Source: Lampropedia aestuarii (lineage in GTDB: Bacteria; Pseudomonadota; Gammaproteobacteria; Burkholderiales; Burkholderiaceae_C). Taken from it: DNA of 63,421 bases. Under the pieces are notes generated by a model. The model was not told the origin of the DNA, did no database searches, and worked only from the letters and a program-made list of their open reading frames with translations. A program made the position numbers and the translations under genes. The DNA is taken from assembly GCF_004803635.1 (NCBI RefSeq), contig NZ_SSWX01000023.1, positions 1 through 63,421 of the forward strand. Reading direction: 5' to 3'. Positions 1 to 63,421 of the stretch are shown here, piece by piece; position 1 is the stretch's first letter; every line of letters begins with the position of its first letter.

Positions 1-110
1 GCGTTGCGCGTGTTGCGCCTAACGATGTATGCGCTGCGAACAGGTGCCTCGCCCTGCCTCTTTTGGGTGTTTTGCGCGACTGCGTAGAGATGGTCAACAG
101 GCTCTGAGCT
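1..110. repeat. Right-end copy of a dispersed intergenic repeat
   Basis: The last 50 bases (about 60-109) align closely with the right end of the complete element at 40779-40937. They share a CTTTTGGG block, then CTGCGT-GAGAT, then the terminal CAACAGGCTCTGAGC. The left half is divergent or absent. No gene is visible in 1-221 apart from this repeat and a hairpin. Confidence 0.6.
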
Positions 111-126
111 GTCTGATGCCCATAAG

Positions 127-158
127 AAAGGGCAGCACGCCAAACGCTGCTGCCCTTT
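127..158. terminator. Hairpin terminator after the TonB receptor gene
   Basis: An 11-bp perfect stem (AAAGGGCAGCA at 127-137 with TGCTGCCCTTT at 148-158) closes a 10-base loop. It lies 64 bases past the stop of the leftward receptor gene. Short T-rich tails on both sides allow termination either way, though neither tail is strong. Confidence 0.55.
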
Positions 159-221
159 TGATGCGTACCCGCAAGACAAACCATGCTTGGCTTGGCTTGC
201 ACACACCCACCAAATTTAAAA

Positions 222-2366
222 TTAAAACAAATAGTTGCCGCTGATCAAGAAGGTGCGTGGTGCACCAGGCATGCTGCTATTGCGCCAGTAGCGTTTGTCA
301 GTGAGGTTGGTCACCGCCAAGGTCACCGTCCATGGCAGAGGGCGCCAGCCGATGGAGGCGTCAAAGCGTGCATAACCAGGGCGTTCGCTGGTGTTGGCCA
401 GATTGGTATAGGACGAGCCACGGTAAGTCACGCCCACCTCAGCATACAGGTCATTGCGTGGCACATAGCGCACAAACAGATTGCCTGTTTTACGTGCAGT
501 ATTGCTCAGTTGTTTGCCTTCGTTTGCAGGGGTTGCCACATCGCGTTTGACAATGGCTTTTTGTAGGCCAACGCCACTGCGAACATACCAGTGTTCTGCC
601 ACACGCCCAGTCAGACTCGCCTCCATACCGCGTGAGCGCTCGCCACCCCGCATTGCCCATGTGAAGGGGTCATTTTCTGCATCGGGCTGGTAGCGCACAT
701 TGTATTTTTCCAGGTTGTAGACGGCCAACTGGCTGGACAATGCATTGTCAAACCAATCGCTTTTCACACCGACTTCAATTTGGCGCGAGTATTGTGGCTC
801 TGCATCAAACACCACGTCTTCATTGACCGATACACCCAGCGTGCCACGCCCGCCATAGGGCGAGAAATTCTTGCTGTAGGACGCGTAGATGCTGTGCTCA
901 GGCACTGGCTGCCACATGATGCCCAAACGCGGACTCAGCGCATTGCCGCTGTAAGAGCGCTGCCCGTTGTTGATCAGGTTATGGGTTTTGAACGAGTAAT
1001 GCTCCCAACGCAGGCCAGCCATGATCTTCCATTGCTCAGTCAAACTGATCAAATCCTGCACATACAGGCCTTGGGCTTTGGCCGAGTGTCGGTTGGATGT
1101 GGTGGCTGCGATCTGTGCAGGTTTGCTGCTGGTCCACTCTGGGTTGTAGGGATCAACACCGCCCACATAAGGGTTGGTGGCCAAATCCGGGCTGCGTTTT
1201 TCCTGCGTGATTTCCAGCCCCATCAGCACATCATGGTCGATGCCATAGGTGTGTGCCTTGCCAATCACATCAAAGGCATTGCTGAAGGTTTTGTTATTGG
1301 TCACTTGCCAGGCACGCGTGAACGTCATCAAGCCCGGTGTATTGCATGCCGCGCCATTGCTCAAACGCGTGCCGTCCGGTTGGCAATAGCTGCCGTTATA
1401 CAAATGGTCAAAATCCTGGTTGGCATCGTGGTAGCCCAAGGTCCATTTGGCCGACCAGTCATTGCCAAAGTCATAGCCCAAGACCGAGCGGAACATGTGC
1501 ATGGTGTCTTCGACATAGTCTTCCGGATGCGCATAGGCGGTGCGGTAGGACACGTCGCTGGGCAAATTATTGTAGGAAGGCGCGCGATCAGGGCGGCGCC
1601 AGACGCTGTCATAGGTGTATTGCCCCAGCCACGTCAAGCCTTGGCGATTGTCGTAAGCGATGCTGGGCGAGAGCATTTTGTTGCGGTTTTGGATGCCACG
1701 GCGAAAGCTGTCGGCCTGCTCATAATCGGCCGTCAGACGCACTGCAAGGTTCTCGCTGACAAGACGGTTGATGTCAACGGTGCCACCACGGTTGCCATGC
1801 GAGCCCAAACGCATGCCCAGGCTGCTGAGTGACTCAAAGTTGGCCTGCTTGCTGATCATGTTCACAACACCGCCGCCTGCACCGCGGCCATACAGTACCG
1901 AGGCCGGCCCTTTGAGCACTTCAATACGTTCGATATTGGCCGTGCTGCGGCGAATTTGGCCACTGGTGCGGATGCCGTCGCGGTATATGTCGCTGCCATC
2001 GGCGCTGAAGCCACGAATCATCACGCCGTCACCGCGCATGTCGTAATTGGTGTCAACGCCTGGTACACCCTCCAGCATGACGCTCAAGTCGTTGATGCCG
2101 TAAACCTTGAATTTGCTGACCTCCAGAGTGCTGACAGTTTGCGGCACATCTTTGGTATCCAGATTGGTTTTGGTCGCCGTCGAGACGGACTTGGGGCGGC
2201 TATCGTCCAAATCCAGCGCATCGGCGGTGACAGTGACTTCTGTCAAAGCCAGGCCACTGGACTCTACACTGGCTGACGCACCGCTCTGAGCTGCTGCACT
2301 GCATGAGAGTGCCAGCATGGTCAAAGCGACTGCTAGTGGTTGAACATCGGTTGTCTTGACGGGCAT
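222..2366 (-). CDS. TonB-dependent siderophore receptor
   Basis: An outer-membrane receptor of 714 residues that probably imports a ferric siderophore with energy from TonB-ExbBD. A signal peptide ends near residue 26. A TonB-box-like stretch (LTEVTVTA) follows near residue 40, then a plug domain (about 60-165) with the family motif EVLKGPASVLYGRGAGGG. The rest is a long beta-barrel with the signature C-terminal phenylalanine. Length is normal for the catecholate receptor group (Fiu/FepA-like), but the ligand cannot be read from sequence. An AGGA lies 7 bases before the ATG and supports this start. A Fur-like box upstream points to iron repression. The gene stands alone, without siderophore biosynthesis genes nearby. 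Confidence 0.93.
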   Translation of the reverse strand: MPVKTTDVQPLAVALTMLALSCSAAAQSGASASVESSGLALTEVTVTADALDLDDSRPKSVSTATKTNLDTKDVPQTVSTLEVSKFKVYGINDLSVMLEGVPGVDTNYDMRGDGVMIRGFSADGSDIYRDGIRTSGQIRRSTANIERIEVLKGPASVLYGRGAGGGVVNMISKQANFESLSSLGMRLGSHGNRGGTVDINRLVSENLAVRLTADYEQADSFRRGIQNRNKMLSPSIAYDNRQGLTWLGQYTYDSVWRRPDRAPSYNNLPSDVSYRTAYAHPEDYVEDTMHMFRSVLGYDFGNDWSAKWTLGYHDANQDFDHLYNGSYCQPDGTRLSNGAACNTPGLMTFTRAWQVTNNKTFSNAFDVIGKAHTYGIDHDVLMGLEITQEKRSPDLATNPYVGGVDPYNPEWTSSKPAQIAATTSNRHSAKAQGLYVQDLISLTEQWKIMAGLRWEHYSFKTHNLINNGQRSYSGNALSPRLGIMWQPVPEHSIYASYSKNFSPYGGRGTLGVSVNEDVVFDAEPQYSRQIEVGVKSDWFDNALSSQLAVYNLEKYNVRYQPDAENDPFTWAMRGGERSRGMEASLTGRVAEHWYVRSGVGLQKAIVKRDVATPANEGKQLSNTARKTGNLFVRYVPRNDLYAEVGVTYRGSSYTNLANTSERPGYARFDASIGWRPLPWTVTLAVTNLTDKRYWRNSSMPGAPRTFLISGNYLF

Positions 2367-2430
2367 ACACGCATCCTGTTTTTGTAAGAGGGGACATTGC
2401 AGCGCGCATTATGTCAAAACAAAGTAAATT

Positions 2431-2445
2431 TGAGAATAGTTTCTA
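2431..2445 (-). promoter_or_regulatory. Candidate Fur box upstream of the siderophore receptor
   Basis: Read on the minus strand, TAGAAACTATTCTCA matches the 7-1-7 Fur consensus TGATAAT-N-ATTATCA at 9 of 14 positions, including ATT-TCA in the right arm. It sits in an AT-rich stretch 65-80 bases before the receptor start, where iron repression would act. Confidence 0.5.
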
Positions 2446-2569
2446 TTTAGATTTTCATTAAGGATCAGTCAGGTTACTCATTACCCAACAAGCGTGCATG
2501 GTGCAGCTACGCATTCAGAGCTGCCAACACCACCGAGCACACGGGGTTTTGAGGTTGGCACTCAGCGTA

Positions 2570-2611
2570 AGAACGTGTTTACGATTTTTTTACAGGCTGT
2601 AAACACGTTCT
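2570..2611. repeat. Perfect 13-bp inverted repeat, short form of the dispersed repeat
   Basis: AGAACGTGTTTAC (2570-2582) is repeated as its exact reverse complement at 2599-2611 around a 16-base spacer. The arm is the same terminal sequence seen at 47105-47124 and, with small changes, at 50024 and 60688. It looks like an element reduced to its two ends. The 375-base gap 2367-2741 otherwise holds only the receptor promoter. Confidence 0.65.
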
Positions 2612-2741
2612 AATGGCTTATCACACCTTGCACACCAGCTTATCTGCCTACACAACGACACAACGAACGCAGCAACACCCTTGAGCCGAAATTTGGCGGT
2701 GTCGCTGCTTGGGAGCCTCACTGCATAGGCAGGCAGGCTGG

Positions 2742-4496
2742 TCACGCAATCGATGCCAAGCGTGCTCCGGCTGCCACCATCTGCCCTTGCACTTGGGCAT
2801 GCGTAAGCACTCCAGTCGTGGGGGCTGTGATATTGGTTTCCATTTTCATGGCCTCCATCACCGCAATCACCTCGCCTGCTTTCACAGCAACGCCGTCGGC
2901 CACTTTCCAGGCCAGCAAGGAACCGCTGACTGGCGCAACCACACTGCCCTCCGGCCAATCTTGCGCGTCTTGACTGCTATTGCCCACATTTTGTGCCTGC
3001 TCGCCAGCAGCGGCCCCCATGCTCGACAATCCAGCCAACAACTGCGATGGCAGGCCCAGCTGAACACGCTTGCCATCGACTTCCATGAAGGTGCGGTAGA
3101 GCGTCGACTCGCGGCTGGGCTCAGGGCGCGGCGCAAACTGGATGCGCTCGGCCAATTCGGTCTCAATCCAGCGGGTGTGGACTTTAAAGCCTGCTTCAGC
3201 GGTGAAATCGGCATCCGCCACCACCGCACGGTGAAACGGCAGGACACTGGCCACCCCCTCAATCTGAAACTCACGCAGGGCACGCCGCGCGCGCTGCAAC
3301 GCTTGCTCACGCGTGGCGCCGGTGACGATCAGCTTGGCCATCATCGAGTCAAATGTGCCGGGAATGGTGCTGCCCTCGGTCACGCCAGTATCCAGGCGCA
3401 CTCCAGGGCCTGAGGGTGCGTCAAAACGCGTGATTGTGCCGGGCGTGGGCAGATAGCCGCGGCCTGCGTCTTCGGCGTTGATGCGAAACTCAAAGCTGTG
3501 CCCACGCGGCGCAGGTGCCTGCTCAAACGACAACGGCAGGCCATCGGCAATACGCAACTGCTCTTGCACCAGGTCAATGCCGGCCGTTTCCTCTGTCACC
3601 GGGTGCTCAACCTGCAAGCGGGTATTGACCTCCAGGAACGAGATTTGACCGTCCTGGCTGAGCAAAAACTCCACCGTGCCTGCGCTGACATAGCCTGCTT
3701 TGGCGCAGATCGCTTGCGCGGCTGCGTGAATGCGTTGGCGCTGCGCGTCAGTGAGAAACGGTGCAGGTGCTTCTTCGACCAGCTTTTGGTTGCGGCGCTG
3801 CAATGAGCAGTCGCGTGTGCCTACGACCACCACATGGCCGTGTGTATCGGCCAGCACCTGGGCTTCGATATGGCGTGGTTTATCCAGGAATTGTTCAATA
3901 AAGCATTCGCCCCGGCCAAATGCGGTGATCGCTTCGCGTACTGCCGATTCGTAGAGCTCAGCGACCTCGTCCATGTGCCAGGCCACTTTCAGGCCACGGC
4001 CACCACCACCATAGGCGGCCTTGATCGCAATAGGCAGGCCATGCTCGGCAGCAAAGGCCAGCACTTCCTGGGCATCCTTGACAGGCTCTTTGGTGCCTGC
4101 GACCAAAGGAGCGCCGACCTCTTGGGCAATTTTGCGCGCAGCGACCTTGTCGCCCAAGGCGTCAATGGTCTCGGGCTTGGGGCCAATCCAGACGAGGCCC
4201 GCTTCGAGCACTGCGCGGGCGAAGTCGGCTCGCTCGGACAAAAAGCCGTAACCTGGGTGGATCGCATCAGCGCCACAGCGTTTGGCAATGTCCAATAGCT
4301 TGTCAATATGCAAATAAGTTTCGGCTGGCTTGGTGCCTTGCAGCGCAAAGGCTTCATCGGCCAAGCGCACATGCAAGGCATCGGCATCCGAGTCCGCATA
4401 CACGGCCACCGACCGCACACCATAGTCAGCACAAGCGCGGGCGATGCGCACGGCGATTTCACCGCGATTGGCAATCAATACTTTACGAATCATCAT
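2742..4496 (-). CDS. Biotin carboxylase with C-terminal biotin carrier domain, pxp-linked
   Basis: An AccC-like biotin carboxylase fused to a biotin carboxyl carrier domain, about 584 residues. It should carboxylate its own biotin with ATP and bicarbonate. The N-terminal fold starts [16 protein letters not shown]. The ATP-grasp core has the glycine loop [10 protein letters not shown], and the catalytic region ends with [14 protein letters not shown]. The last 70 residues carry the biotinylation motif EAMKMET. No carboxyltransferase of the acetyl-CoA carboxylase type is nearby. The partner is probably the PxpB-PxpC fusion just upstream, whose stop TGA shares a base with this ATG (TGATG) behind a GGAG ribosome site. 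It is the last gene of the pxpA-pxpBC operon. Acting in acetyl-CoA carboxylation is the alternative, but the context argues against it. Confidence 0.9.
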
Positions 4497-6193
4497 CACT
4501 CTCCTTCTAAACCATTCAATTGCTCAACCACAAAAGGCTGCACAACGCGAAAGCGCACTTGCGCACCAGGCGGGACTTGTCCGGCCAGATCGATGTGGTG
4601 CGAAGCCACCGCCCCCACCACCGGATACCCGCCGGTCAGCGGGTGATCGGCCAAAAACAGCACCGGCTGCCCATTGGCTGGAACTTGCACGGCGCCAAGC
4701 ACTGTGCCTTCACTGGGCAATTCGACGCCCTGGTACTGCGCCTGGCGCAGCAATGGATGTGCCCCTTGCAAACGGATACCAACCCGGTTCGATTGCGCAG
4801 TGACTTCCCAGACTTGCTCAGTGAGCAGTTGCAAGGACTGCGGCTCAAACCAGTCAGTGCGCGGGCCCAGCACCAAATCCAGCCACACGGGCTCGCCTGC
4901 TTGCGGCCATTGCCGCGCCGCGTGTGCCGCAGGCCATTGCACAGCGTGCAAGTCGTTGGCCGGCACCGCCTGGCCAACCTGCACGGCATCGCCCGCCTGT
5001 ACGGCAGCTGGACCGACCATCGCCAATGTGTCGGTGGCACAACTGCCAAGGACGGCTTGCACCTCAAAGCCACCGCGCACCGCCACATAGCAGCGCAGTC
5101 CCGCCGTGCTCGGGCCCACTCGGACCTGGTCGCCATCGTCCACTGCAAAGGCCTGGTCTTGTGGCTGCTGAAAACGCTGGCCTTGCGCGGTCGTGACCTC
5201 AATGGCCACGCGCGCGCCTGTAATGGCCAGTACCGCACTGCCCTGGCATTGCCAGTGCATGCCCCCCATCACGTTCTCCAGCACTGCCGTGCCCGTCGGG
5301 TTGCCAACCAAACGGTTGGCTGTACGCATCGACTGGCGATCCAGCGCGCCAGAGACCGAAACGCCCATGCCAGTTTGGCCCAGGCGGCCCAAATCCTGGA
5401 ACACGGTTTGCAGGCCAGCGGCCTTGATAGTCAGGGCACTGCCAGTGGTTGATGCTTTGGCTGCTGACTCTGGTGGTTGTGCTGGCGCGGCGCCGGACTT
5501 CGCAGGTAAAAAGACCGTCGATTGCGAGGCCCGCGTCACATCGACAAAGCGCACCCGAAAACCAGGCTGCACCAAGGCCGGTTCGGCTCGGCTCAAATCC
5601 CACATCGCCACAGGCGTGGTGCCGATCAGCTGCCAACCGCCTGGGCTGTCTTTGGGGTAGACCGCACTGAAATGCCCCCCCATTGCCACCGAGCCGGCCG
5701 GCACCTTGGTGCGCGGTGATGGCAGGCGCGGCACTTTGTCAAAGCTGGCATGGCCGCCTGCCAGGTACACAAAACCCGGCGCAAAACCAGCGAAGGCAGC
5801 CTGGTATTCGGCACCGGTATGCCGCGCAATCAATTCTGTGGTGTCAATGTCCAGCAACTGGGCCAAGCTGCTTAAATCAGCGCCGTCATAAACCACGGGA
5901 ATCTCGACCAAACGGCTGTGCAATGCCTGCTTTGCAGCGGCGCTGCCTTGGGCCTGCGCTTGAGCTTCGGCGTCCCAACGCGCCAGCAACCGCTGTACGT
6001 GCTGCCAGATGCGCGCTGCAGTGGTGGCGTATGGTGCAAACTCGATCAAAATCGTGCACGCAGCGGGCACCATTTCCTCTACGCCGACTGGTCGATCGGA
6101 CTGCAAAGCCTCAAACAAGGCCAAAGTCTTGGCCAAGTCAGGCAGCTCAATCAAAATGGCGCGATCGCTGGCAGGCAAACACCGTGCGCTCAT
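4496..6193 (-). CDS. pxpBC: 5-oxoprolinase subunits B and C, fused (PxpB-PxpC; KipI-KipA type)
   Basis: A 565-residue fusion of PxpB (AHS1/KipI; about 1-230) and PxpC (AHS2/KipA; about 255-565). PxpB motifs include [26 protein letters not shown] and SPGGWQLIG. PxpC motifs include [15 protein letters not shown] and [16 protein letters not shown]. PxpABC hydrolyses 5-oxoproline to glutamate with ATP in many bacteria. The same two folds form the carboxyltransferase part of urea carboxylase, which matters because a biotin carboxylase/BCCP gene follows directly. A low-complexity linker (about 230-252) joins the halves. The start overlaps the pxpA stop by four bases (ATGA), showing translational coupling. 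The fusion is seen directly; the exact reaction is inferred from family knowledge. Confidence 0.92.
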
Positions 6194-6954
6194 AAGCTGC
6201 TACCTGCGACAAAGGACTTCAGGCTCACACCAGCGGCTTCGAGCTGCTGGCGCACTTGCTGGGCCATTGCCACTGCGCCAGGGCTGTCGCCATGGACGCA
6301 AATGGAGTCGGCCTGCAACGCAATCAGGCTGCCATCAATGGCCTGGATTTTGCCGGTCTCGACCAAACGCACCATGCGCTGTCCAACGATCTCAGGGTCA
6401 TGCAAGACTGCCGCTTTTTCCCGGCGCGAAACCAAGCTGCCTTCAGGCGTATAGGCACGGTCAGCAAAGGCTTCAGCGACGGTGGCCAAACCGCGCTCCT
6501 GCGCCCATTGCAAAACAGGTGTACCGGCCAGGCCCATCAACACCAGCGAGGGGTCAATCGCCAAAATGCCTTCAATGACATCGCTCGCCTGGCGCTTGTC
6601 GTAGGCGATGGTGTTGTAGAGCGCGCCATGTGGCTTCACGTAGCGCACTTGGGTACCCGCTGCTGTGGCCAGGCCTTGCAAGGCGCCTATCTGGTAGACC
6701 ACATCGGCCACCAACTCGGCGCTGCTCGGGTCCATGTTGCGCCGACCGAAACCGACCAAATCGGGGTAGCCCACATGCGCGCCTACAACTACACCACGGC
6801 TGGCTGCGGCACGCAAAGTGTTCAGGATGCCGGTTGGGTCGCCGGCATGAAAGCCGCAGGCCACATTGGCGCTGGTGACAACTTCCAGCATCGTGGCATC
6901 GTCGCCCATGCGCCAAGCCCCAAAACTCTCGCCTAAATCACTGTTCAAATCCAT
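6190..6954 (-). CDS. pxpA: 5-oxoprolinase subunit A (LamB/YcsF family)
   Basis: A cytoplasmic 254-residue LamB/YcsF protein, the PxpA part of prokaryotic 5-oxoprolinase. It begins [19 protein letters not shown] and keeps the family motifs [26 protein letters not shown] and VKPHGALYN. Length is normal. It is the first gene of a three-gene leftward operon, with four-base overlap to pxpBC. The product is divergent from a GntR regulator 128 bases away that probably controls it. The expected role is opening the 5-oxoproline ring to glutamate together with PxpBC. Confidence 0.93.
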
Positions 6955-7082
6955 GTCAATTCCCTAAGATGATGCGTCAGATAGACAACGCAATAAATAT
7001 TGTTGAGCAATCTCTATACTCGGTTTGAGCACATCGCTGTAAAACTGTTTTGTCCGCGACCCATTTTTCTACCAATGGAGCT

Positions 7083-7754
7083 ATGAGCCCTCGCCACTTC
7101 AACAACCCTATTCCCCCAGCCAGCCTGACCGAATCGGTGGCTGAACAAATTCGCCAAAAACTGATCCTGGGCGAGCTGCGCGCTGGACAACACCTGTCCG
7201 AGGCGGCACTGAGTGAGCAGCTGGATATTTCCCGCAATACCTTGCGAGAAGTGTTTCGTATCTTGATCAAAGAGGGCTTGCTGCACCACGAACCCAACAA
7301 AGGCGTCTCGGTGGTCGTGCCCAGCATGGGCGACATCATTGACATCTACCGCGTGCGCCGTTTGATTGAGTGCACGGCCCTGGCCCAGGCCTGGCCGCGC
7401 CACCCGGCGCACAAGCAAATGAAAGAAGCCGTTGAGCATGCCCAGGCCGCGCGCGAGCTGGGCGACTGGATTGCCGTGGGTTCTGCCAATATGGCTTTTC
7501 ATGCGGGCATCGTGGCCTTGGCCGACAGCGAAAGGTTGTCGGCCATGTTCTCTGACATTGCCGCAGAGCTTCGCCTGGCCTTTGGCCTGCTCGACGACGC
7601 CGAATACTTGCACGCGCCCTACGTGGAACAGAACATCAACTTGCTGGGCCTGTTTGAGACCAGCAGCCCCAGTATCGCGGCCAAGACGCTGGAGGACTAC
7701 CTGAACCAGTCCGAGCGCATGGTCCTGGCCGTTTACGCACGACAAGTCAGCTGA
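7083..7754 (+). CDS. GntR-family regulator, FadR/FCD type
   Basis: A transcription factor of 223 residues. The N-terminal winged helix-turn-helix (about 15-80) has the family pattern LTESVAEQIRQKLILGEL and SEAALSEQLDISRNTLREVF. A helical FCD effector domain (about 90-215) follows. The ATG at 7083 is preceded closely by GGAG; a TTG 33 bases earlier is possible but lacks a ribosome site. It lies between the divergent pxp operon and the co-directional TRAP genes, so it probably regulates one or both in response to an organic acid or amide. The inducer is unknown. Confidence 0.88.
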   Translation: MSPRHFNNPIPPASLTESVAEQIRQKLILGELRAGQHLSEAALSEQLDISRNTLREVFRILIKEGLLHHEPNKGVSVVVPSMGDIIDIYRVRRLIECTALAQAWPRHPAHKQMKEAVEHAQAARELGDWIAVGSANMAFHAGIVALADSERLSAMFSDIAAELRLAFGLLDDAEYLHAPYVEQNINLLGLFETSSPSIAAKTLEDYLNQSERMVLAVYARQVS

Positions 7755-7782
7755 ACAGGACGCGCGCCGCGCCCGCGCCGCG

Positions 7783-7810
7783 CCCAGCGTGCATGCGCGC
7801 GCATGCTGGG
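7783..7810 (+). terminator. GC-rich palindrome after the GntR gene
   Basis: A 16-base perfect palindrome (GCATGCGC/GCGCATGC, 7791-7806) is flanked by CCCA and TGGG with a four-base bulge. It forms a strong stem 29 bases past the gntR stop. There is no T run, so intrinsic termination is uncertain; it may act as an RNA-stabilising stem. Confidence 0.35.
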
Positions 7811-8342
7811 CATTGCGGCGCATGCCAGCATCCAGTCGCAGGGCCAGTGGCGGCATCCATGCCCCAGCCCAGCCACACACACAGCGCGCTACGCACGCAA
7901 GCCAGCCAGCCAACGCACCAAAACGCAGCATGATTGCACGCTGCCAAATCATAGGCGCACCATTTTTGGTTGAACAATATCGTCGAAAACAATGAACATA
8001 ACGTAAATATATCTTCTACGAAATTTACCGCATTGTTGATTACCCTAATCGACATTGTCAAAATATCGTGATAATTTTGCATGGCATTTTAATTGCTTGC
8101 GTGTTGTTCATGCGATCGCCATTGGCCAAATGACAAATTGTCATGATGGTGCTGCCAACAGCGATGGTGCATGATTGGAGAAGTCCGCTGCATTTGCAAA
8201 CAATTAATTCGTTATGTCAGCCAGCCTGGTTCATGGATGCAGTTTGTCGCATCCACTACTACCTGATTGACTGGCAGACGCCAGATGGCGTCTGCGCCCC
8301 GTTCTCGCTCTTATTAGCTTTTGAAACCGCGAAGGAAACACC
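7811..8342. other. Non-coding region before dctP, probable promoter and operator region
   Basis: No convincing gene. The left part is GC-rich and low in complexity. From about 7950 the sequence becomes AT-rich, as expected of a promoter region. GATTA-CCC-TAATC (8038-8050) is a small inverted repeat that could bind the neighbouring GntR protein. The dctP ribosome site AAGGAA sits at about 8332. Confidence 0.5.
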
Positions 8343-9326
8343 ATGAAAAGACGCACCCTCCTGGCGACTGCCACATTGATTGCCGCCATGGGCGCCAGCT
8401 TCAGCGCACAGGCGCAAACCAAATGGGATCTGGCCTCAGCCTATCCGGCCTTCAACTTCCACACAGAGAATCTGGTGGAGTTCAGCAAAGATGTGGCAGC
8501 GGGCACCAACAACGAGTTGCAGATCACCGTGCACCCAGGCGCCTCGTTGTTCAAGGCACCAGAAATCAAGCGTGCCACACAAGGCGGCCAAGCCCAGGCT
8601 GGCGAGTTCTTCCTGGTGAGCTTCCAAAACGAATGGCCTTCGTTTGGCGCCGATGGCTTGCCATTCCTGGCTTCCAGCTATGAAGACGCCTACAAGCTCT
8701 ACCAAGCGCAAAAACCCATGCTGCAGAAAAAACTGGACGAGCAAGGCCTGGTCCTGCTGTATTCAGTCGCTTGGCCGCCACAAGGCATCTACACCAAAAA
8801 ACCGATTGAATCTGTGGCCGACCTCAAAGGCATGAAGTGGCGTGTGTACAGCCCAACAACGGCCCGCATTGGCGAGCTGATTGGTGCTCAGCCCGTGACC
8901 ATCCAAGAAGCGGAACTGTCACAGGCGTTGGCCACCGGTGTGGTGGAAGGCTTGATCACCTCCAGCGCGACTGGCGCAGACAACAAACTCTACGAAAACC
9001 TGAGCCACTACTACAACGTACAGGCCTGGATTCCTAAAAACGCCGTAGTCGCCAACAAGCGTGCCTTCAGCCGCCTGGATGCTGCAACGCAAGAGGCGGT
9101 GATGAAGGCCGCTGCTGAAGCAGAAGAGCGCGGCTGGAAGCGCTCACAAGAAGTGAATGCCAAATCAATTGCAACCATGAAAGACGCAGGCATGAAGATT
9201 GAGGAGCCTAGCGCACAACTCAAAGCCGATCTGGCCAAAGTGGGCGAGACAGTGGTGACTGAGTGGGTGGGCATTGCAGGTGCCGATGGTCAGGCCTTGA
9301 TTGAGGCTTACAAGGCCAGCAAATAA
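8343..9326 (+). CDS. dctP: TRAP transporter substrate-binding protein, DctP type
   Basis: A periplasmic solute-binding protein of 327 residues. A signal peptide ends near residue 25 (FSAQAQ). The mature protein shows the DctP pattern, including KPIESVADLKGMKWRVYS and the conserved arginine region around residue 167 that binds a carboxylate in this family. AAGGAA before the ATG supports the start. It is the first gene of dctPQM. The substrate is probably a small organic acid; closeness to the oxoprolinase genes makes 5-oxoproline a reasonable guess only. Two strong hairpins downstream fit the usual excess of binding protein over membrane subunits. Confidence 0.93.
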   Translation: MKRRTLLATATLIAAMGASFSAQAQTKWDLASAYPAFNFHTENLVEFSKDVAAGTNNELQITVHPGASLFKAPEIKRATQGGQAQAGEFFLVSFQNEWPSFGADGLPFLASSYEDAYKLYQAQKPMLQKKLDEQGLVLLYSVAWPPQGIYTKKPIESVADLKGMKWRVYSPTTARIGELIGAQPVTIQEAELSQALATGVVEGLITSSATGADNKLYENLSHYYNVQAWIPKNAVVANKRAFSRLDAATQEAVMKAAAEAEERGWKRSQEVNAKSIATMKDAGMKIEEPSAQLKADLAKVGETVVTEWVGIAGADGQALIEAYKASK

Positions 9327-9366
9327 GGCATCTGCGTCGCGCGTCTGTCGCAGCGCCAGCAGCGTT

Positions 9367-9421
9367 GGCTGAGTGCATCTGAGATGCGTGTTTGCGCTCT
9401 CAGCCCCATGGGTGCATGGGG
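9367..9421 (+). other. Tandem hairpins between dctP and dctQ
   Basis: GGCTGAG (9367-9373) pairs with CTCAGCC (9399-9405) around a nested GCATC-TGA-GATGC stem. It is followed directly by CCCCATG-GGTG-CATGGGG (9404-9421). Such intergenic stems commonly stabilise upstream mRNA or limit read-through, which would raise DctP over DctQM. There is no T run. Confidence 0.5.
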
Positions 9422-9496
9422 TTTATGTGTTTGCCAACGCTGCCTTTGTCTGCGCAGCATCAGACGCCACCAGATTCCACGCAAAGGAGTATTGCA

Positions 9497-10018
9497 GTGC
9501 GGACATTTCTCAACGGCCTCTACACCACCAGCGGATGGTTGGCAGGTCTTTCCATGGTTGGCGTATTGGTGATGGTGTTGCTCACCATCGTGAGTCGCTT
9601 GTTCAGTTTTTCAGCCCCAGGCACCGATGCCTACGCCGGATACGCCATGGCCGGCGCTGGCTTTATGGCGCTGGCCAGTACCTTGAAAAAGGGCGAGCAT
9701 ATCCGAGTGACTTTGGTGCTGGGCATGCTCAAGGGCGGGCCACGCAAAGGCCTGGAGTTGCTGGCATTGTCGATTGCCGTTTTGCTGTCCGGTTTTTTGG
9801 CCTTTTATTCGGCCAGACTGGTGTGGGAGTCCTACCAGTTCAACGATATCTCTACCGGCATTGATGCCACACCCATGTGGATTCCGCAACTGGTGATGGC
9901 CGTTGGTACTTTGATTTTCTTTATCGCCTTTGTCGACGAATGGGTGCTGGAGCTGCTCAACAAGGGCCGCAGCACCGATGCTGGTGAAATCAGCCTTGAG
10001 GAGCTGACCCATGAATGA
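9497..10018 (+). CDS. dctQ: TRAP transporter small permease subunit, DctQ type
   Basis: A membrane protein of 173 residues with about four transmembrane helices, the small subunit that docks DctP-DctM traffic. The pattern KKGEHIRVTLVLGML between helices 2 and 3 is typical of DctQ. The start chosen is GTG at 9497 because AAAGGAG (9483-9489) lies 7 bases upstream; longer in-frame versions would read through the hairpins and encode an implausible leader. The end overlaps dctM by eight bases. Confidence 0.88.
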   Translation: MRTFLNGLYTTSGWLAGLSMVGVLVMVLLTIVSRLFSFSAPGTDAYAGYAMAGAGFMALASTLKKGEHIRVTLVLGMLKGGPRKGLELLALSIAVLLSGFLAFYSARLVWESYQFNDISTGIDATPMWIPQLVMAVGTLIFFIAFVDEWVLELLNKGRSTDAGEISLEELTHE

Positions 10019-11309
10019 AATAACCATTAGCATCACCTTGCTAGTCGTCTTGTTCGCCTTATTGGCAGGTGGCGTATGGGTTGGCCTGACCTTGGCCGGT
10101 GTCGCCTGGTTTGGCATGGAGGTACTGACTGGCCGCCCCGCGGGCGACGCCATGGCCATGACCATTTGGGGCTCGGCCAGTAGCTGGACCCTCACCGCCC
10201 TGCCCTTGTTTGTGTGGATGGGCGAGATTTTGTACCGCACGAATTTGTCCGAGAACATGTTCAAGGGTCTGGCCCCTTGGGTCAATGCCTTGCCAGGCCG
10301 CCTGCTGCACACCAATGTGATTGGCTGCACGATTTTTGCCTCCGTATCCGGCTCCTCAGCCGCTACTTGCGCGACCGTGGGCAAGATGAATATTCCCGAG
10401 ATGCGCAAACGTGGCTACCCCGATGCACAAATCATCGGCTCCCTGGGGGGGCCCTCGACCTTGGGCCTGCTGATCCCGCCCTCGATCATCCTGATCGTGT
10501 ATGGCGTAGCCGCTGAGGTATCCATCTCCAAGCTGTTCATGGCCGGTGTGTTGCCCGGTATTTTGCTGGCTGTTCTGTTTTCTGGCTGGATCATGGGCTG
10601 GGCCTTGCTCAACCCTGGAAAAGTCCCCAAAGCCGAAGATAACCTGAGTTTCAAACAAAAAATCTACGAAACCAGACACTTGATCCCGGTGGTGCTGTTG
10701 ATTGCCAGCGTGATTGCCAGCATTTACACCGGCATTGCGACTGCCACTGAAGCGGCGGCTGTGGGGGTAGTTGGCGCCTTGATTTTGTCAGCATCGCAAG
10801 GCGCATTGACGTGGAAAAGCTTTAGCGAATCTCTGCTGGGGGCCACACGCCTGTACTGCATGATTGCGCTGATCTTGGCTGGTGCGGCATTCATGACTTT
10901 GTCGATGGGCTATATCGGCCTGCCACGCCAATTGGCCACCTACGTCGGTAGTTTGAATCTGTCGCCCGAAATGCTGATCATCGTGCTGGGCATTTTCTAC
11001 ATCCTGATTGGCTGCTTCTTGGATGGTATCTCAACCATTGTGCTGACCATGGCCGTGGTGCTGCCCATCATCAAGGCTGCTGGTATTGACCCATTGTGGT
11101 TTGGTATCTTCCTGGTGATCACCGTCGAGACCGCCCAAATCACACCGCCGGTGGGCTTTAACCTGTTTGTGCTGCAAAGCATGACGGGCAAGGAAATTAC
11201 CTACATCGCCAAGGTCTGCGCACCGTACTTCTTCTTGATGGTCTTTGCCCTGGTCCTGCTTTGGTTCTTCCCTGGCTTTGTGACTTGGCTGCCTGCGAAA
11301 ATGCTGTAA
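10011..11309 (+). CDS. dctM: TRAP transporter large permease subunit, DctM type
   Basis: A polytopic inner-membrane protein of 432 residues with about twelve helices, the sodium-coupled translocation subunit of the TRAP carrier. Family motifs include SSAATCATVGKMNIPEM, GGPSTLGLLIPPSIILIVYG and QITPPVGFNLFVLQ. The ATG lies inside the end of dctQ with eight-base overlap, so the two are coupled. A strong terminator follows, which closes the operon. Confidence 0.94.
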   Translation: MNEITISITLLVVLFALLAGGVWVGLTLAGVAWFGMEVLTGRPAGDAMAMTIWGSASSWTLTALPLFVWMGEILYRTNLSENMFKGLAPWVNALPGRLLHTNVIGCTIFASVSGSSAATCATVGKMNIPEMRKRGYPDAQIIGSLGGPSTLGLLIPPSIILIVYGVAAEVSISKLFMAGVLPGILLAVLFSGWIMGWALLNPGKVPKAEDNLSFKQKIYETRHLIPVVLLIASVIASIYTGIATATEAAAVGVVGALILSASQGALTWKSFSESLLGATRLYCMIALILAGAAFMTLSMGYIGLPRQLATYVGSLNLSPEMLIIVLGIFYILIGCFLDGISTIVLTMAVVLPIIKAAGIDPLWFGIFLVITVETAQITPPVGFNLFVLQSMTGKEITYIAKVCAPYFFLMVFALVLLWFFPGFVTWLPAKML

Positions 11310-11353
11310 GCACCACAACCGATGGCCGTTTGACGCCAACTAACAGCTGACAA

Positions 11354-11398
11354 AGCCACCCCTGCCCGTCATAGACAATGGGCAGGGGTGGCTTTTTT
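11354..11398 (+). terminator. Rho-independent terminator of dctPQM
   Basis: A 14-bp perfect stem (AGCCACCCCTGCCC at 11354-11367 and its complement at 11380-11393) with a 12-base loop runs into a T tract. It lies 45 bases after the dctM stop and also separates the operon from the convergent sigma-54 activator gene. Confidence 0.92.
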
Positions 11399-11453
11399 CA
11401 TGGCTAGCAAATGGCCAGTCGTGGGATAGTCGTCGGCCAAACGTGCAGACGGA

Positions 11454-13520
11454 CTAGCCCGCTGACTTCGTCGGCCGCAAATAACGGTAAATGGTTTGCC
11501 GACTCACGCCCAATTGCCTGGCCACCTGGGAGACATTGCCATTGAATGCCAGCATGGCCGCTGCAATAGCCTGCTGGGTTTGTTGCTTGATAGGTCTGGC
11601 TGGACTGGCGGCAGCACCAAACAGCAGGTCTTCATCGCCGCCCTGAGCTTGAGCCTGCGCCGCCGCATGGTAGCGGCGCTCCACCGGCGACCAATGCGAC
11701 TCGGATTTCTGCAAAGCCATGCGCATGTCGTCGGCCACATGCGGCCAATCAATCACCCGCTCGTCGCCCTGCAGCAGGGCACAGGCAGTTTGTACGGTGT
11801 TGGCCAATTGCCGGATATTGCCTGGCCAGTCATAGCGCTGCATCGCCGCCTCCAAATCCGGGGCCAATTGCGTGCCCTCAGGGGCTTGGTGGCTCGCCAG
11901 CAGACGCTGCCACAAGGCTGGCCAGTCGCTGCGCTCGCGCAATGCAGGCAGCTGCACATTGAATCCATTGATGCGGTAGAACAAGTCGGCGCGAAAACGC
12001 CCTTGTGCCACCGCGTCCTGCAGCCTGCAATGGGTTGCGCTGATCACGGCAAAATCGACTTTGACGCTGTCGCCCCCCAAAGGGCTGACCGTGCGCTCTT
12101 GCAGCACCCGCAGCAAACGCGTTTGCAGGGCCAGTGGCATGTCGCCAATTTCATCGAGGAACAGCGTGCCACCATCGGCCTCACGGATACGCCCCAGACT
12201 GCCTGCGCGCAAAGCACCGGTATACGCACCAGGCGCATAGCCAAACAGCTCCGACTCAATCAATGACTCGGGAATGGCTGCGCAATTGATGGCGACAAAC
12301 GGCTTGTTGCGGCGCGGGCCACTGTCATGGGCTGCGCGGGCCAGCACTTCTTTGCCAGTGCCAGACTCGCCTTGAATCAGCAGCGGCACATTGCTGTGCA
12401 CAATGCGGCGGACTTTGGCCACCACCGCGCGCCATTGCGCATCGCCAGTATCCAACTGGGCCAACGCATCAGCTGGCTGCAATGCAGCCTCAGTCTGTGG
12501 TTTGCTGGCATCGGCCTGCACTGCAGGCGATGGCACAGCCTCGGTGCTCGACCCCGCCACGGTAGCTGGGGTCTCCATACCATCGGCCAGGGACGCGGCA
12601 AATAGCTGCGTGTGCCCACTGTGAACACAGAAAAACAGGCGCTGCCCGCCCGGCAAGCGCAGTGCCGCCACTTCTGCAGGCGCACGGTTGTGCAGATGGA
12701 CTTGCAAGCGGTGTTGCAAACGCTCTTGCAAAATAGTCGATGAAAAATCACTGGATGACAGGCGCAGCATGTGCATGGCAGCCTGGTTGGCGCCTATCAG
12801 GCAGCCGTCATCGCGCATGATCAAGATGCCCTCAGCTGCGCTGCCCAACCCCTCGACTCGCGGGTGCAGGTGGATGCGCGCATGTTGTGGGTATGCGGCT
12901 TTGAGCCAGCTGTTCTCAATCATGCGAGCAGCCATATTGGCCATGCCCAGGCTGTGGCTGTGCGATGCCATGGGCTCACCCGAAATATCAATGACACCGG
13001 CAATCGCGCCTTGTGCAGTAAAGATCGGCGCTGCTGCACAGTGCAGAAAGGCGTTTTGAGCCATAAAATGCTCACCGCCTCGCACCCTGACCGGCATGCG
13101 CTCAAACAGCGCTGTGCCAATCGCATTCGTGCCACGGCTGTTCTCTTTCCAGCAGGCGCCCTGGCTCAAGGCAACGCGCTGCGCCTTATTCAAAAAACCT
13201 CTGTCGCCTTGCGTGTGCAACACCATGCTGTGCGCATCGGCCAGCACCACCATGCTGCGGCTGCCGCGAATCTGGTGGTAGAGAAAATCCATCACGGGTT
13301 TGGCATGCGCGAGCAGCTCGACATTGGAGTCCAGCACATCGCTCAAACGGCTGCCACTCATCGGATCTGGCACATCGCGTGTGTCTTGCGGGTCAACACC
13401 GGCTTGGCTGCTGCGCAGCCACGACTGCGCCAAACGCCCGTCGAGCGCAGCTGCCATCGACTGGCCTTGCTCCAGCCATTGGCGTCTGGCTTGCTGCAAT
13501 TGGGATGTTTCATGCCTCAT
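11454..13520 (-). CDS. Sigma-54-dependent activator, AcoR type
   Basis: An enhancer-binding protein of 688 residues. An N-terminal GAF sensor (about 60-200) with GVIDISGEP is followed by a PAS-like region (about 210-300) and an AAA+ domain with Walker A GESGTGKE and Walker B GGTLFLDEIG. A Fis-type helix-turn-helix closes the protein (NVSQVARQLGVSRQTIYRYL). The sigma-54 contact loop reads GAYTGA instead of GAFTGA, a conservative change. It is divergent from an aldehyde dehydrogenase whose upstream region holds a sigma-54 promoter and an inverted repeat, so that gene is the likely target. In related systems AcoR-type proteins respond to acetoin, acetaldehyde or alcohols. Confidence 0.93.
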   Translation of the reverse strand: MRHETSQLQQARRQWLEQGQSMAAALDGRLAQSWLRSSQAGVDPQDTRDVPDPMSGSRLSDVLDSNVELLAHAKPVMDFLYHQIRGSRSMVVLADAHSMVLHTQGDRGFLNKAQRVALSQGACWKENSRGTNAIGTALFERMPVRVRGGEHFMAQNAFLHCAAAPIFTAQGAIAGVIDISGEPMASHSHSLGMANMAARMIENSWLKAAYPQHARIHLHPRVEGLGSAAEGILIMRDDGCLIGANQAAMHMLRLSSSDFSSTILQERLQHRLQVHLHNRAPAEVAALRLPGGQRLFFCVHSGHTQLFAASLADGMETPATVAGSSTEAVPSPAVQADASKPQTEAALQPADALAQLDTGDAQWRAVVAKVRRIVHSNVPLLIQGESGTGKEVLARAAHDSGPRRNKPFVAINCAAIPESLIESELFGYAPGAYTGALRAGSLGRIREADGGTLFLDEIGDMPLALQTRLLRVLQERTVSPLGGDSVKVDFAVISATHCRLQDAVAQGRFRADLFYRINGFNVQLPALRERSDWPALWQRLLASHQAPEGTQLAPDLEAAMQRYDWPGNIRQLANTVQTACALLQGDERVIDWPHVADDMRMALQKSESHWSPVERRYHAAAQAQAQGGDEDLLFGAAASPARPIKQQTQQAIAAAMLAFNGNVSQVARQLGVSRQTIYRYLRPTKSAG

Positions 13521-13710
13521 ACCTGCCTCCTATGCCAATGCTTGCCCACCCCCATTAACCAAAACCTTGTGATCACCTGAATCGGTTCCGAACAGCAAAT
13601 TCGCCCCTGACACAACACAACGTTTGCTTTACTGAAGTGGTTAGGCATTGCGGCTTAGCCAATTATAGGAATGCACTTCGCAGCGTCTCTGAGCATAAAC
13701 ACTAGGCCCA

Positions 13711-13735
13711 GCAGTGTCACAAAATGGAACACTGC
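13711..13735. promoter_or_regulatory. Candidate upstream activating sequence for the AcoR-type activator
   Basis: GCAGTGT (13711-13717) and ACACTGC (13729-13735) form a perfect 7-bp inverted repeat with 11-base spacing, about 105-130 bases before the -24/-12 promoter. This is the usual enhancer distance. A second small dyad, TGTTG-CA-CAACA, lies at 13738-13749. Confidence 0.55.
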
Positions 13736-13838
13736 ACTGTTGCACAACACCACAGCGATGCTTGAGCTGCTGCCCAATTGCTGCGATGCAGTAATAAAAA
13801 GACCAACAAAAACAAGCCTCTTGGCTTTTTGCATGTGT

Positions 13839-13854
13839 TGGCACAAGAATTGAA
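13839..13854 (+). promoter_or_regulatory. Sigma-54 promoter of the aldehyde dehydrogenase gene
   Basis: TGGCAC-AAGAA-TTGAA matches the sigma-54 consensus TGGCAC-N5-TTGCA with the exact spacing and one central mismatch. It is about 95 bases before the aldehyde dehydrogenase start and divergent from a gene for a sigma-54 activator. Confidence 0.85.
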
Positions 13855-13949
13855 TACCACAGAGTCAGCGCCTGCAACACTGCCCACTTTTTGGAACTCA
13901 GCACAGCAGCGCATTGACCGACCATTCAACCTTATGACAGGAGACCGAC

Positions 13950-15479
13950 ATGGCAGATCCCTTTGAACTCAAACGCTTTAACTTGGATTTGGCTTTCCCA
14001 TTCAAAAACCAGTATGGCAACTACATTGGTGGTCAATGGGTAGCACCTTCTGCAGGACGGTACTTTGACAACCTGTCGCCGATCACTGGCAAGCCGTTCA
14101 CCAAAATTCCCCAATCCGATGCGGAAGACGTCAACCGCGCACTGGATGCTGCCCATGCCGCCCAGGTCAAATGGGGCAAAACCTCAGCCGCAGACCGCTC
14201 TAACTTGCTGCTGAAAATCGCCGACCGCATCGAACAAAACCTGCAAACCCTGGCAGTGGCCGAAACCATCGACAATGGCAAGCCGCTGCGCGAGACCATG
14301 GCCGCTGACCTGCCACTGGCCGTTGACCATTTCCGCTACTTTGCAGGCTGCCTGCGCGCCGAAGAAGGTGCGATTTCTGAGATTGATGAGTACACCGTTG
14401 CCTACCATTTCCAGGAGCCGATTGGTGTGGTGGGCCAAATCATTCCCTGGAACTTCCCATTGCTGATGGCCGCCTGGAAACTCGCACCAGCACTGGCTGC
14501 TGGCTGCTCGGTGGTGATGAAGCCTGCGGAGCAAACCCCAGCATCCATTCTGGTCCTGATGGAAATCATTGGCGACTTGATCCCACCTGGAGTGGTCAAC
14601 ATCGTCAACGGCTTTGGCAAGGAAGCGGGCGAAGCCTTGGCCACCAGCAAACGCATTGCCAAGATTGCCTTCACCGGCTCCACCCCTGTGGGCCAGCGCA
14701 TTTTGCATGCAGCCGCTGACAACCTGATTCCATCGACCGTGGAGCTGGGCGGCAAAAGCCCGAACATTTTCTTTGCCGACGTGATGGACCACGACGATGC
14801 GTTCTTTGACAAGGCACTCGAAGGTTTGGCGATGTTTGCGCTGAACCAGGGCGAGGTCTGTACCTGCCCATCACGCATCTTGGTGCAAGAGTCCATTGCC
14901 GAGGCTTTCATTGAACGTGCCAAATCACGCGTCGAGCAGATGAAACTGGGCCACCCCCTGGACACCAGCACCATGGTGGGCGCGCAGGTCTCGCAACTGC
15001 AAATGGACAAGATCCTGAGCTACATCGACATCGGCAAGAAAGAAGGCGCGCGTGCCTTGATTGGTGGTGAGCGCAACAACCTGGGGCAAGAGCTCAATGG
15101 TGGCTTCTACATCAAGCCGACTATTTTGCAAGGCGACAACAAGATGCGCATCTTCCAGGAAGAAATCTTTGGCCCTGTTGCGGCATTGACCACATTCAAA
15201 GACATGGACGAAGCCATTGCGATAGCGAACGATACCGAATATGGCTTGGGCGCTGGCGTTTGGAGCCGCAACGGCACGATTGCCTACCAAATGGGCCGTG
15301 CGCTGCAAGCTGGCCGCGTCTGGACCAATTGCTACCACGCCTACCCCGCTCACGCGACATTTGGTGGCTACAAAAAATCGGGTATTGGCCGCGAAACCCA
15401 TAAAATGGCTTTGGGCAATTACCAGCAAACCAAGTGCATGCTGGTCAGCTACAACGCCAACAAACTGGGCTTCTTCTAA
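13950..15479 (+). CDS. NAD-dependent aldehyde dehydrogenase, AldB/ExaC type
   Basis: A cytoplasmic aldehyde dehydrogenase of 509 residues that oxidises an aldehyde, probably acetaldehyde or a similar short one, to the acid. It has the NAD-binding motif FTGSTPVG, the catalytic glutamate in [12 protein letters not shown] and the nucleophilic cysteine in [11 protein letters not shown]. The C-terminal [12 protein letters not shown] is also typical. Length and the extra cysteine next to the nucleophile fit the AldB/ExaC/AcoD group found with AcoR-type activators. Control by sigma-54 is indicated by the promoter at 13839 and the divergent activator. Confidence 0.94.
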
Positions 15480-15751
15480 GCCACAAGCATCGGCACAGCG
15501 CGACGCACGCTGTGCCGTGCTGGGCTGGTGGCGTCAGTTGCCTCTTCTTGAGAAGTTCTTCTCACCACCTCCGCGCAGTTGCGCAAGGCACAGGCACAGG
15601 CACAGGCAGCCGCTTGCGCATCTCAACCATACCCGCCCTACTTGCGGGCGACTCAAACCCCAGCGCGTCGATGCAATCGGGCAGATCGCGCTCCAAAGCG
15701 GCCAATGGTGCTTCAAGCCCGTTTGAGACCGCTTGAGGGAGCACAAAGTAC
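15480..15751. other. Non-coding region after the aldehyde dehydrogenase
   Basis: No credible gene. A 9-bp perfect hairpin (GGCACAGCG at 15492-15500, CGCTGTGCC at 15508-15516) follows the aldehyde dehydrogenase stop and may end transcription, though it lacks a T run. A hexamer AGGCAC is repeated three and a half times at 15586-15608. A short leftward reading frame at 15562-15765 matches nothing I recognise. Confidence 0.5.
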
Positions 15752-15785
15752 AAAAAAACAGCCAAACCGCTGCACGGTTTGGCTG
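15752..15785 (-). terminator. Rho-independent terminator after dsbB
   Basis: An 11-bp perfect stem (15759-15769 with 15775-15785) and five-base loop are followed, on the minus strand, by seven T residues. It lies 31 bases past the dsbB stop and closes the sulfate-dsbB transcription unit. Confidence 0.92.
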
Positions 15786-15815
15786 GCAGTATTCACAACG
15801 CCAAGCGGTGAATGA

Positions 15816-16322
15816 TCAGCGCTTGCGCAAGGCCAGAATGCTCAGGCCAATGAAGAAACCGGCAAAGGCGACGAACGACCAGTTGGCAATCGACAAGCCC
15901 AGAAATGACCAATCGACTAAAGAGCACTCCCCCGTACCTTTGAAAAACATGGGGATTTTTTCACGCAATGGGAAATTGCTCTCGAGCACGCCATAAAAAT
16001 CGCGGCCACAGTTGGGAAACTCAGGCGGATCCCATTGCAGCCAACTTTGTTTGGCGGCGACAAAAGCGCCAAGACCTGCAGTCACCCAGGCAATCAGGCC
16101 CCATAGACCGAGCCAGGCTTTATGGCCCCATAGGCTGCCAATCAAGGCAGTCACACCAACCCCAATCAATGCCAGCCGCTGGACAATACACATCGGGCAC
16201 GGATCCAGATCGAGGCTGTGCTGGAGGTAGAACGCAAACGCCAGCAATGCTGCGCTACAGGCCGCAATAATGGCGAGCAAGCGCCGGGGTGAGCCAAAAA
16301 AGAAATGGGTAAGGGATGTCAA
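15816..16322 (-). CDS. dsbB: Disulfide bond formation protein B
   Basis: A four-helix inner-membrane oxidoreductase of 168 residues that reoxidises DsbA and passes electrons to quinone. The first active pair is CPMC in [13 protein letters not shown]; the second periplasmic loop supplies the cysteines in FPNCG and GECSL. The start is TTG, overlapping the cysA stop (TTGA) and preceded by AAGGA at 8 bases; no ATG occurs before the essential CPMC motif. This couples dsbB to the sulfate permease genes, an unusual partner. Confidence 0.92.
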
Positions 16323-17437
16323 GTTGTAGTTCCTTCCACGAACACGCGGGCGCGTCGTGGAGTCACCAAAACAGTATCTCCCTCACGCAGGCCCAATTCG
16401 GCAAACCTGTCTGCAGCGATATGCGCTTCAATCAAGGTAGCTGCCACGGTTGTATTGTCCGCCCCTTTAGAGGCGTTTGTTGACAAAAGTTCCAACCTTG
16501 CAACAGGTCCGACGACAATCGCACGGTCAATGCGTGCAATCAGGCCATTGGATTTGCCGTTGTGGCCAATTTCTGCGCCTGGGGTATAGGGCAGCACGTC
16601 CAACTCATGCGGGCGCACATAGGCAAACGCATCGCCGGTTTGGTTCTGGTCATCGGTTTGCAACTCAAAGCCTTGCAGGCTGACACTGCCTTTTTCGGCT
16701 CGGCCCTTGAACAGGTTGACGTCACCCAGAAAGCCGTAGACAAACGGACTGGCAGGGTCATTCCAGACCTGCTGCGGCGAGCCCACCTGCTCAATCCGGC
16801 CTTTGTTCATCACGACCACCCGGTCGGCCACTTCCAGGGCTTCCTCCTGGTCGTGTGTGACAAAGATGCTGGTTACATGCAATTCCTCGTGCAGGCGGCG
16901 CAACCAGCGGCGCAGCTCTTTGCGCACCTTTGCATCCAAAGCACCAAAGGGCTCATCGAGCAGCAAGACCTGCGGCTCGACCGCCAAAGCGCGTGCCAAG
17001 GCAATGCGCTGGCGCTGCCCGCCCGAGAGCTGGGCGGGGAAACGGTCGGCCAACCAGTCGAGTTGCACCAGTTTGAGCAGGCTCATGACCTTCTCTTTGA
17101 TTTGTGCTTTACTGGGGCGTTCGCTGCGCGGTTTGACATTCAGGCCAAAGGCCACGTTGTCAAACACGCTCATGTGGCGAAACAGCGCGTAATGCTGGAA
17201 CACGAAGCCGACCTGGCGATCACGCACATGCACATGCGTGGTGTCATGGCCAGAAAACAGCACCGCGCCACTGTCCGACGATTCCAGGCCCGCAATGATG
17301 CGCAGCAAAGTGGTCTTGCCACAGCCCGAAGGGCCAAGCAGTGCAATCAACTCACCCGAGTTGACGTTCAGGCTGACATCTTTGAGGGCGTGAAAATCAC
17401 CGAAGGACTTACTGATATTTTTGACTTCAATACTCAT
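16319..17437 (-). CDS. cysA: Sulfate/thiosulfate ABC transporter ATP-binding protein
   Basis: The ATPase of the sulfate importer, 372 residues. It has Walker [10 protein letters not shown], the signature [15 protein letters not shown], Walker [12 protein letters not shown] and the switch histidine in [14 protein letters not shown]-like regulatory domain follows from about residue 240. The ATG at 17437 is chosen because GGAG lies 7 bases before it; seven extra residues upstream are unlikely to be translated. It is last of sbp-cysT-cysW-cysA, with dsbB overlapping its stop. Confidence 0.95.
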
Positions 17438-17454
17438 ACAACAACTCCACTCTC

Positions 17455-18432
17455 TCAATGACGGTTTGTATTGGCTGCAGGCTCGTGCGGATCACGGCTC
17501 CACTCGATGCGACGCAGCTCGTCGCCTACAGAGACATCGGCATCGCGCAGCAAATGAGGATTCTCAGGCGGCAGCTCGGCCGCTTTCTTCAGCTGGGCTT
17601 CATGGCTCCATTCGGCCCAGGTTTTCAATGCCAGCGTCACCAGGGCCAGCAAAGCGAGCAAGGTCGCCACCGAGAAGGCCGCAACCGATTGGTAATCGGT
17701 GTACAGAATCTCGACCTGCAGCGGAATCGTATTGGTTTGGCCGCGGATATGGCCTGAGACCACCGAGACCGCACCGAACTCCCCCATCGCACGGGCATTA
17801 CACAAGATCACGCCATAGATCAAACCCCATTTGACGTTGGGCAGTGTGACGCTCCAGAACGTGCGAAAGCCCGATGCCCCCAGCACAATCGCGGCTTGCT
17901 CCTCGTCATTGCCTTGTGCTTCCATCAAAGGAATCAACTCACGTGCAACGAATGGGAAGGTCACAAAAATGGTCACTAGCACAATGCCTGGAACCGCAAA
18001 AATGATCTTGATGTCGTGCGCTTGCAGCAGCGGGCCCAACCAACCATTGATGCCGTAGAGCAGCACATAGGCCAAACCGACGACGACTGGCGAGATGGAG
18101 AATGGCAAGTCGATCAAGGTGATCAAAAAGGCCTTGCCCTTGAACTCGTACTTGGCAATGCACCAGGCGGCCATCACACCAAACACCACGTTCAATGGCA
18201 CGACAATCGCAGCTGTGATCAAGGTCAGCTTGACAGCCGACCAGGTGTCGTCAGACTGGAACGCGGCAGCAAACCCGCTATAGCCTTGGCGAAACGCCTC
18301 GGCAAACACCGCCACCAGTGGCAGCACCAAAAACAGCAATAAGAAAGCCAGCGCAATGCCTGTCAGGATGCGCCGCACCCACGGCGACTCAGTCGTCGTC
18401 ACGGCTTTGGCTGGACGTGCAGTCTGTGTCAT
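17455..18432 (-). CDS. cysW: Sulfate ABC transporter permease CysW
   Basis: An inner-membrane permease of 325 residues with six or so helices and the EAA loop region ([20 protein letters not shown]), followed by [19 protein letters not shown], typical of CysW. The charged C-terminal tail (about 275-325) is longer than usual. The start overlaps the cysT stop by four bases. It works with CysT, CysA and the periplasmic sulfate-binding protein. Confidence 0.95.
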
Positions 18433-19325
18433 TTATTGCTCCCACCGGTTGCACGGCGCTGCCAAGCTTGCAGCCCATTGATGATAAACAGCATGATGAA
18501 CGCAAACAGCAGCATCACCAAGGCCACGGCAGTTGCGCCTGCATAGTCATATTGCTCCAGCTTGCCAATGATGATCAAAGGCGTGATCTCTGAAACCATC
18601 GGAATATTGCCTGCAATAAAAATCACCGAGCCATATTCACCCAGCGCACGTGCAAAGGCCAGCGCAAAACCGGTCAACAAGGCTGGTGTAATGGCTGGAA
18701 AAATCACTTTGTAAAAAATCTGCCAGCGGTTGGCGCCCAGGCTGCTGGCCGCTTCTTCCAGCTCTTTCTCAAAATCTTCCAGCACAGGCTGCACAGTGCG
18801 CACGACAAATGGCAAGCCAATAAAAATCAAGGCAATCGTCACACCAATGGGGGTGAAAGCCACTTTGATGCCGATCATATGGAAATATTGTCCAACCCAC
18901 CCGTTGGGTGCCAGCAAAGCCGTCAATGCAATACCAGCGACTGCCGTTGGCAAGGCAAAAGGCAGGTCAACCAAGGCATCGACCAGTCGCTTGAACGGGA
19001 ACTTGTAGCGCACCAGCACCCAGGCGATCAACATGCCAAACACCAGGTTGACCAAGGCGGCAATGAATGAGGCCCCAATGGTCAGCTTATAGGATGCAAC
19101 CACCCTGGGCGCGCTCACGGCCTCCCAGAATTGCGGCCAACTCAGCTGCAAGGTATTGACAATCAGCGTGGAAACCGGAATCAGGACAATCAAGCTGAGG
19201 TAGAACAGCGTGTAGCCCATGGTCAGGCCAAAGCCAGGAATCACCCGCTTGGGGCGCCCTGCACGCTGGAACTTCTCGCCTGTACTCAGCGGCGAAGCAG
19301 GCTGTGCGTAATTGGGTTGTGACAT
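18429..19325 (-). CDS. cysT: Sulfate ABC transporter permease CysT
   Basis: The second permease (CysT/CysU), 298 residues. It carries the pattern LPFALPTAVAGIALTAL and the EAA loop EEAASSLGANRWQIFYKV, then FARALGEYGSVIFIAGN. The ATG at 19325 is taken as start; a TTG nine bases upstream is possible. No clear ribosome site is visible. It begins the tightly overlapping cysTWA block, which is separated from sbp by 309 bases. Confidence 0.94.
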   Translation of the reverse strand: MSQPNYAQPASPLSTGEKFQRAGRPKRVIPGFGLTMGYTLFYLSLIVLIPVSTLIVNTLQLSWPQFWEAVSAPRVVASYKLTIGASFIAALVNLVFGMLIAWVLVRYKFPFKRLVDALVDLPFALPTAVAGIALTALLAPNGWVGQYFHMIGIKVAFTPIGVTIALIFIGLPFVVRTVQPVLEDFEKELEEAASSLGANRWQIFYKVIFPAITPALLTGFALAFARALGEYGSVIFIAGNIPMVSEITPLIIIGKLEQYDYAGATAVALVMLLFAFIMLFIINGLQAWQRRATGGSNK

Positions 19326-19435
19326 AAGAATCAAGTGCTTTAAAAATCAGAGCCTGTATTGCACCGCCATATTGCCATGGGCAACAGGTGGTGATCGCTG
19401 TCTACACAAGCTCAATGGACAAAGGCGCCTTAGAA

Positions 19436-19469
19436 CCTGTTCATCCACTGCATGGAGTGGGTGAACAGG
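19436..19469. repeat. Stem-loop between sbp and cysT, part of the dispersed repeat family
   Basis: CCTGTTCATCCACT (19436-19449) pairs with AGTGGGTGAACAGG (19456-19469) with one mismatch and a six-base loop. The arm resembles other repeat ends (TTAGAACCTGTTC). The rest of the gap 19326-19634 has no gene. The stem may reduce read-through from sbp into the permease genes. Confidence 0.6.
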
Positions 19470-19634
19470 CGCTTTACGCCTTTGACTTGTGATGGCTCTT
19501 CGACCAGGCGGTCAACGCAGTGCAGGCCCAACTAGCGACGTGTGGCCTTGCGCCTCGCTTGACGGCCGTTGCGCGCTTGAGAGCATCAACATGCAGGGCC
19601 CAGGCAATGGCTGTCAGCCCCGCGGGCTATTCGA

Positions 19635-20648
19635 TTACTTAGCGCCACCGTAGAGTTTGTCGAACTCACCGCCATCGTTGAAGTGCACCCGCTGTGCTTC
19701 ACCCAATGAACCAAAGTATTTGTTCACACGGAACAGATTCACTGGCTTGAACGTCTCTGGGTGTTTGGCCAACACTTCTTCATTGCGTGGGCGCAGTGCA
19801 TGGCGGGCGGCAATTTCCTGGCCTTCTTCGGAGTACAGGAAGTCCAGGTAAGCCTTGGCAGCCTCAGCCGTGCCTTTTTTGGCTACGACCGACTCGACAA
19901 TCGCCACTGGGTTCTCAGCCAATACGCTGGTGCTTGGGTAGATCGCGTCGACCTTGCCTTTGCCAAACTCGCGCTCGACCGACAGCACTTCGGACTCGAA
20001 CGTGATCAGAACGTCGCCAATGTTGCGTTGCAAGAATGTGGCGGTCGCATCGCGCCCGCCTTTGCCCAGCACTGGGACGTTTTTGTACAGTTTGGAGACA
20101 AATTCACGCGCTTGCTCCTCAGTGCCACCATTTTCCAGCACCGAGCCCCAAGCTGCCAGGTAAGCATAGCGGCCATTGCCACCGGTTTTAGGGTTGACAA
20201 CGATGACTTCTACGCCTGGCTTGATCAGGTCATCCCAGTCCTTGATGTTTTTAGGGTTGCCATTGCGCACCAGGAACAGCATCGTGGACGTGGTGGGCGA
20301 TGCGTCGTAGGGGAATTTCTGCTCCCAGTCTTTGGCAACCACATTGTTATCTGCCAAAAACTCAATGTCGGTGGTGGTGTTCATCGTCACGACATCAGCC
20401 TCCAAACCTTCGCGCACAGCGCGGGCCTGGGCACTTGAGCCACCATGGGCCTGGTCGACTTTGATGTCTTTGCCGGTGGTTTCCTTGTAGTGCTTGGCAA
20501 ACGCCGGGTTGATCTCGCGGTAGAACTCACGCGCCACGTCGTAGGACGCATTGAGCAAGGTTTGCTGTGCGTGCACTGCCCCACCAGCGAGTGACAAGGC
20601 CAGTGCTATTGCAGCCAATTTCCAGCTGTTTGTCATTTTTTTTGTCAT
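19635..20648 (-). CDS. sbp: Periplasmic sulfate-binding protein
   Basis: A sulfate-binding protein of 337 residues with a signal peptide ending near residue 28 (AGGAVHAQQ). Family motifs include LLNASYDVARE, VDQAHGGSSAQARAV, VVNPKTGGNGRYAYLAAWG and FLQRNIGDVLITFESE. GGAAGG before the ATG at 20648 supports this start. It precedes cysTWA in the same direction and hands sulfate to that permease. The very AT-rich stretch upstream (20700-20760) is the likely promoter, where CysB control would be expected but is not proven. Confidence 0.94.
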   Translation of the reverse strand: MTKKMTNSWKLAAIALALSLAGGAVHAQQTLLNASYDVAREFYREINPAFAKHYKETTGKDIKVDQAHGGSSAQARAVREGLEADVVTMNTTTDIEFLADNNVVAKDWEQKFPYDASPTTSTMLFLVRNGNPKNIKDWDDLIKPGVEVIVVNPKTGGNGRYAYLAAWGSVLENGGTEEQAREFVSKLYKNVPVLGKGGRDATATFLQRNIGDVLITFESEVLSVEREFGKGKVDAIYPSTSVLAENPVAIVESVVAKKGTAEAAKAYLDFLYSEEGQEIAARHALRPRNEEVLAKHPETFKPVNLFRVNKYFGSLGEAQRVHFNDGGEFDKLYGGAK

Positions 20649-20809
20649 AAACACCTTCCACTTAGAACCTAAAATTGTTTGGATGGCGTGATTCTCGTCC
20701 TTTCAAATATAAAACAAAAAGACATTTTTATTCTTTTTTTATATGTTTTTTAATATATAGGTGCAATGACAGCGATCTCCGCCTCCATCAAAGTACCTTT
20801 CAACCTAAG

Positions 20810-20838
20810 AGCCTGTTCAAATTTTTGATGAACAGGCT
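20810..20838. repeat. Inverted repeat after the DUF1854 gene, dispersed-repeat family
   Basis: AGCCTGTTCA (20810-20819) and TGAACAGGCT (20829-20838) are exact complements. The stem sits 9 bases past the DUF1854 stop and may act as its terminator. The arm matches the right-end sequence TGAACAGGCTCT of the complete element at 40779-40937. Confidence 0.65.
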
Positions 20839-20847
20839 GTGCGAACA

Positions 20848-21339
20848 TCACAAAAACCGCTCCAACAACTTGCGCGAATGTTTGTCCAGCAGCGTGGTAT
20901 CTGCAATACGGTATTGAACACCGTCCTGGCCTGTGATCAACAGTTTGGTGCGACCTTGCAGCTTGCGGATGTCTTCCTCGGCTTTGAGCACCATTTGCGT
21001 ATCGCCACGGTCCGTTTGCACGTCCCAGGTACTGGGCGTGGCAAAACTGGAGACTTTGAAGATGCGCTGAATCGATGGCACAAATTCACGAATAGCCAAG
21101 TCCTGCTCAATCAATTGGCGGTGTTGGGGCTGCAACTCATCCATCTGCGCAACCCACAGCGCTTCCTTGCCATCAGTTGCCACCAGTGACAGGCCGCGAG
21201 TGGGTGCTGTAAGCGGAAACGCGCGCACAGGCGTCACCGCAGTGTGCACAGTGCCATCAGCCAAAGTCAGCACCAGACGGCCATGGGCATTGCGAACCAG
21301 CTGGATACCGGCCAGATCTGTGGGTGTCGTTTCAATCAT
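20848..21339 (-). CDS. DUF1854 protein linked to cyanophycin metabolism
   Basis: A 163-residue cytoplasmic protein of the DUF1854 family, known for its gene neighbourhood beside cyanophycin synthetases and a dedicated ABC transporter. Recognisable patterns are GRLVLTLADGT, PVRAFPLTAPTRGLSLV, REFVPSIQRI and TWDVQTDRGDT. No catalytic motif is visible. Its start overlaps the ABC transporter stop by four bases, so both proteins are made together and may form one machine. Function is unknown. Confidence 0.85.
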   Translation of the reverse strand: MIETTPTDLAGIQLVRNAHGRLVLTLADGTVHTAVTPVRAFPLTAPTRGLSLVATDGKEALWVAQMDELQPQHRQLIEQDLAIREFVPSIQRIFKVSSFATPSTWDVQTDRGDTQMVLKAEEDIRKLQGRTKLLITGQDGVQYRIADTTLLDKHSRKLLERFL

Positions 21340-23633
21340 GTCGATTCCTTGCTCTGTAACGTCAGGCCAGCAGCTTGCGCATCTTCTTCTGCACGGCGCG
21401 CTTGGGCGTCGTAGAGCCTGAAATAACTGCCCAGCTGGGCCATCAATTCGTCGTGGGGGCCCACTTCAACAATCTCGCCACGGTCCATCACCACCAGGCG
21501 ATCGGCTTTGCGCAGCGTCGACAAGCGGTGGGCAATTGCAATGGTCGTGCGGCCTTTGACCAGGTTGTCCAACGCCTTCTGAATTTCTTTCTCGGTTTCT
21601 GTATCGACGGCCGAGGTCGCCTCGTCCAAAATCAGGATGCGCGGATCAATCAGCAAGGCCCGCGCAATCGAGATGCGTTGGCGCTCGCCGCCAGACAAGC
21701 CCTGACCGCGCTCCCCCACCAGCGAGTCGTAACCATGTGGCAGGCGTAAAATGAATTCATGCGCATGGGCCGCACGCGCCGCAGCGACAATTTCTTCAAA
21801 GGTCGCATCGGGTTTGCCGTAGGCAATATTCTCGGCAATCGTGCCGAAAAACAGAAACGGCTCTTGCAGCACCAAACCGATATTGCTGCGGTAGTCAGAC
21901 ACCGCCATGCGGCGTATATCGACGCCATCGAGCTGGATCGAGCCGTCACTGACATCATAAAAACGACAGATCAGGTTGACCAGAGTGCTTTTACCCGAGC
22001 CGCTGTGGCCCACCAGTCCAATCATCTCACCAGGCCTGATCTCCAGGTTCAAATGCTTGATCACTGCGCGGCTGCCGTAGCGGAAGCTGACGTCTTGCAT
22101 CGTGATGGCGCCTTGCGCCTTGCCAGGCAGCCTGACCGGGCTGGCTGGCTCGGGCACGTTGCTGACATGGTCGAGGATGTCGAAAATACGCTTGGCCCCC
22201 GCAGCGGCCTTTTGCGTGACCGAGACAATGCGGCTCATCGAGTCCAGACGCGTATAAAAACGGCCGATATACGCAATAAAGGCGGTCAAAATACCCACGG
22301 TGATTTGGTCGTTGGCCACCAAATAGATACCAAAGGCCCAGATCACCAAAATGCCCAGCTCGGTCAGCAAGGTGATCGTCGGCGTGAACAAGGACCAGGT
22401 TTTGTTGACACGGTCGTTGGCATCCAGGTTGATGCGGTTGGCATCGGCGAAACGGGCGGACTCGCGCTTTTCCTGTGCAAACGCCTTGACGACACGGATG
22501 CCTGGAATGGTGTCGGCCAGCACATTCGTGACCTCAGACCACACGCGGTCAATCTTTTCAAAGCCGGTGCGCAGCTTGTCGCGCACCAGATGGATCATCC
22601 AGCAAATGAACGGCAAAGGCACCAGTGTGACAAGTGCCAGCCATGGGTTGATCGAGAACAAAATGACCGAGGTCATGATGATCATCAGCACATCGGTCGC
22701 AAAATCCAGTGCGTTGACCGACAAAAAGAGATTGATACGGTCCGTCTCCGAACCAATGCGCGACATCAAGTCGCCGGTGCGCTTGCTGCCGTAATAGTCC
22801 ACCGACAAATTCAGCAAGTGGTTGTAGGTGGTAGTGCGCAAATTCGAGCCAATGCGCTCGGACACCTTGGCCAGCACAAACGTTCGCGCCCAACCAAGCA
22901 CCCATGCCAGCATAGCCGACACTAGCAAGGCGCCCAAATAAAAGCTCACCAAACTCGGGTCGATTTTTTCGCCATTCTGAAACGGAATCAAAATCTTATC
23001 CATCAGCGGAATGGTCAGATACGGCGCCACCAACTGGGCAGCCGTTGTCGCCAGCGTCAGCACAAAACCCAACAGCAACTGGTGCTTGTAGGGTTTGGCA
23101 AAACGCCACAAACGCAGCAGCACCCAGGTCGAGGTATGCGGTGCCTGTCGACTCGCACAGACCGGACACTCATCGGTTTCAGGTGGCAATACCGTGTGGC
23201 AAGCCGGGCAGCGGGACTCATCATCCACCACCACCGGGCTATAAGTTTCGCCTTTGGCAATGCGCTCGCTTTGCTTGTCAAATTGTTGAACCAATTGCAA
23301 CAACGATGTCTGTTGTGTCAACGTGATGAACCACTGGGCCAGGCGAGCGCTCTGATCGCTCAACTCCAGATTGCCTACGCCGCCGTGGTCCTGCAGTTTC
23401 AACACTTGATCGCCGGTCAACGGCCACTCTCTCCACTGCTTGGAGGCTGCGTCATAGGCCAGCAGGCGCGCCTGCGTGAGCGCTACAAGCCCTTGGGCAT
23501 ATTGCAATTGCGCGTTCAGGTCAACAGGGACCAGCGCTAATACGTTTTCATCAGCAGCGAGCTTGGCTCGCAATTCATCCCCCAAGGGGCTGGCAAACAC
23601 GGTCGAGGCATCCACAAAATGGTGATGTTGCAT
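21336..23633 (-). CDS. ABC exporter with N-terminal zinc ribbon, cyanophycin-associated
   Basis: A 765-residue fused membrane/ATPase ABC transporter. The first 140 residues form an extra domain, followed by a zinc-ribbon-like CPAC...CPVC pair (about 142-160). An exporter-type six-helix domain spans about 170-480. The ATPase has Walker A GHSGSGKST, signature [15 protein letters not shown], Walker B ILILDEATSAVD and the H-loop AHRLST. It probably acts as a homodimer. It is divergent from cphA' and coupled to the DUF1854 gene; this arrangement recurs around betaproteobacterial cyanophycin loci. The cargo is unknown. Confidence 0.9.
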   Translation of the reverse strand: MQHHHFVDASTVFASPLGDELRAKLAADENVLALVPVDLNAQLQYAQGLVALTQARLLAYDAASKQWREWPLTGDQVLKLQDHGGVGNLELSDQSARLAQWFITLTQQTSLLQLVQQFDKQSERIAKGETYSPVVVDDESRCPACHTVLPPETDECPVCASRQAPHTSTWVLLRLWRFAKPYKHQLLLGFVLTLATTAAQLVAPYLTIPLMDKILIPFQNGEKIDPSLVSFYLGALLVSAMLAWVLGWARTFVLAKVSERIGSNLRTTTYNHLLNLSVDYYGSKRTGDLMSRIGSETDRINLFLSVNALDFATDVLMIIMTSVILFSINPWLALVTLVPLPFICWMIHLVRDKLRTGFEKIDRVWSEVTNVLADTIPGIRVVKAFAQEKRESARFADANRINLDANDRVNKTWSLFTPTITLLTELGILVIWAFGIYLVANDQITVGILTAFIAYIGRFYTRLDSMSRIVSVTQKAAAGAKRIFDILDHVSNVPEPASPVRLPGKAQGAITMQDVSFRYGSRAVIKHLNLEIRPGEMIGLVGHSGSGKSTLVNLICRFYDVSDGSIQLDGVDIRRMAVSDYRSNIGLVLQEPFLFFGTIAENIAYGKPDATFEEIVAAARAAHAHEFILRLPHGYDSLVGERGQGLSGGERQRISIARALLIDPRILILDEATSAVDTETEKEIQKALDNLVKGRTTIAIAHRLSTLRKADRLVVMDRGEIVEVGPHDELMAQLGSYFRLYDAQARRAEEDAQAAGLTLQSKEST

Positions 23634-23869
23634 GTAAAAAAATTTTCTCCGCCGATAACAGCGCCAATCGCCACGCGAACCAAGGCATGGTCATCGCAGG
23701 CGCTGCAGGCCCAACTATTTAAAAAACGCTTAGAGCCTGCTCTACAACTTGTTCTAACTGTTCTTACTAACGAGTGAGCCGCTATTTCTGCTGACAAGAG
23801 TCACAATGAATATATATATTGGCAAAATTGCAAAGAATTCTATCCAATCCCGCTCCACAGCTGACTGAC
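23634..23869. promoter_or_regulatory. Divergent promoter region between the ABC exporter and cphA'
   Basis: A 236-base spacer that must hold both promoters. The stretch near 23800-23825 is AT-rich. A degenerate repeat end (CTTAGAGCCTG, about 23729-23739) lies inside. I see no clear operator. Confidence 0.45.
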
Positions 23870-26053
23870 ATGGCGAAATACAACAACATTGAACTATTGC
23901 GCACCACGTTTTTGCGTGGCCCCAGTGTCTGGACCTACCGCCCTGTATTGGAAGTCTGGCTTGATCTGGGAGAACTTGAAGACTTCCCCTCCAACACCAT
24001 TGACGGTCTCAATGAACGGCTGACTGCCTGGCTGCCCGACCTGATCGAGCATACATGCGGCATCGGCGAGCGCGGTGGCTTTATCCAGCGCCTCGAAGGC
24101 GGCACCTGGATGGGCCATGTGATGGAGCACGTGATCATTGAGCTCTTGAACCTGGCGGGCATGCCAGCCGAGTTTGGCCAGACGCGTGAAATCTCCAAGC
24201 GCGGCATCTACCGCATGGTGTTTCGCTGTCCAGAAGAAACCGTTGCCCGTGTGGCCTTGAAATGGGGTCACCAGCTGCTGATGGCCGCCATCAATGATGA
24301 GCCGTTTGAACTCAAACCCGCAATCCAGGCAATCAAGACCGCCATCAACGAACGCTATCTGGGCCCTTCGACTGGCTGCATCGTCGATGCCTGCACCGCA
24401 CGGCGAATTCCGCATATCCGCCTGAACAGCGGCAACCTGGTGCAACTGGGCTATGGCGCAGCGCAGCGCCGCATCTGGACTGCAGAGAGCGATGAGACCA
24501 GCGCCATTGCCCAGGGCATCGCCCAGGACAAGGACTTCACCAAACGCCTGCTGAGCGCTTGCGGCGTGCCTGTGCCCGAAGGCCAGATCGTCGCCTCGGC
24601 CGATGAGGCCTGGCAAGTGGCGCAAAAAATTGGCTGCCCCGTCACTGTCAAACCTTCGGATGGCAACCATGCCCGTGGTGTCACGCTGGATCTATCGGAA
24701 GAAGCGGAGATCAAGGCAGCCTTTGCCTTGGCACAGCCGGAAGGCTCACAGGTGATTGTCGAAAAATTCATCGATGGCGTTGAGCACCGCCTGCTGGTGG
24801 TTGGCGGTCAAGTGGTTGCGGCCACCAAAGGCGAAACCGTCTCGGTGTATGGCGATGGCCAGGCCACGTTGCAGCAGCTGGTGGAAGTCCTGAATCAAGA
24901 CCCACGCCGCGGCCCCGAGCATGAATACCCGCTGGACTGGATCAACCTGGAAGCTGGTGCGGTGAAACTCGAACTCAACCGCCAGCAACTCACACCTGAT
25001 AGCGTGATTGCCAAAGGCCAGGCGGTGCTGCTGCAACGCAATGGCAATATGGCGATTGACTGCCTGGACGATGTGCACCCTGATGTCGCCTACTACGCAA
25101 GCCTGGCAGCCCAGATCGTGGGTCTGGACATTGCCGGCATGGACATGATTTTGAAAGACGTCTCCAAGCCTATGCTGGGCCAAGGCGCGATTTTGGAAGT
25201 CAATGCAGGGCCGGGCCTGTTGATGCACCTGAAACCGACCAGTGGCACGCCCCGCCCAGTTGGCATGGCCATTGCCGACCACCTGTTCCCGCGTGACGCT
25301 GGCAGCGATGCCGGACGTATTCCGATTGCCAGCATTGTCGGCACACGCGACAACGCCTTCATCGCCCGCCTAGTCGGCTGGCTGCTGCAACTGTCTGGCA
25401 AACACACCGGCGTGGCCAGCAGCGAGGGCATGTTCATTGCCAACAACCTGATCCAGCCCAGCAGTGCCAGCAACTGGGCCGGTGCCGAGCGCATCCTGAC
25501 CAATAGCCTGGTACAAGCGGCTGTGATTCAAACCACGGCCCGCTCAATTCTCGAAGAAGGTCTGGCCTACGACCGCTGCCTGGTCGGTGTGGTCACCGAC
25601 ATGGATGGCTTTGAGTCACTGGCCGACCACGATGTGCTGGAGCCTGGGCAGATGCGCCGTGTGATGCGCACGCAAATTGATGTAGTGCTCAGCAACGGCG
25701 TGGGCGTTTTGAATGCCGATCTGCCCGAGGTCGCCGATCTGGCCGAGTTGTGCGATGGCGAGGTGATTCTGTACGCGAGCAGCGCAGACAACGAAACACT
25801 CACCGCACACCGTGCCAACACCGAAGCGCGCCGCGCAGGCGGCCGTGCAGTCTTGCTCAAAGGCACACAAGTCGTATTGGCCACGGGTGCCCAAGAGCGC
25901 GTATTGGGCACGCTGGATGCATTGGTGCTCTCTGGCGGCATCCGCCCAGACACATCGGCCTTGCTGGCAGCCATTGCGACGGCATGGGCGCTCGATATCA
26001 CACCCGAGCTGATTGGCGCTGGCATCACAACTTTTGAGTACGCAATTCACTAA
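23870..26053 (+). CDS. Cyanophycin synthetase-like protein CphA' with degenerate Mur P-loop
   Basis: A 727-residue relative of cyanophycin synthetase. The N-terminal domain (about 1-160) and ATP-grasp domain (about 215-470) look intact, with VKPSDGNHARGV and EVNAGPGLLMHL. The Mur-ligase-like core that follows has lost its ATP-binding loop: where active CphA has GTKGKTTTT, this protein reads GTRDNAFIA near residue 490. The start at 23870 fits the family N-terminus (MAKYNNIELLRTTFLRGP). It lies 100 bases before cphA in the same direction. Paired CphA' and CphA occur in several betaproteobacteria. It may add only one of the two amino acids, or be a partner subunit. Confidence 0.88.
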   Translation: MAKYNNIELLRTTFLRGPSVWTYRPVLEVWLDLGELEDFPSNTIDGLNERLTAWLPDLIEHTCGIGERGGFIQRLEGGTWMGHVMEHVIIELLNLAGMPAEFGQTREISKRGIYRMVFRCPEETVARVALKWGHQLLMAAINDEPFELKPAIQAIKTAINERYLGPSTGCIVDACTARRIPHIRLNSGNLVQLGYGAAQRRIWTAESDETSAIAQGIAQDKDFTKRLLSACGVPVPEGQIVASADEAWQVAQKIGCPVTVKPSDGNHARGVTLDLSEEAEIKAAFALAQPEGSQVIVEKFIDGVEHRLLVVGGQVVAATKGETVSVYGDGQATLQQLVEVLNQDPRRGPEHEYPLDWINLEAGAVKLELNRQQLTPDSVIAKGQAVLLQRNGNMAIDCLDDVHPDVAYYASLAAQIVGLDIAGMDMILKDVSKPMLGQGAILEVNAGPGLLMHLKPTSGTPRPVGMAIADHLFPRDAGSDAGRIPIASIVGTRDNAFIARLVGWLLQLSGKHTGVASSEGMFIANNLIQPSSASNWAGAERILTNSLVQAAVIQTTARSILEEGLAYDRCLVGVVTDMDGFESLADHDVLEPGQMRRVMRTQIDVVLSNGVGVLNADLPEVADLAELCDGEVILYASSADNETLTAHRANTEARRAGGRAVLLKGTQVVLATGAQERVLGTLDALVLSGGIRPDTSALLAAIATAWALDITPELIGAGITTFEYAIH

Positions 26054-26153
26054 GCCAAGCCACGCGCACCCCCATCCCACTTGCTGAGGACTCACCGCGC
26101 AAGCGTTGGTCCCCCAAACACCCATAACGTGCTATCCAGCTGAAAGACACACA

Positions 26154-28280
26154 ATGCAGATCAATCGCAGCCGCGCCCTGCGTGGCCCCAACCTGTGGAC
26201 CCGCAGCACCGCCATCGAAACCATCGTTCATTGTGAAAACAGCGAACTGCGCTATAGCGCCATCGCTGGCTTTGAAGAGCAACTGCGTGCCCGCTTTCCC
26301 ACCATTGGCATCTTGCAGCCCGAGGGCGCTGACCAGCCACTCTCGCTGGCCCATGTGCTGGAGCGCGCTGCCTTGTCGCTGCAAATCCAGGCCGGCTGCA
26401 CAGTCAGTTTCAGCTGCACCCACGAAACAGTGCAGCCAGGCACCTTCCAGGTCGTGGTCGAGTACACCGAAGAATCGGTTGGCACACTGGCTTTAAAGCG
26501 CGCCGAGGAACTGATTCAAGCCGCTCTGGAGGACACACCGTTCGATCTCGACGCCTGCATTGCCGAGCTGCGCGAGCTCGACGAAAACGAGCGCATGGGC
26601 CCCTCGACCGCAGCGATTGTGCATGCCGCCATCGCGCGTGGGATTCCGTTTCGCCGACTCAACAGCGGCTCTTTGGTGCAACTGGGCTGGGGCTCGAAAG
26701 CACGGCGCTTTCAGGCCGCTGAAATCGACTCGACCAGCGCGGTGGCCGAATCGATTGCCCAAGACAAGGATTTGACCAAACGCCTGCTGCATGCCGCTGG
26801 CGTGCCGGTGCCACTAGGCCGCCCAGTCAAGAACGTGCACGATGCGTGGCTGGTGGCCGAAGCCATTGGCTTGCCAGTGGTGGTCAAGCCGCAAGACGGC
26901 AACCAAGGCAAAGGTGTGGTGGTCAACATCACCAGCCGCGAGGATCTTGAAAAGGCTTTCCATGTCGCCCGCGGCTTCAGCGAAGACGTGATGGTGGAGC
27001 GCTATTTGCCCGGTCACGACTTCCGCCTGCTGGTCGTAGGCCGACAACTGGTGGCCGCAGCGCGCCGTGAGCCACCACAAGTGCTGGGCGATGGCCAGAG
27101 CACTATTCGTGAACTGGTCGACATCGTCAACCAGGATCCGCGCCGCGGCAGCGGCCATGGCACGGCGCTGACCACCATCCGCCTCGATGACATCGCCATG
27201 GCCCGCCTTGCCAGCGAAGGCCTGACGCCAGAGTCCGTGCCAGCACAAGGCCAGCGTGTGGTGCTGCGCAACAACGCCAACCTGTCGACTGGTGGCAGCG
27301 CCACCGATGTGACCGATGACGTACACCCCAAAATCGCCGCCCGTGCGATTGAGGCGGCGCAAATCATTGGCCTGCACATTTGCGGCGTCGATGTGGTCTG
27401 TGAAACCATGCTCAAGCCCTTGGAAGAGCAAAACGGCGGTATTGTCGAAGTCAATGCGGCCCCAGGCTTGCGCATGCACCTTGCTCCCTCGTTTGGGCGC
27501 CCGCGCCATGTCGGCGAGCCCATGGTGGATGAACTCTACGCCCCCGGCGATGATGGCCGAATTCCGGTCGTTGCAGTAACGGGCACCAAGGGCAAAACCA
27601 CCACGACCCGGGCCATTGCCCATTTGTTCGCCTCGCACGGCTGGCGCACCGCCATGGGCACGACCGATGGTGTCTTTGTCAACGGCAGGCAGATCCACAC
27701 CGGCGATGGCTCAGGCCCAGCCAGCGCGCGCAATGCGCTGGCACACCCCGAAACCGATGCGGCCGTGCTCGAATGCGCACGCGGCGGCATTTTGCGTGAA
27801 GGCCTGGGCTTTGACCGCTGCCAGGTAGCCGTGATCACCAATGTCGGTAATGGCGAGTACCAGGGTCTGGACTACATCGTCACCAAAGAAGACGAAGCCG
27901 TGCTCAAACGCGTGGTTGTGCAAAACGTTGCCACTACCGGCTACGCCGTGCTGAACGCCGCCGACCCGCTGGTAGCCGCCATGGCCCATGTATGTCCTGG
28001 CAAAGTCATCTTTTTTGCCACGGACCGCCACCACCCGGTCATGCTCACCCACCGCGCACAAGGCAACCGGGTTGTCTATGTCGATGGGGATGCGATTGTC
28101 GCGGCCGAAAGCGCTTGGCGCGAAACCATCGCACTACGCGATATTCCACTGACGCGCAATGGCACGCTTGGCTTTGAAGTAGAGAACATCATGGCATCCA
28201 TTGCGGCGGCATGGGCAGTCGATGTGCCATGGCAAACCATTCGCCGCGGCCTGTCGGGCTTTGCCAACGAGCAGCATTGA
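26154..28280 (+). CDS. cphA: Cyanophycin synthetase, C-terminally truncated
   Basis: CphA builds the aspartate-arginine polymer cyanophycin. This copy has 708 residues. The N-terminal domain and ATP-grasp domain (VKPQDGNQGKGVVV, EVNAAPGLRMHL) are present, and the Mur core has an intact P-loop GTKGKTTTT near residue 475. The protein stops after RGLSGFANEQH, where canonical CphA of about 860-875 residues continues into the Mur lid domain that helps bind the incoming amino acid. Roughly 145 residues are missing and no remnant follows: a copy of the dispersed repeat begins about 20 bases after the stop. The enzyme may have lost arginine addition. The start at 26154 matches the family N-terminus (RALRGPNLWTR). 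Confidence 0.88.
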   Translation: MQINRSRALRGPNLWTRSTAIETIVHCENSELRYSAIAGFEEQLRARFPTIGILQPEGADQPLSLAHVLERAALSLQIQAGCTVSFSCTHETVQPGTFQVVVEYTEESVGTLALKRAEELIQAALEDTPFDLDACIAELRELDENERMGPSTAAIVHAAIARGIPFRRLNSGSLVQLGWGSKARRFQAAEIDSTSAVAESIAQDKDLTKRLLHAAGVPVPLGRPVKNVHDAWLVAEAIGLPVVVKPQDGNQGKGVVVNITSREDLEKAFHVARGFSEDVMVERYLPGHDFRLLVVGRQLVAAARREPPQVLGDGQSTIRELVDIVNQDPRRGSGHGTALTTIRLDDIAMARLASEGLTPESVPAQGQRVVLRNNANLSTGGSATDVTDDVHPKIAARAIEAAQIIGLHICGVDVVCETMLKPLEEQNGGIVEVNAAPGLRMHLAPSFGRPRHVGEPMVDELYAPGDDGRIPVVAVTGTKGKTTTTRAIAHLFASHGWRTAMGTTDGVFVNGRQIHTGDGSGPASARNALAHPETDAAVLECARGGILREGLGFDRCQVAVITNVGNGEYQGLDYIVTKEDEAVLKRVVVQNVATTGYAVLNAADPLVAAMAHVCPGKVIFFATDRHHPVMLTHRAQGNRVVYVDGDAIVAAESAWRETIALRDIPLTRNGTLGFEVENIMASIAAAWAVDVPWQTIRRGLSGFANEQH

Positions 28281-28301
28281 GCACATCGCCAGGGGTCTGA
28301 A

Positions 28302-28349
28302 GCGTTGGGCCTTGCGCAACTGCGTTGAGATAATGAACAGGCCCTAAGC
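28302..28349. repeat. Right-end copy of the dispersed repeat after truncated cphA
   Basis: TTGGGC, then CAACTGCGTTGAGAT and TGAACAGGCCCTAAGC, align with the right end of the element at 40779-40937 and with 60-109. It begins about 20 bases after the cphA stop, exactly where the missing lid domain would be encoded. Confidence 0.65.
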
Positions 28350-28354
28350 CCTGA

Positions 28355-28375
28355 TCGCCCAGCCAAGCTGGGCGA
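28355..28375. terminator. Hairpin between convergent cphA and rapZ
   Basis: A 9-bp perfect stem (TCGCCCAGC / GCTGGGCGA) with a CAA loop lies between the two convergent stops. No T run follows on either strand, so intrinsic termination is only possible. Confidence 0.45.
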
Positions 28376-28394
28376 CGCAATCCACTGAGACGGT

Positions 28395-29264
28395 TTAACC
28401 CGCCTGGCGCAAGGCGATTTCGCGGTGGCGCTTGAGCGTCGCCCACTCTTTGGCAAACGCCTGGGTCAAGCGCTCAACCAGGTAGACCGAGCGGTGCTGT
28501 CCACCGGTGCAGCCAATCGCTACACTGACATAGCTGCGGTGGTTCTCAACGTGGTGGGGCAGCCATTTCTTCAGAAAGTGGGCAATGTCGTTTTCCATCT
28601 CCAGCAGCAGTGGCTGGCCCTCAAAAAACGTGATCACATCCTGGTCCATGCCGGTCAAGGCCTTGAGCTTGGGCTCGTAATGCGGGTTGGGCAGCATACG
28701 CACATCAAACACGTAATCGGCATCGCGTGGCACACCGCGCTTGTACGAGAACGACTGAAACACCAGCGTCAAATGGCCCCGCGCCACACCCAGAAATTGT
28801 TTTAAGCTCGCCTGCAATTGGGCGGCACGGGTGTGGCTGGAGTCAATCACAAACGCCATATCACGCAAAGTGCCCATCAAATGGCGTTCGCGCAAAATCA
28901 TTTGCACCAAGGCGTCGTCGCCATGGGCATCTTCGCCAGCGGCCAGCGGGTGCTTGCGGCGGGTTTCAGAGAAACGCCGCACCAAGGCATCGGTGGACGC
29001 ATCCAAAAACACCACACGGACATTCACGCCCTGCTGCTTGACCGACTCCAGGAGATGCGGCACCAAAGGCAGCGAGGTGGCATTGCGCGCATCAATCGCA
29101 ATTGCCAAGCGCGTGATGCGCTGGTTGCGCTCCAGCGCCAGGCTGGCCAGCAGCAGCTCCGGCGGCAGATTGTCGATGCAGTAGTAACCTGCATCCTCCA
29201 ATGCGCTCAAAGCCACGGATTTTCCTGAACCGGACATGCCGGTCATCACTACGAGTTCACGCAT
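28395..29264 (-). CDS. rapZ: RNase adapter protein / nucleotide-binding protein RapZ
   Basis: A 289-residue RapZ (YvcJ) protein. The N-terminal P-loop is GMSGSGKS in MRELVVMTGMSGSGKSVAL; family motifs YYCIDNLPPELL, VFLDASTDALVRRFSETRR and IGCTGGQHRSVYL are present. In E. coli RapZ directs RNase E to the small RNA GlmZ and so tunes glucosamine synthesis; in betaproteobacteria the target is less clear. The start at 29264 lies inside the end of recN (eight-base overlap). It is last of nadK-recN-rapZ. Confidence 0.94.
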   Translation of the reverse strand: MRELVVMTGMSGSGKSVALSALEDAGYYCIDNLPPELLLASLALERNQRITRLAIAIDARNATSLPLVPHLLESVKQQGVNVRVVFLDASTDALVRRFSETRRKHPLAAGEDAHGDDALVQMILRERHLMGTLRDMAFVIDSSHTRAAQLQASLKQFLGVARGHLTLVFQSFSYKRGVPRDADYVFDVRMLPNPHYEPKLKALTGMDQDVITFFEGQPLLLEMENDIAHFLKKWLPHHVENHRSYVSVAIGCTGGQHRSVYLVERLTQAFAKEWATLKRHREIALRQAG

Positions 29265-30996
29265 GTTTGCTCCGTTTCGCTGTCGTTGCCTTGCGCCCTG
29301 CCCCCTGGCGAGCCAGGGCAGCCACATCCTGCTTGCCTGCTGCCAGCATTTCTTGCGCGTGCTCAAAACTGGCATCGGTCATTGGGTCACTGCCAAGCAT
29401 GCGGGCAATTTCCTCTACCCGTGCATCGCCCTCAATCGGCACAACCATGCTGCTGACGCTTTGGGAGGTTTTGTGTTTGCGCACCAGCAAATGCTGGTCA
29501 GCACATGCCGCCACCTGCGGCAAGTGCGTCACTGCCAAGACCTGCCGGTCAATGCCCAGGCGGTGCATCAAGCTGCCAACGCTGTGTGCTACTGCACCAC
29601 CAATGCCGGTATCGACCTCGTCAAAAACCAGGGTTTCAGTCAGGCCCAAACGGCTGGTGCACACCGCAATCGCCAAACTCACACGCGACAACTCACCGCC
29701 GGAGGCCACTTTGTTCAGTGGCTTGGCCACGCCTGCCGCATGGCTGGCAATCAAAAATTCGATTTCATCCAAACCATGGGCTTGGGGCTCGTCCAGCGTG
29801 CGCACCGCTACGGTGAACTGGCTGCCGACCATGCCCAGGCTTTGCATCGCCTCGGTAACGGCCTTGGCCAGTTGCGGCGCTGCGGCCTGGCGTTTGCGCG
29901 ACAACACTCCCGCAGCGGCCAACAAAGCCTGCTTGCTGGCTTGCTCGGCCGCTGACAAGGCCTCCAGATCAATGCCGGCATCCAAGGCCTTGAGCTCTTG
30001 CTTCCAGTCGGCCCACAACTGCGGCAGGCTATCAGGGGTTTGGCGGTGGCGTCTGGCCAGGCTCAGCCATTGGCTCACACGCGCGTCCAGGCTTTCCAGA
30101 TCCCCTGCATCCCACTCCTGTGACTGGGCGTAGTCGCGCAAGCTGCGCGAGACATCGGCCACTTGGTCTAACAGCTGCAGCAGCGTGTTTTCCCAGTCGC
30201 CAAACTGTGGTTCAATCGCGCGGTGCTCGGCCAAAGTGCTTGCGGCTTGGCTGAGCAATTGCGCAGCGCCGGTATCGCCCTCACTGCCATCGAGCAAGGC
30301 CCAGGCCTGGCTGGCTGCGCGTTGCAGGTCTTGCAGATGCGTCAGGCGCGTATGCTGGCTGTTGAGGCTCTCCCACTCGTCCTGCTGCGGCGCGAGTTTG
30401 CCCATTTCTTCAATTTGCCATTGCAGGCGCTCGCGGTCCTGGCGCAAGCGTGTGGCATTGGCCTGCGCTGCTTCCAAAGCCTCGACGGCCGCGCGCCAGT
30501 CGCGCCAGGCCTGCTGGGTGGGTCCGTCGTCGGCTTGCGCATAGGCATCGAGCAGGCTGCGCACCGACTGCGGCCGCATCAGGCTTTGCCAGGCATGCTG
30601 GCCGTGGATGTCGACCAGACTCTCGCCCAGCGTGTGCAACTGGCCAACAGTGGCGACCGAGCCGTTGATCCAGGCACGGCTCTTGCCTTGCACATCGACC
30701 GTGCGTCGCACCATCAAGGTTTCATGGGTGTCAAAGCCATGTGCATCCAACCATTGGTGCAGCGCCGCTGCAGCAGTGGCTGACACATCGAACTCGGCAA
30801 CGATGTCGGCGCGTTGTGCGCCCTCGCGCACCAGACCCGATTCGGCCCTGGCGCCCAGTGCCATTTGCAGCGCATCGATCAAAATGGATTTACCGGCCCC
30901 GGTCTCGCCGCTGAGGACCGTGAAGCCATTTTGAAAATCCAGCTCCAACGATTGCACCAACACAAAGTCGCGCAATACCATACGTCGCAATGCCAT
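29257..30996 (-). CDS. recN: DNA repair protein RecN
   Basis: An SMC-like ATPase of 579 residues used in double-strand break repair. Walker A is GETGAGKS near residue 30; the coiled-coil middle (about 150-370) is rich in Gln, Ala and Leu; the signature VASGGELSRVSLAIAV and Walker B VFDEVDTGIGG lie in the C-terminal half. The start shares one base with the nadK stop (TGATG), so it is translated with nadK. An SOS box is not evident inside the operon. Confidence 0.95.
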   Translation of the reverse strand: MALRRMVLRDFVLVQSLELDFQNGFTVLSGETGAGKSILIDALQMALGARAESGLVREGAQRADIVAEFDVSATAAAALHQWLDAHGFDTHETLMVRRTVDVQGKSRAWINGSVATVGQLHTLGESLVDIHGQHAWQSLMRPQSVRSLLDAYAQADDGPTQQAWRDWRAAVEALEAAQANATRLRQDRERLQWQIEEMGKLAPQQDEWESLNSQHTRLTHLQDLQRAASQAWALLDGSEGDTGAAQLLSQAASTLAEHRAIEPQFGDWENTLLQLLDQVADVSRSLRDYAQSQEWDAGDLESLDARVSQWLSLARRHRQTPDSLPQLWADWKQELKALDAGIDLEALSAAEQASKQALLAAAGVLSRKRQAAAPQLAKAVTEAMQSLGMVGSQFTVAVRTLDEPQAHGLDEIEFLIASHAAGVAKPLNKVASGGELSRVSLAIAVCTSRLGLTETLVFDEVDTGIGGAVAHSVGSLMHRLGIDRQVLAVTHLPQVAACADQHLLVRKHKTSQSVSSMVVPIEGDARVEEIARMLGSDPMTDASFEHAQEMLAAGKQDVAALARQGAGRKATTAKRSKHA

Positions 30997-31892
30997 CAGC
31001 TCCCCCCCTCATTCCAGCCGAGCTTGTTGCGCAGCATCGCAAAATAATTCCAGCCCTTGGGATGCAGAAAGCGTGCACGGAACTGCGAACGCTTGACATG
31101 CAAGGTATCGCCAATGAGCAACTCGGGCATATTGAGCATATCGTACTTGGCACTCATATCGCGCCCTGACAGCAGCTTCACGCTGATCTGGCTGCTATCG
31201 GGCAGCACCAGCGGCCGGTTGGAGAGTTTGTGCGGTGCAATCGGTGCGACCACCCAACCCGAGGTGGCCGGATGCACAATCGGGCCTCCGACCGACAGGG
31301 AGTAAGCCGTCGAGCCCGTAGGCGTGGCGATGATCAGGCCATCCGCACGTTGGTTGGAGACGAATTGCCCGTCGACCTCTACGCGAAACTCCAGCATGCC
31401 CGACATGGCGCCGCGCGAGACCACGACGTCATTGACCGCATGGCCATTGAAAATCTGCCTGCCTTCGCGCTCAATGGTGGCATGGATCAAGGGCCTGAAA
31501 TCCTGGTCGTAGATGCCGTGCAACATCGGCCCGAGCTGGTCCTGGTAATGGTTGAGCGGCAAATCGGTCACAAAACCCAGGCGCCCTTGATTGATACCAA
31601 TCAAAGGCGTGCCATATGGCGCCAGCTCTCTGGCAATGCCCAGCATCGTGCCATCGCCTCCAATTGCAATGCACAGCCCGCACTGCTCGCCAATTTGGCG
31701 CGGGGTCAGCAAAGGGTAGCCGGTGACGTCGAGGTTCATAGCGGATTCGGCCTCAAGCACCACTTCGCAGCCAAACTGCAACAAGAACTGGGCTACATCC
31801 TCGACCACGGCTCTGGCTGCCTTGCGCGCATCTTGCGAGGTTGTGATCTGGTACTTGCCCAGAATCGCGATTTTTTCAAAAGTGGTTTGCAT
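30996..31892 (-). CDS. nadK: NAD kinase
   Basis: NAD kinase of 298 residues, which makes NADP from NAD and ATP. The catalytic motif GGDGTMLGIAR, the NDVVVSRG motif and the glycine-rich ATPTGSTAYSLSVGGPI are all present. The start at 31892 fits the usual short leader before IAILGKYQ; an in-frame ATG at 31925 would add 11 residues, and neither has a strong ribosome site. It opens the overlapping nadK-recN-rapZ operon, an arrangement common in Burkholderiales for the first two genes. Confidence 0.94.
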   Translation of the reverse strand: MQTTFEKIAILGKYQITTSQDARKAARAVVEDVAQFLLQFGCEVVLEAESAMNLDVTGYPLLTPRQIGEQCGLCIAIGGDGTMLGIARELAPYGTPLIGINQGRLGFVTDLPLNHYQDQLGPMLHGIYDQDFRPLIHATIEREGRQIFNGHAVNDVVVSRGAMSGMLEFRVEVDGQFVSNQRADGLIIATPTGSTAYSLSVGGPIVHPATSGWVVAPIAPHKLSNRPLVLPDSSQISVKLLSGRDMSAKYDMLNMPELLIGDTLHVKRSQFRARFLHPKGWNYFAMLRNKLGWNEGGS

Positions 31893-32105
31893 GCGTTTGT
31901 CAGCATCAATCCCTGAGGCGGCCATTGCAAGAATCTTTTATGAAGTGAAGTTGTCGGTGTATCGCGGTGCGCAGCCAGCAACAGCCGCGCCACACCAGTG
32001 TTTCAAAGTATAGCCTCTGGCCTGCTCTGCCAGTGCGCCAGTCACGCATATGCATTGAAAGAACGCGTAAATACCACGCCTTCAACCATCCCCCGCCACA
32101 AGCCT

Positions 32106-32840
32106 TTATTTGCGCCGCAAGGCCGTAAACGCCGCATACTCCCAACGGCGCAAGGCCAGAACCATCGTATAGCCCTCACGCTCGCTGGGAGGCACTTTTT
32201 GGTCGTTGAGGTGCTGGGTCGAAAAATCCTGGCCGAGCTTGTGCATGCGCTCGAGCAATCCGGGCGCCGCAGCGCGGCTGATATTGCCATGCACCAGAAA
32301 CAAGCCTTCATCCTCATGGGCAAAATGGCCGCCAAAATAATCCAGCGCCACATTTTCACGAAAGAATTGCATGACCGGGCCATTGGCACGCCATTTGAAT
32401 GTTTTGGCCAATTTCAAACGGTAGCGGTTCAAAGGGCGCAGCTCCAAAATGCCCAGACGGTCAAGTTGCGCCAGGTATTTGACGCACTCGGCCTCGCTAA
32501 TTTGGTAGGCGGCCACCATTTGCTCCAGCGTCCACAGGCTCATGGCATTCACCGCCACCAGCAGCAGCTTTTTATCGGCCACGACCACGCGCTCCTGCTC
32601 CAGTGTGAGCTGGGCCATCATGGGCTGCTGGTCGGCCACGCGTCTGGCCAAGTCCACAAAATCCAGTCCCATCGCCTGGCATATCGCATCGATGCGTGAC
32701 AGCGCCATATCGCCCTTGGCCAGCATGCGTTTGACGCTGGACTCGGCCATGTCCATCGCAGCCGCCAAATCTGCATAGGTCATCTGGCTGCTTTTGAGTT
32801 CTTTTTTAATCGCCAATACCAATTCCTTACTCGACCCCAT
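32106..32840 (-). CDS. XRE-family transcriptional regulator
   Basis: A 244-residue protein with an N-terminal helix-turn-helix (about 8-65; MTYADLAAAMDMAESSVKRML) and a long C-terminal region without a domain I can name. GGGGAG 6 bases before the ATG at 32840 fixes the start; a longer version from 32900 would cover the promoter. A 17-base palindrome lies 54-70 bases upstream and may be its own operator. It is divergent from the ceramidase-like gene, which may be its target. Confidence 0.87.
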   Translation of the reverse strand: MGSSKELVLAIKKELKSSQMTYADLAAAMDMAESSVKRMLAKGDMALSRIDAICQAMGLDFVDLARRVADQQPMMAQLTLEQERVVVADKKLLLVAVNAMSLWTLEQMVAAYQISEAECVKYLAQLDRLGILELRPLNRYRLKLAKTFKWRANGPVMQFFRENVALDYFGGHFAHEDEGLFLVHGNISRAAAPGLLERMHKLGQDFSTQHLNDQKVPPSEREGYTMVLALRRWEYAAFTALRRK

Positions 32841-32893
32841 CGCTTGCTCCCCTCTGACTTTGCATGCGCAGCATTTGAAAAACTCCATCCAAT

Positions 32894-32910
32894 GTATCAA
32901 TTATTGATAC
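32894..32910. promoter_or_regulatory. 17-base palindrome, candidate operator of the XRE regulator
   Basis: GTATCAAT-T-ATTGATAC is a perfect palindrome around one central base. It lies in the 177-base divergent region between the XRE regulator and the ceramidase-like gene, where a dimeric repressor would be expected to bind. Confidence 0.65.
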
Positions 32911-33017
32911 TCGGCATTGCAAAAAAGCGCGGTCTGGATAATTCCGTACTGCTTTTCGATCCATTGCGAAGACACTGCAGGCCTTGTCCACTGACCACGC
33001 ACCGTGTCTTCTTCGCC

Positions 33018-33875
33018 ATGTCTTCATACCCTGCTTTCTTTGCCTCGCCGCAGCGCGCACATGCCAGTCCTTGGCTCTTGTTGGGCTGGGGCGTCTTGCT
33101 GTGCCTGGCCGCAGCCTTATTGCCTGCGCTGCCGCAAGCGGCGCACTACCATGACTTTGCCGATGCACGCACGCTCATGGGCATTCCTTATGCGATGGAT
33201 GTGCTGAGCAACCTGCCTTTGTTGCTGGCCGGTCTGGCCATCGCTTGGCAATTGCGCCGCTTTGCCCACACCAGCGCACAACCACTGCCGATGTGGGGCT
33301 GGTTATTGGCACTTGCCGCGCTGGGTTTTGCAGTGACGGCACTGGCCTCCTCAATCTACCACTGGCAGCCCGATGACGCGGGTGTGTTCTGGGACCGCCT
33401 GGCGATGGGCGTGATTTTTGCTGCCGTGATCGGACTGGCAGTGGGCCAAATCTATGGCGCATTGACTGCTGCAACGGCAGCGTTGCTGACCTTGGCCGCG
33501 GCCGTGCTGGCTTTGTGGATTTGGCGCAAGACCGGCAACTTCACGCCCTGGATTGTGTTGCAAGCTGGCGGCATGCTGCTGCTCTTGGCGATTGCTTGCC
33601 AGCCAAGGCATTCGCCCTTGCGCCAGGCAGCTGTGCCTTTGCTGCCACTGGGCGCCTTGATTGCCTGGTACAGCCTGGCCAAACTGGCCGAGTTGGGTGA
33701 CCACGGCGTGTTTGCCGTGACTGCGGGTTTGCTCTCGGGCCACAGCCTCAAGCACATTCTGGCTGCATTGGCCGCTTGGCCTTTGCTGCAAATGCTGTAT
33801 AACGCTCAGGCCGACTTGGCTGAGCCTTTCTCAGTACGCCTTGCAGGACCTGCGCACCCCTGCCGTAGCGTGTGA
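33018..33875 (+). CDS. Alkaline-ceramidase-like (CREST family) membrane protein
   Basis: A polytopic membrane protein of 285 residues with about seven helices. It keeps the conserved polar pattern of the CREST membrane hydrolases: DVLSNLP near residue 57, SSIYHWQPDD with FWDRLAM near 110-128, and the C-terminal GHSLKH. In known members the Ser, Asp and His residues bind zinc and cleave an amide bond in ceramide-like lipids. The substrate here is unknown. The start at 33018 fits the first hydrophobic segment, though no good ribosome site is seen. Genes for lipid acyl transfer and a methyltransferase-like protein follow. Confidence 0.75.
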   Translation: MSSYPAFFASPQRAHASPWLLLGWGVLLCLAAALLPALPQAAHYHDFADARTLMGIPYAMDVLSNLPLLLAGLAIAWQLRRFAHTSAQPLPMWGWLLALAALGFAVTALASSIYHWQPDDAGVFWDRLAMGVIFAAVIGLAVGQIYGALTAATAALLTLAAAVLALWIWRKTGNFTPWIVLQAGGMLLLLAIACQPRHSPLRQAAVPLLPLGALIAWYSLAKLAELGDHGVFAVTAGLLSGHSLKHILAALAAWPLLQMLYNAQADLAEPFSVRLAGPAHPCRSV

Positions 33876-33929
33876 ATGGTGGGGCTGTGACGGCCCCTTC
33901 TCTTTGTTGCCGCCTCATTGTTTTTTCCC

Positions 33930-35918
33930 ATGGCCTCCAATCAAGACCCAAGCAACCAAGCCCCCAGCAAGCCACTGGCCCCTAAAGAGGTCTGTCAATT
34001 CAAACTGCTGGCACAAAAGCGTTTTGCCCCATTTTTCTGGACGCAGTTTGCCGGTGCCGCCAACGACAATCTGTTCAAGTTCGCCTTCACTGTCTTGGTC
34101 ACCTACCAGCTGACGATCAGTTGGCTGCCAGCGCATATGGCAGGCCTGGTGATTGGTGCGGTCTTCATACTGCCGTATTTGCTGTTCTCGGCCACTGCGG
34201 GCCAACTGGCCGACAAATACCCGCACCAGTTGATTATTCGGCGTCTCAAGTTGCTGGAAGTCGCGATCATGGTGCTGGCGGCGGTGGCCTTTTTCTTCAA
34301 CTGGATCGCCGTGCTCTTGCTGTGCATCTTTTTAATGGGCTTGCAGTCCACGCTGTTTGGCCCGGTCAAATACGCGTATTTGCCGCTGCAACTGCGCCCC
34401 GCCGAATTGACCGGTGGCAATGGCATGATCGAGATGGGCACCTTTGTCGCCATCGTGCTGGGTAGCCTGGTAGGTGGCGTCCTGATTGATGCGGGCAGCG
34501 CAGGTCGCATCTATGTCGCCACTGGCTGCATGGTGCTGGCGATGGTCGGTTACTGGAGCAGCACCCGCATTCCAACGATGGCGGCGACCGATCCTGGGCT
34601 GCGCATCAACCTGAACCCGTTCAGTGAGACCTGGAAGAACCTCAGCATTGCGCGCCAGAACGTTGTGGTGTTTCGCTCGGTGCTGGGTATCAGCTGGATG
34701 TGGTTTGTCGGCTCGGTACTGATGAGCCAGTTCCCAGTCATTGCCAAGGAAGTGCTGTACGGCAATACCCAGGTCGCCTCTTTGCTGCTGGCGGTGTTTG
34801 CGATTGGTATCGGCATCGGCTCGCTGCTGTGCGAGGTGCTCTCGCACAAGCAAGTTGAGATTGGCCTGGTGCCGGTAGGCGCCCTGGGTATGAGTGTGTT
34901 TTTAGTGGATTTGTATTTCGCCACACGCCATTTGCCCGATCCGGGCCATTTGCTGAGCGTGGCAGAGTTCGCCAGCTCCCTGGCCAATTGGCGTGTGATG
35001 GTCGATTTGCTGCTGCTGTGCCTGTTCACCGGACTTTACAGCGTGCCGATGTATGCGCTGGTGCAAATGCGCTCGCAGCCATCGCACCGCGCCCGCATCA
35101 TCGGCGCCAACAATATTCTCAACGCCGTGTTCATGATTGCCAGCGCCATTCTGACGGGTTTGCTGCTGCAATGGGGCTTGAGCATTCCGCAAATCTTCCT
35201 GGTGCTGGCCCTTGCCAATGCAGTTGTCGGCGCCTATGTCTTCTTGCTAGTGCCCGAGTATTTGCTGCGTTTTGTAGCCTGGATTCTCACGCATTTGGTC
35301 TACCGCTTCAGCATCCGCGGGCGCGAGAACATACCCGCCGCAGGCCCGGCCATTCTGGCGTGCAACCATGTGAGCTTTGTCGATGCCGTGTTGCTGATGG
35401 CCGCCAGTCCCAGACCGATTTACTTCATCATGGACTACCGGATTTTTCGCAACCCGGTGCTGGGCATTATTTTCCGCATGGCCAAGGCGATCCCGATTGC
35501 GCCGCAGCGCGAAGACCCAGCCGCCTTTGAAGCCGCCTTTGCCAAAGCCGCTGAGGCCTTGCGCAACGGCGATCTGGTCGGCATTTTTCCCGAGGGCGCG
35601 ATCACCCGAGACGGCCAATTGCAACGCTTTCGGCGTGGCTTGCAAAAGATTGTGACAGACGTACAGGCCGAAGGCATCAACCCACCAATCGTGCCAATGG
35701 CCTTGTCCAATCTGTGGGGCTCGTTCTTCTCACGCATCGAAGTGCGTGACGGCCAGAATGTCGCAATGGTCAAGCCATTTCGCCGTGGCATGTTCAGCCC
35801 CGTTGGCCTGGACATAGGCCCTGCAATGCCGAGCCATACCAGCCCTGAAGAGCTGCAAAAGCAGGTGCAGGCCTTGCTAGAGCAAGCTGGCCAAGCCCAG
35901 CCATCCGCCTCGGCTTAA
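33930..35918 (+). CDS. MFS lysophospholipid flippase fused to acyltransferase
   Basis: A 662-residue fusion. Residues 1-430 are an MFS transporter of the LplT type (FWTQFAGAANDNLFKFAFTV is typical), and residues 450-655 are a PlsC-like acyltransferase with the HX4D motif in CNHVSFVDAV and FPEGAITRDG. LplT flips lysophospholipids inward and the acyltransferase re-acylates them. Many relatives carry a third acyl-ACP synthetase domain; this one ends after the acyltransferase and would need an acyl donor from elsewhere. The ATG at 33930 is preferred to a TTG 12 bases upstream. Confidence 0.9.
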   Translation: MASNQDPSNQAPSKPLAPKEVCQFKLLAQKRFAPFFWTQFAGAANDNLFKFAFTVLVTYQLTISWLPAHMAGLVIGAVFILPYLLFSATAGQLADKYPHQLIIRRLKLLEVAIMVLAAVAFFFNWIAVLLLCIFLMGLQSTLFGPVKYAYLPLQLRPAELTGGNGMIEMGTFVAIVLGSLVGGVLIDAGSAGRIYVATGCMVLAMVGYWSSTRIPTMAATDPGLRINLNPFSETWKNLSIARQNVVVFRSVLGISWMWFVGSVLMSQFPVIAKEVLYGNTQVASLLLAVFAIGIGIGSLLCEVLSHKQVEIGLVPVGALGMSVFLVDLYFATRHLPDPGHLLSVAEFASSLANWRVMVDLLLLCLFTGLYSVPMYALVQMRSQPSHRARIIGANNILNAVFMIASAILTGLLLQWGLSIPQIFLVLALANAVVGAYVFLLVPEYLLRFVAWILTHLVYRFSIRGRENIPAAGPAILACNHVSFVDAVLLMAASPRPIYFIMDYRIFRNPVLGIIFRMAKAIPIAPQREDPAAFEAAFAKAAEALRNGDLVGIFPEGAITRDGQLQRFRRGLQKIVTDVQAEGINPPIVPMALSNLWGSFFSRIEVRDGQNVAMVKPFRRGMFSPVGLDIGPAMPSHTSPEELQKQVQALLEQAGQAQPSASA

Positions 35919-35972
35919 ACGCGCTTAAACAGTCTCAACGCGGGCATTTGTCAAGTGTTGTGACTGTGCCGC

Positions 35973-36614
35973 TTATGGTTGCTGCCACAAACGCCACACA
36001 TGGGCGGGTGGCACATTGGCCAGCACCGTGTCGGTACGCTCGGCCTGCAAGCCCATGCGCTGGCGCACACCGGCAAGTACCGGGCAGCGCAAACCATACG
36101 TGAATAAATACAGCGACTGGCCTGGCCGCAAGGCTGCAAACACGCTGCGCACAATGCGCAATTGTTGTGTGCTGTTCATATTGAGCAAGGGCAAGCCACA
36201 AACTACTGCTGCCAGCGGTGGAATGGCATCGGCTTGTTGCTCGTTCAAGCGCTCCAAACGGCACGCATCCTCAGTCACGATGCGCGCGTGTGGAAACTGT
36301 CTGCGCAGCTCCTCGGCCATCGCCAAGTCACGCTCAACCAGGATCAAATCCTGCTGCGCCAGGCCGCGTGCCAGCATTGCCCGGGTGAACACCCCCGTGC
36401 CCACGCCCAACTCCAGCACAGGCCCTGCGCCTGGTTCAATGTGTTGCGTGATCGCACGGGCCAGCGCAGTGCCAGAAGGCACGAGAGCCCCGACTGCCTT
36501 CGGGTTTTTACGCCACGCCTGGTAGAAGTTTCGGTACTCGTGTGCAATGGTGGACCTTGCATGCCATGCGGCCTTGATGGCTTGCATTGGCTCTGTTTTA
36601 CCGATAGCTCTCAT
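35973..36614 (-). CDS. Class I SAM-dependent methyltransferase, PmtA-like
   Basis: A small methyltransferase of about 213 residues. The SAM-binding motif VLELGVGTGVFTRAML lies near residue 65 and an acidic second motif (LILVERD) follows. The overall pattern, with GLPLLNM after strand four, resembles bacterial phospholipid N-methyltransferase PmtA and relatives. GGAAAG upstream favours the ATG at 36614; an in-frame ATG at 36656 would add 14 residues. It is convergent with the MFS/acyltransferase fusion, leaving only 54 bases between stops. Substrate is uncertain. Confidence 0.78.
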   Translation of the reverse strand: MRAIGKTEPMQAIKAAWHARSTIAHEYRNFYQAWRKNPKAVGALVPSGTALARAITQHIEPGAGPVLELGVGTGVFTRAMLARGLAQQDLILVERDLAMAEELRRQFPHARIVTEDACRLERLNEQQADAIPPLAAVVCGLPLLNMNSTQQLRIVRSVFAALRPGQSLYLFTYGLRCPVLAGVRQRMGLQAERTDTVLANVPPAHVWRLWQQP

Positions 36615-36927
36615 CGCATACGACTTTCCATCATGTAGAGGGGCTGGTCTACGCATCAGCTAACCGATGCACGCAACCATTGTTCACCATTATGCATACC
36701 TCCAGCCCGACCAAGGCGAACCGGACTGGGAATACCAACTGCCATTTTGCACTTTCACTGCAATAGTAATGAATTGTTTAACAAATCCATAGACCGGATT
36801 CTCCCTAGCCTGCCGCTGACTTTGTAGGCACTCCAGCGGCTGCACTCGTGCACCGGCCATGCATGCCCGAACAACCGGCCAGCCAAACAGCGCGCTAAAG
36901 AGCCAACAGATGGCGCCACGATAGGCG
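36615..36927. other. Non-coding gap upstream of the methyltransferase
   Basis: About 310 bases without a gene. It should contain the leftward methyltransferase promoter near 36660-36780, which is AT-rich. Several short GGCC/CCGG dyads occur at 36830-36890. Nothing else is recognisable. Confidence 0.4.
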
Positions 36928-36960
36928 AAAAAAAAAAGAACCGGATCAACCGGTTCTTTT
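36928..36960 (-). terminator. Rho-independent terminator after the OmpA-domain gene
   Basis: An 11-bp perfect stem (36934-36944 with 36950-36960, core AAGAACCGG) with loop ATCAA is followed on the minus strand by a run of ten T residues. It lies 25 bases after the OmpA-domain gene. Confidence 0.95.
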
Positions 36961-36984
36961 GGCTCGCTCAGAGGGCGCAGGGCA

Positions 36985-37902
36985 TCAGTCTTCGATGCGC
37001 ACTTCCACGCGGCGCGCCTGGGCGTTGCTGCCGGTGCCGGTATTGGACTGAGGGCGCTCCAATTCGATTTTGTCTTCAGGAATATTCAATGACAGCAGCT
37101 TGTCGCGCACCGCAAAAGCGCGTTTTTTGGACAGTTCTTCATTGACAGCCGCATCGCCTGTAGCATCGGTAAAGCCTGAAATCACGGCACGCTTGCCGCT
37201 ATTGACTGCAGCGACCACGTCGAGCAGCGCTTCAGAAGCACCATCGGCCAAGCTGTCACTGCCAACACCGAAGTAGAACTTCACCACCCCATCTTCCACT
37301 GCAACGCTAGGGCCGTCATTGCCCGCATTGGCTTGCTGCGGCTCAGCCTGTGGCACTGCGGCAATATTAGCAGCTGCACCAGCGGGCTGCACCTGCAACT
37401 CAATGCGCTGTGCATGGGCCCAATCCTGGCTCTGCGCATCCGTCTGTGTGCCAGCCAAAGCCAGCTTCTCGGCAGGCACTCCCAAACGCATCAACTGGGC
37501 ACGCACCAGACCGATGCGGTCATTGACCAGCGCCTCAGGAGCCGCAGTCGCAGGCGACAGGCCATTGAACGCGGTCAACACGATCACGCTGCCGGCCTTG
37601 GCCTGCTCAATCAGCTTGGCCAGCGCTACCTGGGCTTGGCCATCCGCAGGCACTGCCGCCTGGTCTTGAGTGAAGTAATAACGCGCCAGCGTGTCACTCT
37701 CCATCACAAATGGCTGTGAATGCGCAGCCTCAGGCACCGTCCCTGCCGCAATCGAGGAAATCACCTCAACCGCTGCCACTGGTTGTTTTGCCAGCACAGT
37801 GTGCGCACCAAACCAGACCACGCCAACCACGGTAGCGGCAATCAAACTGGAGACGAGTAACAGCGCGATCCCTGATTCGCTGTCATTGTTTTGCTGTGAC
37901 AT
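36985..37902 (-). CDS. OmpA-domain envelope protein
   Basis: A protein of 305 residues with one N-terminal membrane helix (about 12-32), a periplasmic middle region (about 60-165) that looks like a divergent first OmpA-like fold, a low-complexity Ala/Gln linker, and a C-terminal OmpA peptidoglycan-binding domain (about 195-305; FYFGVGSDSLADGASEALLD, then ELSKKRAFAVRDKL and RRVEVRIED). AGGAAG before the ATG at 37902 fixes the start. It is probably inner-membrane anchored and bound to the cell wall. No partner genes adjoin it. Confidence 0.86.
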   Translation of the reverse strand: MSQQNNDSESGIALLLVSSLIAATVVGVVWFGAHTVLAKQPVAAVEVISSIAAGTVPEAAHSQPFVMESDTLARYYFTQDQAAVPADGQAQVALAKLIEQAKAGSVIVLTAFNGLSPATAAPEALVNDRIGLVRAQLMRLGVPAEKLALAGTQTDAQSQDWAHAQRIELQVQPAGAAANIAAVPQAEPQQANAGNDGPSVAVEDGVVKFYFGVGSDSLADGASEALLDVVAAVNSGKRAVISGFTDATGDAAVNEELSKKRAFAVRDKLLSLNIPEDKIELERPQSNTGTGSNAQARRVEVRIED

Positions 37903-38410
37903 AAAACTTCCTGAAATGGCGCACTCAAAGCAAGCGCGTAGTGAAGATTGAAGCAAAGCCGTGCTTGTAACAGGGTCTGAGCCCCATCCATGCCCACCGT
38001 CTTTGCCGCACATGAACCAGATGAAAATAATGGCAGGCGCATTGTATGCGCAACTGGATTTCTTCCCAAATTGCCACTGACCCAAGCTGGTGCCAGTGCA
38101 GCGTTTATGCACCTTGGCGCGGGTTTGCTGGCACCACTCCGAATCGCTCCATATGTATCGCCAGCGTATCCATACGTGACAAATTTTGCATTAGGCAAAA
38201 CAGCCAGGCCTGCATGGGCACAGCGCCAGCGCGGCTTGCGTCCGCAGTCCGCCACTTTCATGCACAATGGCCGCTTTATTCAAAAGAAGTGCTGGGCCAG
38301 TCACTGCGAGAGGCGCACAACAAGCCTGCTTGGGCGATTTCTGCCATGGCATTGGCGACAGCTTTTCTTGGCCTTTTGCTGCTTTAGGCAAGCATCTTCC
38401 AACACTTTCT
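37903..38410. other. Divergent intergenic region before lolC
   Basis: 508 bases without a convincing gene. A weak repeat end (AACAGGGTCTGAGCC, about 37969-37983) and a 6-bp dyad TTTTGC-ATTAG-GCAAAA (38184-38200) occur. Promoters for the OmpA-domain gene and lolCD must lie here. Confidence 0.4.
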
Positions 38411-39667
38411 ATGCAAACTCCTTACGAATGGGCCATGGGCTGGCGCTACACGCGTGCCGGTCGCACCAGCCAAAGCAAGGGCCTGCTGTCCTTTGTGGCC
38501 AGTGTGTCGGCGATTGGCATTGCGCTGGGCGTGGCGGCGCTGATCATTGTTTTGTCAGTGATGAATGGCTTTCAGCGCGATGTGCGTGACCGCATGCTCT
38601 CGGTGGTCTCACATATTGAGGTCTTCGCGCCACAAGGCGGCACACTGCCCAGTGTCGAGCGTGTGACCGAACAGGTGATGCAGAACCCCGAAGTCATTGG
38701 GGTTGCGCCATTTGTCTCGGTGCAGGCTTTGCTGGCACGCGGTGATGACATGCGCGGCGTGGTGCTGCGCGGCATTGATCCGGAGCTGGAGCCCCAGGTC
38801 ACGGAACTGGCCAGCAGCATCAACCAAGAGGTGCTCAATCAACTCACCCCAGGCAGCTTTCATATTGTGCTTGGCAAAGAGCTGGCGCAATTGCTAGGCG
38901 TGAAGCCTGGTGACAATGTCACGGTAGTGGCGCCATCTGGCCAAGTCACGCCGGCTGGTGTGCTGCCAAGACTCAAACAGGCCAAAGTAGTTGGCACCTT
39001 CGACTCAGGCCACTACGAATACGACTCGGGCATGGCGATGATGCAGTACGAGGACATGCAGCGGATTTTCCGCCTGGATGCACCCACGGGCATTCGCCTC
39101 AAGCTCAAAGACCTGCACAAAGCCCCAGAAGTTGTGCAGCAACTGGCCAGCAGCCTCACCGACCCATTGCTGCTGCGCGACTGGACCATGCAAAACCGCA
39201 ATTGGTTCATTGCCGTACAAATGGAAAAGCGCATGATGTTCATCATCTTGACCCTGATCATCGGCGTGGCTGCGTTCAACCTGGTCGCCACCCTGGTGAT
39301 GACGGTGGCCGATAAACGCGCGGACATTGCGATTTTGCGTACCTTGGGCGCGACGTCTGGCTCGATCATGGCCATCTTTGTCGTGCAAGGTGCGATGGTC
39401 GGGGTGCTGGGTACTTTGGCCGGGTTGGTGATGGGGCTGGCGGTAGCCTACAACATCGATGTGATTGTGCCTGCCATTGAAAAAGTGCTGGGTTTTCAGT
39501 TCCTGCCCAAAGACGTCTATCTGGTCAGCGAAATCCCTAGCGATCCGCAGATGCAGGACATTGCATACATCTGTTTGGTCGCGCTGGTGCTCGCCTTTGT
39601 CGTGACCCTGTATCCAAGCTGGCGCGCCAGCCGAATCAATCCAGCGGAGGCTTTGCGCTATGAGTAA
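38411..39667 (+). CDS. lolC: Lipoprotein-releasing system permease, LolC/E family
   Basis: An inner-membrane protein of 418 residues with one N-terminal helix (about 25-50), a large periplasmic domain (about 50-265) and three C-terminal helices, the MacB-like fold of LolC/E. The start [17 protein letters not shown] is typical of betaproteobacterial LolC. It extracts lipoproteins from the inner membrane for LolA, using LolD. Only one permease gene is present, as in species where a LolF homodimer replaces LolC-LolE. Its stop overlaps lolD by eight bases. Confidence 0.94.
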
Positions 39668-40355
39668 AGTGATTTTGAGCGCCCACCAGTTGGTCAAGCG
39701 CTTTGCCGAAGGCGCACTGGATGTGACGGTACTTAAAGACCTGTCGCTGGATGTCTATGCTGGCCAAACCTTGGCCATTGTGGGCTCCTCAGGCTCGGGC
39801 AAAAGTACCTTGCTGCATATCTTGGGCGGGCTGGACAAACCCAGCAGCGGCTCGGTCGTGCTCGATGGCCAGCAACTGGAGACCATGAGCACCAACCAGC
39901 GCGGCGCTATGCGCAACCGCAAAATGGGTTTTGTCTACCAGTTTCACCACTTGCTGCCGGAGTTGACCGCCCTTGAAAACGTCGCCATGCCACTGCGGAT
40001 TCGCCGCGTTGGCCAGGCACAATGCCGCGAAAAAGCCAGCGCAATTTTGCGCAAAGTCGGTCTGGGCGAGCGTTTGCAGCACCGCCCGTCCGAGCTTTCA
40101 GGTGGCGAGCGCCAACGTGTCGCAATTGCCAGGGCCTTGGTGACAGACCCGGTTGTCGTACTGGCTGACGAACCCACTGGCAACCTGGACAAAGACACGG
40201 CCGATGCCGTGTTTGCCATGATGCTGGAGCTGGCCAGAGACCACGGCACGGCTTTCGTGCTGGTGACCCATGACCAGTCGCTGGCCGCACGCTGCGACCG
40301 CCAATTGCAGCTGGTCTCGGGACGTTTCACGGCGCCTGCGCAGGCGCAGGCATAG
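39660..40355 (+). CDS. lolD: Lipoprotein-releasing system ATPase LolD
   Basis: The ATPase of the Lol transporter, 231 residues. Walker A is GSSGSGKST, the signature [15 protein letters not shown], Walker [13 protein letters not shown], and the H-loop VTHDQSLA. It starts inside the end of lolC (TATGAGTAA), so the two are translationally coupled. The product powers transfer of outer-membrane lipoproteins. Confidence 0.95.
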
Positions 40356-40479
40356 ACGAATCAAAGCGCTGCCTGCTACAGTGACGCTCTAACGCCCCAA
40401 CACGATTGTGCAAAGCCATGCTGCGCTTGGCTTTGCACAAGCTCTTTAATTCAGCAACAACGCCCTCACCTAGATCGCT

Positions 40480-40779
40480 ATGACTGAACAAAACACCCCC
40501 CAAAACAGCAACGACAACCCACTTGACTCTGTGATCGAGTACCCGTTGGACTTTCCGATCAAAGTCATGGGTTTGAAATCCGAGGAGTTTCTGGCCGCTG
40601 TGAAAGAAATTGCCAACAAACACGATCCAGAATTTGACGAAGCCACGATTGAATTGCGCGACAGCCGCGAAGGCAAATACCAAAGCGTCACCATCACGAT
40701 TTTGGCGACCAGCCGTGACCACCTTGATGGCATTTACCGTGAGCTGACCGCCCACCCATTGTCAAAAATGGTGTTTTAA
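40480..40779 (+). CDS. YbeD-like DUF493 protein
   Basis: A small cytoplasmic protein of 99 residues in the DUF493/YbeD family (YPLDFPIKVMGLKSEEF, then YQSVTITILATSRDHLDGIYREL). The ferredoxin-like fold resembles allosteric ACT-type domains. It sits before lipB in many proteobacteria and is thought to influence lipoate or amino-acid metabolism, but the function is not established. A full copy of the dispersed repeat begins at its stop codon and separates it from lipB. Confidence 0.9.
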   Translation: MTEQNTPQNSNDNPLDSVIEYPLDFPIKVMGLKSEEFLAAVKEIANKHDPEFDEATIELRDSREGKYQSVTITILATSRDHLDGIYRELTAHPLSKMVF

Positions 40780-40937
40780 GAACGTGTTCAATGCTTTTTG
40801 CGGCCTCGCCAAGGCCCAAAAGGCGCATTGCCTTGTTGAAAATCCCCGCCGGGCATAGTAGCGCGACTGCGGCTTTTGCCGTGCACTGCCAGCTTTTGGG
40901 CTTCAATGCGGCTGCGTCGAGATTTTGAACAGGCTCT
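40779..40937. repeat. Complete copy of the dispersed inverted-repeat element
   Basis: A 159-base element between the DUF493 gene and lipB. It opens with AGAACGTGTTCAA and closes with TTGAACAGGCTCT, an imperfect terminal inverted repeat. Internal blocks GGCCCAAAA and TTTTGGGCT also pair, so the whole can fold as one long interrupted hairpin. Partial copies occur at about ten other intergenic sites in the window. It encodes no protein; a small non-autonomous mobile element (MITE-like) is the best guess. Confidence 0.65.
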
Positions 40938-41010
40938 GAGCCAGCGCGTTTCGACACCAGCACCATTTGCTCGGTATATTGGCGCGCAACGCCACAGATT
41001 TCTCATCCAC

Positions 41011-41706
41011 GTGATTGTCAAACAGCTAGGAATGGCAGAGTACCTGCCAACCATTCAGGCCATGGAAGCCTTTACTGCGCAGCGCACGCTGCTCAGTGAG
41101 GACGAGCTATGGCTGTGCGAGCACGCCGCCGTCTTCACGCTGGGGCAAGGTGCCAAACCTGAGCACCTGCTCAATCCCGGCACCATTCCGGTTGTGCAGA
41201 CTGCGCGCGGAGGCCAGGTGACCTACCATGGCCCAGGCCAGTTAGTGGCCTACCCACTGCTGAACCTCAAGCAGCGCGGCATTTTCATCAAAGAGTACGT
41301 ACGCAGGTTGGAGCAGGTCGTCATCGACACCTTGCTGCATTTTGGCATTGCGGCACAGCGCATCGCTGGTGCCCCCGGCGTCTACGTCCGCACCACCCCT
41401 GCCCACAGCCCTGCACCAACCGCCAGCCCCCTGCCCTCTGCAGGTCCCTCGTTTACAGGCATGGCCAAGATTGCCGCCTTAGGCATCAAGGTCAGTAAAA
41501 GTTGCGCCTACCATGGTTTGGCCCTGAATGTCGCGATGGACTTGCAACCTTACAGTCGCATCAATCCCTGTGGCTACCAGCACCTGGCTACGACAGACAT
41601 GCATACAATGGGCGCCTCAGCCACTGTCGCCGAGGTGTCTGCTGTGCTCAGCGCGTTGCTGGCGCAGCAGTTAGCCCCACCACCCTCCATTGACAAGTCC
41701 AGTTAA
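41011..41706 (+). CDS. lipB: Octanoyltransferase LipB
   Basis: LipB moves octanoate from acyl carrier protein to lipoyl domains, the first step of lipoate synthesis. This copy has 231 residues. Motifs are ELWLCEHAAVFTLGQG, GGQVTYHGPGQLVAYPLL, the catalytic lysine in ALGIKVSK and the catalytic cysteine in INPCGY. A proline/serine-rich insert of about 25 residues lies between GVYV and KIAALG, near residue 127-152. The GTG at 41011 is chosen: starts further upstream would lie in or next to the repeat element, and the family begins just before KQLG. It is followed by lipA after 12 bases. Confidence 0.92.
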   Translation: MIVKQLGMAEYLPTIQAMEAFTAQRTLLSEDELWLCEHAAVFTLGQGAKPEHLLNPGTIPVVQTARGGQVTYHGPGQLVAYPLLNLKQRGIFIKEYVRRLEQVVIDTLLHFGIAAQRIAGAPGVYVRTTPAHSPAPTASPLPSAGPSFTGMAKIAALGIKVSKSCAYHGLALNVAMDLQPYSRINPCGYQHLATTDMHTMGASATVAEVSAVLSALLAQQLAPPPSIDKSS

Positions 41707-41718
41707 GCACACGCCGTT

Positions 41719-42699
41719 ATGACGACTCCAACCACGCCAACGCAGTCCGTTGCAGCCCCTTCTTACGACCCCACCATCAAGCAAAAAGCCGCGGCCAAGC
41801 TATCGCGCATTCCAATCAAGGTCGAGCGCAGCGAATTGCTGAAAAAGCCAGACTGGATTCGTGTCAAAGCCGGCTCACCGACCACGCGCTTTTACGAGAT
41901 CAAGCAAATTCTGCGTGAGCACAAGCTGCACACCGTGTGTGAAGAGGCCAGCTGCCCCAATATTGGCGAGTGCTTTGGCAAAGGCACGGCAACCTTCATG
42001 ATCATGGGTGACAAATGCACACGCCGCTGCCCATTTTGCGACGTCGGCCATGGTCGCCCTGACCCGCTGGACAAGGATGAGCCGCTGAACCTGGCCAAAA
42101 CCATCGCCGCTTTGAAACTCAACTACGTGGTCATTACCAGCGTGGACCGCGACGACTTGCGCGATGGCGGCAGCGGCCATTTTGTCGAGTGCATCCAGCG
42201 CATTCGCGAGTTGTCACCCACCACCCAGATCGAGATTCTGGTGCCTGATTTCCGTGGCCGCGATGACCGTGCGCTGGAAATCCTCAAGGCCGCACCGCCC
42301 GATGTGATGAACCACAACCTGGAAACCGCACCGCGCCTGTACAAGCAAGCTCGCCCAGGATCTGACTACCAGTTCAGCCTGAACCTGCTGAAGAAATTCA
42401 AGGCCTTGCACCCCAATGTGCCAACCAAAAGCGGCATCATGGTTGGCTTGGGCGAGACCGATGAGGAAATTCTGCAGGTCATGCGCGACATGCGTGAACA
42501 CGGCATCGACATGCTCACGATTGGCCAGTACCTGGCACCGTCCAATAGCCACCTGCCGGTCAAACGCTATGTCCACCCTGACACCTTCCAGATGTTTGAA
42601 GACGAAGCCTACAAAATGGGTTTTAGCCACGCTGCCGTAGGCGCGATGGTGCGTTCAAGTTATCACGCTGACGAACAAGCGCACGCTGCCGGTTATTAA
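41719..42699 (+). CDS. lipA: Lipoyl synthase LipA
   Basis: A radical-SAM enzyme of 326 residues that inserts two sulfurs into protein-bound octanoate. The auxiliary iron-sulfur cluster cysteines appear in [12 protein letters not shown] and the radical-SAM CX3CX2C in [10 protein letters not shown]. The C-terminal [10 protein letters not shown] carries the conserved serine that ligates the auxiliary cluster. It is co-transcribed with lipB and ends at a strong bidirectional terminator. Confidence 0.96.
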
Positions 42700-42728
42700 T
42701 CGCGCGGCAGCGCAAGCTCCGGACACGC

Positions 42729-42767
42729 AAAAAAGCCGACCTGCTCACCAGCGAGGTCGGCTTTTTT
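42729..42767. terminator. Bidirectional terminator between lipA and the SotB-like gene
   Basis: A long stem (AAAAAAGCCGACCT at 42729-42742 with its complement at 42754-42767) has T runs on both strands. It serves lipA rightward and the convergent MFS gene leftward, whose stop codon touches the T run. Confidence 0.94.
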
Positions 42768-43969
42768 TATGTCTCAATTTTCTGCGTTGCAAACACCGCC
42801 TTGTAACGCTGCAAGGCCAGCGCAGCGCCGATCAAGCCCACGATGGCAATCACACCGCCGACATAGCCGACCTCAGCCACACCCATATGGATGCCGACCT
42901 GGCTGCCCAGCAATGCGCCCGCACCAATGCCGACATTAAAGAGCCCGGAGAACAAGGACATGGCCACATCGGTCGAGTCAGAGGCCAAGCCCAACACCCG
43001 CGCTTGCATCACCAGCACCAGGCACAAAAACACCATGCCCCACAGCACGATCAGTGGCAGCAATACAAAGATGTGAGGAGCAGATGGCTGCAGGCCCAAT
43101 AAGCACAAGGCCAAAGCCCCGAAAGTGGCCAGTAGAAACGCATCAGGGCGCTTCAAACCTTGCCAGCTAAACAGCGCAGAACCCAGCAAGCCAGCCCCAC
43201 CAAACAGCAGCAAAATCCAGGTGACAAATTGCGGACTCAGCAGCGCGACATGCTCCATAAAAGGCTCCATATAGCTGTAAGCCGTAAAGTGCGCGGTCAC
43301 GCTGACAATGATCAACGCATAAATGCTCACCAGCGCAGGGCGCTTGAGCAAAATAGGCAAGCTGCTCAAATCGCCGCTGTTTTTACTAGGCAAGCGTGGC
43401 AGCAAACGCATCAGCAGCAGCATGACCACCAAGGCGATCACACCAATCAGCGCAAAGGTCCAGCGCCAGCCCATCAGAGCGCCGACCATGCGCCCGAGCG
43501 GAATGCCCAGCACCATCGCCATCGACGTACCGGTGGCCAGCATGCCCAGCGCCTGGCCTTTGCGACCAGCAGGCGCAATGCGCACCACCAGTGAGGCCGT
43601 GATTGACCAAAAAATCGCATGCGCTGCAGCAATCCCCAAGCGGCCCGCCAATAGCACGTAAAAGTTGGGCGCGAGTGCGCAGACCACATGGCTTGCAATA
43701 AACAACGCAAACAGCCAAGTGAGCAGCTTGCGGCGCTCGACTTCACGGGTCACCAGCATCAAGGGCAAGGATGCCAGTGCGACTGCCCACGCGTAGATGG
43801 TCAGCATCAAACCGACATGTTCCGTGCGCATGTCAAAGCTGCGCCCAATATCAGACAAAAGACCAATCGGCACAAACTCCGTGGTATTGAAAATAAAAGC
43901 CGATAGCGCCAAGGCAATCACGCCCCACCAGGGGTTGACGCTTGATGACGGTGAAGACTCAACTTGCAT
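42767..43969 (-). CDS. MFS exporter, SotB (sugar efflux) type
   Basis: A twelve-helix transporter of 400 residues from the DHA1 group, most like SotB/YdeA, which exports sugars such as arabinose or IPTG in E. coli. Typical segments are [18 protein letters not shown], the loop [14 protein letters not shown] and [24 protein letters not shown] 7 bases before the ATG at 43969 fixes the start. It stands alone. The true substrate could be a sugar, a drug or an amino acid. Confidence 0.86.
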
Positions 43970-44253
43970 CACCGATTCCTTCAAAAAATAGACTTGTGCT
44001 GTGCAGGCCGATGGAGATTGGCACACCTCACCGCCTGATGAGCGGATGCGCAGACATGCGCGACGAAAAGGCGAGATTGTGATCGAAATTGATAACAGGA
44101 ATGGCCTGCACTACGAGAAAACCCGTAGAGAGCATGCCCTGCGCATGGCTGCAATGCACATCACTTAAAAATATGCATGCAGCGTTGCTAAAGCCAAACC
44201 GCCAACGCCTGGACCGCTTGGCTGTGTGCGCTCGGCACTTCAATCTCGGCACT

Positions 44254-45930
44254 TCAATGGGCGGCGGTTCGCACCGACTGGCCGTAACCTGCTGCCGCCA
44301 CCAAAGCCTGTGTGTACGCATGCTGTGGCTGCTGCAAGACCTGATGCATCTCGCCGGCCTCCACAACTGCACCGGACTTCATCACCATCACCCGGTGCGC
44401 CATGGCTTTGACGACATCGACATCATGGGTGATCAGCAAATAGGCCAAGCCACGCTCTTTTTGCAGCCGCTGCAGCAACGCCAACACCTGCTGCTGAATC
44501 GTCGCATCCAGCGCGCTAGTGGGCTCATCAAGCACCAGCACACTGGGCTGCACCACCAAGGCACGTGCAATCGCAATGCGCTGGCGCTGGCCGCCCGAGA
44601 ATTCATGCGGGTAGCGCTCCAGCAGGCCTGGAAACTGCGTTTGCGTCAGGCCAACCTCGGCCAGGACGTCAGCGACGGTCTGCCTGCGTTGCTCAGCGCT
44701 GGCATCGGGTGAGTGGACCCGCAAGCCTTCGCCGACGATTTCGCCAATCGTCAAACGCGGCGACAGTGCCGAAAACGGGTCTTGGAACACCACCTGCACA
44801 CGTTGGCGCAAGGCCTGGTTGTGGGCATTGTTGCGGCTGGCTGGCTGCTGCCAGTGCTGCCCCATCAACTCCAACTGCCCAACTGCGGCAATCAAACCCA
44901 ACACGGCCTGAGCCAAGGTGGTTTTGCCTGAACCGGACTCACCGACCACCGCCATGGTCTCGCCTGGGCGCAGGTAAAAATCCATTGGCTGCACGGCCTG
45001 GAACTGGCCTTTTTTGAACCAGCCACGCACTCCGGCGATCGGCACATCGTAGAACACGCTCAGTTGCTGAGCACGCAAACGGGCTGGCTCGCCGCCTTGC
45101 TCTATGGGCGGCAATTCCACCACATTGCGCACTGGGCGGCTGTCAATCAAACGGCGCGTATAGTCTTGCTGCGGCTGATTGAATACCTGCTCGACGGGCC
45201 CTTGCTCAACAATCAAGCCGTTTTGCATCACTGCGACCGAGTCTGCAAACTGGCGCACCAGGTTCAAATCATGTGTGATCATCAGCACCGCCATGCCGGT
45301 GCTGCGCTGCAAATCGCTGAGCAACTCCAGAATCTGCATGCGCAGCTGGACATCCAAAGCAGTGGTCGGCTCATCCGCAATCAAGAGCTTGGGGCGGTTG
45401 GCCAAGGCCATTGCAATGACCGCGCGTTGGCGTTGCCCACCACTGAGCTGGTGCGGATAAGCGCCAGCGCGGCGCTCTGGCTCAGGGATGCCGGTTTGCG
45501 CCAACAAATGCACCGCCTCTTGCCAAGCTTGCTTTTTGGACAGCGCTTGCTTGAGCTCGACCACTTCGGCGATTTGCCGCCCCACGGTCATCAACGGATT
45601 CAAGGCTGTCATCGGCTCCTGAAACACCACAGCAATCGCATCGCCGCGCACACGGCGCAGTTGGTGTTCTGGCAATTGCAATAAATCCTGGCCATCAAAG
45701 CCGACCCGGCCTGACAGCTGCGCACCCTCAAGCAAACGCAGCACACTGAGCGCGGTGACCGATTTGCCTGAGCCCGACTCCCCCACCAGCGCGAATTTTT
45801 CGCCACGCTGGATCTGAAAGCTCACGCCGTGCACGACTGGCTGCGCACTGTGGCCAAAGCCCACCTGCAGTTGCTGCACATCGAGCAATGGCTGGGCATC
45901 GCGAGCTAAAGGCGTAGAAGTGTGACTCAT
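44254..45930 (-). CDS. yejF: Peptide ABC transporter, double ATPase YejF
   Basis: A 558-residue protein with two fused ABC ATPase domains, as in YejF/DdpF-type peptide importers. Domain one (about 15-270) has GESGSGKSVTA and [15 protein letters not shown]; domain two (about 285-540) has GESGSGKTTLA and [15 protein letters not shown]. It drives the Yej permease, which in enterobacteria takes up oligopeptides and microcin C. The start ATG at 45930 overlaps the yejE stop by four bases; the longer upstream reading frame lies within yejE and is not real. No yejA or yejB is next to it. Confidence 0.92.
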   Translation of the reverse strand: MSHTSTPLARDAQPLLDVQQLQVGFGHSAQPVVHGVSFQIQRGEKFALVGESGSGKSVTALSVLRLLEGAQLSGRVGFDGQDLLQLPEHQLRRVRGDAIAVVFQEPMTALNPLMTVGRQIAEVVELKQALSKKQAWQEAVHLLAQTGIPEPERRAGAYPHQLSGGQRQRAVIAMALANRPKLLIADEPTTALDVQLRMQILELLSDLQRSTGMAVLMITHDLNLVRQFADSVAVMQNGLIVEQGPVEQVFNQPQQDYTRRLIDSRPVRNVVELPPIEQGGEPARLRAQQLSVFYDVPIAGVRGWFKKGQFQAVQPMDFYLRPGETMAVVGESGSGKTTLAQAVLGLIAAVGQLELMGQHWQQPASRNNAHNQALRQRVQVVFQDPFSALSPRLTIGEIVGEGLRVHSPDASAEQRRQTVADVLAEVGLTQTQFPGLLERYPHEFSGGQRQRIAIARALVVQPSVLVLDEPTSALDATIQQQVLALLQRLQKERGLAYLLITHDVDVVKAMAHRVMVMKSGAVVEAGEMHQVLQQPQHAYTQALVAAAGYGQSVRTAAH

Positions 45931-47069
45931 GGCATCACCCCTTTGGCGGAGCTGGTGACCGGCGTATTCAGTGACAAGCCAGTTTCTTCGGCAGAGGTAC
46001 CAATGCCTGGTTTCGTTGGCAATACATCGGTATGGACTTTGCGTGGGTCCAGTGCGTCTCGCAAGGCATCGCCCATCAGCGTCAGCAGCAGCAAGGTCAC
46101 AACCATCACGGCAAAGGTAAAAACACCTATCCACCAGGCATCCAAATTGTTTTTGCCTTGGTTGAGCAACTCCCCCAGTGATGGCGTGCCTGGCGGCACT
46201 CCCAGCCCCAAAAAGTCCAGAGCGACCAAAGCCGCAATCGCCGCACTCATGCGAAATGGCAAGAAAGTCACGACCGGTGTCATGCTGTTGGGCAGGATAT
46301 GCCGCCACATCAAATGCCAGTTGCCCACGCCCAAGGCTCTGGCCGACTTGACGTAGTCGAGCTGGCGGTTGCGCAAGAACTCTGCACGCACATAGTCAGA
46401 CAAACCCATCCAGCCAAAAATACTCAAAATCACCAGCAACAAGCCGACACTGGGCTGAAAGATCGCGCTGAGAATAATCAGCAAAAATAGCTCTGGCAGC
46501 GAACTCCAGATCTCAATGAGCCGCTGGCCAAACAAATCGATCTTGCCAGCAAAAAAACCCTGCATTGCCCCAATCAGCACACCCAACACCACCCCTATGG
46601 CCGTCAACGCCAGGCCGAACAAGGCACTGACGCGAAAGCCATAGAGCAACTGCGCCAATAAATCACGGCCTCGGTCGTCCGTGCCTAGCCAGTTTTGCGA
46701 AGAAGGCGGCGCAGGATCGGGGGCCGCGCTGTAGTAGTTGATGGTGCGCGGGCCGTAGCGGTTGAGCGGAAAAATCGCCCAATTGCCATCGCTGGTGATG
46801 CGCTGGTAAATATACGGATCGAGGTAGTCGGCCTGCGTGACAAAATCGCCGCCGAACTGGGTTTCAGGGTAATTTTTGAATAGCGGAAAGTAGTACTCGC
46901 CCTGGTATTGCATCACCAAGGGCTTGTCATTGGAGAGCACTTCGGCAAACAAGCTGACCACCAGCATGCAGCTAAACAGCACAAAACTCCAATACCCGAG
47001 GCGGCTGCGCTTGAAGCGGCGCCAAGCCCGCTGGCCAGGTGACAAGATGGCAGGGTGAGTCTGGGACAT
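45927..47069 (-). CDS. yejE: Peptide ABC transporter permease YejE
   Basis: An inner-membrane permease of 380 residues. The long N-terminal periplasmic part (about 45-130) with YQGEYYFPLFKNYPETQFGG is diagnostic of YejE. The permease core includes NWLGTDDRGRDLLAQLLYGFR and the loop KSARALGVGNWHLMWRHILPN. The ATG at 47069 is the expected start; 16 more residues upstream would be encoded partly by a repeat end. In most genomes yejA and yejB precede it. Here a repeat copy and an unrelated divergent gene lie upstream instead, so the operon appears split. Confidence 0.92.
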   Translation of the reverse strand: MSQTHPAILSPGQRAWRRFKRSRLGYWSFVLFSCMLVVSLFAEVLSNDKPLVMQYQGEYYFPLFKNYPETQFGGDFVTQADYLDPYIYQRITSDGNWAIFPLNRYGPRTINYYSAAPDPAPPSSQNWLGTDDRGRDLLAQLLYGFRVSALFGLALTAIGVVLGVLIGAMQGFFAGKIDLFGQRLIEIWSSLPELFLLIILSAIFQPSVGLLLVILSIFGWMGLSDYVRAEFLRNRQLDYVKSARALGVGNWHLMWRHILPNSMTPVVTFLPFRMSAAIAALVALDFLGLGVPPGTPSLGELLNQGKNNLDAWWIGVFTFAVMVVTLLLLTLMGDALRDALDPRKVHTDVLPTKPGIGTSAEETGLSLNTPVTSSAKGVMP

Positions 47070-47104
47070 GAAGCTGGGCACCAATCCAATGAAAAGTATC
47101 GATA

Positions 47105-47124
47105 AGATCGTAAACACGTTCTAA
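47105..47124. repeat. Repeat end upstream of yejE
   Basis: On the minus strand TTAGAACGTGTTTACGATCT, the same end sequence as at 2570-2582 and close to those at 50024 and 60688. It lies 36 bases before the yejE start, where yejB would normally be found. Confidence 0.6.
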
Positions 47125-47325
47125 GACAAGGCGGCGTTGGATGCCTGTCATGCTGGGCACATACAGGCCTGTGCGCGATTGTCCATAATAGGCCTTTATC
47201 AAGCACGCATGGACGAGTATGCTAGCGCGAAGGACAAAGAACAACGCAAAAACACAAGAACATCGCCGCCATTTCCCAAGCACTCTTTTTTGAGCCCATT
47301 ACGCGCCATCATTCGAGCACCTGCC

Positions 47326-50019
47326 ATGGACCAACACTATCTGTCTGCCTTGTTTGACCCGCAATCGATTTTGCTATTCACCGGCTCCAGCAAACACCCC
47401 GAGGCACAAACACCCCAGGCCAAAGCCTTGCACAGCAACCTGAATGAAGACACGTTCAAGGGCAAGATCACCAGGCTCGATAGTACAACAACCGGCACAC
47501 TGGCGGACCTGGCCTCGACCAAAGCGGATCTGGCCGTGATTGCCTTGCCACACGATGAGATCATGTCGGCGCTGGAGTTGGCAGGCCGGGTCAAAGTCAA
47601 GGCCGCCATTGTGTTGTCTGCAGGCGTGGACAGCACGCTAGCCAATGCCATGCACCGCCTGGCACAGCACTTGGGCATCTGGCTATTGGGCCCCAATAGC
47701 CAAGGCCTGCAGCGCCCCTACCTGCAGCTCAATGCCGGCGTGATTGGGCCTTTGGCCAGTCAAGGGCAATTGGCGCTGGTGGCACAATCGGGCGCGCTCA
47801 CAGCCTCCATTCTGGACTGGGCCAGGCACAATGATGTGGGCTTCTCAACAGTGGTCTCGCCAGGGCCTTTGTCGCATGTCAAATTGGCCGATGTGCTGGA
47901 CTTTCTGGCCACCGACCGACGCACCTCGGGCATTGTGATGTATATGGAAGGCATCAGCAATGCGCGGCGCTTTACCAGCGCGCTGCGCGCTGCCGCCCAC
48001 TCCAAGCCGGTGGTGGTACTCAAGGCTGGCCGCAAGGCGGCTGGCACGGTGGCAGCGCAAACCCACTCCAGCGCGGTTGTAGGCAGTGACGATGTATTTG
48101 ATGCCGTACTGCGCCGTGCTGGCGCCGTGCGGGTGCGCTCATTCGTTGAGCTGTTCTCCGCAGCCAAGTGCCTGGCGTCGCGCTATCGGCCCGTGGGCAA
48201 ACGTCTGGGCATCATCACCAACGGCGGCGGCCCCGGTGTACTGGCGGCCGACTGGACCAATGAAATGGGACTGGAGCTGGGCACGCTGTCCGAGCAGGTC
48301 GCGCAGGAGCTCAAGCCCTTGCTCACGCCCAATGCCAGCCTGACTGACCTGATTGATGTCTCAGAAGAAGCCGGCCCGGCAGAATTCAGAGCCGCTCTGG
48401 AAGCGACCGCGCGTGACAAGAGCATCCATGGCATTTTGCTGATCTTCTCGCCCAAATGGGGCATTGATCCGGACCAGGTGGCGCAGCAACTGATTGAAAT
48501 GCGGCCGCAATTGAAGAAACCGTTGATCGCCTGCTGGATGGGCGAGCAGTCCGTAGGCCAAGCGCGCAAAAAACTCTCGGCCGCGCAAATCCCCACCTTC
48601 CGCACGCCGGAGGCGGCCGTCGGTGCGTTCTCCAACATCGCCTCGTTCTACCAGAACCAGCAGCTTCTACAGCAAACACCGCCGCCACTGAGCTCCAACC
48701 TTGCCAGCCCCGATGTCGAAGGCGCACGCTTATTGATTGAAGGCGTGCTGGCTGAGCGGCGCCACATCCTCACTGAAATGGAGTCCAAGGCGCTGCTGTC
48801 GTCCTTTCATATTCCAGTGACGCAAACCCTGCTGGCGCGCAGCCCAGCCGAGGCCATGATGATTGGTGCGCAACTGGGCTTTCCCGTGGCCCTGAAGATT
48901 GACTCGCCCGATATTTCCCACAAATCGGATGTCGGAGGCGTGGCCTTGAACGTCATGAGCGCGACTGCGATTCGCGATGTCTACAACGACATGATCGCCA
49001 ATGTGCGTGAGCTGCGCCCACAAGCGCGTATCAATGGCGTCACGGTGCAAACCATGGCACGCAAAAGCCGTGGACGTGAGCTCTACATTGGCGTGGTCAC
49101 CGACGATCCGTTTGGCCCTGTCATCGCCTTCGGTGCTGGTGGCACCATGATCGAGCTGATGGCCGACCATGCCATGGAATTGCCGCCGCTCAACCAGTTT
49201 TTGGCCAAGCGCCTGATTGAGCGCTCACGCGCCTCGGAAACCTTGCAGGAATGGCGTGGTGCAAAGGCGGTCGACCGCCAAGCACTTGAGCAAGTATTGC
49301 TGCGCGTCTCGGAAATGGTCTGCGCACTGCCACAACTGCGCGAGATGGACATCAACCCGATCATCGTCGATGAGAACGGTGTGATTGCCGTCGATGCGCG
49401 CATTGTCGTGGGCTCGGCAGCACAAACCTCGCCTGGTCGCTCAGGCAAATATGGGCACTTGTCGATCCTGCCCTACCCTAGTGCCTATGACCAGATTTGG
49501 CCCTTGCGCGGCGGCAATGAGTACCGCGTCCGCCCCATTCACCCCGATGATGCCCAAGGTCTGCAAGACCTGGTCAAGCGCATCAAACCCGAAAGCCGCT
49601 ACTTCCGCTTTGTCTCGCGTCTCTCGGAGCTGCCGCCCTCGATGCTGGCCCAATTCACCCTGATCGACTACGACCGCGAAATGGCCTTGTGTGCGGTGAT
49701 TGAGGAAGACCATTTGGACGAGCAAGGCCGCAAACACATACGTGAGCGCATCATTGGCGTCTCGCGCTATGTGACCAACCCTGATCAAACCAGCTGCGAG
49801 TTTTCCTTGCTGGTCGACGACCAGTTTGTGGGCCAGGGGCTGGGTTCGCGCCTGATGCACAGCATCATGGATGTGGCGCGCGACAAAGGCCTGGAAGAAA
49901 TCATCGGACTGGTGCTGACCACCAACGACGGTATGCTGCGTCTGATGCGCAGCTTGGGCTTTAGCATCAAAGCCTACCCCGATGACCCAGAGTTCCGGCT
50001 GGTCACGCACAGCTTGTAA
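47326..50019 (+). CDS. Pat-like acyl-CoA synthetase/GNAT protein acetyltransferase
   Basis: A large fusion of 897 residues. In order: a CoA-binding Rossmann domain (about 1-130), two succinyl-CoA-ligase-like domains (about 145-450; ITNGGGPGVLAADW), an ATP-grasp domain (about 490-705; SPDISHKSDVGGVALNV, EMDINPIIVD) and a C-terminal GNAT domain (about 735-895; FSLLVDDQFVGQGLGSRLM). This is the architecture of Pat/PatZ enzymes that acetylate acetyl-CoA synthetase and other proteins. Whether the synthetase part is active is not clear from sequence. The start at 47326 fits the family N-terminus (HYLSALFDPQSI). Confidence 0.92.
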   Translation: MDQHYLSALFDPQSILLFTGSSKHPEAQTPQAKALHSNLNEDTFKGKITRLDSTTTGTLADLASTKADLAVIALPHDEIMSALELAGRVKVKAAIVLSAGVDSTLANAMHRLAQHLGIWLLGPNSQGLQRPYLQLNAGVIGPLASQGQLALVAQSGALTASILDWARHNDVGFSTVVSPGPLSHVKLADVLDFLATDRRTSGIVMYMEGISNARRFTSALRAAAHSKPVVVLKAGRKAAGTVAAQTHSSAVVGSDDVFDAVLRRAGAVRVRSFVELFSAAKCLASRYRPVGKRLGIITNGGGPGVLAADWTNEMGLELGTLSEQVAQELKPLLTPNASLTDLIDVSEEAGPAEFRAALEATARDKSIHGILLIFSPKWGIDPDQVAQQLIEMRPQLKKPLIACWMGEQSVGQARKKLSAAQIPTFRTPEAAVGAFSNIASFYQNQQLLQQTPPPLSSNLASPDVEGARLLIEGVLAERRHILTEMESKALLSSFHIPVTQTLLARSPAEAMMIGAQLGFPVALKIDSPDISHKSDVGGVALNVMSATAIRDVYNDMIANVRELRPQARINGVTVQTMARKSRGRELYIGVVTDDPFGPVIAFGAGGTMIELMADHAMELPPLNQFLAKRLIERSRASETLQEWRGAKAVDRQALEQVLLRVSEMVCALPQLREMDINPIIVDENGVIAVDARIVVGSAAQTSPGRSGKYGHLSILPYPSAYDQIWPLRGGNEYRVRPIHPDDAQGLQDLVKRIKPESRYFRFVSRLSELPPSMLAQFTLIDYDREMALCAVIEEDHLDEQGRKHIRERIIGVSRYVTNPDQTSCEFSLLVDDQFVGQGLGSRLMHSIMDVARDKGLEEIIGLVLTTNDGMLRLMRSLGFSIKAYPDDPEFRLVTHSL

Positions 50020-50022
50020 AAA

Positions 50023-50062
50023 CCTGTTTACGATCTTTTCGCAGACCGCGTTCAGCTGGTCT
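50023..50062. repeat. Dispersed repeat end after the Pat-like gene
   Basis: ACCTGTTTACGATCT-TTCGCAGACCGC-TT nearly matches, on the opposite strand, the sequence at about 60650-60688 (26 of 28 bases in the shared core). It begins right after the stop of the Pat-like gene. Confidence 0.65.
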
Positions 50063-50070
50063 AAAAACAA

Positions 50071-50105
50071 AAACCACTGCGGCGCAGGCTGCAGTGGTTT
50101 TTTTT
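50071..50105. terminator. Bidirectional terminator between the Pat-like gene and ppa
   Basis: A 10-bp perfect stem (AAACCACTGC at 50071-50080, complement at 50091-50100) is followed by eight T on the plus strand and a T-rich tail on the minus strand. It serves both convergent genes. Confidence 0.92.
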
Positions 50106-50160
50106 GTTGGCCGCCTCTCTAGCGCATCAGCGCCAGACAGGCACGGCCCACACACAAAGC

Positions 50161-50688
50161 TTATTTGCTCACGTTGGCAATACCATCCACGATTTCTTTG
50201 TGCGCATCTTCAATGCCACTCCAGCCCAGCACTTTGACCCATTTGCCTTTTTCCAGGTCTTTGTAGTGCTCAAAGAAGTGGCTGATGGCGTTCAATGTGC
50301 CTTCGTTGACGTCGGCAATGCTTTTGAGGTGGGCGTATGCGGGCAGAATTTTTTCGGTAGGCACAGCCAGCACCTTGCCATCCACACCCGACTCGTCTTC
50401 CATACGCAAGATACCCAGAGCGCGGCAAGGCACGACAACGCCTGGCTGCAGCGCGTATGGGGTCAGAACCAGCACGTCCACTGGATCGCCGTCACCGGAG
50501 AGGGTTTGTGGCACATAGCCGTAGTTGGCTGGGTAGAACATGGCGGTGTTGATGAAACGATCAACAAAAATGGCGCCAGTTTCCTTGTCTACCTCGTACT
50601 TGATAGGATCCGAATTTTGAGGAATTTCAATAATGACGTTAAAAACTTCTGGAGCTTTGCTGCCGGCCGGAACGTTGTTCAAGGACAT
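50161..50688 (-). CDS. ppa: Inorganic pyrophosphatase
   Basis: A soluble family I pyrophosphatase of 175 residues that hydrolyses pyrophosphate and pulls biosynthetic reactions forward. The signature [10 protein letters not shown] and other conserved acidic positions are present ([30 protein letters not shown]). Length is normal. It is a single-gene unit, ending at the shared bidirectional terminator. Confidence 0.96.
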
Positions 50689-50811
50689 GGTATGGACTCA
50701 AAGGAGAGAGAGTTGAAAGAATCCGGCATTCTATACGCCAGCATTCAGCTCAAATCAATTGCTGTGCAAACTAGTCCAAGACAAAAGTCACAGGCTCTTA
50801 GTCAGCACAAT

Positions 50812-50839
50812 AGAAAAAGTCCGCATCTGGGGCGGACTT
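50812..50839 (-). terminator. Rho-independent terminator after bcp
   Basis: AAGTCCGC (50817-50824) pairs with GCGGACTT (50832-50839) and is followed on the minus strand by five T. It lies 69 bases after the bcp stop. Confidence 0.85.
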
Positions 50840-50907
50840 GAGATTGAATCGAATTTGGTGTGACCCTATCGAATAGCCAGCTGCCACAAGCAACAACTGG
50901 CGGTAAA

Positions 50908-51396
50908 TCAGGCCACTTGTTTTTCAGCGCCGCTCAATGCTTTGACGGCTTTGAGCACGTCATCGACATGGCCTGGCACTTTCAGACCGCGCCACTCTTG
51001 CACCAACACACCATCGGCGTTGATCAGGAAAGTACTGCGCTCAATGCCTTTGACTTTTTTGCCATACATGATCTTGTTTTTCACAACACCAAACATGTGA
51101 CACATCTTCTCTTCTGTGTCGGCAATCAGCTCAAACGGCAGATCGAGTTTTTCCTTAAAACCATCGTGAGATTTCATGTTGTCGCGGGAGACGCCAAACA
51201 CTTCAGCGCCAAGTTTGACAAACTTGTCATACTTATCGCGAAACTGCATCGCCTCTGTGGTGCAACCGGGCGTATTGTCCTTTGGATAAAAGTAAAGGAT
51301 CACAATCTGTCCATTGTGCGAGGAATTACTTACTGTCACTCCTCCAGTTGCGCTAGCTTCAAACTCGGGAAGTGGCTTATTGACAACGATCGCCAT
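50908..51396 (-). CDS. bcp: Thioredoxin-dependent peroxiredoxin Bcp
   Basis: A cytoplasmic peroxiredoxin of 162 residues that reduces peroxides. The peroxidatic cysteine is in KDNTPGCTTEA, preceded by YFYPK; FGVVKNKIMYGKKVKGIERSTF is also typical. The ATG at 51396 is the family start; a longer frame reaching 51459 adds an atypical leader. It faces a long leader region with a strong-looking promoter 400 bases upstream, which may serve bcp or a small RNA. Confidence 0.95.
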   Translation of the reverse strand: MAIVVNKPLPEFEASATGGVTVSNSSHNGQIVILYFYPKDNTPGCTTEAMQFRDKYDKFVKLGAEVFGVSRDNMKSHDGFKEKLDLPFELIADTEEKMCHMFGVVKNKIMYGKKVKGIERSTFLINADGVLVQEWRGLKVPGHVDDVLKAVKALSGAEKQVA

Positions 51397-51599
51397 ATTA
51401 ATAGGGTCTCTCAATCTAATGTGTCGTTGAAAAGATGTCGAACCTCGCTCAAACCGCAAAAAAATCTTGACAAGCTGCCAATGACATACAAAACTAGCTG
51501 ACTGGATATATAGGTATAACCAGCCGCTTTTTTGCCTGTCGTTAGGAACAGCTCAAAAAAACTTCACATACTGCGGTTTGCTGCAGCGTATTGCCGCAC

Positions 51600-51808
51600 A
51601 CTACCAAAGACCACTGCCATCAGCGCAAAGAAGTCGTGGTTGGAGTCTTGGCTGCAGCCCCCAGGCCCTTAAGCCAAAGAGTGCAAGCGCACTGTCACTG
51701 GCCGATTTCAGACCAGTTCCCAGACCACCAGTTTTCAAAACCGATTGTCCAGCCAATACCGCTTTTTACGCAAACGCAATGCCATTGCAAGTTGCAGGCC
51801 CGGCGCAA
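51600..51808 (-). ncRNA. Candidate structured small RNA upstream of bcp (possibly 6S-like)
   Basis: No gene fits this 540-base gap, but a promoter (-35 TTTACT, -10 TATAAT, 17-base spacing) points leftward from 51820. The first 200 bases downstream can fold as one long interrupted hairpin: about 51762-51771 pairs with 51623-51633, and 51750-51756 (TTGGCTG) with 51648-51654. The apical stem is AGTGC-GCTT-GCACT. A T run occurs at about 51555-51561. A long hairpin with a central bulge is the general shape of 6S RNA, but I cannot confirm identity. A long bcp leader is the alternative. Confidence 0.35.
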
Positions 51809-51814
51809 CCTCTA

Positions 51815-51843
51815 ATTATAAGCGGTTAGCCTTTACAAGTAAA
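51815..51843 (-). promoter_or_regulatory. Sigma-70-like promoter with overlapping palindrome
   Basis: On the minus strand TTTACT, 17 bases, then a perfect TATAAT. The -35 lies within CCTTTAC-AA-GTAAAGG (51830-51845 on the plus strand), a perfect 7-bp inverted repeat that could be a repressor site. It points away from the Mth938 gene and towards bcp. Confidence 0.55.
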
Positions 51844-51936
51844 GGTATGCGGCCCTTGCAACGAGTATTCTTCTAGGGCAGCTTGCCATTGGTCGATCTG
51901 TGCTAAACGGCGCTGCATATGGCTTGCAGGCACATG

Positions 51937-52317
51937 TCACTCCAAGATCAGCGCAGCCAAGACCTTGCGCCCCTCTCCTGTCAGCACGTTGTAGGTGCGG
52001 CAGGCCGCTGCTGTGTCCATGGTCTCCAAGCCCAGTTGAGCCTGTGCAAAAGGCCTTAGCCATTGCACAGGCGGAAAACGGTTGCGCAAACCGCTACCAA
52101 ACAAGACCACCTGGGCATCTTGCTGCCGGGCCAATTGGGCGATGAGCTGGAGGTCCTCGGCAGTCAATGCGTCGAAGCTGTTGCACTGCCAAGCCTGCAA
52201 AAATCCCTCGCTGCTGAGGATTAGACTGCTCTCAACACGGTTTTGTGGCAATTGAATCCAGCCGGCGCCGTGGCCAATGATGGAGGTCGATTCGGGGTGT
52301 TCTGCGTGGAATTTCAT
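51937..52317 (-). CDS. Mth938-like domain protein
   Basis: A small protein of 126 residues in the Mth938/DUF498 family (related to NDUFAF3). Recognisable parts are IIGHGAGWIQLPQNR, the VVLFGSGLRNRFPP strand-turn and ETMDTAAACRTYNVLTGEGRKV. Function in bacteria is unknown; the eukaryotic relative helps assemble respiratory complex I. It is divergent from alaA. Confidence 0.9.
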   Translation of the reverse strand: MKFHAEHPESTSIIGHGAGWIQLPQNRVESSLILSSEGFLQAWQCNSFDALTAEDLQLIAQLARQQDAQVVLFGSGLRNRFPPVQWLRPFAQAQLGLETMDTAAACRTYNVLTGEGRKVLAALILE

Positions 52318-52419
52318 GAAGCAAGTGTGGATCTATGCAAATATCAGGAATCAACCCCGATCAAGTGTGGTCAAATTATAGGTTTCCTCCCATCCCCATT
52401 TCAGGCTAGAGGTATCTTC

Positions 52420-53721
52420 ATGAAACCGATTCGCAAGTCCACCAAGTTGGCACATGTTCTCTACGACATTCGAGGCCCGATTGTCGAAGAGGCGCGCCGC
52501 ATGGAAGACGAAGGTCAAAAAGTCATCAAACTCAATATTGGTAACTTGGCCGCGTTTGGATTTGATGCCCCCGAAGAAGTCCAGCAGGACATGATCCGCA
52601 ATCTGCCGGCCTCTGCGGGCTACTCCGACAGCAAAGGTATTTTTGCAGCGCGCAAAGCAGTGATGCATGAAACCCAGCGCCAAGGCATTGCAGGCGTCAC
52701 TCTCAACGACGTGTACTTGGGCAATGGCGCCAGTGACCTGATCGCCATGGCCACTAACGCGTTGCTGGACGACGGTGACGAGTTGTTGCTGCCCGCACCG
52801 GACTACCCGCTGTGGACCGCCGTGACCAACCTCTCTGGTGGCACGCCGGTGCATTACCTGTGCGATGAAAACCATAACTGGGAGCCGGATCTCAACGACA
52901 TCCGCAGCAAAATCACCCCCCGCACCAAGGGCATCGTGGTGATCAACCCCAACAACCCCACTGGGGTGATCTATTCCCTCAAGACCTTGCAAGGCATTAT
53001 CGAGATTGCGCGCGAGCACAATCTGGTGATTCTGGCCGATGAGGTATACGACAAGGTCTTGTACGACGCCAATACCCACACCGCGATTGCCAGCCTCTCC
53101 AGCGATGTGCTGACATTGACCTTCAACTCGCTGTCCAAAAGCTACCGCTCCTGCGGCTACCGTGCGGGCTGGATGGTAGTTTCTGGCGACAAACACAGCG
53201 CCAAGGACTATATTGAAGGTTTGGATATGCTGGCCAATATGCGCCTGTGCTCCAACGTACCTGGCCAATGGGCGATTCAAACTGCACTGGGTGGCTACCA
53301 AAGCATCAACGAGCTGACGTGTGAAGGTGGCCGCCTGCGGCGCCAACGCGATCTGGCCTACGAGCTGATCACGGCCATTCCAGGTGTGAGCTGCGTCAAG
53401 CCCCAAGCCACGCTGTACATGTTCCCCAAACTGGATTTGGAGATGTACCCCATAGCCGATGACCGCCAGTTTTTCCTCGAACTGCTCAAGGAAACCCGTG
53501 TGATGCTGGTGCAAGGCACAGGCTTTAACTGGACCAAACCAGACCATTTCCGCATCGTGTTCTTGCCGCATGAACCCGATCTGCGCGAAGCCATTGAGCG
53601 CATTGCGCGCTTCTTGAAAACGGTGCGCGAACGTGCTGCTGCTCGTAAAACCGGCAGCAACATCGCCGCCGCCCCAACCGCCGCTCTGGAAAGCGCGGCG
53701 GCCAGCACCACTGACAGCTAA
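52420..53721 (+). CDS. alaA: Alanine-type aminotransferase, AlaA family
   Basis: A PLP-dependent class I aminotransferase of 433 residues, close to E. coli AlaA (YfbQ), which makes alanine from pyruvate and glutamate. Matching motifs are YDIRGPIVEEA, LNIGN, PAPDYPLWTAV, NPNNPTGVIYS and the PLP lysine in NSLSKSYRSCGYRAGWM. AGAGG before the ATG at 52420 fixes the start. The last 30 residues are a low-complexity Ala/Thr/Ser tail. It precedes hom and thrC in the same direction, with 96 bases to hom. Confidence 0.93.
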   Translation: MKPIRKSTKLAHVLYDIRGPIVEEARRMEDEGQKVIKLNIGNLAAFGFDAPEEVQQDMIRNLPASAGYSDSKGIFAARKAVMHETQRQGIAGVTLNDVYLGNGASDLIAMATNALLDDGDELLLPAPDYPLWTAVTNLSGGTPVHYLCDENHNWEPDLNDIRSKITPRTKGIVVINPNNPTGVIYSLKTLQGIIEIAREHNLVILADEVYDKVLYDANTHTAIASLSSDVLTLTFNSLSKSYRSCGYRAGWMVVSGDKHSAKDYIEGLDMLANMRLCSNVPGQWAIQTALGGYQSINELTCEGGRLRRQRDLAYELITAIPGVSCVKPQATLYMFPKLDLEMYPIADDRQFFLELLKETRVMLVQGTGFNWTKPDHFRIVFLPHEPDLREAIERIARFLKTVRERAAARKTGSNIAAAPTAALESAAASTTDS

Positions 53722-53817
53722 AGCAGTTTTCTGCCCCACCCTGTTGGTGACGACAGGTTTGCAGTGCGCAAGCGCTGCAAACTATTCACTTATCTCTCGT
53801 TCAAATCAACCCATACC

Positions 53818-55152
53818 ATGAACCGCATCAGAGTAGGCCTTCTTGGCATCGGCACCGTCGGTGCCGGCACCTTCACCGTCCTCAAACGCAACCAAGAAGA
53901 AATCAGCCGCCGTGCTGGCCACGAAATTACGATTACAGTCGTGGCCGATCTGGATACCAACCGTGCGCGCAGCATTGTGGGCGACGACGTCGAAGTTGTG
54001 GCCGACGCACAGCAAGTGGTGACACGCGATGACGTGGATGTGGTGATTGAGTTGATTGGCGGCTACGGCATTGCCAAAACCCTCGTTTTGGCCGCAATTG
54101 AAGCCGGCAAGCACGTGGTCACCGCCAACAAAGCATTGCTGGCGGTGCACGGCACCGAGATTTTTGCAGCGGCTGCGCGCAAGGGCGTGATCGTCGCCTA
54201 TGAGGCGGCGGTCGCCGGTGGCATCCCAATCATCAAAGCGCTGCGCGAAGGCCTGGTGGCCAACCGCATTGACTGGGTGGCCGGCATTGTCAACGGCACA
54301 ACCAACTTCATCTTGTCGGAAATGCGCGACAAAGGCCTGGACTTTGGCACGGTACTCAAAGAAGCCCAGCGCCTGGGTTATGCCGAAGCCGACCCGACCT
54401 TTGACATCGAAGGCATTGATGCCGCCCACAAAACCGCATTGATGAGCGCGATTGCTTTTGGTATTCCGGTGCAGTTTGACAAGGCCCATATCGAGGGCAT
54501 CACCAAGCTCGAGCGCATCGACATCCAGTACGCCGAACAGCTTGGCTACCGCATCAAGCTGCTGGGCATTGCCAAGCGTGCAGACAAAGGCATTGAGCTG
54601 CGCGTACACCCATCGCTGGTGCCAACCCGCCGCCTGATTGCCAGCGTCGAAGGCGCCATGAACGCCGTGGTCGTGCATGGTGATGCGCTGGGCACTACGC
54701 TGTACTACGGCGCAGGTGCAGGCTCTGAACCAACGGCCAGCGCGGTGATTGCCGACCTCGTTGACATCGCCCGCCTGCAAGGTGCCGACCCAGCCCACTA
54801 CACTCCGGTGCTGGGCTTCCAATCGGCCAGCTTGAACGCAGCCCAAAACAATCTGCCAGTGCTGCCAATTGAAGAGGTCGTCACCAGCTACTACTTGCGT
54901 GCACGCGTAGCTGATGAGCCCGGCGTATTGGCCCAAATCACCACCATCCTGTCCAACCATGGCGTCAGCATCGACGCGCTGCTGCAGCGTGAATCCGACG
55001 ACGTGCTGGGCGAAGGCGCGGACCAGACCGACTTGATCATTCTGACCCACCGCACCCGCGAAGGCACAATGAATGATGCACTGGCCACCATCCAGGCACT
55101 GCCCACCGTCTTGGGCTCGGTCGTGCGCCTGCGCAAAGAAGAACTGAACTGA
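53818..55152 (+). CDS. hom: Homoserine dehydrogenase
   Basis: The 444-residue monofunctional enzyme that reduces aspartate semialdehyde to homoserine. The N-terminal nucleotide-binding motif is GLLGIGTVGAGTF; the catalytic domain has TANKALLAVHG, AAVAGGIPIIKALREGL and GIVNGTTNFIL with YAEADPTFDIEGIDAAHK; a C-terminal ACT domain (about 355-440) gives feedback control by threonine. It is 14 bases before thrC, forming a threonine operon. Confidence 0.97.
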   Translation: MNRIRVGLLGIGTVGAGTFTVLKRNQEEISRRAGHEITITVVADLDTNRARSIVGDDVEVVADAQQVVTRDDVDVVIELIGGYGIAKTLVLAAIEAGKHVVTANKALLAVHGTEIFAAAARKGVIVAYEAAVAGGIPIIKALREGLVANRIDWVAGIVNGTTNFILSEMRDKGLDFGTVLKEAQRLGYAEADPTFDIEGIDAAHKTALMSAIAFGIPVQFDKAHIEGITKLERIDIQYAEQLGYRIKLLGIAKRADKGIELRVHPSLVPTRRLIASVEGAMNAVVVHGDALGTTLYYGAGAGSEPTASAVIADLVDIARLQGADPAHYTPVLGFQSASLNAAQNNLPVLPIEEVVTSYYLRARVADEPGVLAQITTILSNHGVSIDALLQRESDDVLGEGADQTDLIILTHRTREGTMNDALATIQALPTVLGSVVRLRKEELN

Positions 55153-55166
55153 GTCAGGAGCGATTG

Positions 55167-56600
55167 ATGCAATACCTCTCCACCCGTGGCGATCCTGAGC
55201 GCAAACGCTTTTGCGACATCTTGCTCGAAGGCTTGGCGCCCGATGGCGGCCTGTACCTGCCAGAGCACTATCCGAACATCAGCGCGCAATTGCCAGCGCT
55301 GCGCACGATCTACCAAGAGCAAGGCTATGCCGAGCTGGCGTTTGCGATCCTGTCGCTGTACATCGACGACATCCCCGCCGATGATCTGCGCGCCTTGACC
55401 CACAAAACCTATACCAAAGCAGTTTTTGGCACGGATGCCATCACACCGGTACGCGAGTTGGAGCAAGGGCTGTGGCTGGAAGGCCTGTCCAACGGCCCAA
55501 CGCTGGCCTTCAAAGACATGGCCATGCAGCTGCTGGGCAACCTGTTTGAGTACGAACTCGCACGCCGCAAGGCCGAGCTGAATATCCTGGGTGCCACCTC
55601 GGGTGACACCGGCAGTGCAGCCGAATACGCCATGCGCGGCAAACAAGGCGTGCGCGTCTTCATGCTCAGCCCACATGGCCGCATGAGTCCATTCCAGCAG
55701 GCCCAAATGTTCAGCCTGCAAGATGCCAATATCTTCAATATCGCCGTTGAAGGCGTCTTCGATGATTGCCAGGACATTGTCAAAGCGGTCAGCAATGACT
55801 TGTCTTTCAAGCAGCAGTACAAAATTGGCACGGTGAATTCGATCAACTGGGCGCGTTTGCTGGCCCAGGTCGTCTACTACTTTGCGGGTTATTTCCAGGT
55901 CACCAAGAACGACAGCGAACCAGTCTCGTTCACCGTCCCGAGTGGCAACTTTGGCAATATCTGCGCTGGCCATGTGGCGCGCCAAATGGGCTTGCCGATC
56001 AAGCAACTGGTAGTTGCGACCAATGAAAACGACGTGCTCGACGAGTTCTTCAAAACCGGGATTTACCGCCCAAGAAGCAGCGCCAATACGCTGGAGACCT
56101 CCAGCCCGTCAATGGACATCTCCAAAGCCAGCAACTTCGAGCGCTTTGTGTTTGACCTGCTGGGGCGCAACAGCGCCGAGCTGAAAACCCTGTTCACGAC
56201 CACCTTGGCCGAACAAGGCTTTTTCGACCTCAGTGCAGATCCACGCTTTCAAACACAGCATGCGCGTTTTGGCTTTGTGAGCGGACGCAGCACCCATGCT
56301 GACCGACTGGCAACCATCCGTGCGGTCTGGCAAGGCCACCAACAAGAGATCGACACACACACCGCAGACGCGGTCAAAGTCGCACGTGAAGTGCGTCAGG
56401 CTGGTGACGAACCGATGCTGGTGCTGGAGACTGCACTGCCGATCAAATTCAGCGCAACGATTATTGAAGCCCTGGGCCATGAGCCGCAACGCCCTGCAGC
56501 CTTCAACGGCATCGAAGACCTGCCCAAACGCGTGCAAGTTTTGCCTGCCGATGTACAGCAGATCAAAGCCGTGATCGAACAAGCAACGCAAGCTGTTTAA
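55167..56600 (+). CDS. thrC: Threonine synthase
   Basis: A PLP enzyme of 477 residues that converts phosphohomoserine to threonine. The start MQYLSTRGD and the PLP lysine motif LAFKDMAMQLLG are typical, as are LGATSGDTGSAA and TVPSGNFGNICAGH. AGGAG 6 bases before the ATG at 55167 decides the start over the TTG just upstream. It closes the hom-thrC unit; no thrB lies here. Confidence 0.97.
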   Translation: MQYLSTRGDPERKRFCDILLEGLAPDGGLYLPEHYPNISAQLPALRTIYQEQGYAELAFAILSLYIDDIPADDLRALTHKTYTKAVFGTDAITPVRELEQGLWLEGLSNGPTLAFKDMAMQLLGNLFEYELARRKAELNILGATSGDTGSAAEYAMRGKQGVRVFMLSPHGRMSPFQQAQMFSLQDANIFNIAVEGVFDDCQDIVKAVSNDLSFKQQYKIGTVNSINWARLLAQVVYYFAGYFQVTKNDSEPVSFTVPSGNFGNICAGHVARQMGLPIKQLVVATNENDVLDEFFKTGIYRPRSSANTLETSSPSMDISKASNFERFVFDLLGRNSAELKTLFTTTLAEQGFFDLSADPRFQTQHARFGFVSGRSTHADRLATIRAVWQGHQQEIDTHTADAVKVAREVRQAGDEPMLVLETALPIKFSATIIEALGHEPQRPAAFNGIEDLPKRVQVLPADVQQIKAVIEQATQAV

Positions 56601-56632
56601 GCCTTCGCACACTGCGATCATTCGATCCGAAC

Positions 56633-56668
56633 ACCGCCTGCAAGAGCTCTCTTGCAGGCGGTTTTTTT
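56633..56668 (+). terminator. Rho-independent terminator after thrC
   Basis: A 12-bp perfect stem (CCGCCTGCAAGA at 56634-56645 with its complement at 56650-56661) and seven T residues, 33 bases after the thrC stop. Confidence 0.95.
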
Positions 56669-56709
56669 AGTAAGCTGTCAGCCTCATCACACAAAGAAAG
56701 CCATACCAA

Positions 56710-58305
56710 GTGATTACAACACTCAGCATGCTGGCCGGAGGGATTGGCGTGTTTCTGCTGGGCATGGTGCTCATGTCAGACAGTCTCAAGGCCATGGCCG
56801 GTGAATCGCTGCGCTCAGGCCTGGCCAAACTCACCGGCAAACCGATCAAGGCCTTGCTCGCCGGCCTTGGCGCAACGGCTGCCGTGCAGTCCTCTACCGC
56901 CACCACGATGGCCACGATTGGTTTTGTCAGCGCCGGTCTGCTGTCGTTTCAAAACGCCATTGGCGTGATCATTGGCGCCAATATTGGCTCTACCAGCACC
57001 GGCTGGATCGTCGCGCTGCTGGGCATGAAGTTCTCCATCTCCAGCCTGGCCATGCCGGTGATTGCCGTCGGCGCCATTATGAAACTGCTGGGCAAGGATC
57101 GGATGGCCTTGGCGGGTCTGGCGCTGGCCGGCTTTGGTTTGATTTTTGTGGGCATCGATTTCTTGCAGCAGGCGATGTCTGGGCTGGCAGCCAAAGTCGA
57201 CTTGACGCAATATGCCTCGACCGGCATAGGGCCGCGCCTGGTCCTGGTCGGGATCGGCATTGTGATGACCATCATCCTGCAAGCCTCCAGCGCGGCGCTG
57301 GCCACCACCTTGGCGGCCTTGTCGACCGGCACGATTGATTTCTCACAAGCCATGTCCTTGGTGATTGGCCAAAACATTGGCACTACTGCAACCGCCCTGC
57401 TCGCAGCAGCAGGCGGCACGGCCAGTGCCAAACGCACGGCATTGGTGCATTTGCTCTTTAACCTGGGCTCTGCGGTACTGGCATTTTTCATCTTGCAGCC
57501 GCTCTTTAGTTGGGGCACACAGGCCTGGGGCCTGCGGCACGCGGGCATCAATACAGCGTTGGCACTGGCGGCCTTCCATACTGCCTTCAGCGTCTTAGGT
57601 GCGATTGTGTTCTTGCCGCAATCGGCCTTGCTCGCACGCTTAGCCACCCGCCTAGCACCAGAGCATGCACCGCCCGGCTTGCGCCAACTCGACGACGCGT
57701 TGCTGTCAGTGCCTGCACTGGCGATTGCCGCCGCAGAAAAAACCATCAGTTTGGGCCTGGCAGACACCTGCCATCTGCTGGCCAGGCGCTTGCAAGGCGA
57801 AGCCATAGCCAGCAACCAAAGCGGCGTGAGTCTGGACAAGCTCTTGCAATCGGTTGATGCTTATACGACCAAGCTGCCCACACCACAATCGGCGGCCGAC
57901 CAACAGCGCCTGATGCACTTGCTGCTGCTGCTCGACCAAACGCGCGTATTGCGTGACGACTTGAGTGGCTTGCACCATGCCGACACCATTCGCCACCAGC
58001 CGGGCTTATGGGATTTGGCACAACGCCTGCCCGCCACCTTGGAACACACTGCCCACTGGTTAGCCGGCGATGGCGTGGTCGTGCAGGAAGAAGTCACCGA
58101 AGAGTTGCGCCAAATCACCGAATGGGTGCATGAACACCAACAAAACGCCAGGCGCAGTGTGGTGGAAAACGCCGTCAATGAGCACATCAGCCCAGCTGCA
58201 GCGCTAGACCAATTGACTGCGCAGCGCTGGTTGGAACGCTTGTCCAAGCACATCACGCGCATTGCCGAAACCCTGGGCGAGACACGCGCACTGTTCAGAG
58301 AATAA
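56710..58305 (+). CDS. Na/Pi cotransporter family protein (YjbB/NptA-like)
   Basis: A membrane protein of 531 residues. Two inverted PNaS repeats hold the QSSTATTMATIGF motif (about residue 60) and the QASSAALATTLAALS motif (about 198), with GANIGST and GQNIGTT in matching positions. The C-terminal 200 residues form a cytoplasmic PhoU-like helical domain. It probably moves phosphate with sodium. The start is GTG at 56710; no other start precedes the first helix. It stands alone. Confidence 0.91.
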   Translation: MITTLSMLAGGIGVFLLGMVLMSDSLKAMAGESLRSGLAKLTGKPIKALLAGLGATAAVQSSTATTMATIGFVSAGLLSFQNAIGVIIGANIGSTSTGWIVALLGMKFSISSLAMPVIAVGAIMKLLGKDRMALAGLALAGFGLIFVGIDFLQQAMSGLAAKVDLTQYASTGIGPRLVLVGIGIVMTIILQASSAALATTLAALSTGTIDFSQAMSLVIGQNIGTTATALLAAAGGTASAKRTALVHLLFNLGSAVLAFFILQPLFSWGTQAWGLRHAGINTALALAAFHTAFSVLGAIVFLPQSALLARLATRLAPEHAPPGLRQLDDALLSVPALAIAAAEKTISLGLADTCHLLARRLQGEAIASNQSGVSLDKLLQSVDAYTTKLPTPQSAADQQRLMHLLLLLDQTRVLRDDLSGLHHADTIRHQPGLWDLAQRLPATLEHTAHWLAGDGVVVQEEVTEELRQITEWVHEHQQNARRSVVENAVNEHISPAAALDQLTAQRWLERLSKHITRIAETLGETRALFRE

Positions 58306-58321
58306 GACCCAAAAAAACAAA

Positions 58322-58339
58322 GGTTGACAGAATTCAACC
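58322..58339. repeat. Small inverted repeat before the DUF3455 gene
   Basis: GGTTGA-CAGAAT-TCAACC, a perfect 6-bp dyad that contains TTGACA, just after the Na/Pi transporter. It could be part of a promoter for the DUF3455 gene, but no good -10 sits at the right distance. Confidence 0.3.
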
Positions 58340-58521
58340 CACTTCATTTTTTATTGTTCAACTTATTTTCAAAAAAAAGCATCTCCACTGCATCCAAAAG
58401 TCCAGTTGGCGGGTAGTACCAACAGCAGCACACGCAAGGCTGCTGCCTCACTGGACACCTGCGCGCAGCTTCGGCCCAACGCAAGTGTTTGGCTCACCAT
58501 ACTTTTGCTAGGAGAGATCTG

Positions 58522-59094
58522 ATGTTGACTACTTCCAAGACTTCCCGCTCGGCCAGCCTGACTTGCGCTGGCGCTGCGTTGATTGTGCTGGCCGCCTGCA
58601 ACGCCATGGCCCAATCAAGCCAACCATTCAATCAAGAGGCACTGCCAGCCCCCATCCAAGTGCCAGCAGGCAATCAAGTGGCATGGGAAACCGTGGGCAG
58701 CGGCGAGATCACCTACGAATGCCGTGACAAAGCCTATGAAGTGGGTACAACAGAATGGGTCTTTGTCGGTCCAGAAGCCGTACTGAAAGACCGCGCAGGC
58801 AAACAAGTTGGCCGCTACTATGGACCACCTGCGACTTGGGAGGCTGCTGACGGCTCCAAACTGACCGCCAAACAACTCGCGGTCGCCCCAGCTGGCGAAG
58901 GCAATTTGCCTTACCAATTGGTACAAGCCGACCCTGTGATGGGCAGCGGCGCACTGGAAGGGGTTAGCTATATCCAACGCGTGGCATTGAAAGGCGGCAC
59001 AGCACCCAAGGACAAACCATGTACGGCTGAGACCAAAGGCCAAAAAGCCATGGTGCCATACCAGGCTGATTACATCTTCTGGAAACCTATGTAA
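58522..59094 (+). CDS. DUF3455 lipoprotein
   Basis: A secreted protein of 190 residues. The signal sequence ends in a lipobox-like LAAC near residue 25, suggesting a lipoprotein; cleavage after AMAQ is the alternative. The rest is a DUF3455 domain (GNQVAWETVGSGEITYECR, then WVFVGPEAVLKDRAGKQVGRYYGPPATWEA). AGGAG 7 bases before the ATG fixes the start. It lies 69 bases before an ECF sigma factor and its anti-sigma factor and may be part of the same regulon. Function unknown. Confidence 0.86.
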   Translation: MLTTSKTSRSASLTCAGAALIVLAACNAMAQSSQPFNQEALPAPIQVPAGNQVAWETVGSGEITYECRDKAYEVGTTEWVFVGPEAVLKDRAGKQVGRYYGPPATWEAADGSKLTAKQLAVAPAGEGNLPYQLVQADPVMGSGALEGVSYIQRVALKGGTAPKDKPCTAETKGQKAMVPYQADYIFWKPM

Positions 59095-59163
59095 CCAAGG
59101 CAATACTGGCAGCTATACTAGTGCGAAGCTTCTTCAACCCCAGGCTTCGCGCCACACTCCTAC

Positions 59164-59739
59164 ATGCCGCCTGCACCTCTCTCAGACAATGTGTTTGACC
59201 ATGATGCCGCCTTATTGGCTTGTGCACGCGGTGATCAGCGGGCCTTGCACACGATTTATGAGCGTGAATCCTCTTTTTTGTTAGGGGTCGCCAAACGCAT
59301 TGTGCGCGACCACGCGACCGCAGAAGATGTACTGCATGATGCTTTTGTGTCCATCTGGCAGCGCGCTGCCAGTTTTGATGCCAGTCGCGGCGCAGGCAGA
59401 GGCTGGATTTACAGCATCGTCAGGCACACTGCGCTGAATCGGCTGCGTGACAGCAGCCATGAAACCACGCTCGATGACACCGCCACCGCCCAGTATGACG
59501 CACAAACGGCGATGCTGGCATGGCAAACCCAAGGCGAGGCATGGAGCCGCCAGGCAGATCTGGGTCAGTTGGAGCGCTGCTTAGACAGGCTTGAGCCAGA
59601 GCGCCGCCATTGCCTGCTGCACGCCTACGTCGAAGGTTGCAGCCACAGTGAGATTGCCACACGGCTTAAAACCCCTTTAGGCACCGTGAAGGCTTGGATA
59701 CAACGAGGGCTACGCAGCCTGCGGGAATGCATGCAATGA
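59164..59739 (+). CDS. ECF RNA polymerase sigma factor
   Basis: A sigma factor of 191 residues with region 2 (about 20-95; AEDVLHDAFVSIWQRAASFD, GWIYSIVRHTALNRLRD) and region 4 (about 130-188; YVEGCSHSEIATRLKTPLGTVKAWIQRGLRSLR). The pattern fits the SigK-like ECF group that pairs with RskA-type anti-sigma factors. Its stop overlaps the anti-sigma start by four bases (ATGA), so the two are made together. It probably controls the adjacent DUF3455 gene and itself. Confidence 0.94.
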   Translation: MPPAPLSDNVFDHDAALLACARGDQRALHTIYERESSFLLGVAKRIVRDHATAEDVLHDAFVSIWQRAASFDASRGAGRGWIYSIVRHTALNRLRDSSHETTLDDTATAQYDAQTAMLAWQTQGEAWSRQADLGQLERCLDRLEPERRHCLLHAYVEGCSHSEIATRLKTPLGTVKAWIQRGLRSLRECMQ

Positions 59740-60485
59740 GCGTCGATCACACAGCCCCCGAAGTGCCACTGGATGCGCAAGAAGACGACGCACTGCAAAC
59801 GCTGGCCGGTGAATACGTCCTTGGCACCTTGACTGCGGCACAGCGGCGCGAGGTCGAGGCCCGCCTGCCACACAATGCAGCACTACAAAACGCCATACTC
59901 GCCTGGGAGAATCGCTTATTGCCGTTGACCAAGCTCGTGGAGCCGGTGCAGGCATCGCCTGCGCTCTGGCCGCGCATTGCCGCCAGCACAACAGCAGCGC
60001 TTGCAGCACACACAGCGCAGCGGCGCACCAAAGTGTGGTGGCAATGGGACAGCTTATCGCTGTGGCGCAGCCTAGCTGGCAGTGGTTTTGCCACCGCCGC
60101 AATCCTGGCAGGCCTATTGTGGAGTGGCGCAGCCACTCCACCAGCAGCGGCGCGCTACTTTGTTGTTTTAGCAGCACCTGACAACCAGTCACCGGGCTGG
60201 CTGGTGCAGGCCCAAGCCGCTAATCGCCTGCAGCTCATACCCTTGGGCCATGAAGCCTTGCCTGCTGAAAAATCACTGCAATTCTGGACCAAGGCCGATG
60301 GCTGGCGTGGCCCAGTTTCGTTGGGCTTAGTCGAGCCTGGTGAAGTCCTTGAAATTCCAGTTGACCAACTCCCGCCGCTGCAGCCCAACCAGCTGTTTGA
60401 GCTGACGCTAGAGCCAGCAGGAGGCTCACCGCTGGATCGGCCAACCGGACCGATTCAATTCATTGGCCGTGCTGTGCAAATTTAA
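59736..60485 (+). CDS. Anti-sigma factor, RskA type
   Basis: A single-pass membrane protein of 249 residues. The cytoplasmic N-terminal part (about 1-105) with LAGEYVLGTLTAAQRREVEARL binds the sigma factor, a membrane helix lies at about 116-135, and the C-terminal RskA domain (about 140-245) is periplasmic (LQFWTKADGWRGPVSLG). It should hold the ECF sigma factor inactive until cleaved or otherwise released. Confidence 0.92.
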   Translation: MSVDHTAPEVPLDAQEDDALQTLAGEYVLGTLTAAQRREVEARLPHNAALQNAILAWENRLLPLTKLVEPVQASPALWPRIAASTTAALAAHTAQRRTKVWWQWDSLSLWRSLAGSGFATAAILAGLLWSGAATPPAAARYFVVLAAPDNQSPGWLVQAQAANRLQLIPLGHEALPAEKSLQFWTKADGWRGPVSLGLVEPGEVLEIPVDQLPPLQPNQLFELTLEPAGGSPLDRPTGPIQFIGRAVQI

Positions 60486-60508
60486 AAATGCCACACTAGG
60501 CCCGGTTG

Positions 60509-60570
60509 GATTGGGCGAGTGACGGGCAGCATATCCATGCTGAACATACGATCCTAGCCGCCGCCCAATC
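60509..60570. other. Nested stem-loop region after the anti-sigma gene
   Basis: GATTGGGCG (60509-60517) pairs with CGCCCAATC (60562-60570), and inside it CAGCAT-ATCC-ATGCTG (60527-60542) forms a second perfect stem. There is no T run. It may be the far end of the repeat element ending at about 60688, or an RNA structure. Confidence 0.4.
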
Positions 60571-60647
60571 ATCCGTCTGTTTCTGCGGTCTTAAGCACTC
60601 AGGTAAACGACCACCCCACTTTTTGCCGCGCACCGTATCCTTGTGGA

Positions 60648-60688
60648 CTCCAATGCGGTCTGCGAACAGATCGTAAACAGGTTCTAAA
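60648..60688. repeat. Dispersed repeat end downstream of the anti-sigma gene
   Basis: Read leftward from 60688: TAGAACCTGTTTACGATCTG, then TTCGCAGACCGCATTGGA. It shares 26 of 28 core bases with the copy at 50023. The adjoining sequence back to about 60500 may belong to a longer element; its leftward reading frame is not a gene I recognise. Confidence 0.6.
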
Positions 60689-60694
60689 ACAAAA

Positions 60695-60715
60695 CAGACG
60701 CCCAAAGGGCGTCTG
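60695..60715 (-). terminator. Rho-independent terminator after purF
   Basis: CAGACGCCC-AAA-GGGCGTCTG is a perfect 9-bp stem with a three-base loop, followed on the minus strand by TTTTGTTTT. It lies 47 bases after the purF stop. Confidence 0.88.
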
Positions 60716-60761
60716 CTATTAAGGCACATCTATTGCCCCAAGACACGCTGAAGCTTGCTAA

Positions 60762-62258
60762 TCAGCTAAGCGCACTGTCAGCATCTGCATCATCCTGGAC
60801 CACAGGGTTGCGGTCAGCATTGAGCTCTGAAATCGACTCTGCAGTGACATCACCAGTCACGTACACACCATCAAAGCAAGAAGCGTCAAAACCACCGAGC
60901 GATGGGTTGAGAGAACCCACGGCTTTTTTCATCGCCTCGACATCTTGGTAAATCAACGCATCGCAACCGATCAGCTGGCGGATTTCCTCCAGGCTGCGGT
61001 CATGTGCAACCAGCTCCTCTTTGGTCGGCATGTCAATGCCGTAAACGTTCGGGTAGCGCACTGGCGGCGCGGCGCTGGCCAGGTACACCTTGTTGGCACC
61101 GACCTCACGGGCCATTTGCACGATTTCTTTAGAAGTCGTGCCGCGCACAATCGAGTCGTCGACCAGCAGCACATTGCGCCCTTTGAACTCACTGGCAATC
61201 GCATTGAGTTTTTGGCGCACCGACTTTTTACGCACCCCTTGGCCCGGCATGATGAAGGTGCGTCCGACGTAGCGGTTTTTCACAAAACCTTCACGGTAAG
61301 GTTTGCCAATCAGCTGGGCCAATTGCATCGCGCTGGGGCGGCTCGACTCAGGAATGGGAATCACCACATCAATATCGTTGGGCGGCACAGCCGACAATAC
61401 GCGTTTAGCCAGTGTTTCACCCAGATTCAAGCGTGCGGCGTAGACCGAGATACCATCCAGCACGGAGTCAGGACGGGCCAAATAAATGAACTCAAAAATG
61501 CATGGATTGTGGTGTGCCTGGCCCTCTGGAACGCATTGCGCACTGAAGGCTTCGCCCTGCAGATCAATGAATACGGCCTCACCGGGCGCAATATCACGAT
61601 CCAGCGCAAAGCCTGTGCCTTCCAAAGCCACGGACTCGCTGGCCAGCATGAACGAGCCATCGTCGCTCTTCTTGCTCAAACACAAAGGACGGATGCCATG
61701 CGGGTCTCTGAATGCCAGCATGCCGTATCCAGCAATCATCGCAATCACCGAGTACGAACCGCTGACGCGCTTGTGCACCGCAGCCACTGCGGCAAACACC
61801 GTCTCAGGCGTGAGTTTGCTGCCGCTGGTGACGCGGTCAAGCTCATGCGCGAGCACGTTCAGCAAGACCTCAGAGTCACTGGTGGTGTTGGTGTGGCGGT
61901 GGTCAGTGCCAAACAATTCTTTGCGCAGTGCTTTGGCGTTGGTGATATTGCCGTTGTGCACCATCACAATGCCAAATGGCGCATTGACGTAGAACGGCTG
62001 CGCTTCTTCCTCGCTATTGGCATCTCCTGCAGTCGGGTAACGCACCTGGCCCAGACCGGTATTGCCCGGCAGGCTGCGCATATTGCGTGTGCGAAACACA
62101 TCACGCACCATGCCCTTGGCTTTGTGCATGAAAAACTTGCGATCGAGCTGGGTCACAATCCCTGTTGCGTCTTGACCACGGTGCTGCAGCAGCAGCAAAG
62201 CGTCATAAATCAATTGATTGACCGGACTGTGGCTCACGACTCCGACAATTCCACACAT
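60762..62258 (-). CDS. purF: Amidophosphoribosyltransferase
   Basis: The first enzyme of purine synthesis, 498 residues. The N-terminal glutaminase domain starts MCGIVGVV, so the nucleophilic cysteine is residue 2; LLLQHRGQDATGI and GQVRYPTAG follow. The phosphoribosyl domain has the PRPP loop VLLVDDSIVRGTT. AGGAG 9 bases before this ATG fixes the start and no propeptide is needed. It follows cvpA in the usual cvpA-purF order, 177 bases downstream. Confidence 0.97.
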   Translation of the reverse strand: MCGIVGVVSHSPVNQLIYDALLLLQHRGQDATGIVTQLDRKFFMHKAKGMVRDVFRTRNMRSLPGNTGLGQVRYPTAGDANSEEEAQPFYVNAPFGIVMVHNGNITNAKALRKELFGTDHRHTNTTSDSEVLLNVLAHELDRVTSGSKLTPETVFAAVAAVHKRVSGSYSVIAMIAGYGMLAFRDPHGIRPLCLSKKSDDGSFMLASESVALEGTGFALDRDIAPGEAVFIDLQGEAFSAQCVPEGQAHHNPCIFEFIYLARPDSVLDGISVYAARLNLGETLAKRVLSAVPPNDIDVVIPIPESSRPSAMQLAQLIGKPYREGFVKNRYVGRTFIMPGQGVRKKSVRQKLNAIASEFKGRNVLLVDDSIVRGTTSKEIVQMAREVGANKVYLASAAPPVRYPNVYGIDMPTKEELVAHDRSLEEIRQLIGCDALIYQDVEAMKKAVGSLNPSLGGFDASCFDGVYVTGDVTAESISELNADRNPVVQDDADADSALS

Positions 62259-62435
62259 ATTGTGTTTCTCCTGGGCGACAAAAAAACTGCACAGCAACAC
62301 CTGCCCGCACACGCGCAGCACTGGCATTGCAACAAGACTTTAAAACAAAGGTAAATTCAGTACGAGAATCTGGACTAATACAAGCGCTGCCCTGTGCGTG
62401 CAGATGGCTTGCGAATGGTCTGTAACAGCAGCCCT

Positions 62436-62984
62436 TTAGGGCTTGGCAGGCGTGAGCGACTCCAACACAGGTGCAAGCGGGATATTGAGCGGCTCCGTGT
62501 CTTGCAATATCTTCCAATTGGGGAGCATCGTGGCCAATTCAAGCCGCGCCCCGTCGAGCCATGGGGCTACTGCTGAAGTCTCCCACCACAACTCATTGCG
62601 CCACTGTAGCGCAGACACCACCACTGCAATCACAACGCCCACCAAGGCGATGCGCAGCAAACCAAACAAAGCGCCGATCATGCGGTCGGCTGCACGCAGG
62701 CCCAGTTTTTTAGCCGACTGCCGCCCCAGTGAGGCAAGCATCGAAGAAACAAAAACCACAACAATCAAGACCGCCAACATGCCAAGCACACGCTTGACCC
62801 CTTCGGCCAACGAGTCGACCGGGATCCAGCTACCCACAGCTGGGCCAAAAGCCATCGCAGCGGCAACACCCAGCACCCAGCCCAGCACGCTGAGGCTTTC
62901 AAAAATAAAACCCCGCCAAATGCCAACGGCGACTGATAAAGCAGCCAGCATGAGAAAGGCCAAGTCAAACCCGTTTAATGTCAT
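62436..62984 (-). CDS. cvpA: CvpA family membrane protein
   Basis: An inner-membrane protein of 182 residues with four helices (GFDLAFLMLAALSVAVGIWRG at the start, then GALFGLLRIALVGVV). In E. coli CvpA is needed for colicin V export and envelope resistance; the exact role is open. The ATG at 62984 is preferred to an in-frame TTG 9 bases upstream. It lies between the SPOR-domain gene and purF, the standard order in proteobacteria. Confidence 0.93.
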   Translation of the reverse strand: MTLNGFDLAFLMLAALSVAVGIWRGFIFESLSVLGWVLGVAAAMAFGPAVGSWIPVDSLAEGVKRVLGMLAVLIVVVFVSSMLASLGRQSAKKLGLRAADRMIGALFGLLRIALVGVVIAVVVSALQWRNELWWETSAVAPWLDGARLELATMLPNWKILQDTEPLNIPLAPVLESLTPAKP

Positions 62985-63055
62985 CGGGGGCAATTCTGAA
63001 TGGTGTGGGCGTAACGGTTAGAAGAGGCCAGGCAGCAGGCTTGAGGTGTGCATTG

Positions 63056-63421
63056 TCACATGGACATGATGGCCGCAGGCAAATTCGCCCCTTTGACTCG
63101 CTCGGCTGCGCGATCGGCATCGGCCCGGTTGGCAAAAGGCCCGACCCGCACACGCGTTGCACGACCGGCACTGGTTTGCACCACTTGCGTATACGTTTTC
63201 AGACCCACAGATTCGAGTTTTTGCTTGATCTCACGCACCTTGGCTTCGTCCGAGAAAGCACCGACCTGCACGATGAAGCGGCCTTCATCGCTGCGGCTGG
63301 CGGTTGGCGCAGGGGTGGTCTCGACTGGACGCCCTTCCAACAAGGCTCTGGCACGGGCTGCCTCGGCGCTACTATTGGTTGCAGCACTGGCAGGGGGCCG
63401 GACTGCTGGCGGTGGTGGCAC
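63056..63421 (-). CDS. SPOR-domain protein, 3' end only
   Basis: Only the C-terminal 121 residues are in the window; the start lies beyond position 63421. A proline/alanine-rich linker leads into a SPOR peptidoglycan-binding domain (FIVQVGAFSDEAKVREIKQ, then TRVRVGPFANRADADRA). The position before cvpA-purF and after folC in relatives suggests a DedD-like division protein that binds glycan strands at the septum. Confidence 0.9.
   Translation of the reverse strand: MPPPPAVRPPASAATNSSAEAARARALLEGRPVETTPAPTASRSDEGRFIVQVGAFSDEAKVREIKQKLESVGLKTYTQVVQTSAGRATRVRVGPFANRADADRAAERVKGANLPAAIMSM

Follow-up and report, generated by a model that had tools for sequence, protein, structure and literature searches.

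Three overlapping genes in the window (the whole stretch of DNA analyzed, 63,421 nucleotides of a Lampropedia aestuarii contig) encode, with a probability that we put at roughly 0.7, one biotin-dependent 5-oxoprolinase. Some bacteria appear to open 5-oxoproline, which forms unavoidably from glutamate and glutamine, with a biotin-carrying enzyme resembling a split urea carboxylase, whereas the enzyme described so far is ATP-only; the window's cluster has a complete gene set for such a biotin enzyme. The sequence-only reading had proposed such a biotin machine coupled to the hydrolase PxpA. That proposal is supported because one biotin protein and one type of PxpBC co-occur exclusively, because different biotin carboxylases (BCs) have been recruited, because PxpBC has residues in common with urea carboxylase, and because a relative has been solved in an AccA3-containing complex (PDB 9yx5).

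The classical prokaryotic 5-oxoprolinase, PxpABC, was reportedly described in Niehaus 2017, and fungal lamA is a precedent. A biotin-dependent 5-oxoprolinase was named in no title or abstract opening found in our literature search, the text of Niehaus 2017 lying outside its scope, and nothing relevant on fungal lamA was found among the titles and abstract openings. The available text of PMC13274462, which describes PxpABC, reports genes of this type from more than half of the 984 genomes analyzed and a requirement for pxpTABC in Corynebacterium glutamicum ATCC 13032 growing on 5-oxoproline. If a large part of this family were biotin-dependent, many annotations of an "extra acetyl-CoA carboxylase subunit" would really denote 5-oxoprolinase subunits.

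Composition of the cluster

The cluster lies on the reverse strand and consists of pxpA (6190-6954, 254 amino acids), a pxpB-pxpC fusion (4496-6193, 565 amino acids) and a gene for a fused BC and biotin carboxyl carrier protein (BC-BCCP; 2742-4499, 585 amino acids). These reading frames were confirmed, and the genes do overlap at both junctions, as had been claimed, by 4 nt each: pxpA ends and pxpBC begins within a shared ATGA at 6190-6193, and the pxpBC end overlaps the BC-BCCP start at 4496-4499. The latter start is a GTG at 4499 in the open reading frame list, and an ATG at 4496 is equally possible. The BC, the carrier, the KipI-KipA domains and PxpA that had been read from the sequence were all found by Pfam, and the biotin motif is EAMKMET, as had been read.

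The 585-residue protein contains the domains Biotin_carb_N, CPSase_L_D2, Biotin_carb_C and Biotin_lipoyl. The A-M-K-M of its biotin motif, which includes the predicted biotin-attachment lysine K552 (codon 2844-2846, reverse strand), is invariant in 12 aligned proteins (the window's own and 11 relatives). Also invariant in these proteins are K118, K160, H210, E277, E290, N292, R294, E298 and R339, which we take to be catalytic from E. coli BC. With complete BC domains and a carrier bearing a predicted biotin lysine, the protein can be assigned on sequence grounds to the biotin-dependent carboxylases. Its best PDB relative is mycobacterial AccA3 (746.6 bits), it falls in one clade of 43 rows with actinobacterial AccA3-type proteins (SH-aLRT 100), and it is 57% identical to a Marisediminicola BC-BCCP encoded away from the pxp locus of that genome. 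The BC tree, for which 8 of the 13 urea carboxylases and all but one of the 8 separate BCs were taken (the remaining one being too short), indicates that BCs of AccA3-like, AccC-like and urea-carboxylase type were recruited separately to the KipI-KipA/PxpBC protein family.

The 565-residue protein carries CT_C_D (PxpB/KipI) followed by CT_A_B (PxpC/KipA), the domains of a KipI-KipA type carboxyltransferase. An AlphaFold2 model made from a 40-row alignment (pLDDT 91.0, pTM 0.91) gave fold matches to TTHA0988, YbgJK, urea carboxylase and PDB 9yx5. The cluster resembles classical PxpABC in that PxpA is a full member of that 5-oxoprolinase (LamB_YcsF, 337.9 bits; NCBIfam PxpA model, 376.7 bits against a cut-off of 226), in that its PxpB and PxpC share the folds of TTHA0988 and YbgJK, and in that PxpBC reaches the broader model TIGR00724 (238.5 bits against a cut-off of 230.2). 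However, it differs from classical PxpABC in its dedicated BC-BCCP, and PxpBC does not reach the PxpB equivalog TIGR00370 (122.9 of 145.55 bits) or the PxpC equivalog NF045499 (164.4 of 500 bits). The BC, BCCP and KipA/KipI carboxyltransferase modules are also those of urea carboxylase (TIGR02712; PDB 3va7 and 5i8i), which has the same residues at PxpB 188 and 198 and at PxpC 390 and 518. Unlike in urea carboxylase, the modules are split over two proteins, not joined in a single BC-CT-BCCP polypeptide, and both proteins are far below the TIGR02712 cut-off of 1303.85 (516.7 bits for BC-BCCP and 159 bits for PxpBC). The BC domain is also of another lineage, and the hydrolase partner is PxpA, not allophanate hydrolase.

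Pairing of BC-BCCP with one type of PxpBC

Among 199 Pseudomonadota genomes, in which six first-look candidates were scored per genome, 12 genes of this BC-BCCP type were found in 11 genomes (E up to 1e-150). All 12 adjoin a PxpBC of the window clade, and the same 12 loci are all those with that PxpBC. The match rows in these genomes numbered 112, of which 90 were fetched, the window's own was already included, and 21 were left out as open frames of at least 1180 amino acids, taken to be of urea carboxylase type. A set of 80 loci from named genomes, which may share species with the window-clade set, gave the same picture. Fused BC-BCCP adjoins PxpBC in 75 of them, 74 of which also include PxpA within the stretch, and at one further locus the BC is cut off by the contig end, so that a BC adjoins PxpBC in 76 of 80 and in every Pseudomonadota locus (69 of 69). 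The four loci with no adjacent BC are all from Actinomycetota, two of them at a contig end; loci L169 and L198 have no BC within the flank, and their genomes carry an AccA3-type BC-BCCP. Since the fused protein adjoins PxpBC in 75 of 80 loci and the pairing is exclusive in the 199 genomes, chance adjacency was rejected. The partnership is well supported, and BC-BCCP is very likely the working partner of PxpBC rather than a stray acetyl-CoA carboxylase subunit.

Among actinobacterial relatives, a BC was found in the stretch at 1 of 54 loci, 12 of these stretches being shorter than 14 kb, mostly at contig ends. These loci belong to the best 55 of 74 match rows (54 fetched plus L186); the other 19 score at most 143.6 bits and are long frames, fragments and a few middle-sized frames. 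An AccA3-type BC-BCCP was present in 44 of the 45 actinobacterial genomes searched (45 of the 54 genomes).

Three residues part most biotin-linked PxpBC proteins and urea carboxylase from classical PxpBC: an aromatic residue at PxpB 175, an aliphatic one at PxpC 390 and an uncharged one at PxpC 525. This signature, which was chosen after viewing the same alignments as were scored, is present in 12 of 12 window-clade rows, 80 of 80 named-genome loci, 13 of 13 urea carboxylases and 5 of 5 rows of clade Sa plus L082, and in none of the 57 other rows without a BC. L082 belongs to the biotin-type clade Sa and has no BC in its stretch. Three loci break the pattern, with a BC near PxpBC and yet classical residues (L045, L063 and L104). 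Classical PxpBC commonly has Gln at PxpB 175 and a basic residue at both PxpC 390 and PxpC 525, and the window's PxpBC lacks these. As read from alignments, classical residues occur in E. coli YbgJK and TTHA0988, and biotin-type residues in MSMEG_0435-0436. PxpB 188 was dropped as a marker, as it fails in many actinobacterial rows. The three-residue signature offers a first test for sorting genomes.

A tree split with every biotin-linked group on one side had a support of 72.6, which is not significant, in a tree with 15 of the 80 named-genome loci, from which 11 rows and a further 3 that lack PxpC were left out. Forcing the window clade and Sa alone together was 23.2 log units worse (p-AU 0.168, with 3 long-branch rows left out), and therefore these two are not claimed to form a group by themselves.

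Substrate and chemistry

A divergent GntR/FCD gene (7050-7754, forward strand) probably regulates the pxp cluster, and related GntR genes lie beside many related clusters. On the same strand are the genes of a TRAP system, identified by Pfam and, for the large permease, also by NCBIfam: the solute receptor DctP (8343-9326), the small membrane subunit DctQ (9392-10018) and the large permease DctM (10011-11309). The closest relatives of DctP are PDB 2pfz (384.8 bits) and 2pfy, and the TRAP system probably imports 5-oxoproline. Related clusters repeatedly have genes for a D-glutamate cyclase and a transporter of the Nramp family next to them, and both are presumably, by gene order, also part of the Bacillus subtilis cluster. 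Thus, the neighboring uptake genes point to 5-oxoproline as the substrate. Either 5-oxoproline or another amide had been offered from the sequence; the transporter and cyclase neighbors favor the former, and the latter is now the less favored.

It is unlikely that the substrate of the biotin-dependent complex is some other lactam, a cyclic amide or a urea derivative instead of 5-oxoproline. Such a substrate would fit the missed PxpB and PxpC cut-offs and the place of urea carboxylase within the same fold family, but PxpA is a clear member of its family. Also, at 25 of the Pseudomonadota loci spanning 14 kb or more (57 in all), a search for the Nramp and DctP transporters found neither; against this stand the recurrence of the cyclase and the Nramp-family transporter and the affinity of the window's DctP to 2pfz and 2pfy. 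For Bordetella pertussis, the source of these DctP relatives, the available text of PMC13274462 states that 5-oxoproline use could not be demonstrated.

In the biotin-dependent 5-oxoprolinase, we infer carboxylation of the lactam as the chemical step. First, the BC, whose domains are fully conserved along with those of the carrier, would carboxylate biotin on K552 with ATP and bicarbonate. Secondly, the carrier would deliver carboxybiotin to PxpBC as the carboxyltransferase, and 5-oxoproline would be carboxylated, most likely at the ring nitrogen, to an activated imide; this step is modeled on urea carboxylase homology and PDB 9yx5. Third, PxpA would hydrolyze the activated ring, and the carbamate would decay to glutamate and CO2.

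A scheme in which the lactam is phosphorylated rather than carboxylated, with BC-BCCP bound for regulation or to supply ATP turnover or carboxyphosphate, is highly improbable. The available text of PMC13274462 assumes that 5-oxoproline is phosphorylated by classical PxpBC, and an unrelated caprolactamase needs bicarbonate, with carboxyphosphate routes discussed for it in the accessible part of PMC8453981. However, a phosphate route would not need the biotin motif, which is kept in all 12 aligned proteins, and at PxpC 390 and 525 the biotin type has uncharged residues in place of basic ones, which would be the opposite of what a phosphate site prefers.

AccA3 and the origin of the cassette

PDB 9yx5 is titled "long chain acyl-CoA carboxylase complex from Mycobacterium smegmatis with MSMEG_0435-MSMEG_0436 bound" and includes AccA3; no publication for it was found in our literature search. 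It shows binding of a PxpBC-type pair to an AccA3-containing complex, not catalysis. MSMEG_0435-0436 (3mml for the pair alone) are the best solved relatives of the window's PxpC and PxpB, with the GPR.DWF and DHP.TGGYPV stretches in common, and the partner BC-BCCP is of the same AccA3 type. Unlike in 9yx5, where by its title the BC-BCCP is part of an acyl-CoA carboxylase, the window's BC-BCCP has its gene within the pxp operon, with no spare acyl-CoA carboxyltransferase to serve.

The least probable reading, to which we give very little credence, is that an ordinary acyl-CoA carboxylase alpha subunit lies by chance in the pxp operon and serves a distant carboxyltransferase while PxpABC works with ATP only: the closest solved relatives of BC-BCCP are indeed AccA3-type proteins, but BC-BCCP is paired exclusively with one PxpBC type, and all five Carboxyl_trans (PF01039) genes in the same genome can be matched to BCs other than this one. 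Two of these genes are 2-3 kb away from another BC, one shares a reading frame with a BC, and the remaining two, of AccA and AccD size, were assigned by size only to an AccC-like gene. Thus, by position, fusion or size, none of the five would be left without a BC. The sequence-only reading had itself named a pairing with an acetyl-CoA carboxyltransferase elsewhere in the genome as the observation that would overturn it; checked by position and size, no such pairing was found. Two published cases speak for an ordinary carboxylase subunit. The Staphylococcus aureus six-gene operon, which includes pxpB, pxpC, accB, accC and pxpA, resembles the window in combining pxp genes with those for a BC and a carrier but differs in its separate AccB and AccC, which the available text of PMC11315280 reads as serving fatty acid synthesis. 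In Lactiplantibacillus pentosus, the accessible part of PMC12427679 reports an extra BC/BCCP copy and pxpB/pxpC side by side, without linking them.

We give even odds to a broader proposal, that two PxpBC types spend ATP on the lactam in two ways, the classical one without biotin and the other with it, and that the biotin type includes most 5-oxoprolinases of actinobacteria, which would borrow AccA3, a shared acyl-CoA carboxylase subunit, so that 5-oxoproline use would be in competition with the synthesis of fatty and mycolic acids. The cassette probably originated in Actinomycetota, whose PxpBC seems to rely on the shared AccA3. There, a copy of AccA3 would have been captured into the operon in Micrococcales-like lineages, which would make the enzyme transferable to Pseudomonadota, otherwise without that subunit, and the cassette probably reached them with this AccA3-like copy. 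If true, nitrogen recycling in Actinomycetota would share a subunit with lipid synthesis, and a lactam would join the substrates of biotin-dependent carboxylases. Separately, one genome (G198) was seen by eye to carry both a window-type and a classical PxpABC.

Gene content and pairing of the cluster

The cluster consists of three genes on the minus strand: a 585-aa protein with all of the biotin carboxylase (BC) domains and a Biotin_lipoyl domain (BC-BCCP, 2742-4499), a 565-aa PxpB-PxpC fusion with CT_C_D followed by CT_A_B (PxpBC, 4496-6193) and a 254-aa PxpA with LamB_YcsF (6190-6954). Both junctions are 4-nt overlaps, and the ORF coordinates and Pfam domains bear out the placement of the trio in the sequence-only reading. 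Upstream, in divergent orientation, are a GntR/FCD regulator and the full DctP, DctQ and DctM set of a TRAP transporter. The window's PxpBC is the only PF02682 gene in its genome. A 714-aa ORF adjoining the cluster (222-2366, minus strand) may, from its sequence, be a TonB-dependent outer membrane receptor. Elsewhere in the window, a 744-aa ORF (23819-26053) precedes a 724-aa cyanophycin-synthetase-like protein (26106-28280, plus strand) with Mur ligase, RimK and cyanophycin synthase N-terminal domains, and a 666-aa ORF (33918-35918, plus strand) combines MFS transporter and acyltransferase domains in one frame.

PF02682 gave 112 match rows in 81 of the 199 Pseudomonadota genomes searched, and 90 neighbourhoods of up to 8 kb either side were analysed. 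Thirteen were of the urea carboxylase type. The remaining 77 comprised 11 with a fused BC-BCCP adjoining PxpBC, eight with a separate BC and 58 with no BC within the stretch. These 11 fused-type loci and the window form one clade in the PxpB+PxpC tree (SH-aLRT 100). The converse search with BC-BCCP as the query (E up to 1e-150, the same 199-genome draw, six candidates scored per genome) returned 12 genes in 11 genomes, which were identical to the 12 fused-type loci. In the genomes searched, the pairing of BC-BCCP with PxpBC is exclusive. In addition, among the best 80 of 582 relatives, taken from named genomes, a BC adjoins PxpBC in 76 loci, including all 69 from Pseudomonadota; the four loci in this set without one are all from Actinomycetota. 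The stretches of two of these (L200 and L204) end at a contig end, and no BC was found within the flanks of L169 and L198.

Lineage and partners of the biotin carboxylase

Among solved structures, the window's BC-BCCP is closest to proteins of the AccA3 type, the actinobacterial fused BC-BCCP of acyl-CoA carboxylases (746.6 and 717.5 bits; the next scores 475.2). In the BC tree it groups with AccA3-type proteins of actinobacteria (a clade of 43 rows, support 100), while the stand-alone BCs at other PxpBC loci cluster with AccC-like proteins (support 95) and the urea carboxylase BCs are placed apart from both groups. Because these three fall separately, at least three kinds of BC have become joined to KipI/KipA-type carboxyltransferases.

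The sequence-only reading had named pairing with an acetyl-CoA carboxyltransferase elsewhere in the genome as its counter-case, and this was examined. The genome of L. aestuarii holds five Biotin_carb_C genes and five Carboxyl_trans genes. Two carboxyltransferases (contigs C67 and C3) lie 2-3 kb from another BC, one (C6) shares a 1106-aa frame with a BC, and two (C13 and C5) are AccA-/AccD-sized and were paired, by size only, with a 454-aa AccC-like gene on C45. By position, frame or size all five go to other BCs, and none is left as an acyl-CoA carboxyltransferase partner for the window's BC-BCCP.

In a class-level draw of Actinomycetes, PF02682 was present in 60 of 118 genomes. A BC lay within the stretch in one of 54 loci, 12 of these stretches being shorter than 14 kb. 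An AccA3-type BC-BCCP was present in 44 of the 45 Actinomycetes genomes searched, in 43 solely away from the pxp locus; in the lone genome with no match, 30 of 44 candidates were scored. The window's PxpBC lineage falls within the clade of PxpBC proteins from actinobacteria (76 rows, support 99), and the pxp cluster has probably had a history of transfer. PDB 9yx5 (released 2025-11-26) is, by its title, the M. smegmatis long chain acyl-CoA carboxylase complex with bound MSMEG_0435-MSMEG_0436. Its chains include AccA3, and among solved proteins the window's PxpC and PxpB have their best matches in MSMEG_0435-0436. This entry is independent physical evidence, concerning binding of a relative and not catalysis, that the window's type of PxpBC binds an AccA3-containing complex.

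Group-specific residues and trees of PxpBC

Three positions, in window numbering, mark the biotin-type proteins: an aromatic residue at PxpB 175, an aliphatic residue at PxpC 390 and an uncharged residue at PxpC 525. In a count made by eye from residue lists, every one of the 12 window-clade rows, the 13 urea carboxylases and the best 80 of 582 relatives has the triple, as do five of five rows of a separate biotin-type clade (Sa) and L082. It occurs in none of the 57 remaining rows without a BC, which mostly have Gln, Arg/Lys and Lys/Arg. The triple was chosen after viewing the alignment, so the fairer checks come from the actinobacterial loci and MSMEG. Among actinobacterial rows having the position, 52 of 54 agree with the triple at 175, 49 of 50 at 390 and all 49 at 525. 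Alignments give biotin-type residues in MSMEG_0435-0436 and classical residues, those of the enzymes described as ATP-only, in E. coli YbgJK and Thermus TTHA0988. Against the triple, L045, L063 and L104 have a BC close by yet carry classical residues; their BC and BCCP genes may reflect a different recruitment or be unrelated neighbours.

A tree in which a single branch sets the urea carboxylases, Sa and the window clade apart from the rest scored 17.9 log units above the free quick tree (p-AU 0.742). The same split is present in the larger tree with actinobacterial rows added, where its support of 72.6 is not significant. A second biotin-linked design, in a separate clade with biotin-type residues, was seen in L076, L078, L080 and L083: pxpA, a very small BCCP (86-109 aa frames), an AccC-like BC, pxpB and pxpC. 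L081 belongs to this group and is cut by a contig end, and L082 lies in the clade with no BC nearby.

Proposed reaction and substrate

Beside the observed gene content, exclusive pairing (within the genomes searched), phylogeny, residue pattern and solved complex of a relative, the most likely scheme runs from BC through PxpBC to PxpA, each chemical step being inferred. The BC would form carboxybiotin on K552, the predicted biotin-attachment lysine, from ATP and bicarbonate; PxpBC would pass this carboxyl group on to 5-oxoproline, with the nitrogen as the most likely site, as urea is converted to allophanate; PxpA would hydrolyse the activated ring; and loss of CO2 would give glutamate. The predicted structure of PxpBC is confident (pLDDT 91.0, pTM 0.91), and its fold matches TTHA0988, MSMEG_0435-0436, YbgJK and the urea carboxylase carboxyltransferase.

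PxpABC is a known kind of enzyme; the proposed biotin-dependent variant with BC-BCCP is judged new because no description of a biotin-dependent 5-oxoprolinase was found in the literature searched, which was mostly non-subscription. Lombard and Moreira (2011; PMC3199775) describe two adjacent genes in bacteria and archaea, each resembling one half of the carboxyltransferase of urea carboxylase, and state that functional data on these pairs were not available. A six-gene operon of S. aureus includes pxpB, pxpC, accB, accC and pxpA, and its accBC genes are treated as fatty acid synthesis (PMC11315280).

The substrate is probably 5-oxoproline. The window's DctP matches 2pfz (384.8 bits) and 2pfy (280.6 bits), which we take to be Bordetella DctP6 and DctP7. 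In relatives, an Nramp-family transporter, presumably YcsG/PxpT, often stands in place of the TRAP genes. PMC13274462 reports that the DctP6 and DctP7 structures were solved with 5-oxoproline, that use of 5-oxoproline could not be demonstrated in the Bordetella species concerned, and that growth of C. glutamicum on 5-oxoproline requires PxpT and PxpABC. Of the Pseudomonadota loci, 57 span 14 kb or more: 28 of these have the Nramp transporter, four the DctP type and 25 neither, and 31 have a D-glutamate cyclase family gene. In relatives this gene sits between pxpA and pxpBC, a position hinting that D-glutamate and 5-oxoproline are linked. It was confirmed by Pfam (PF07286) in L165 (7182-7985), L055, L047 and L110, and its NCBIfam name is 'putative hydro-lyase'.
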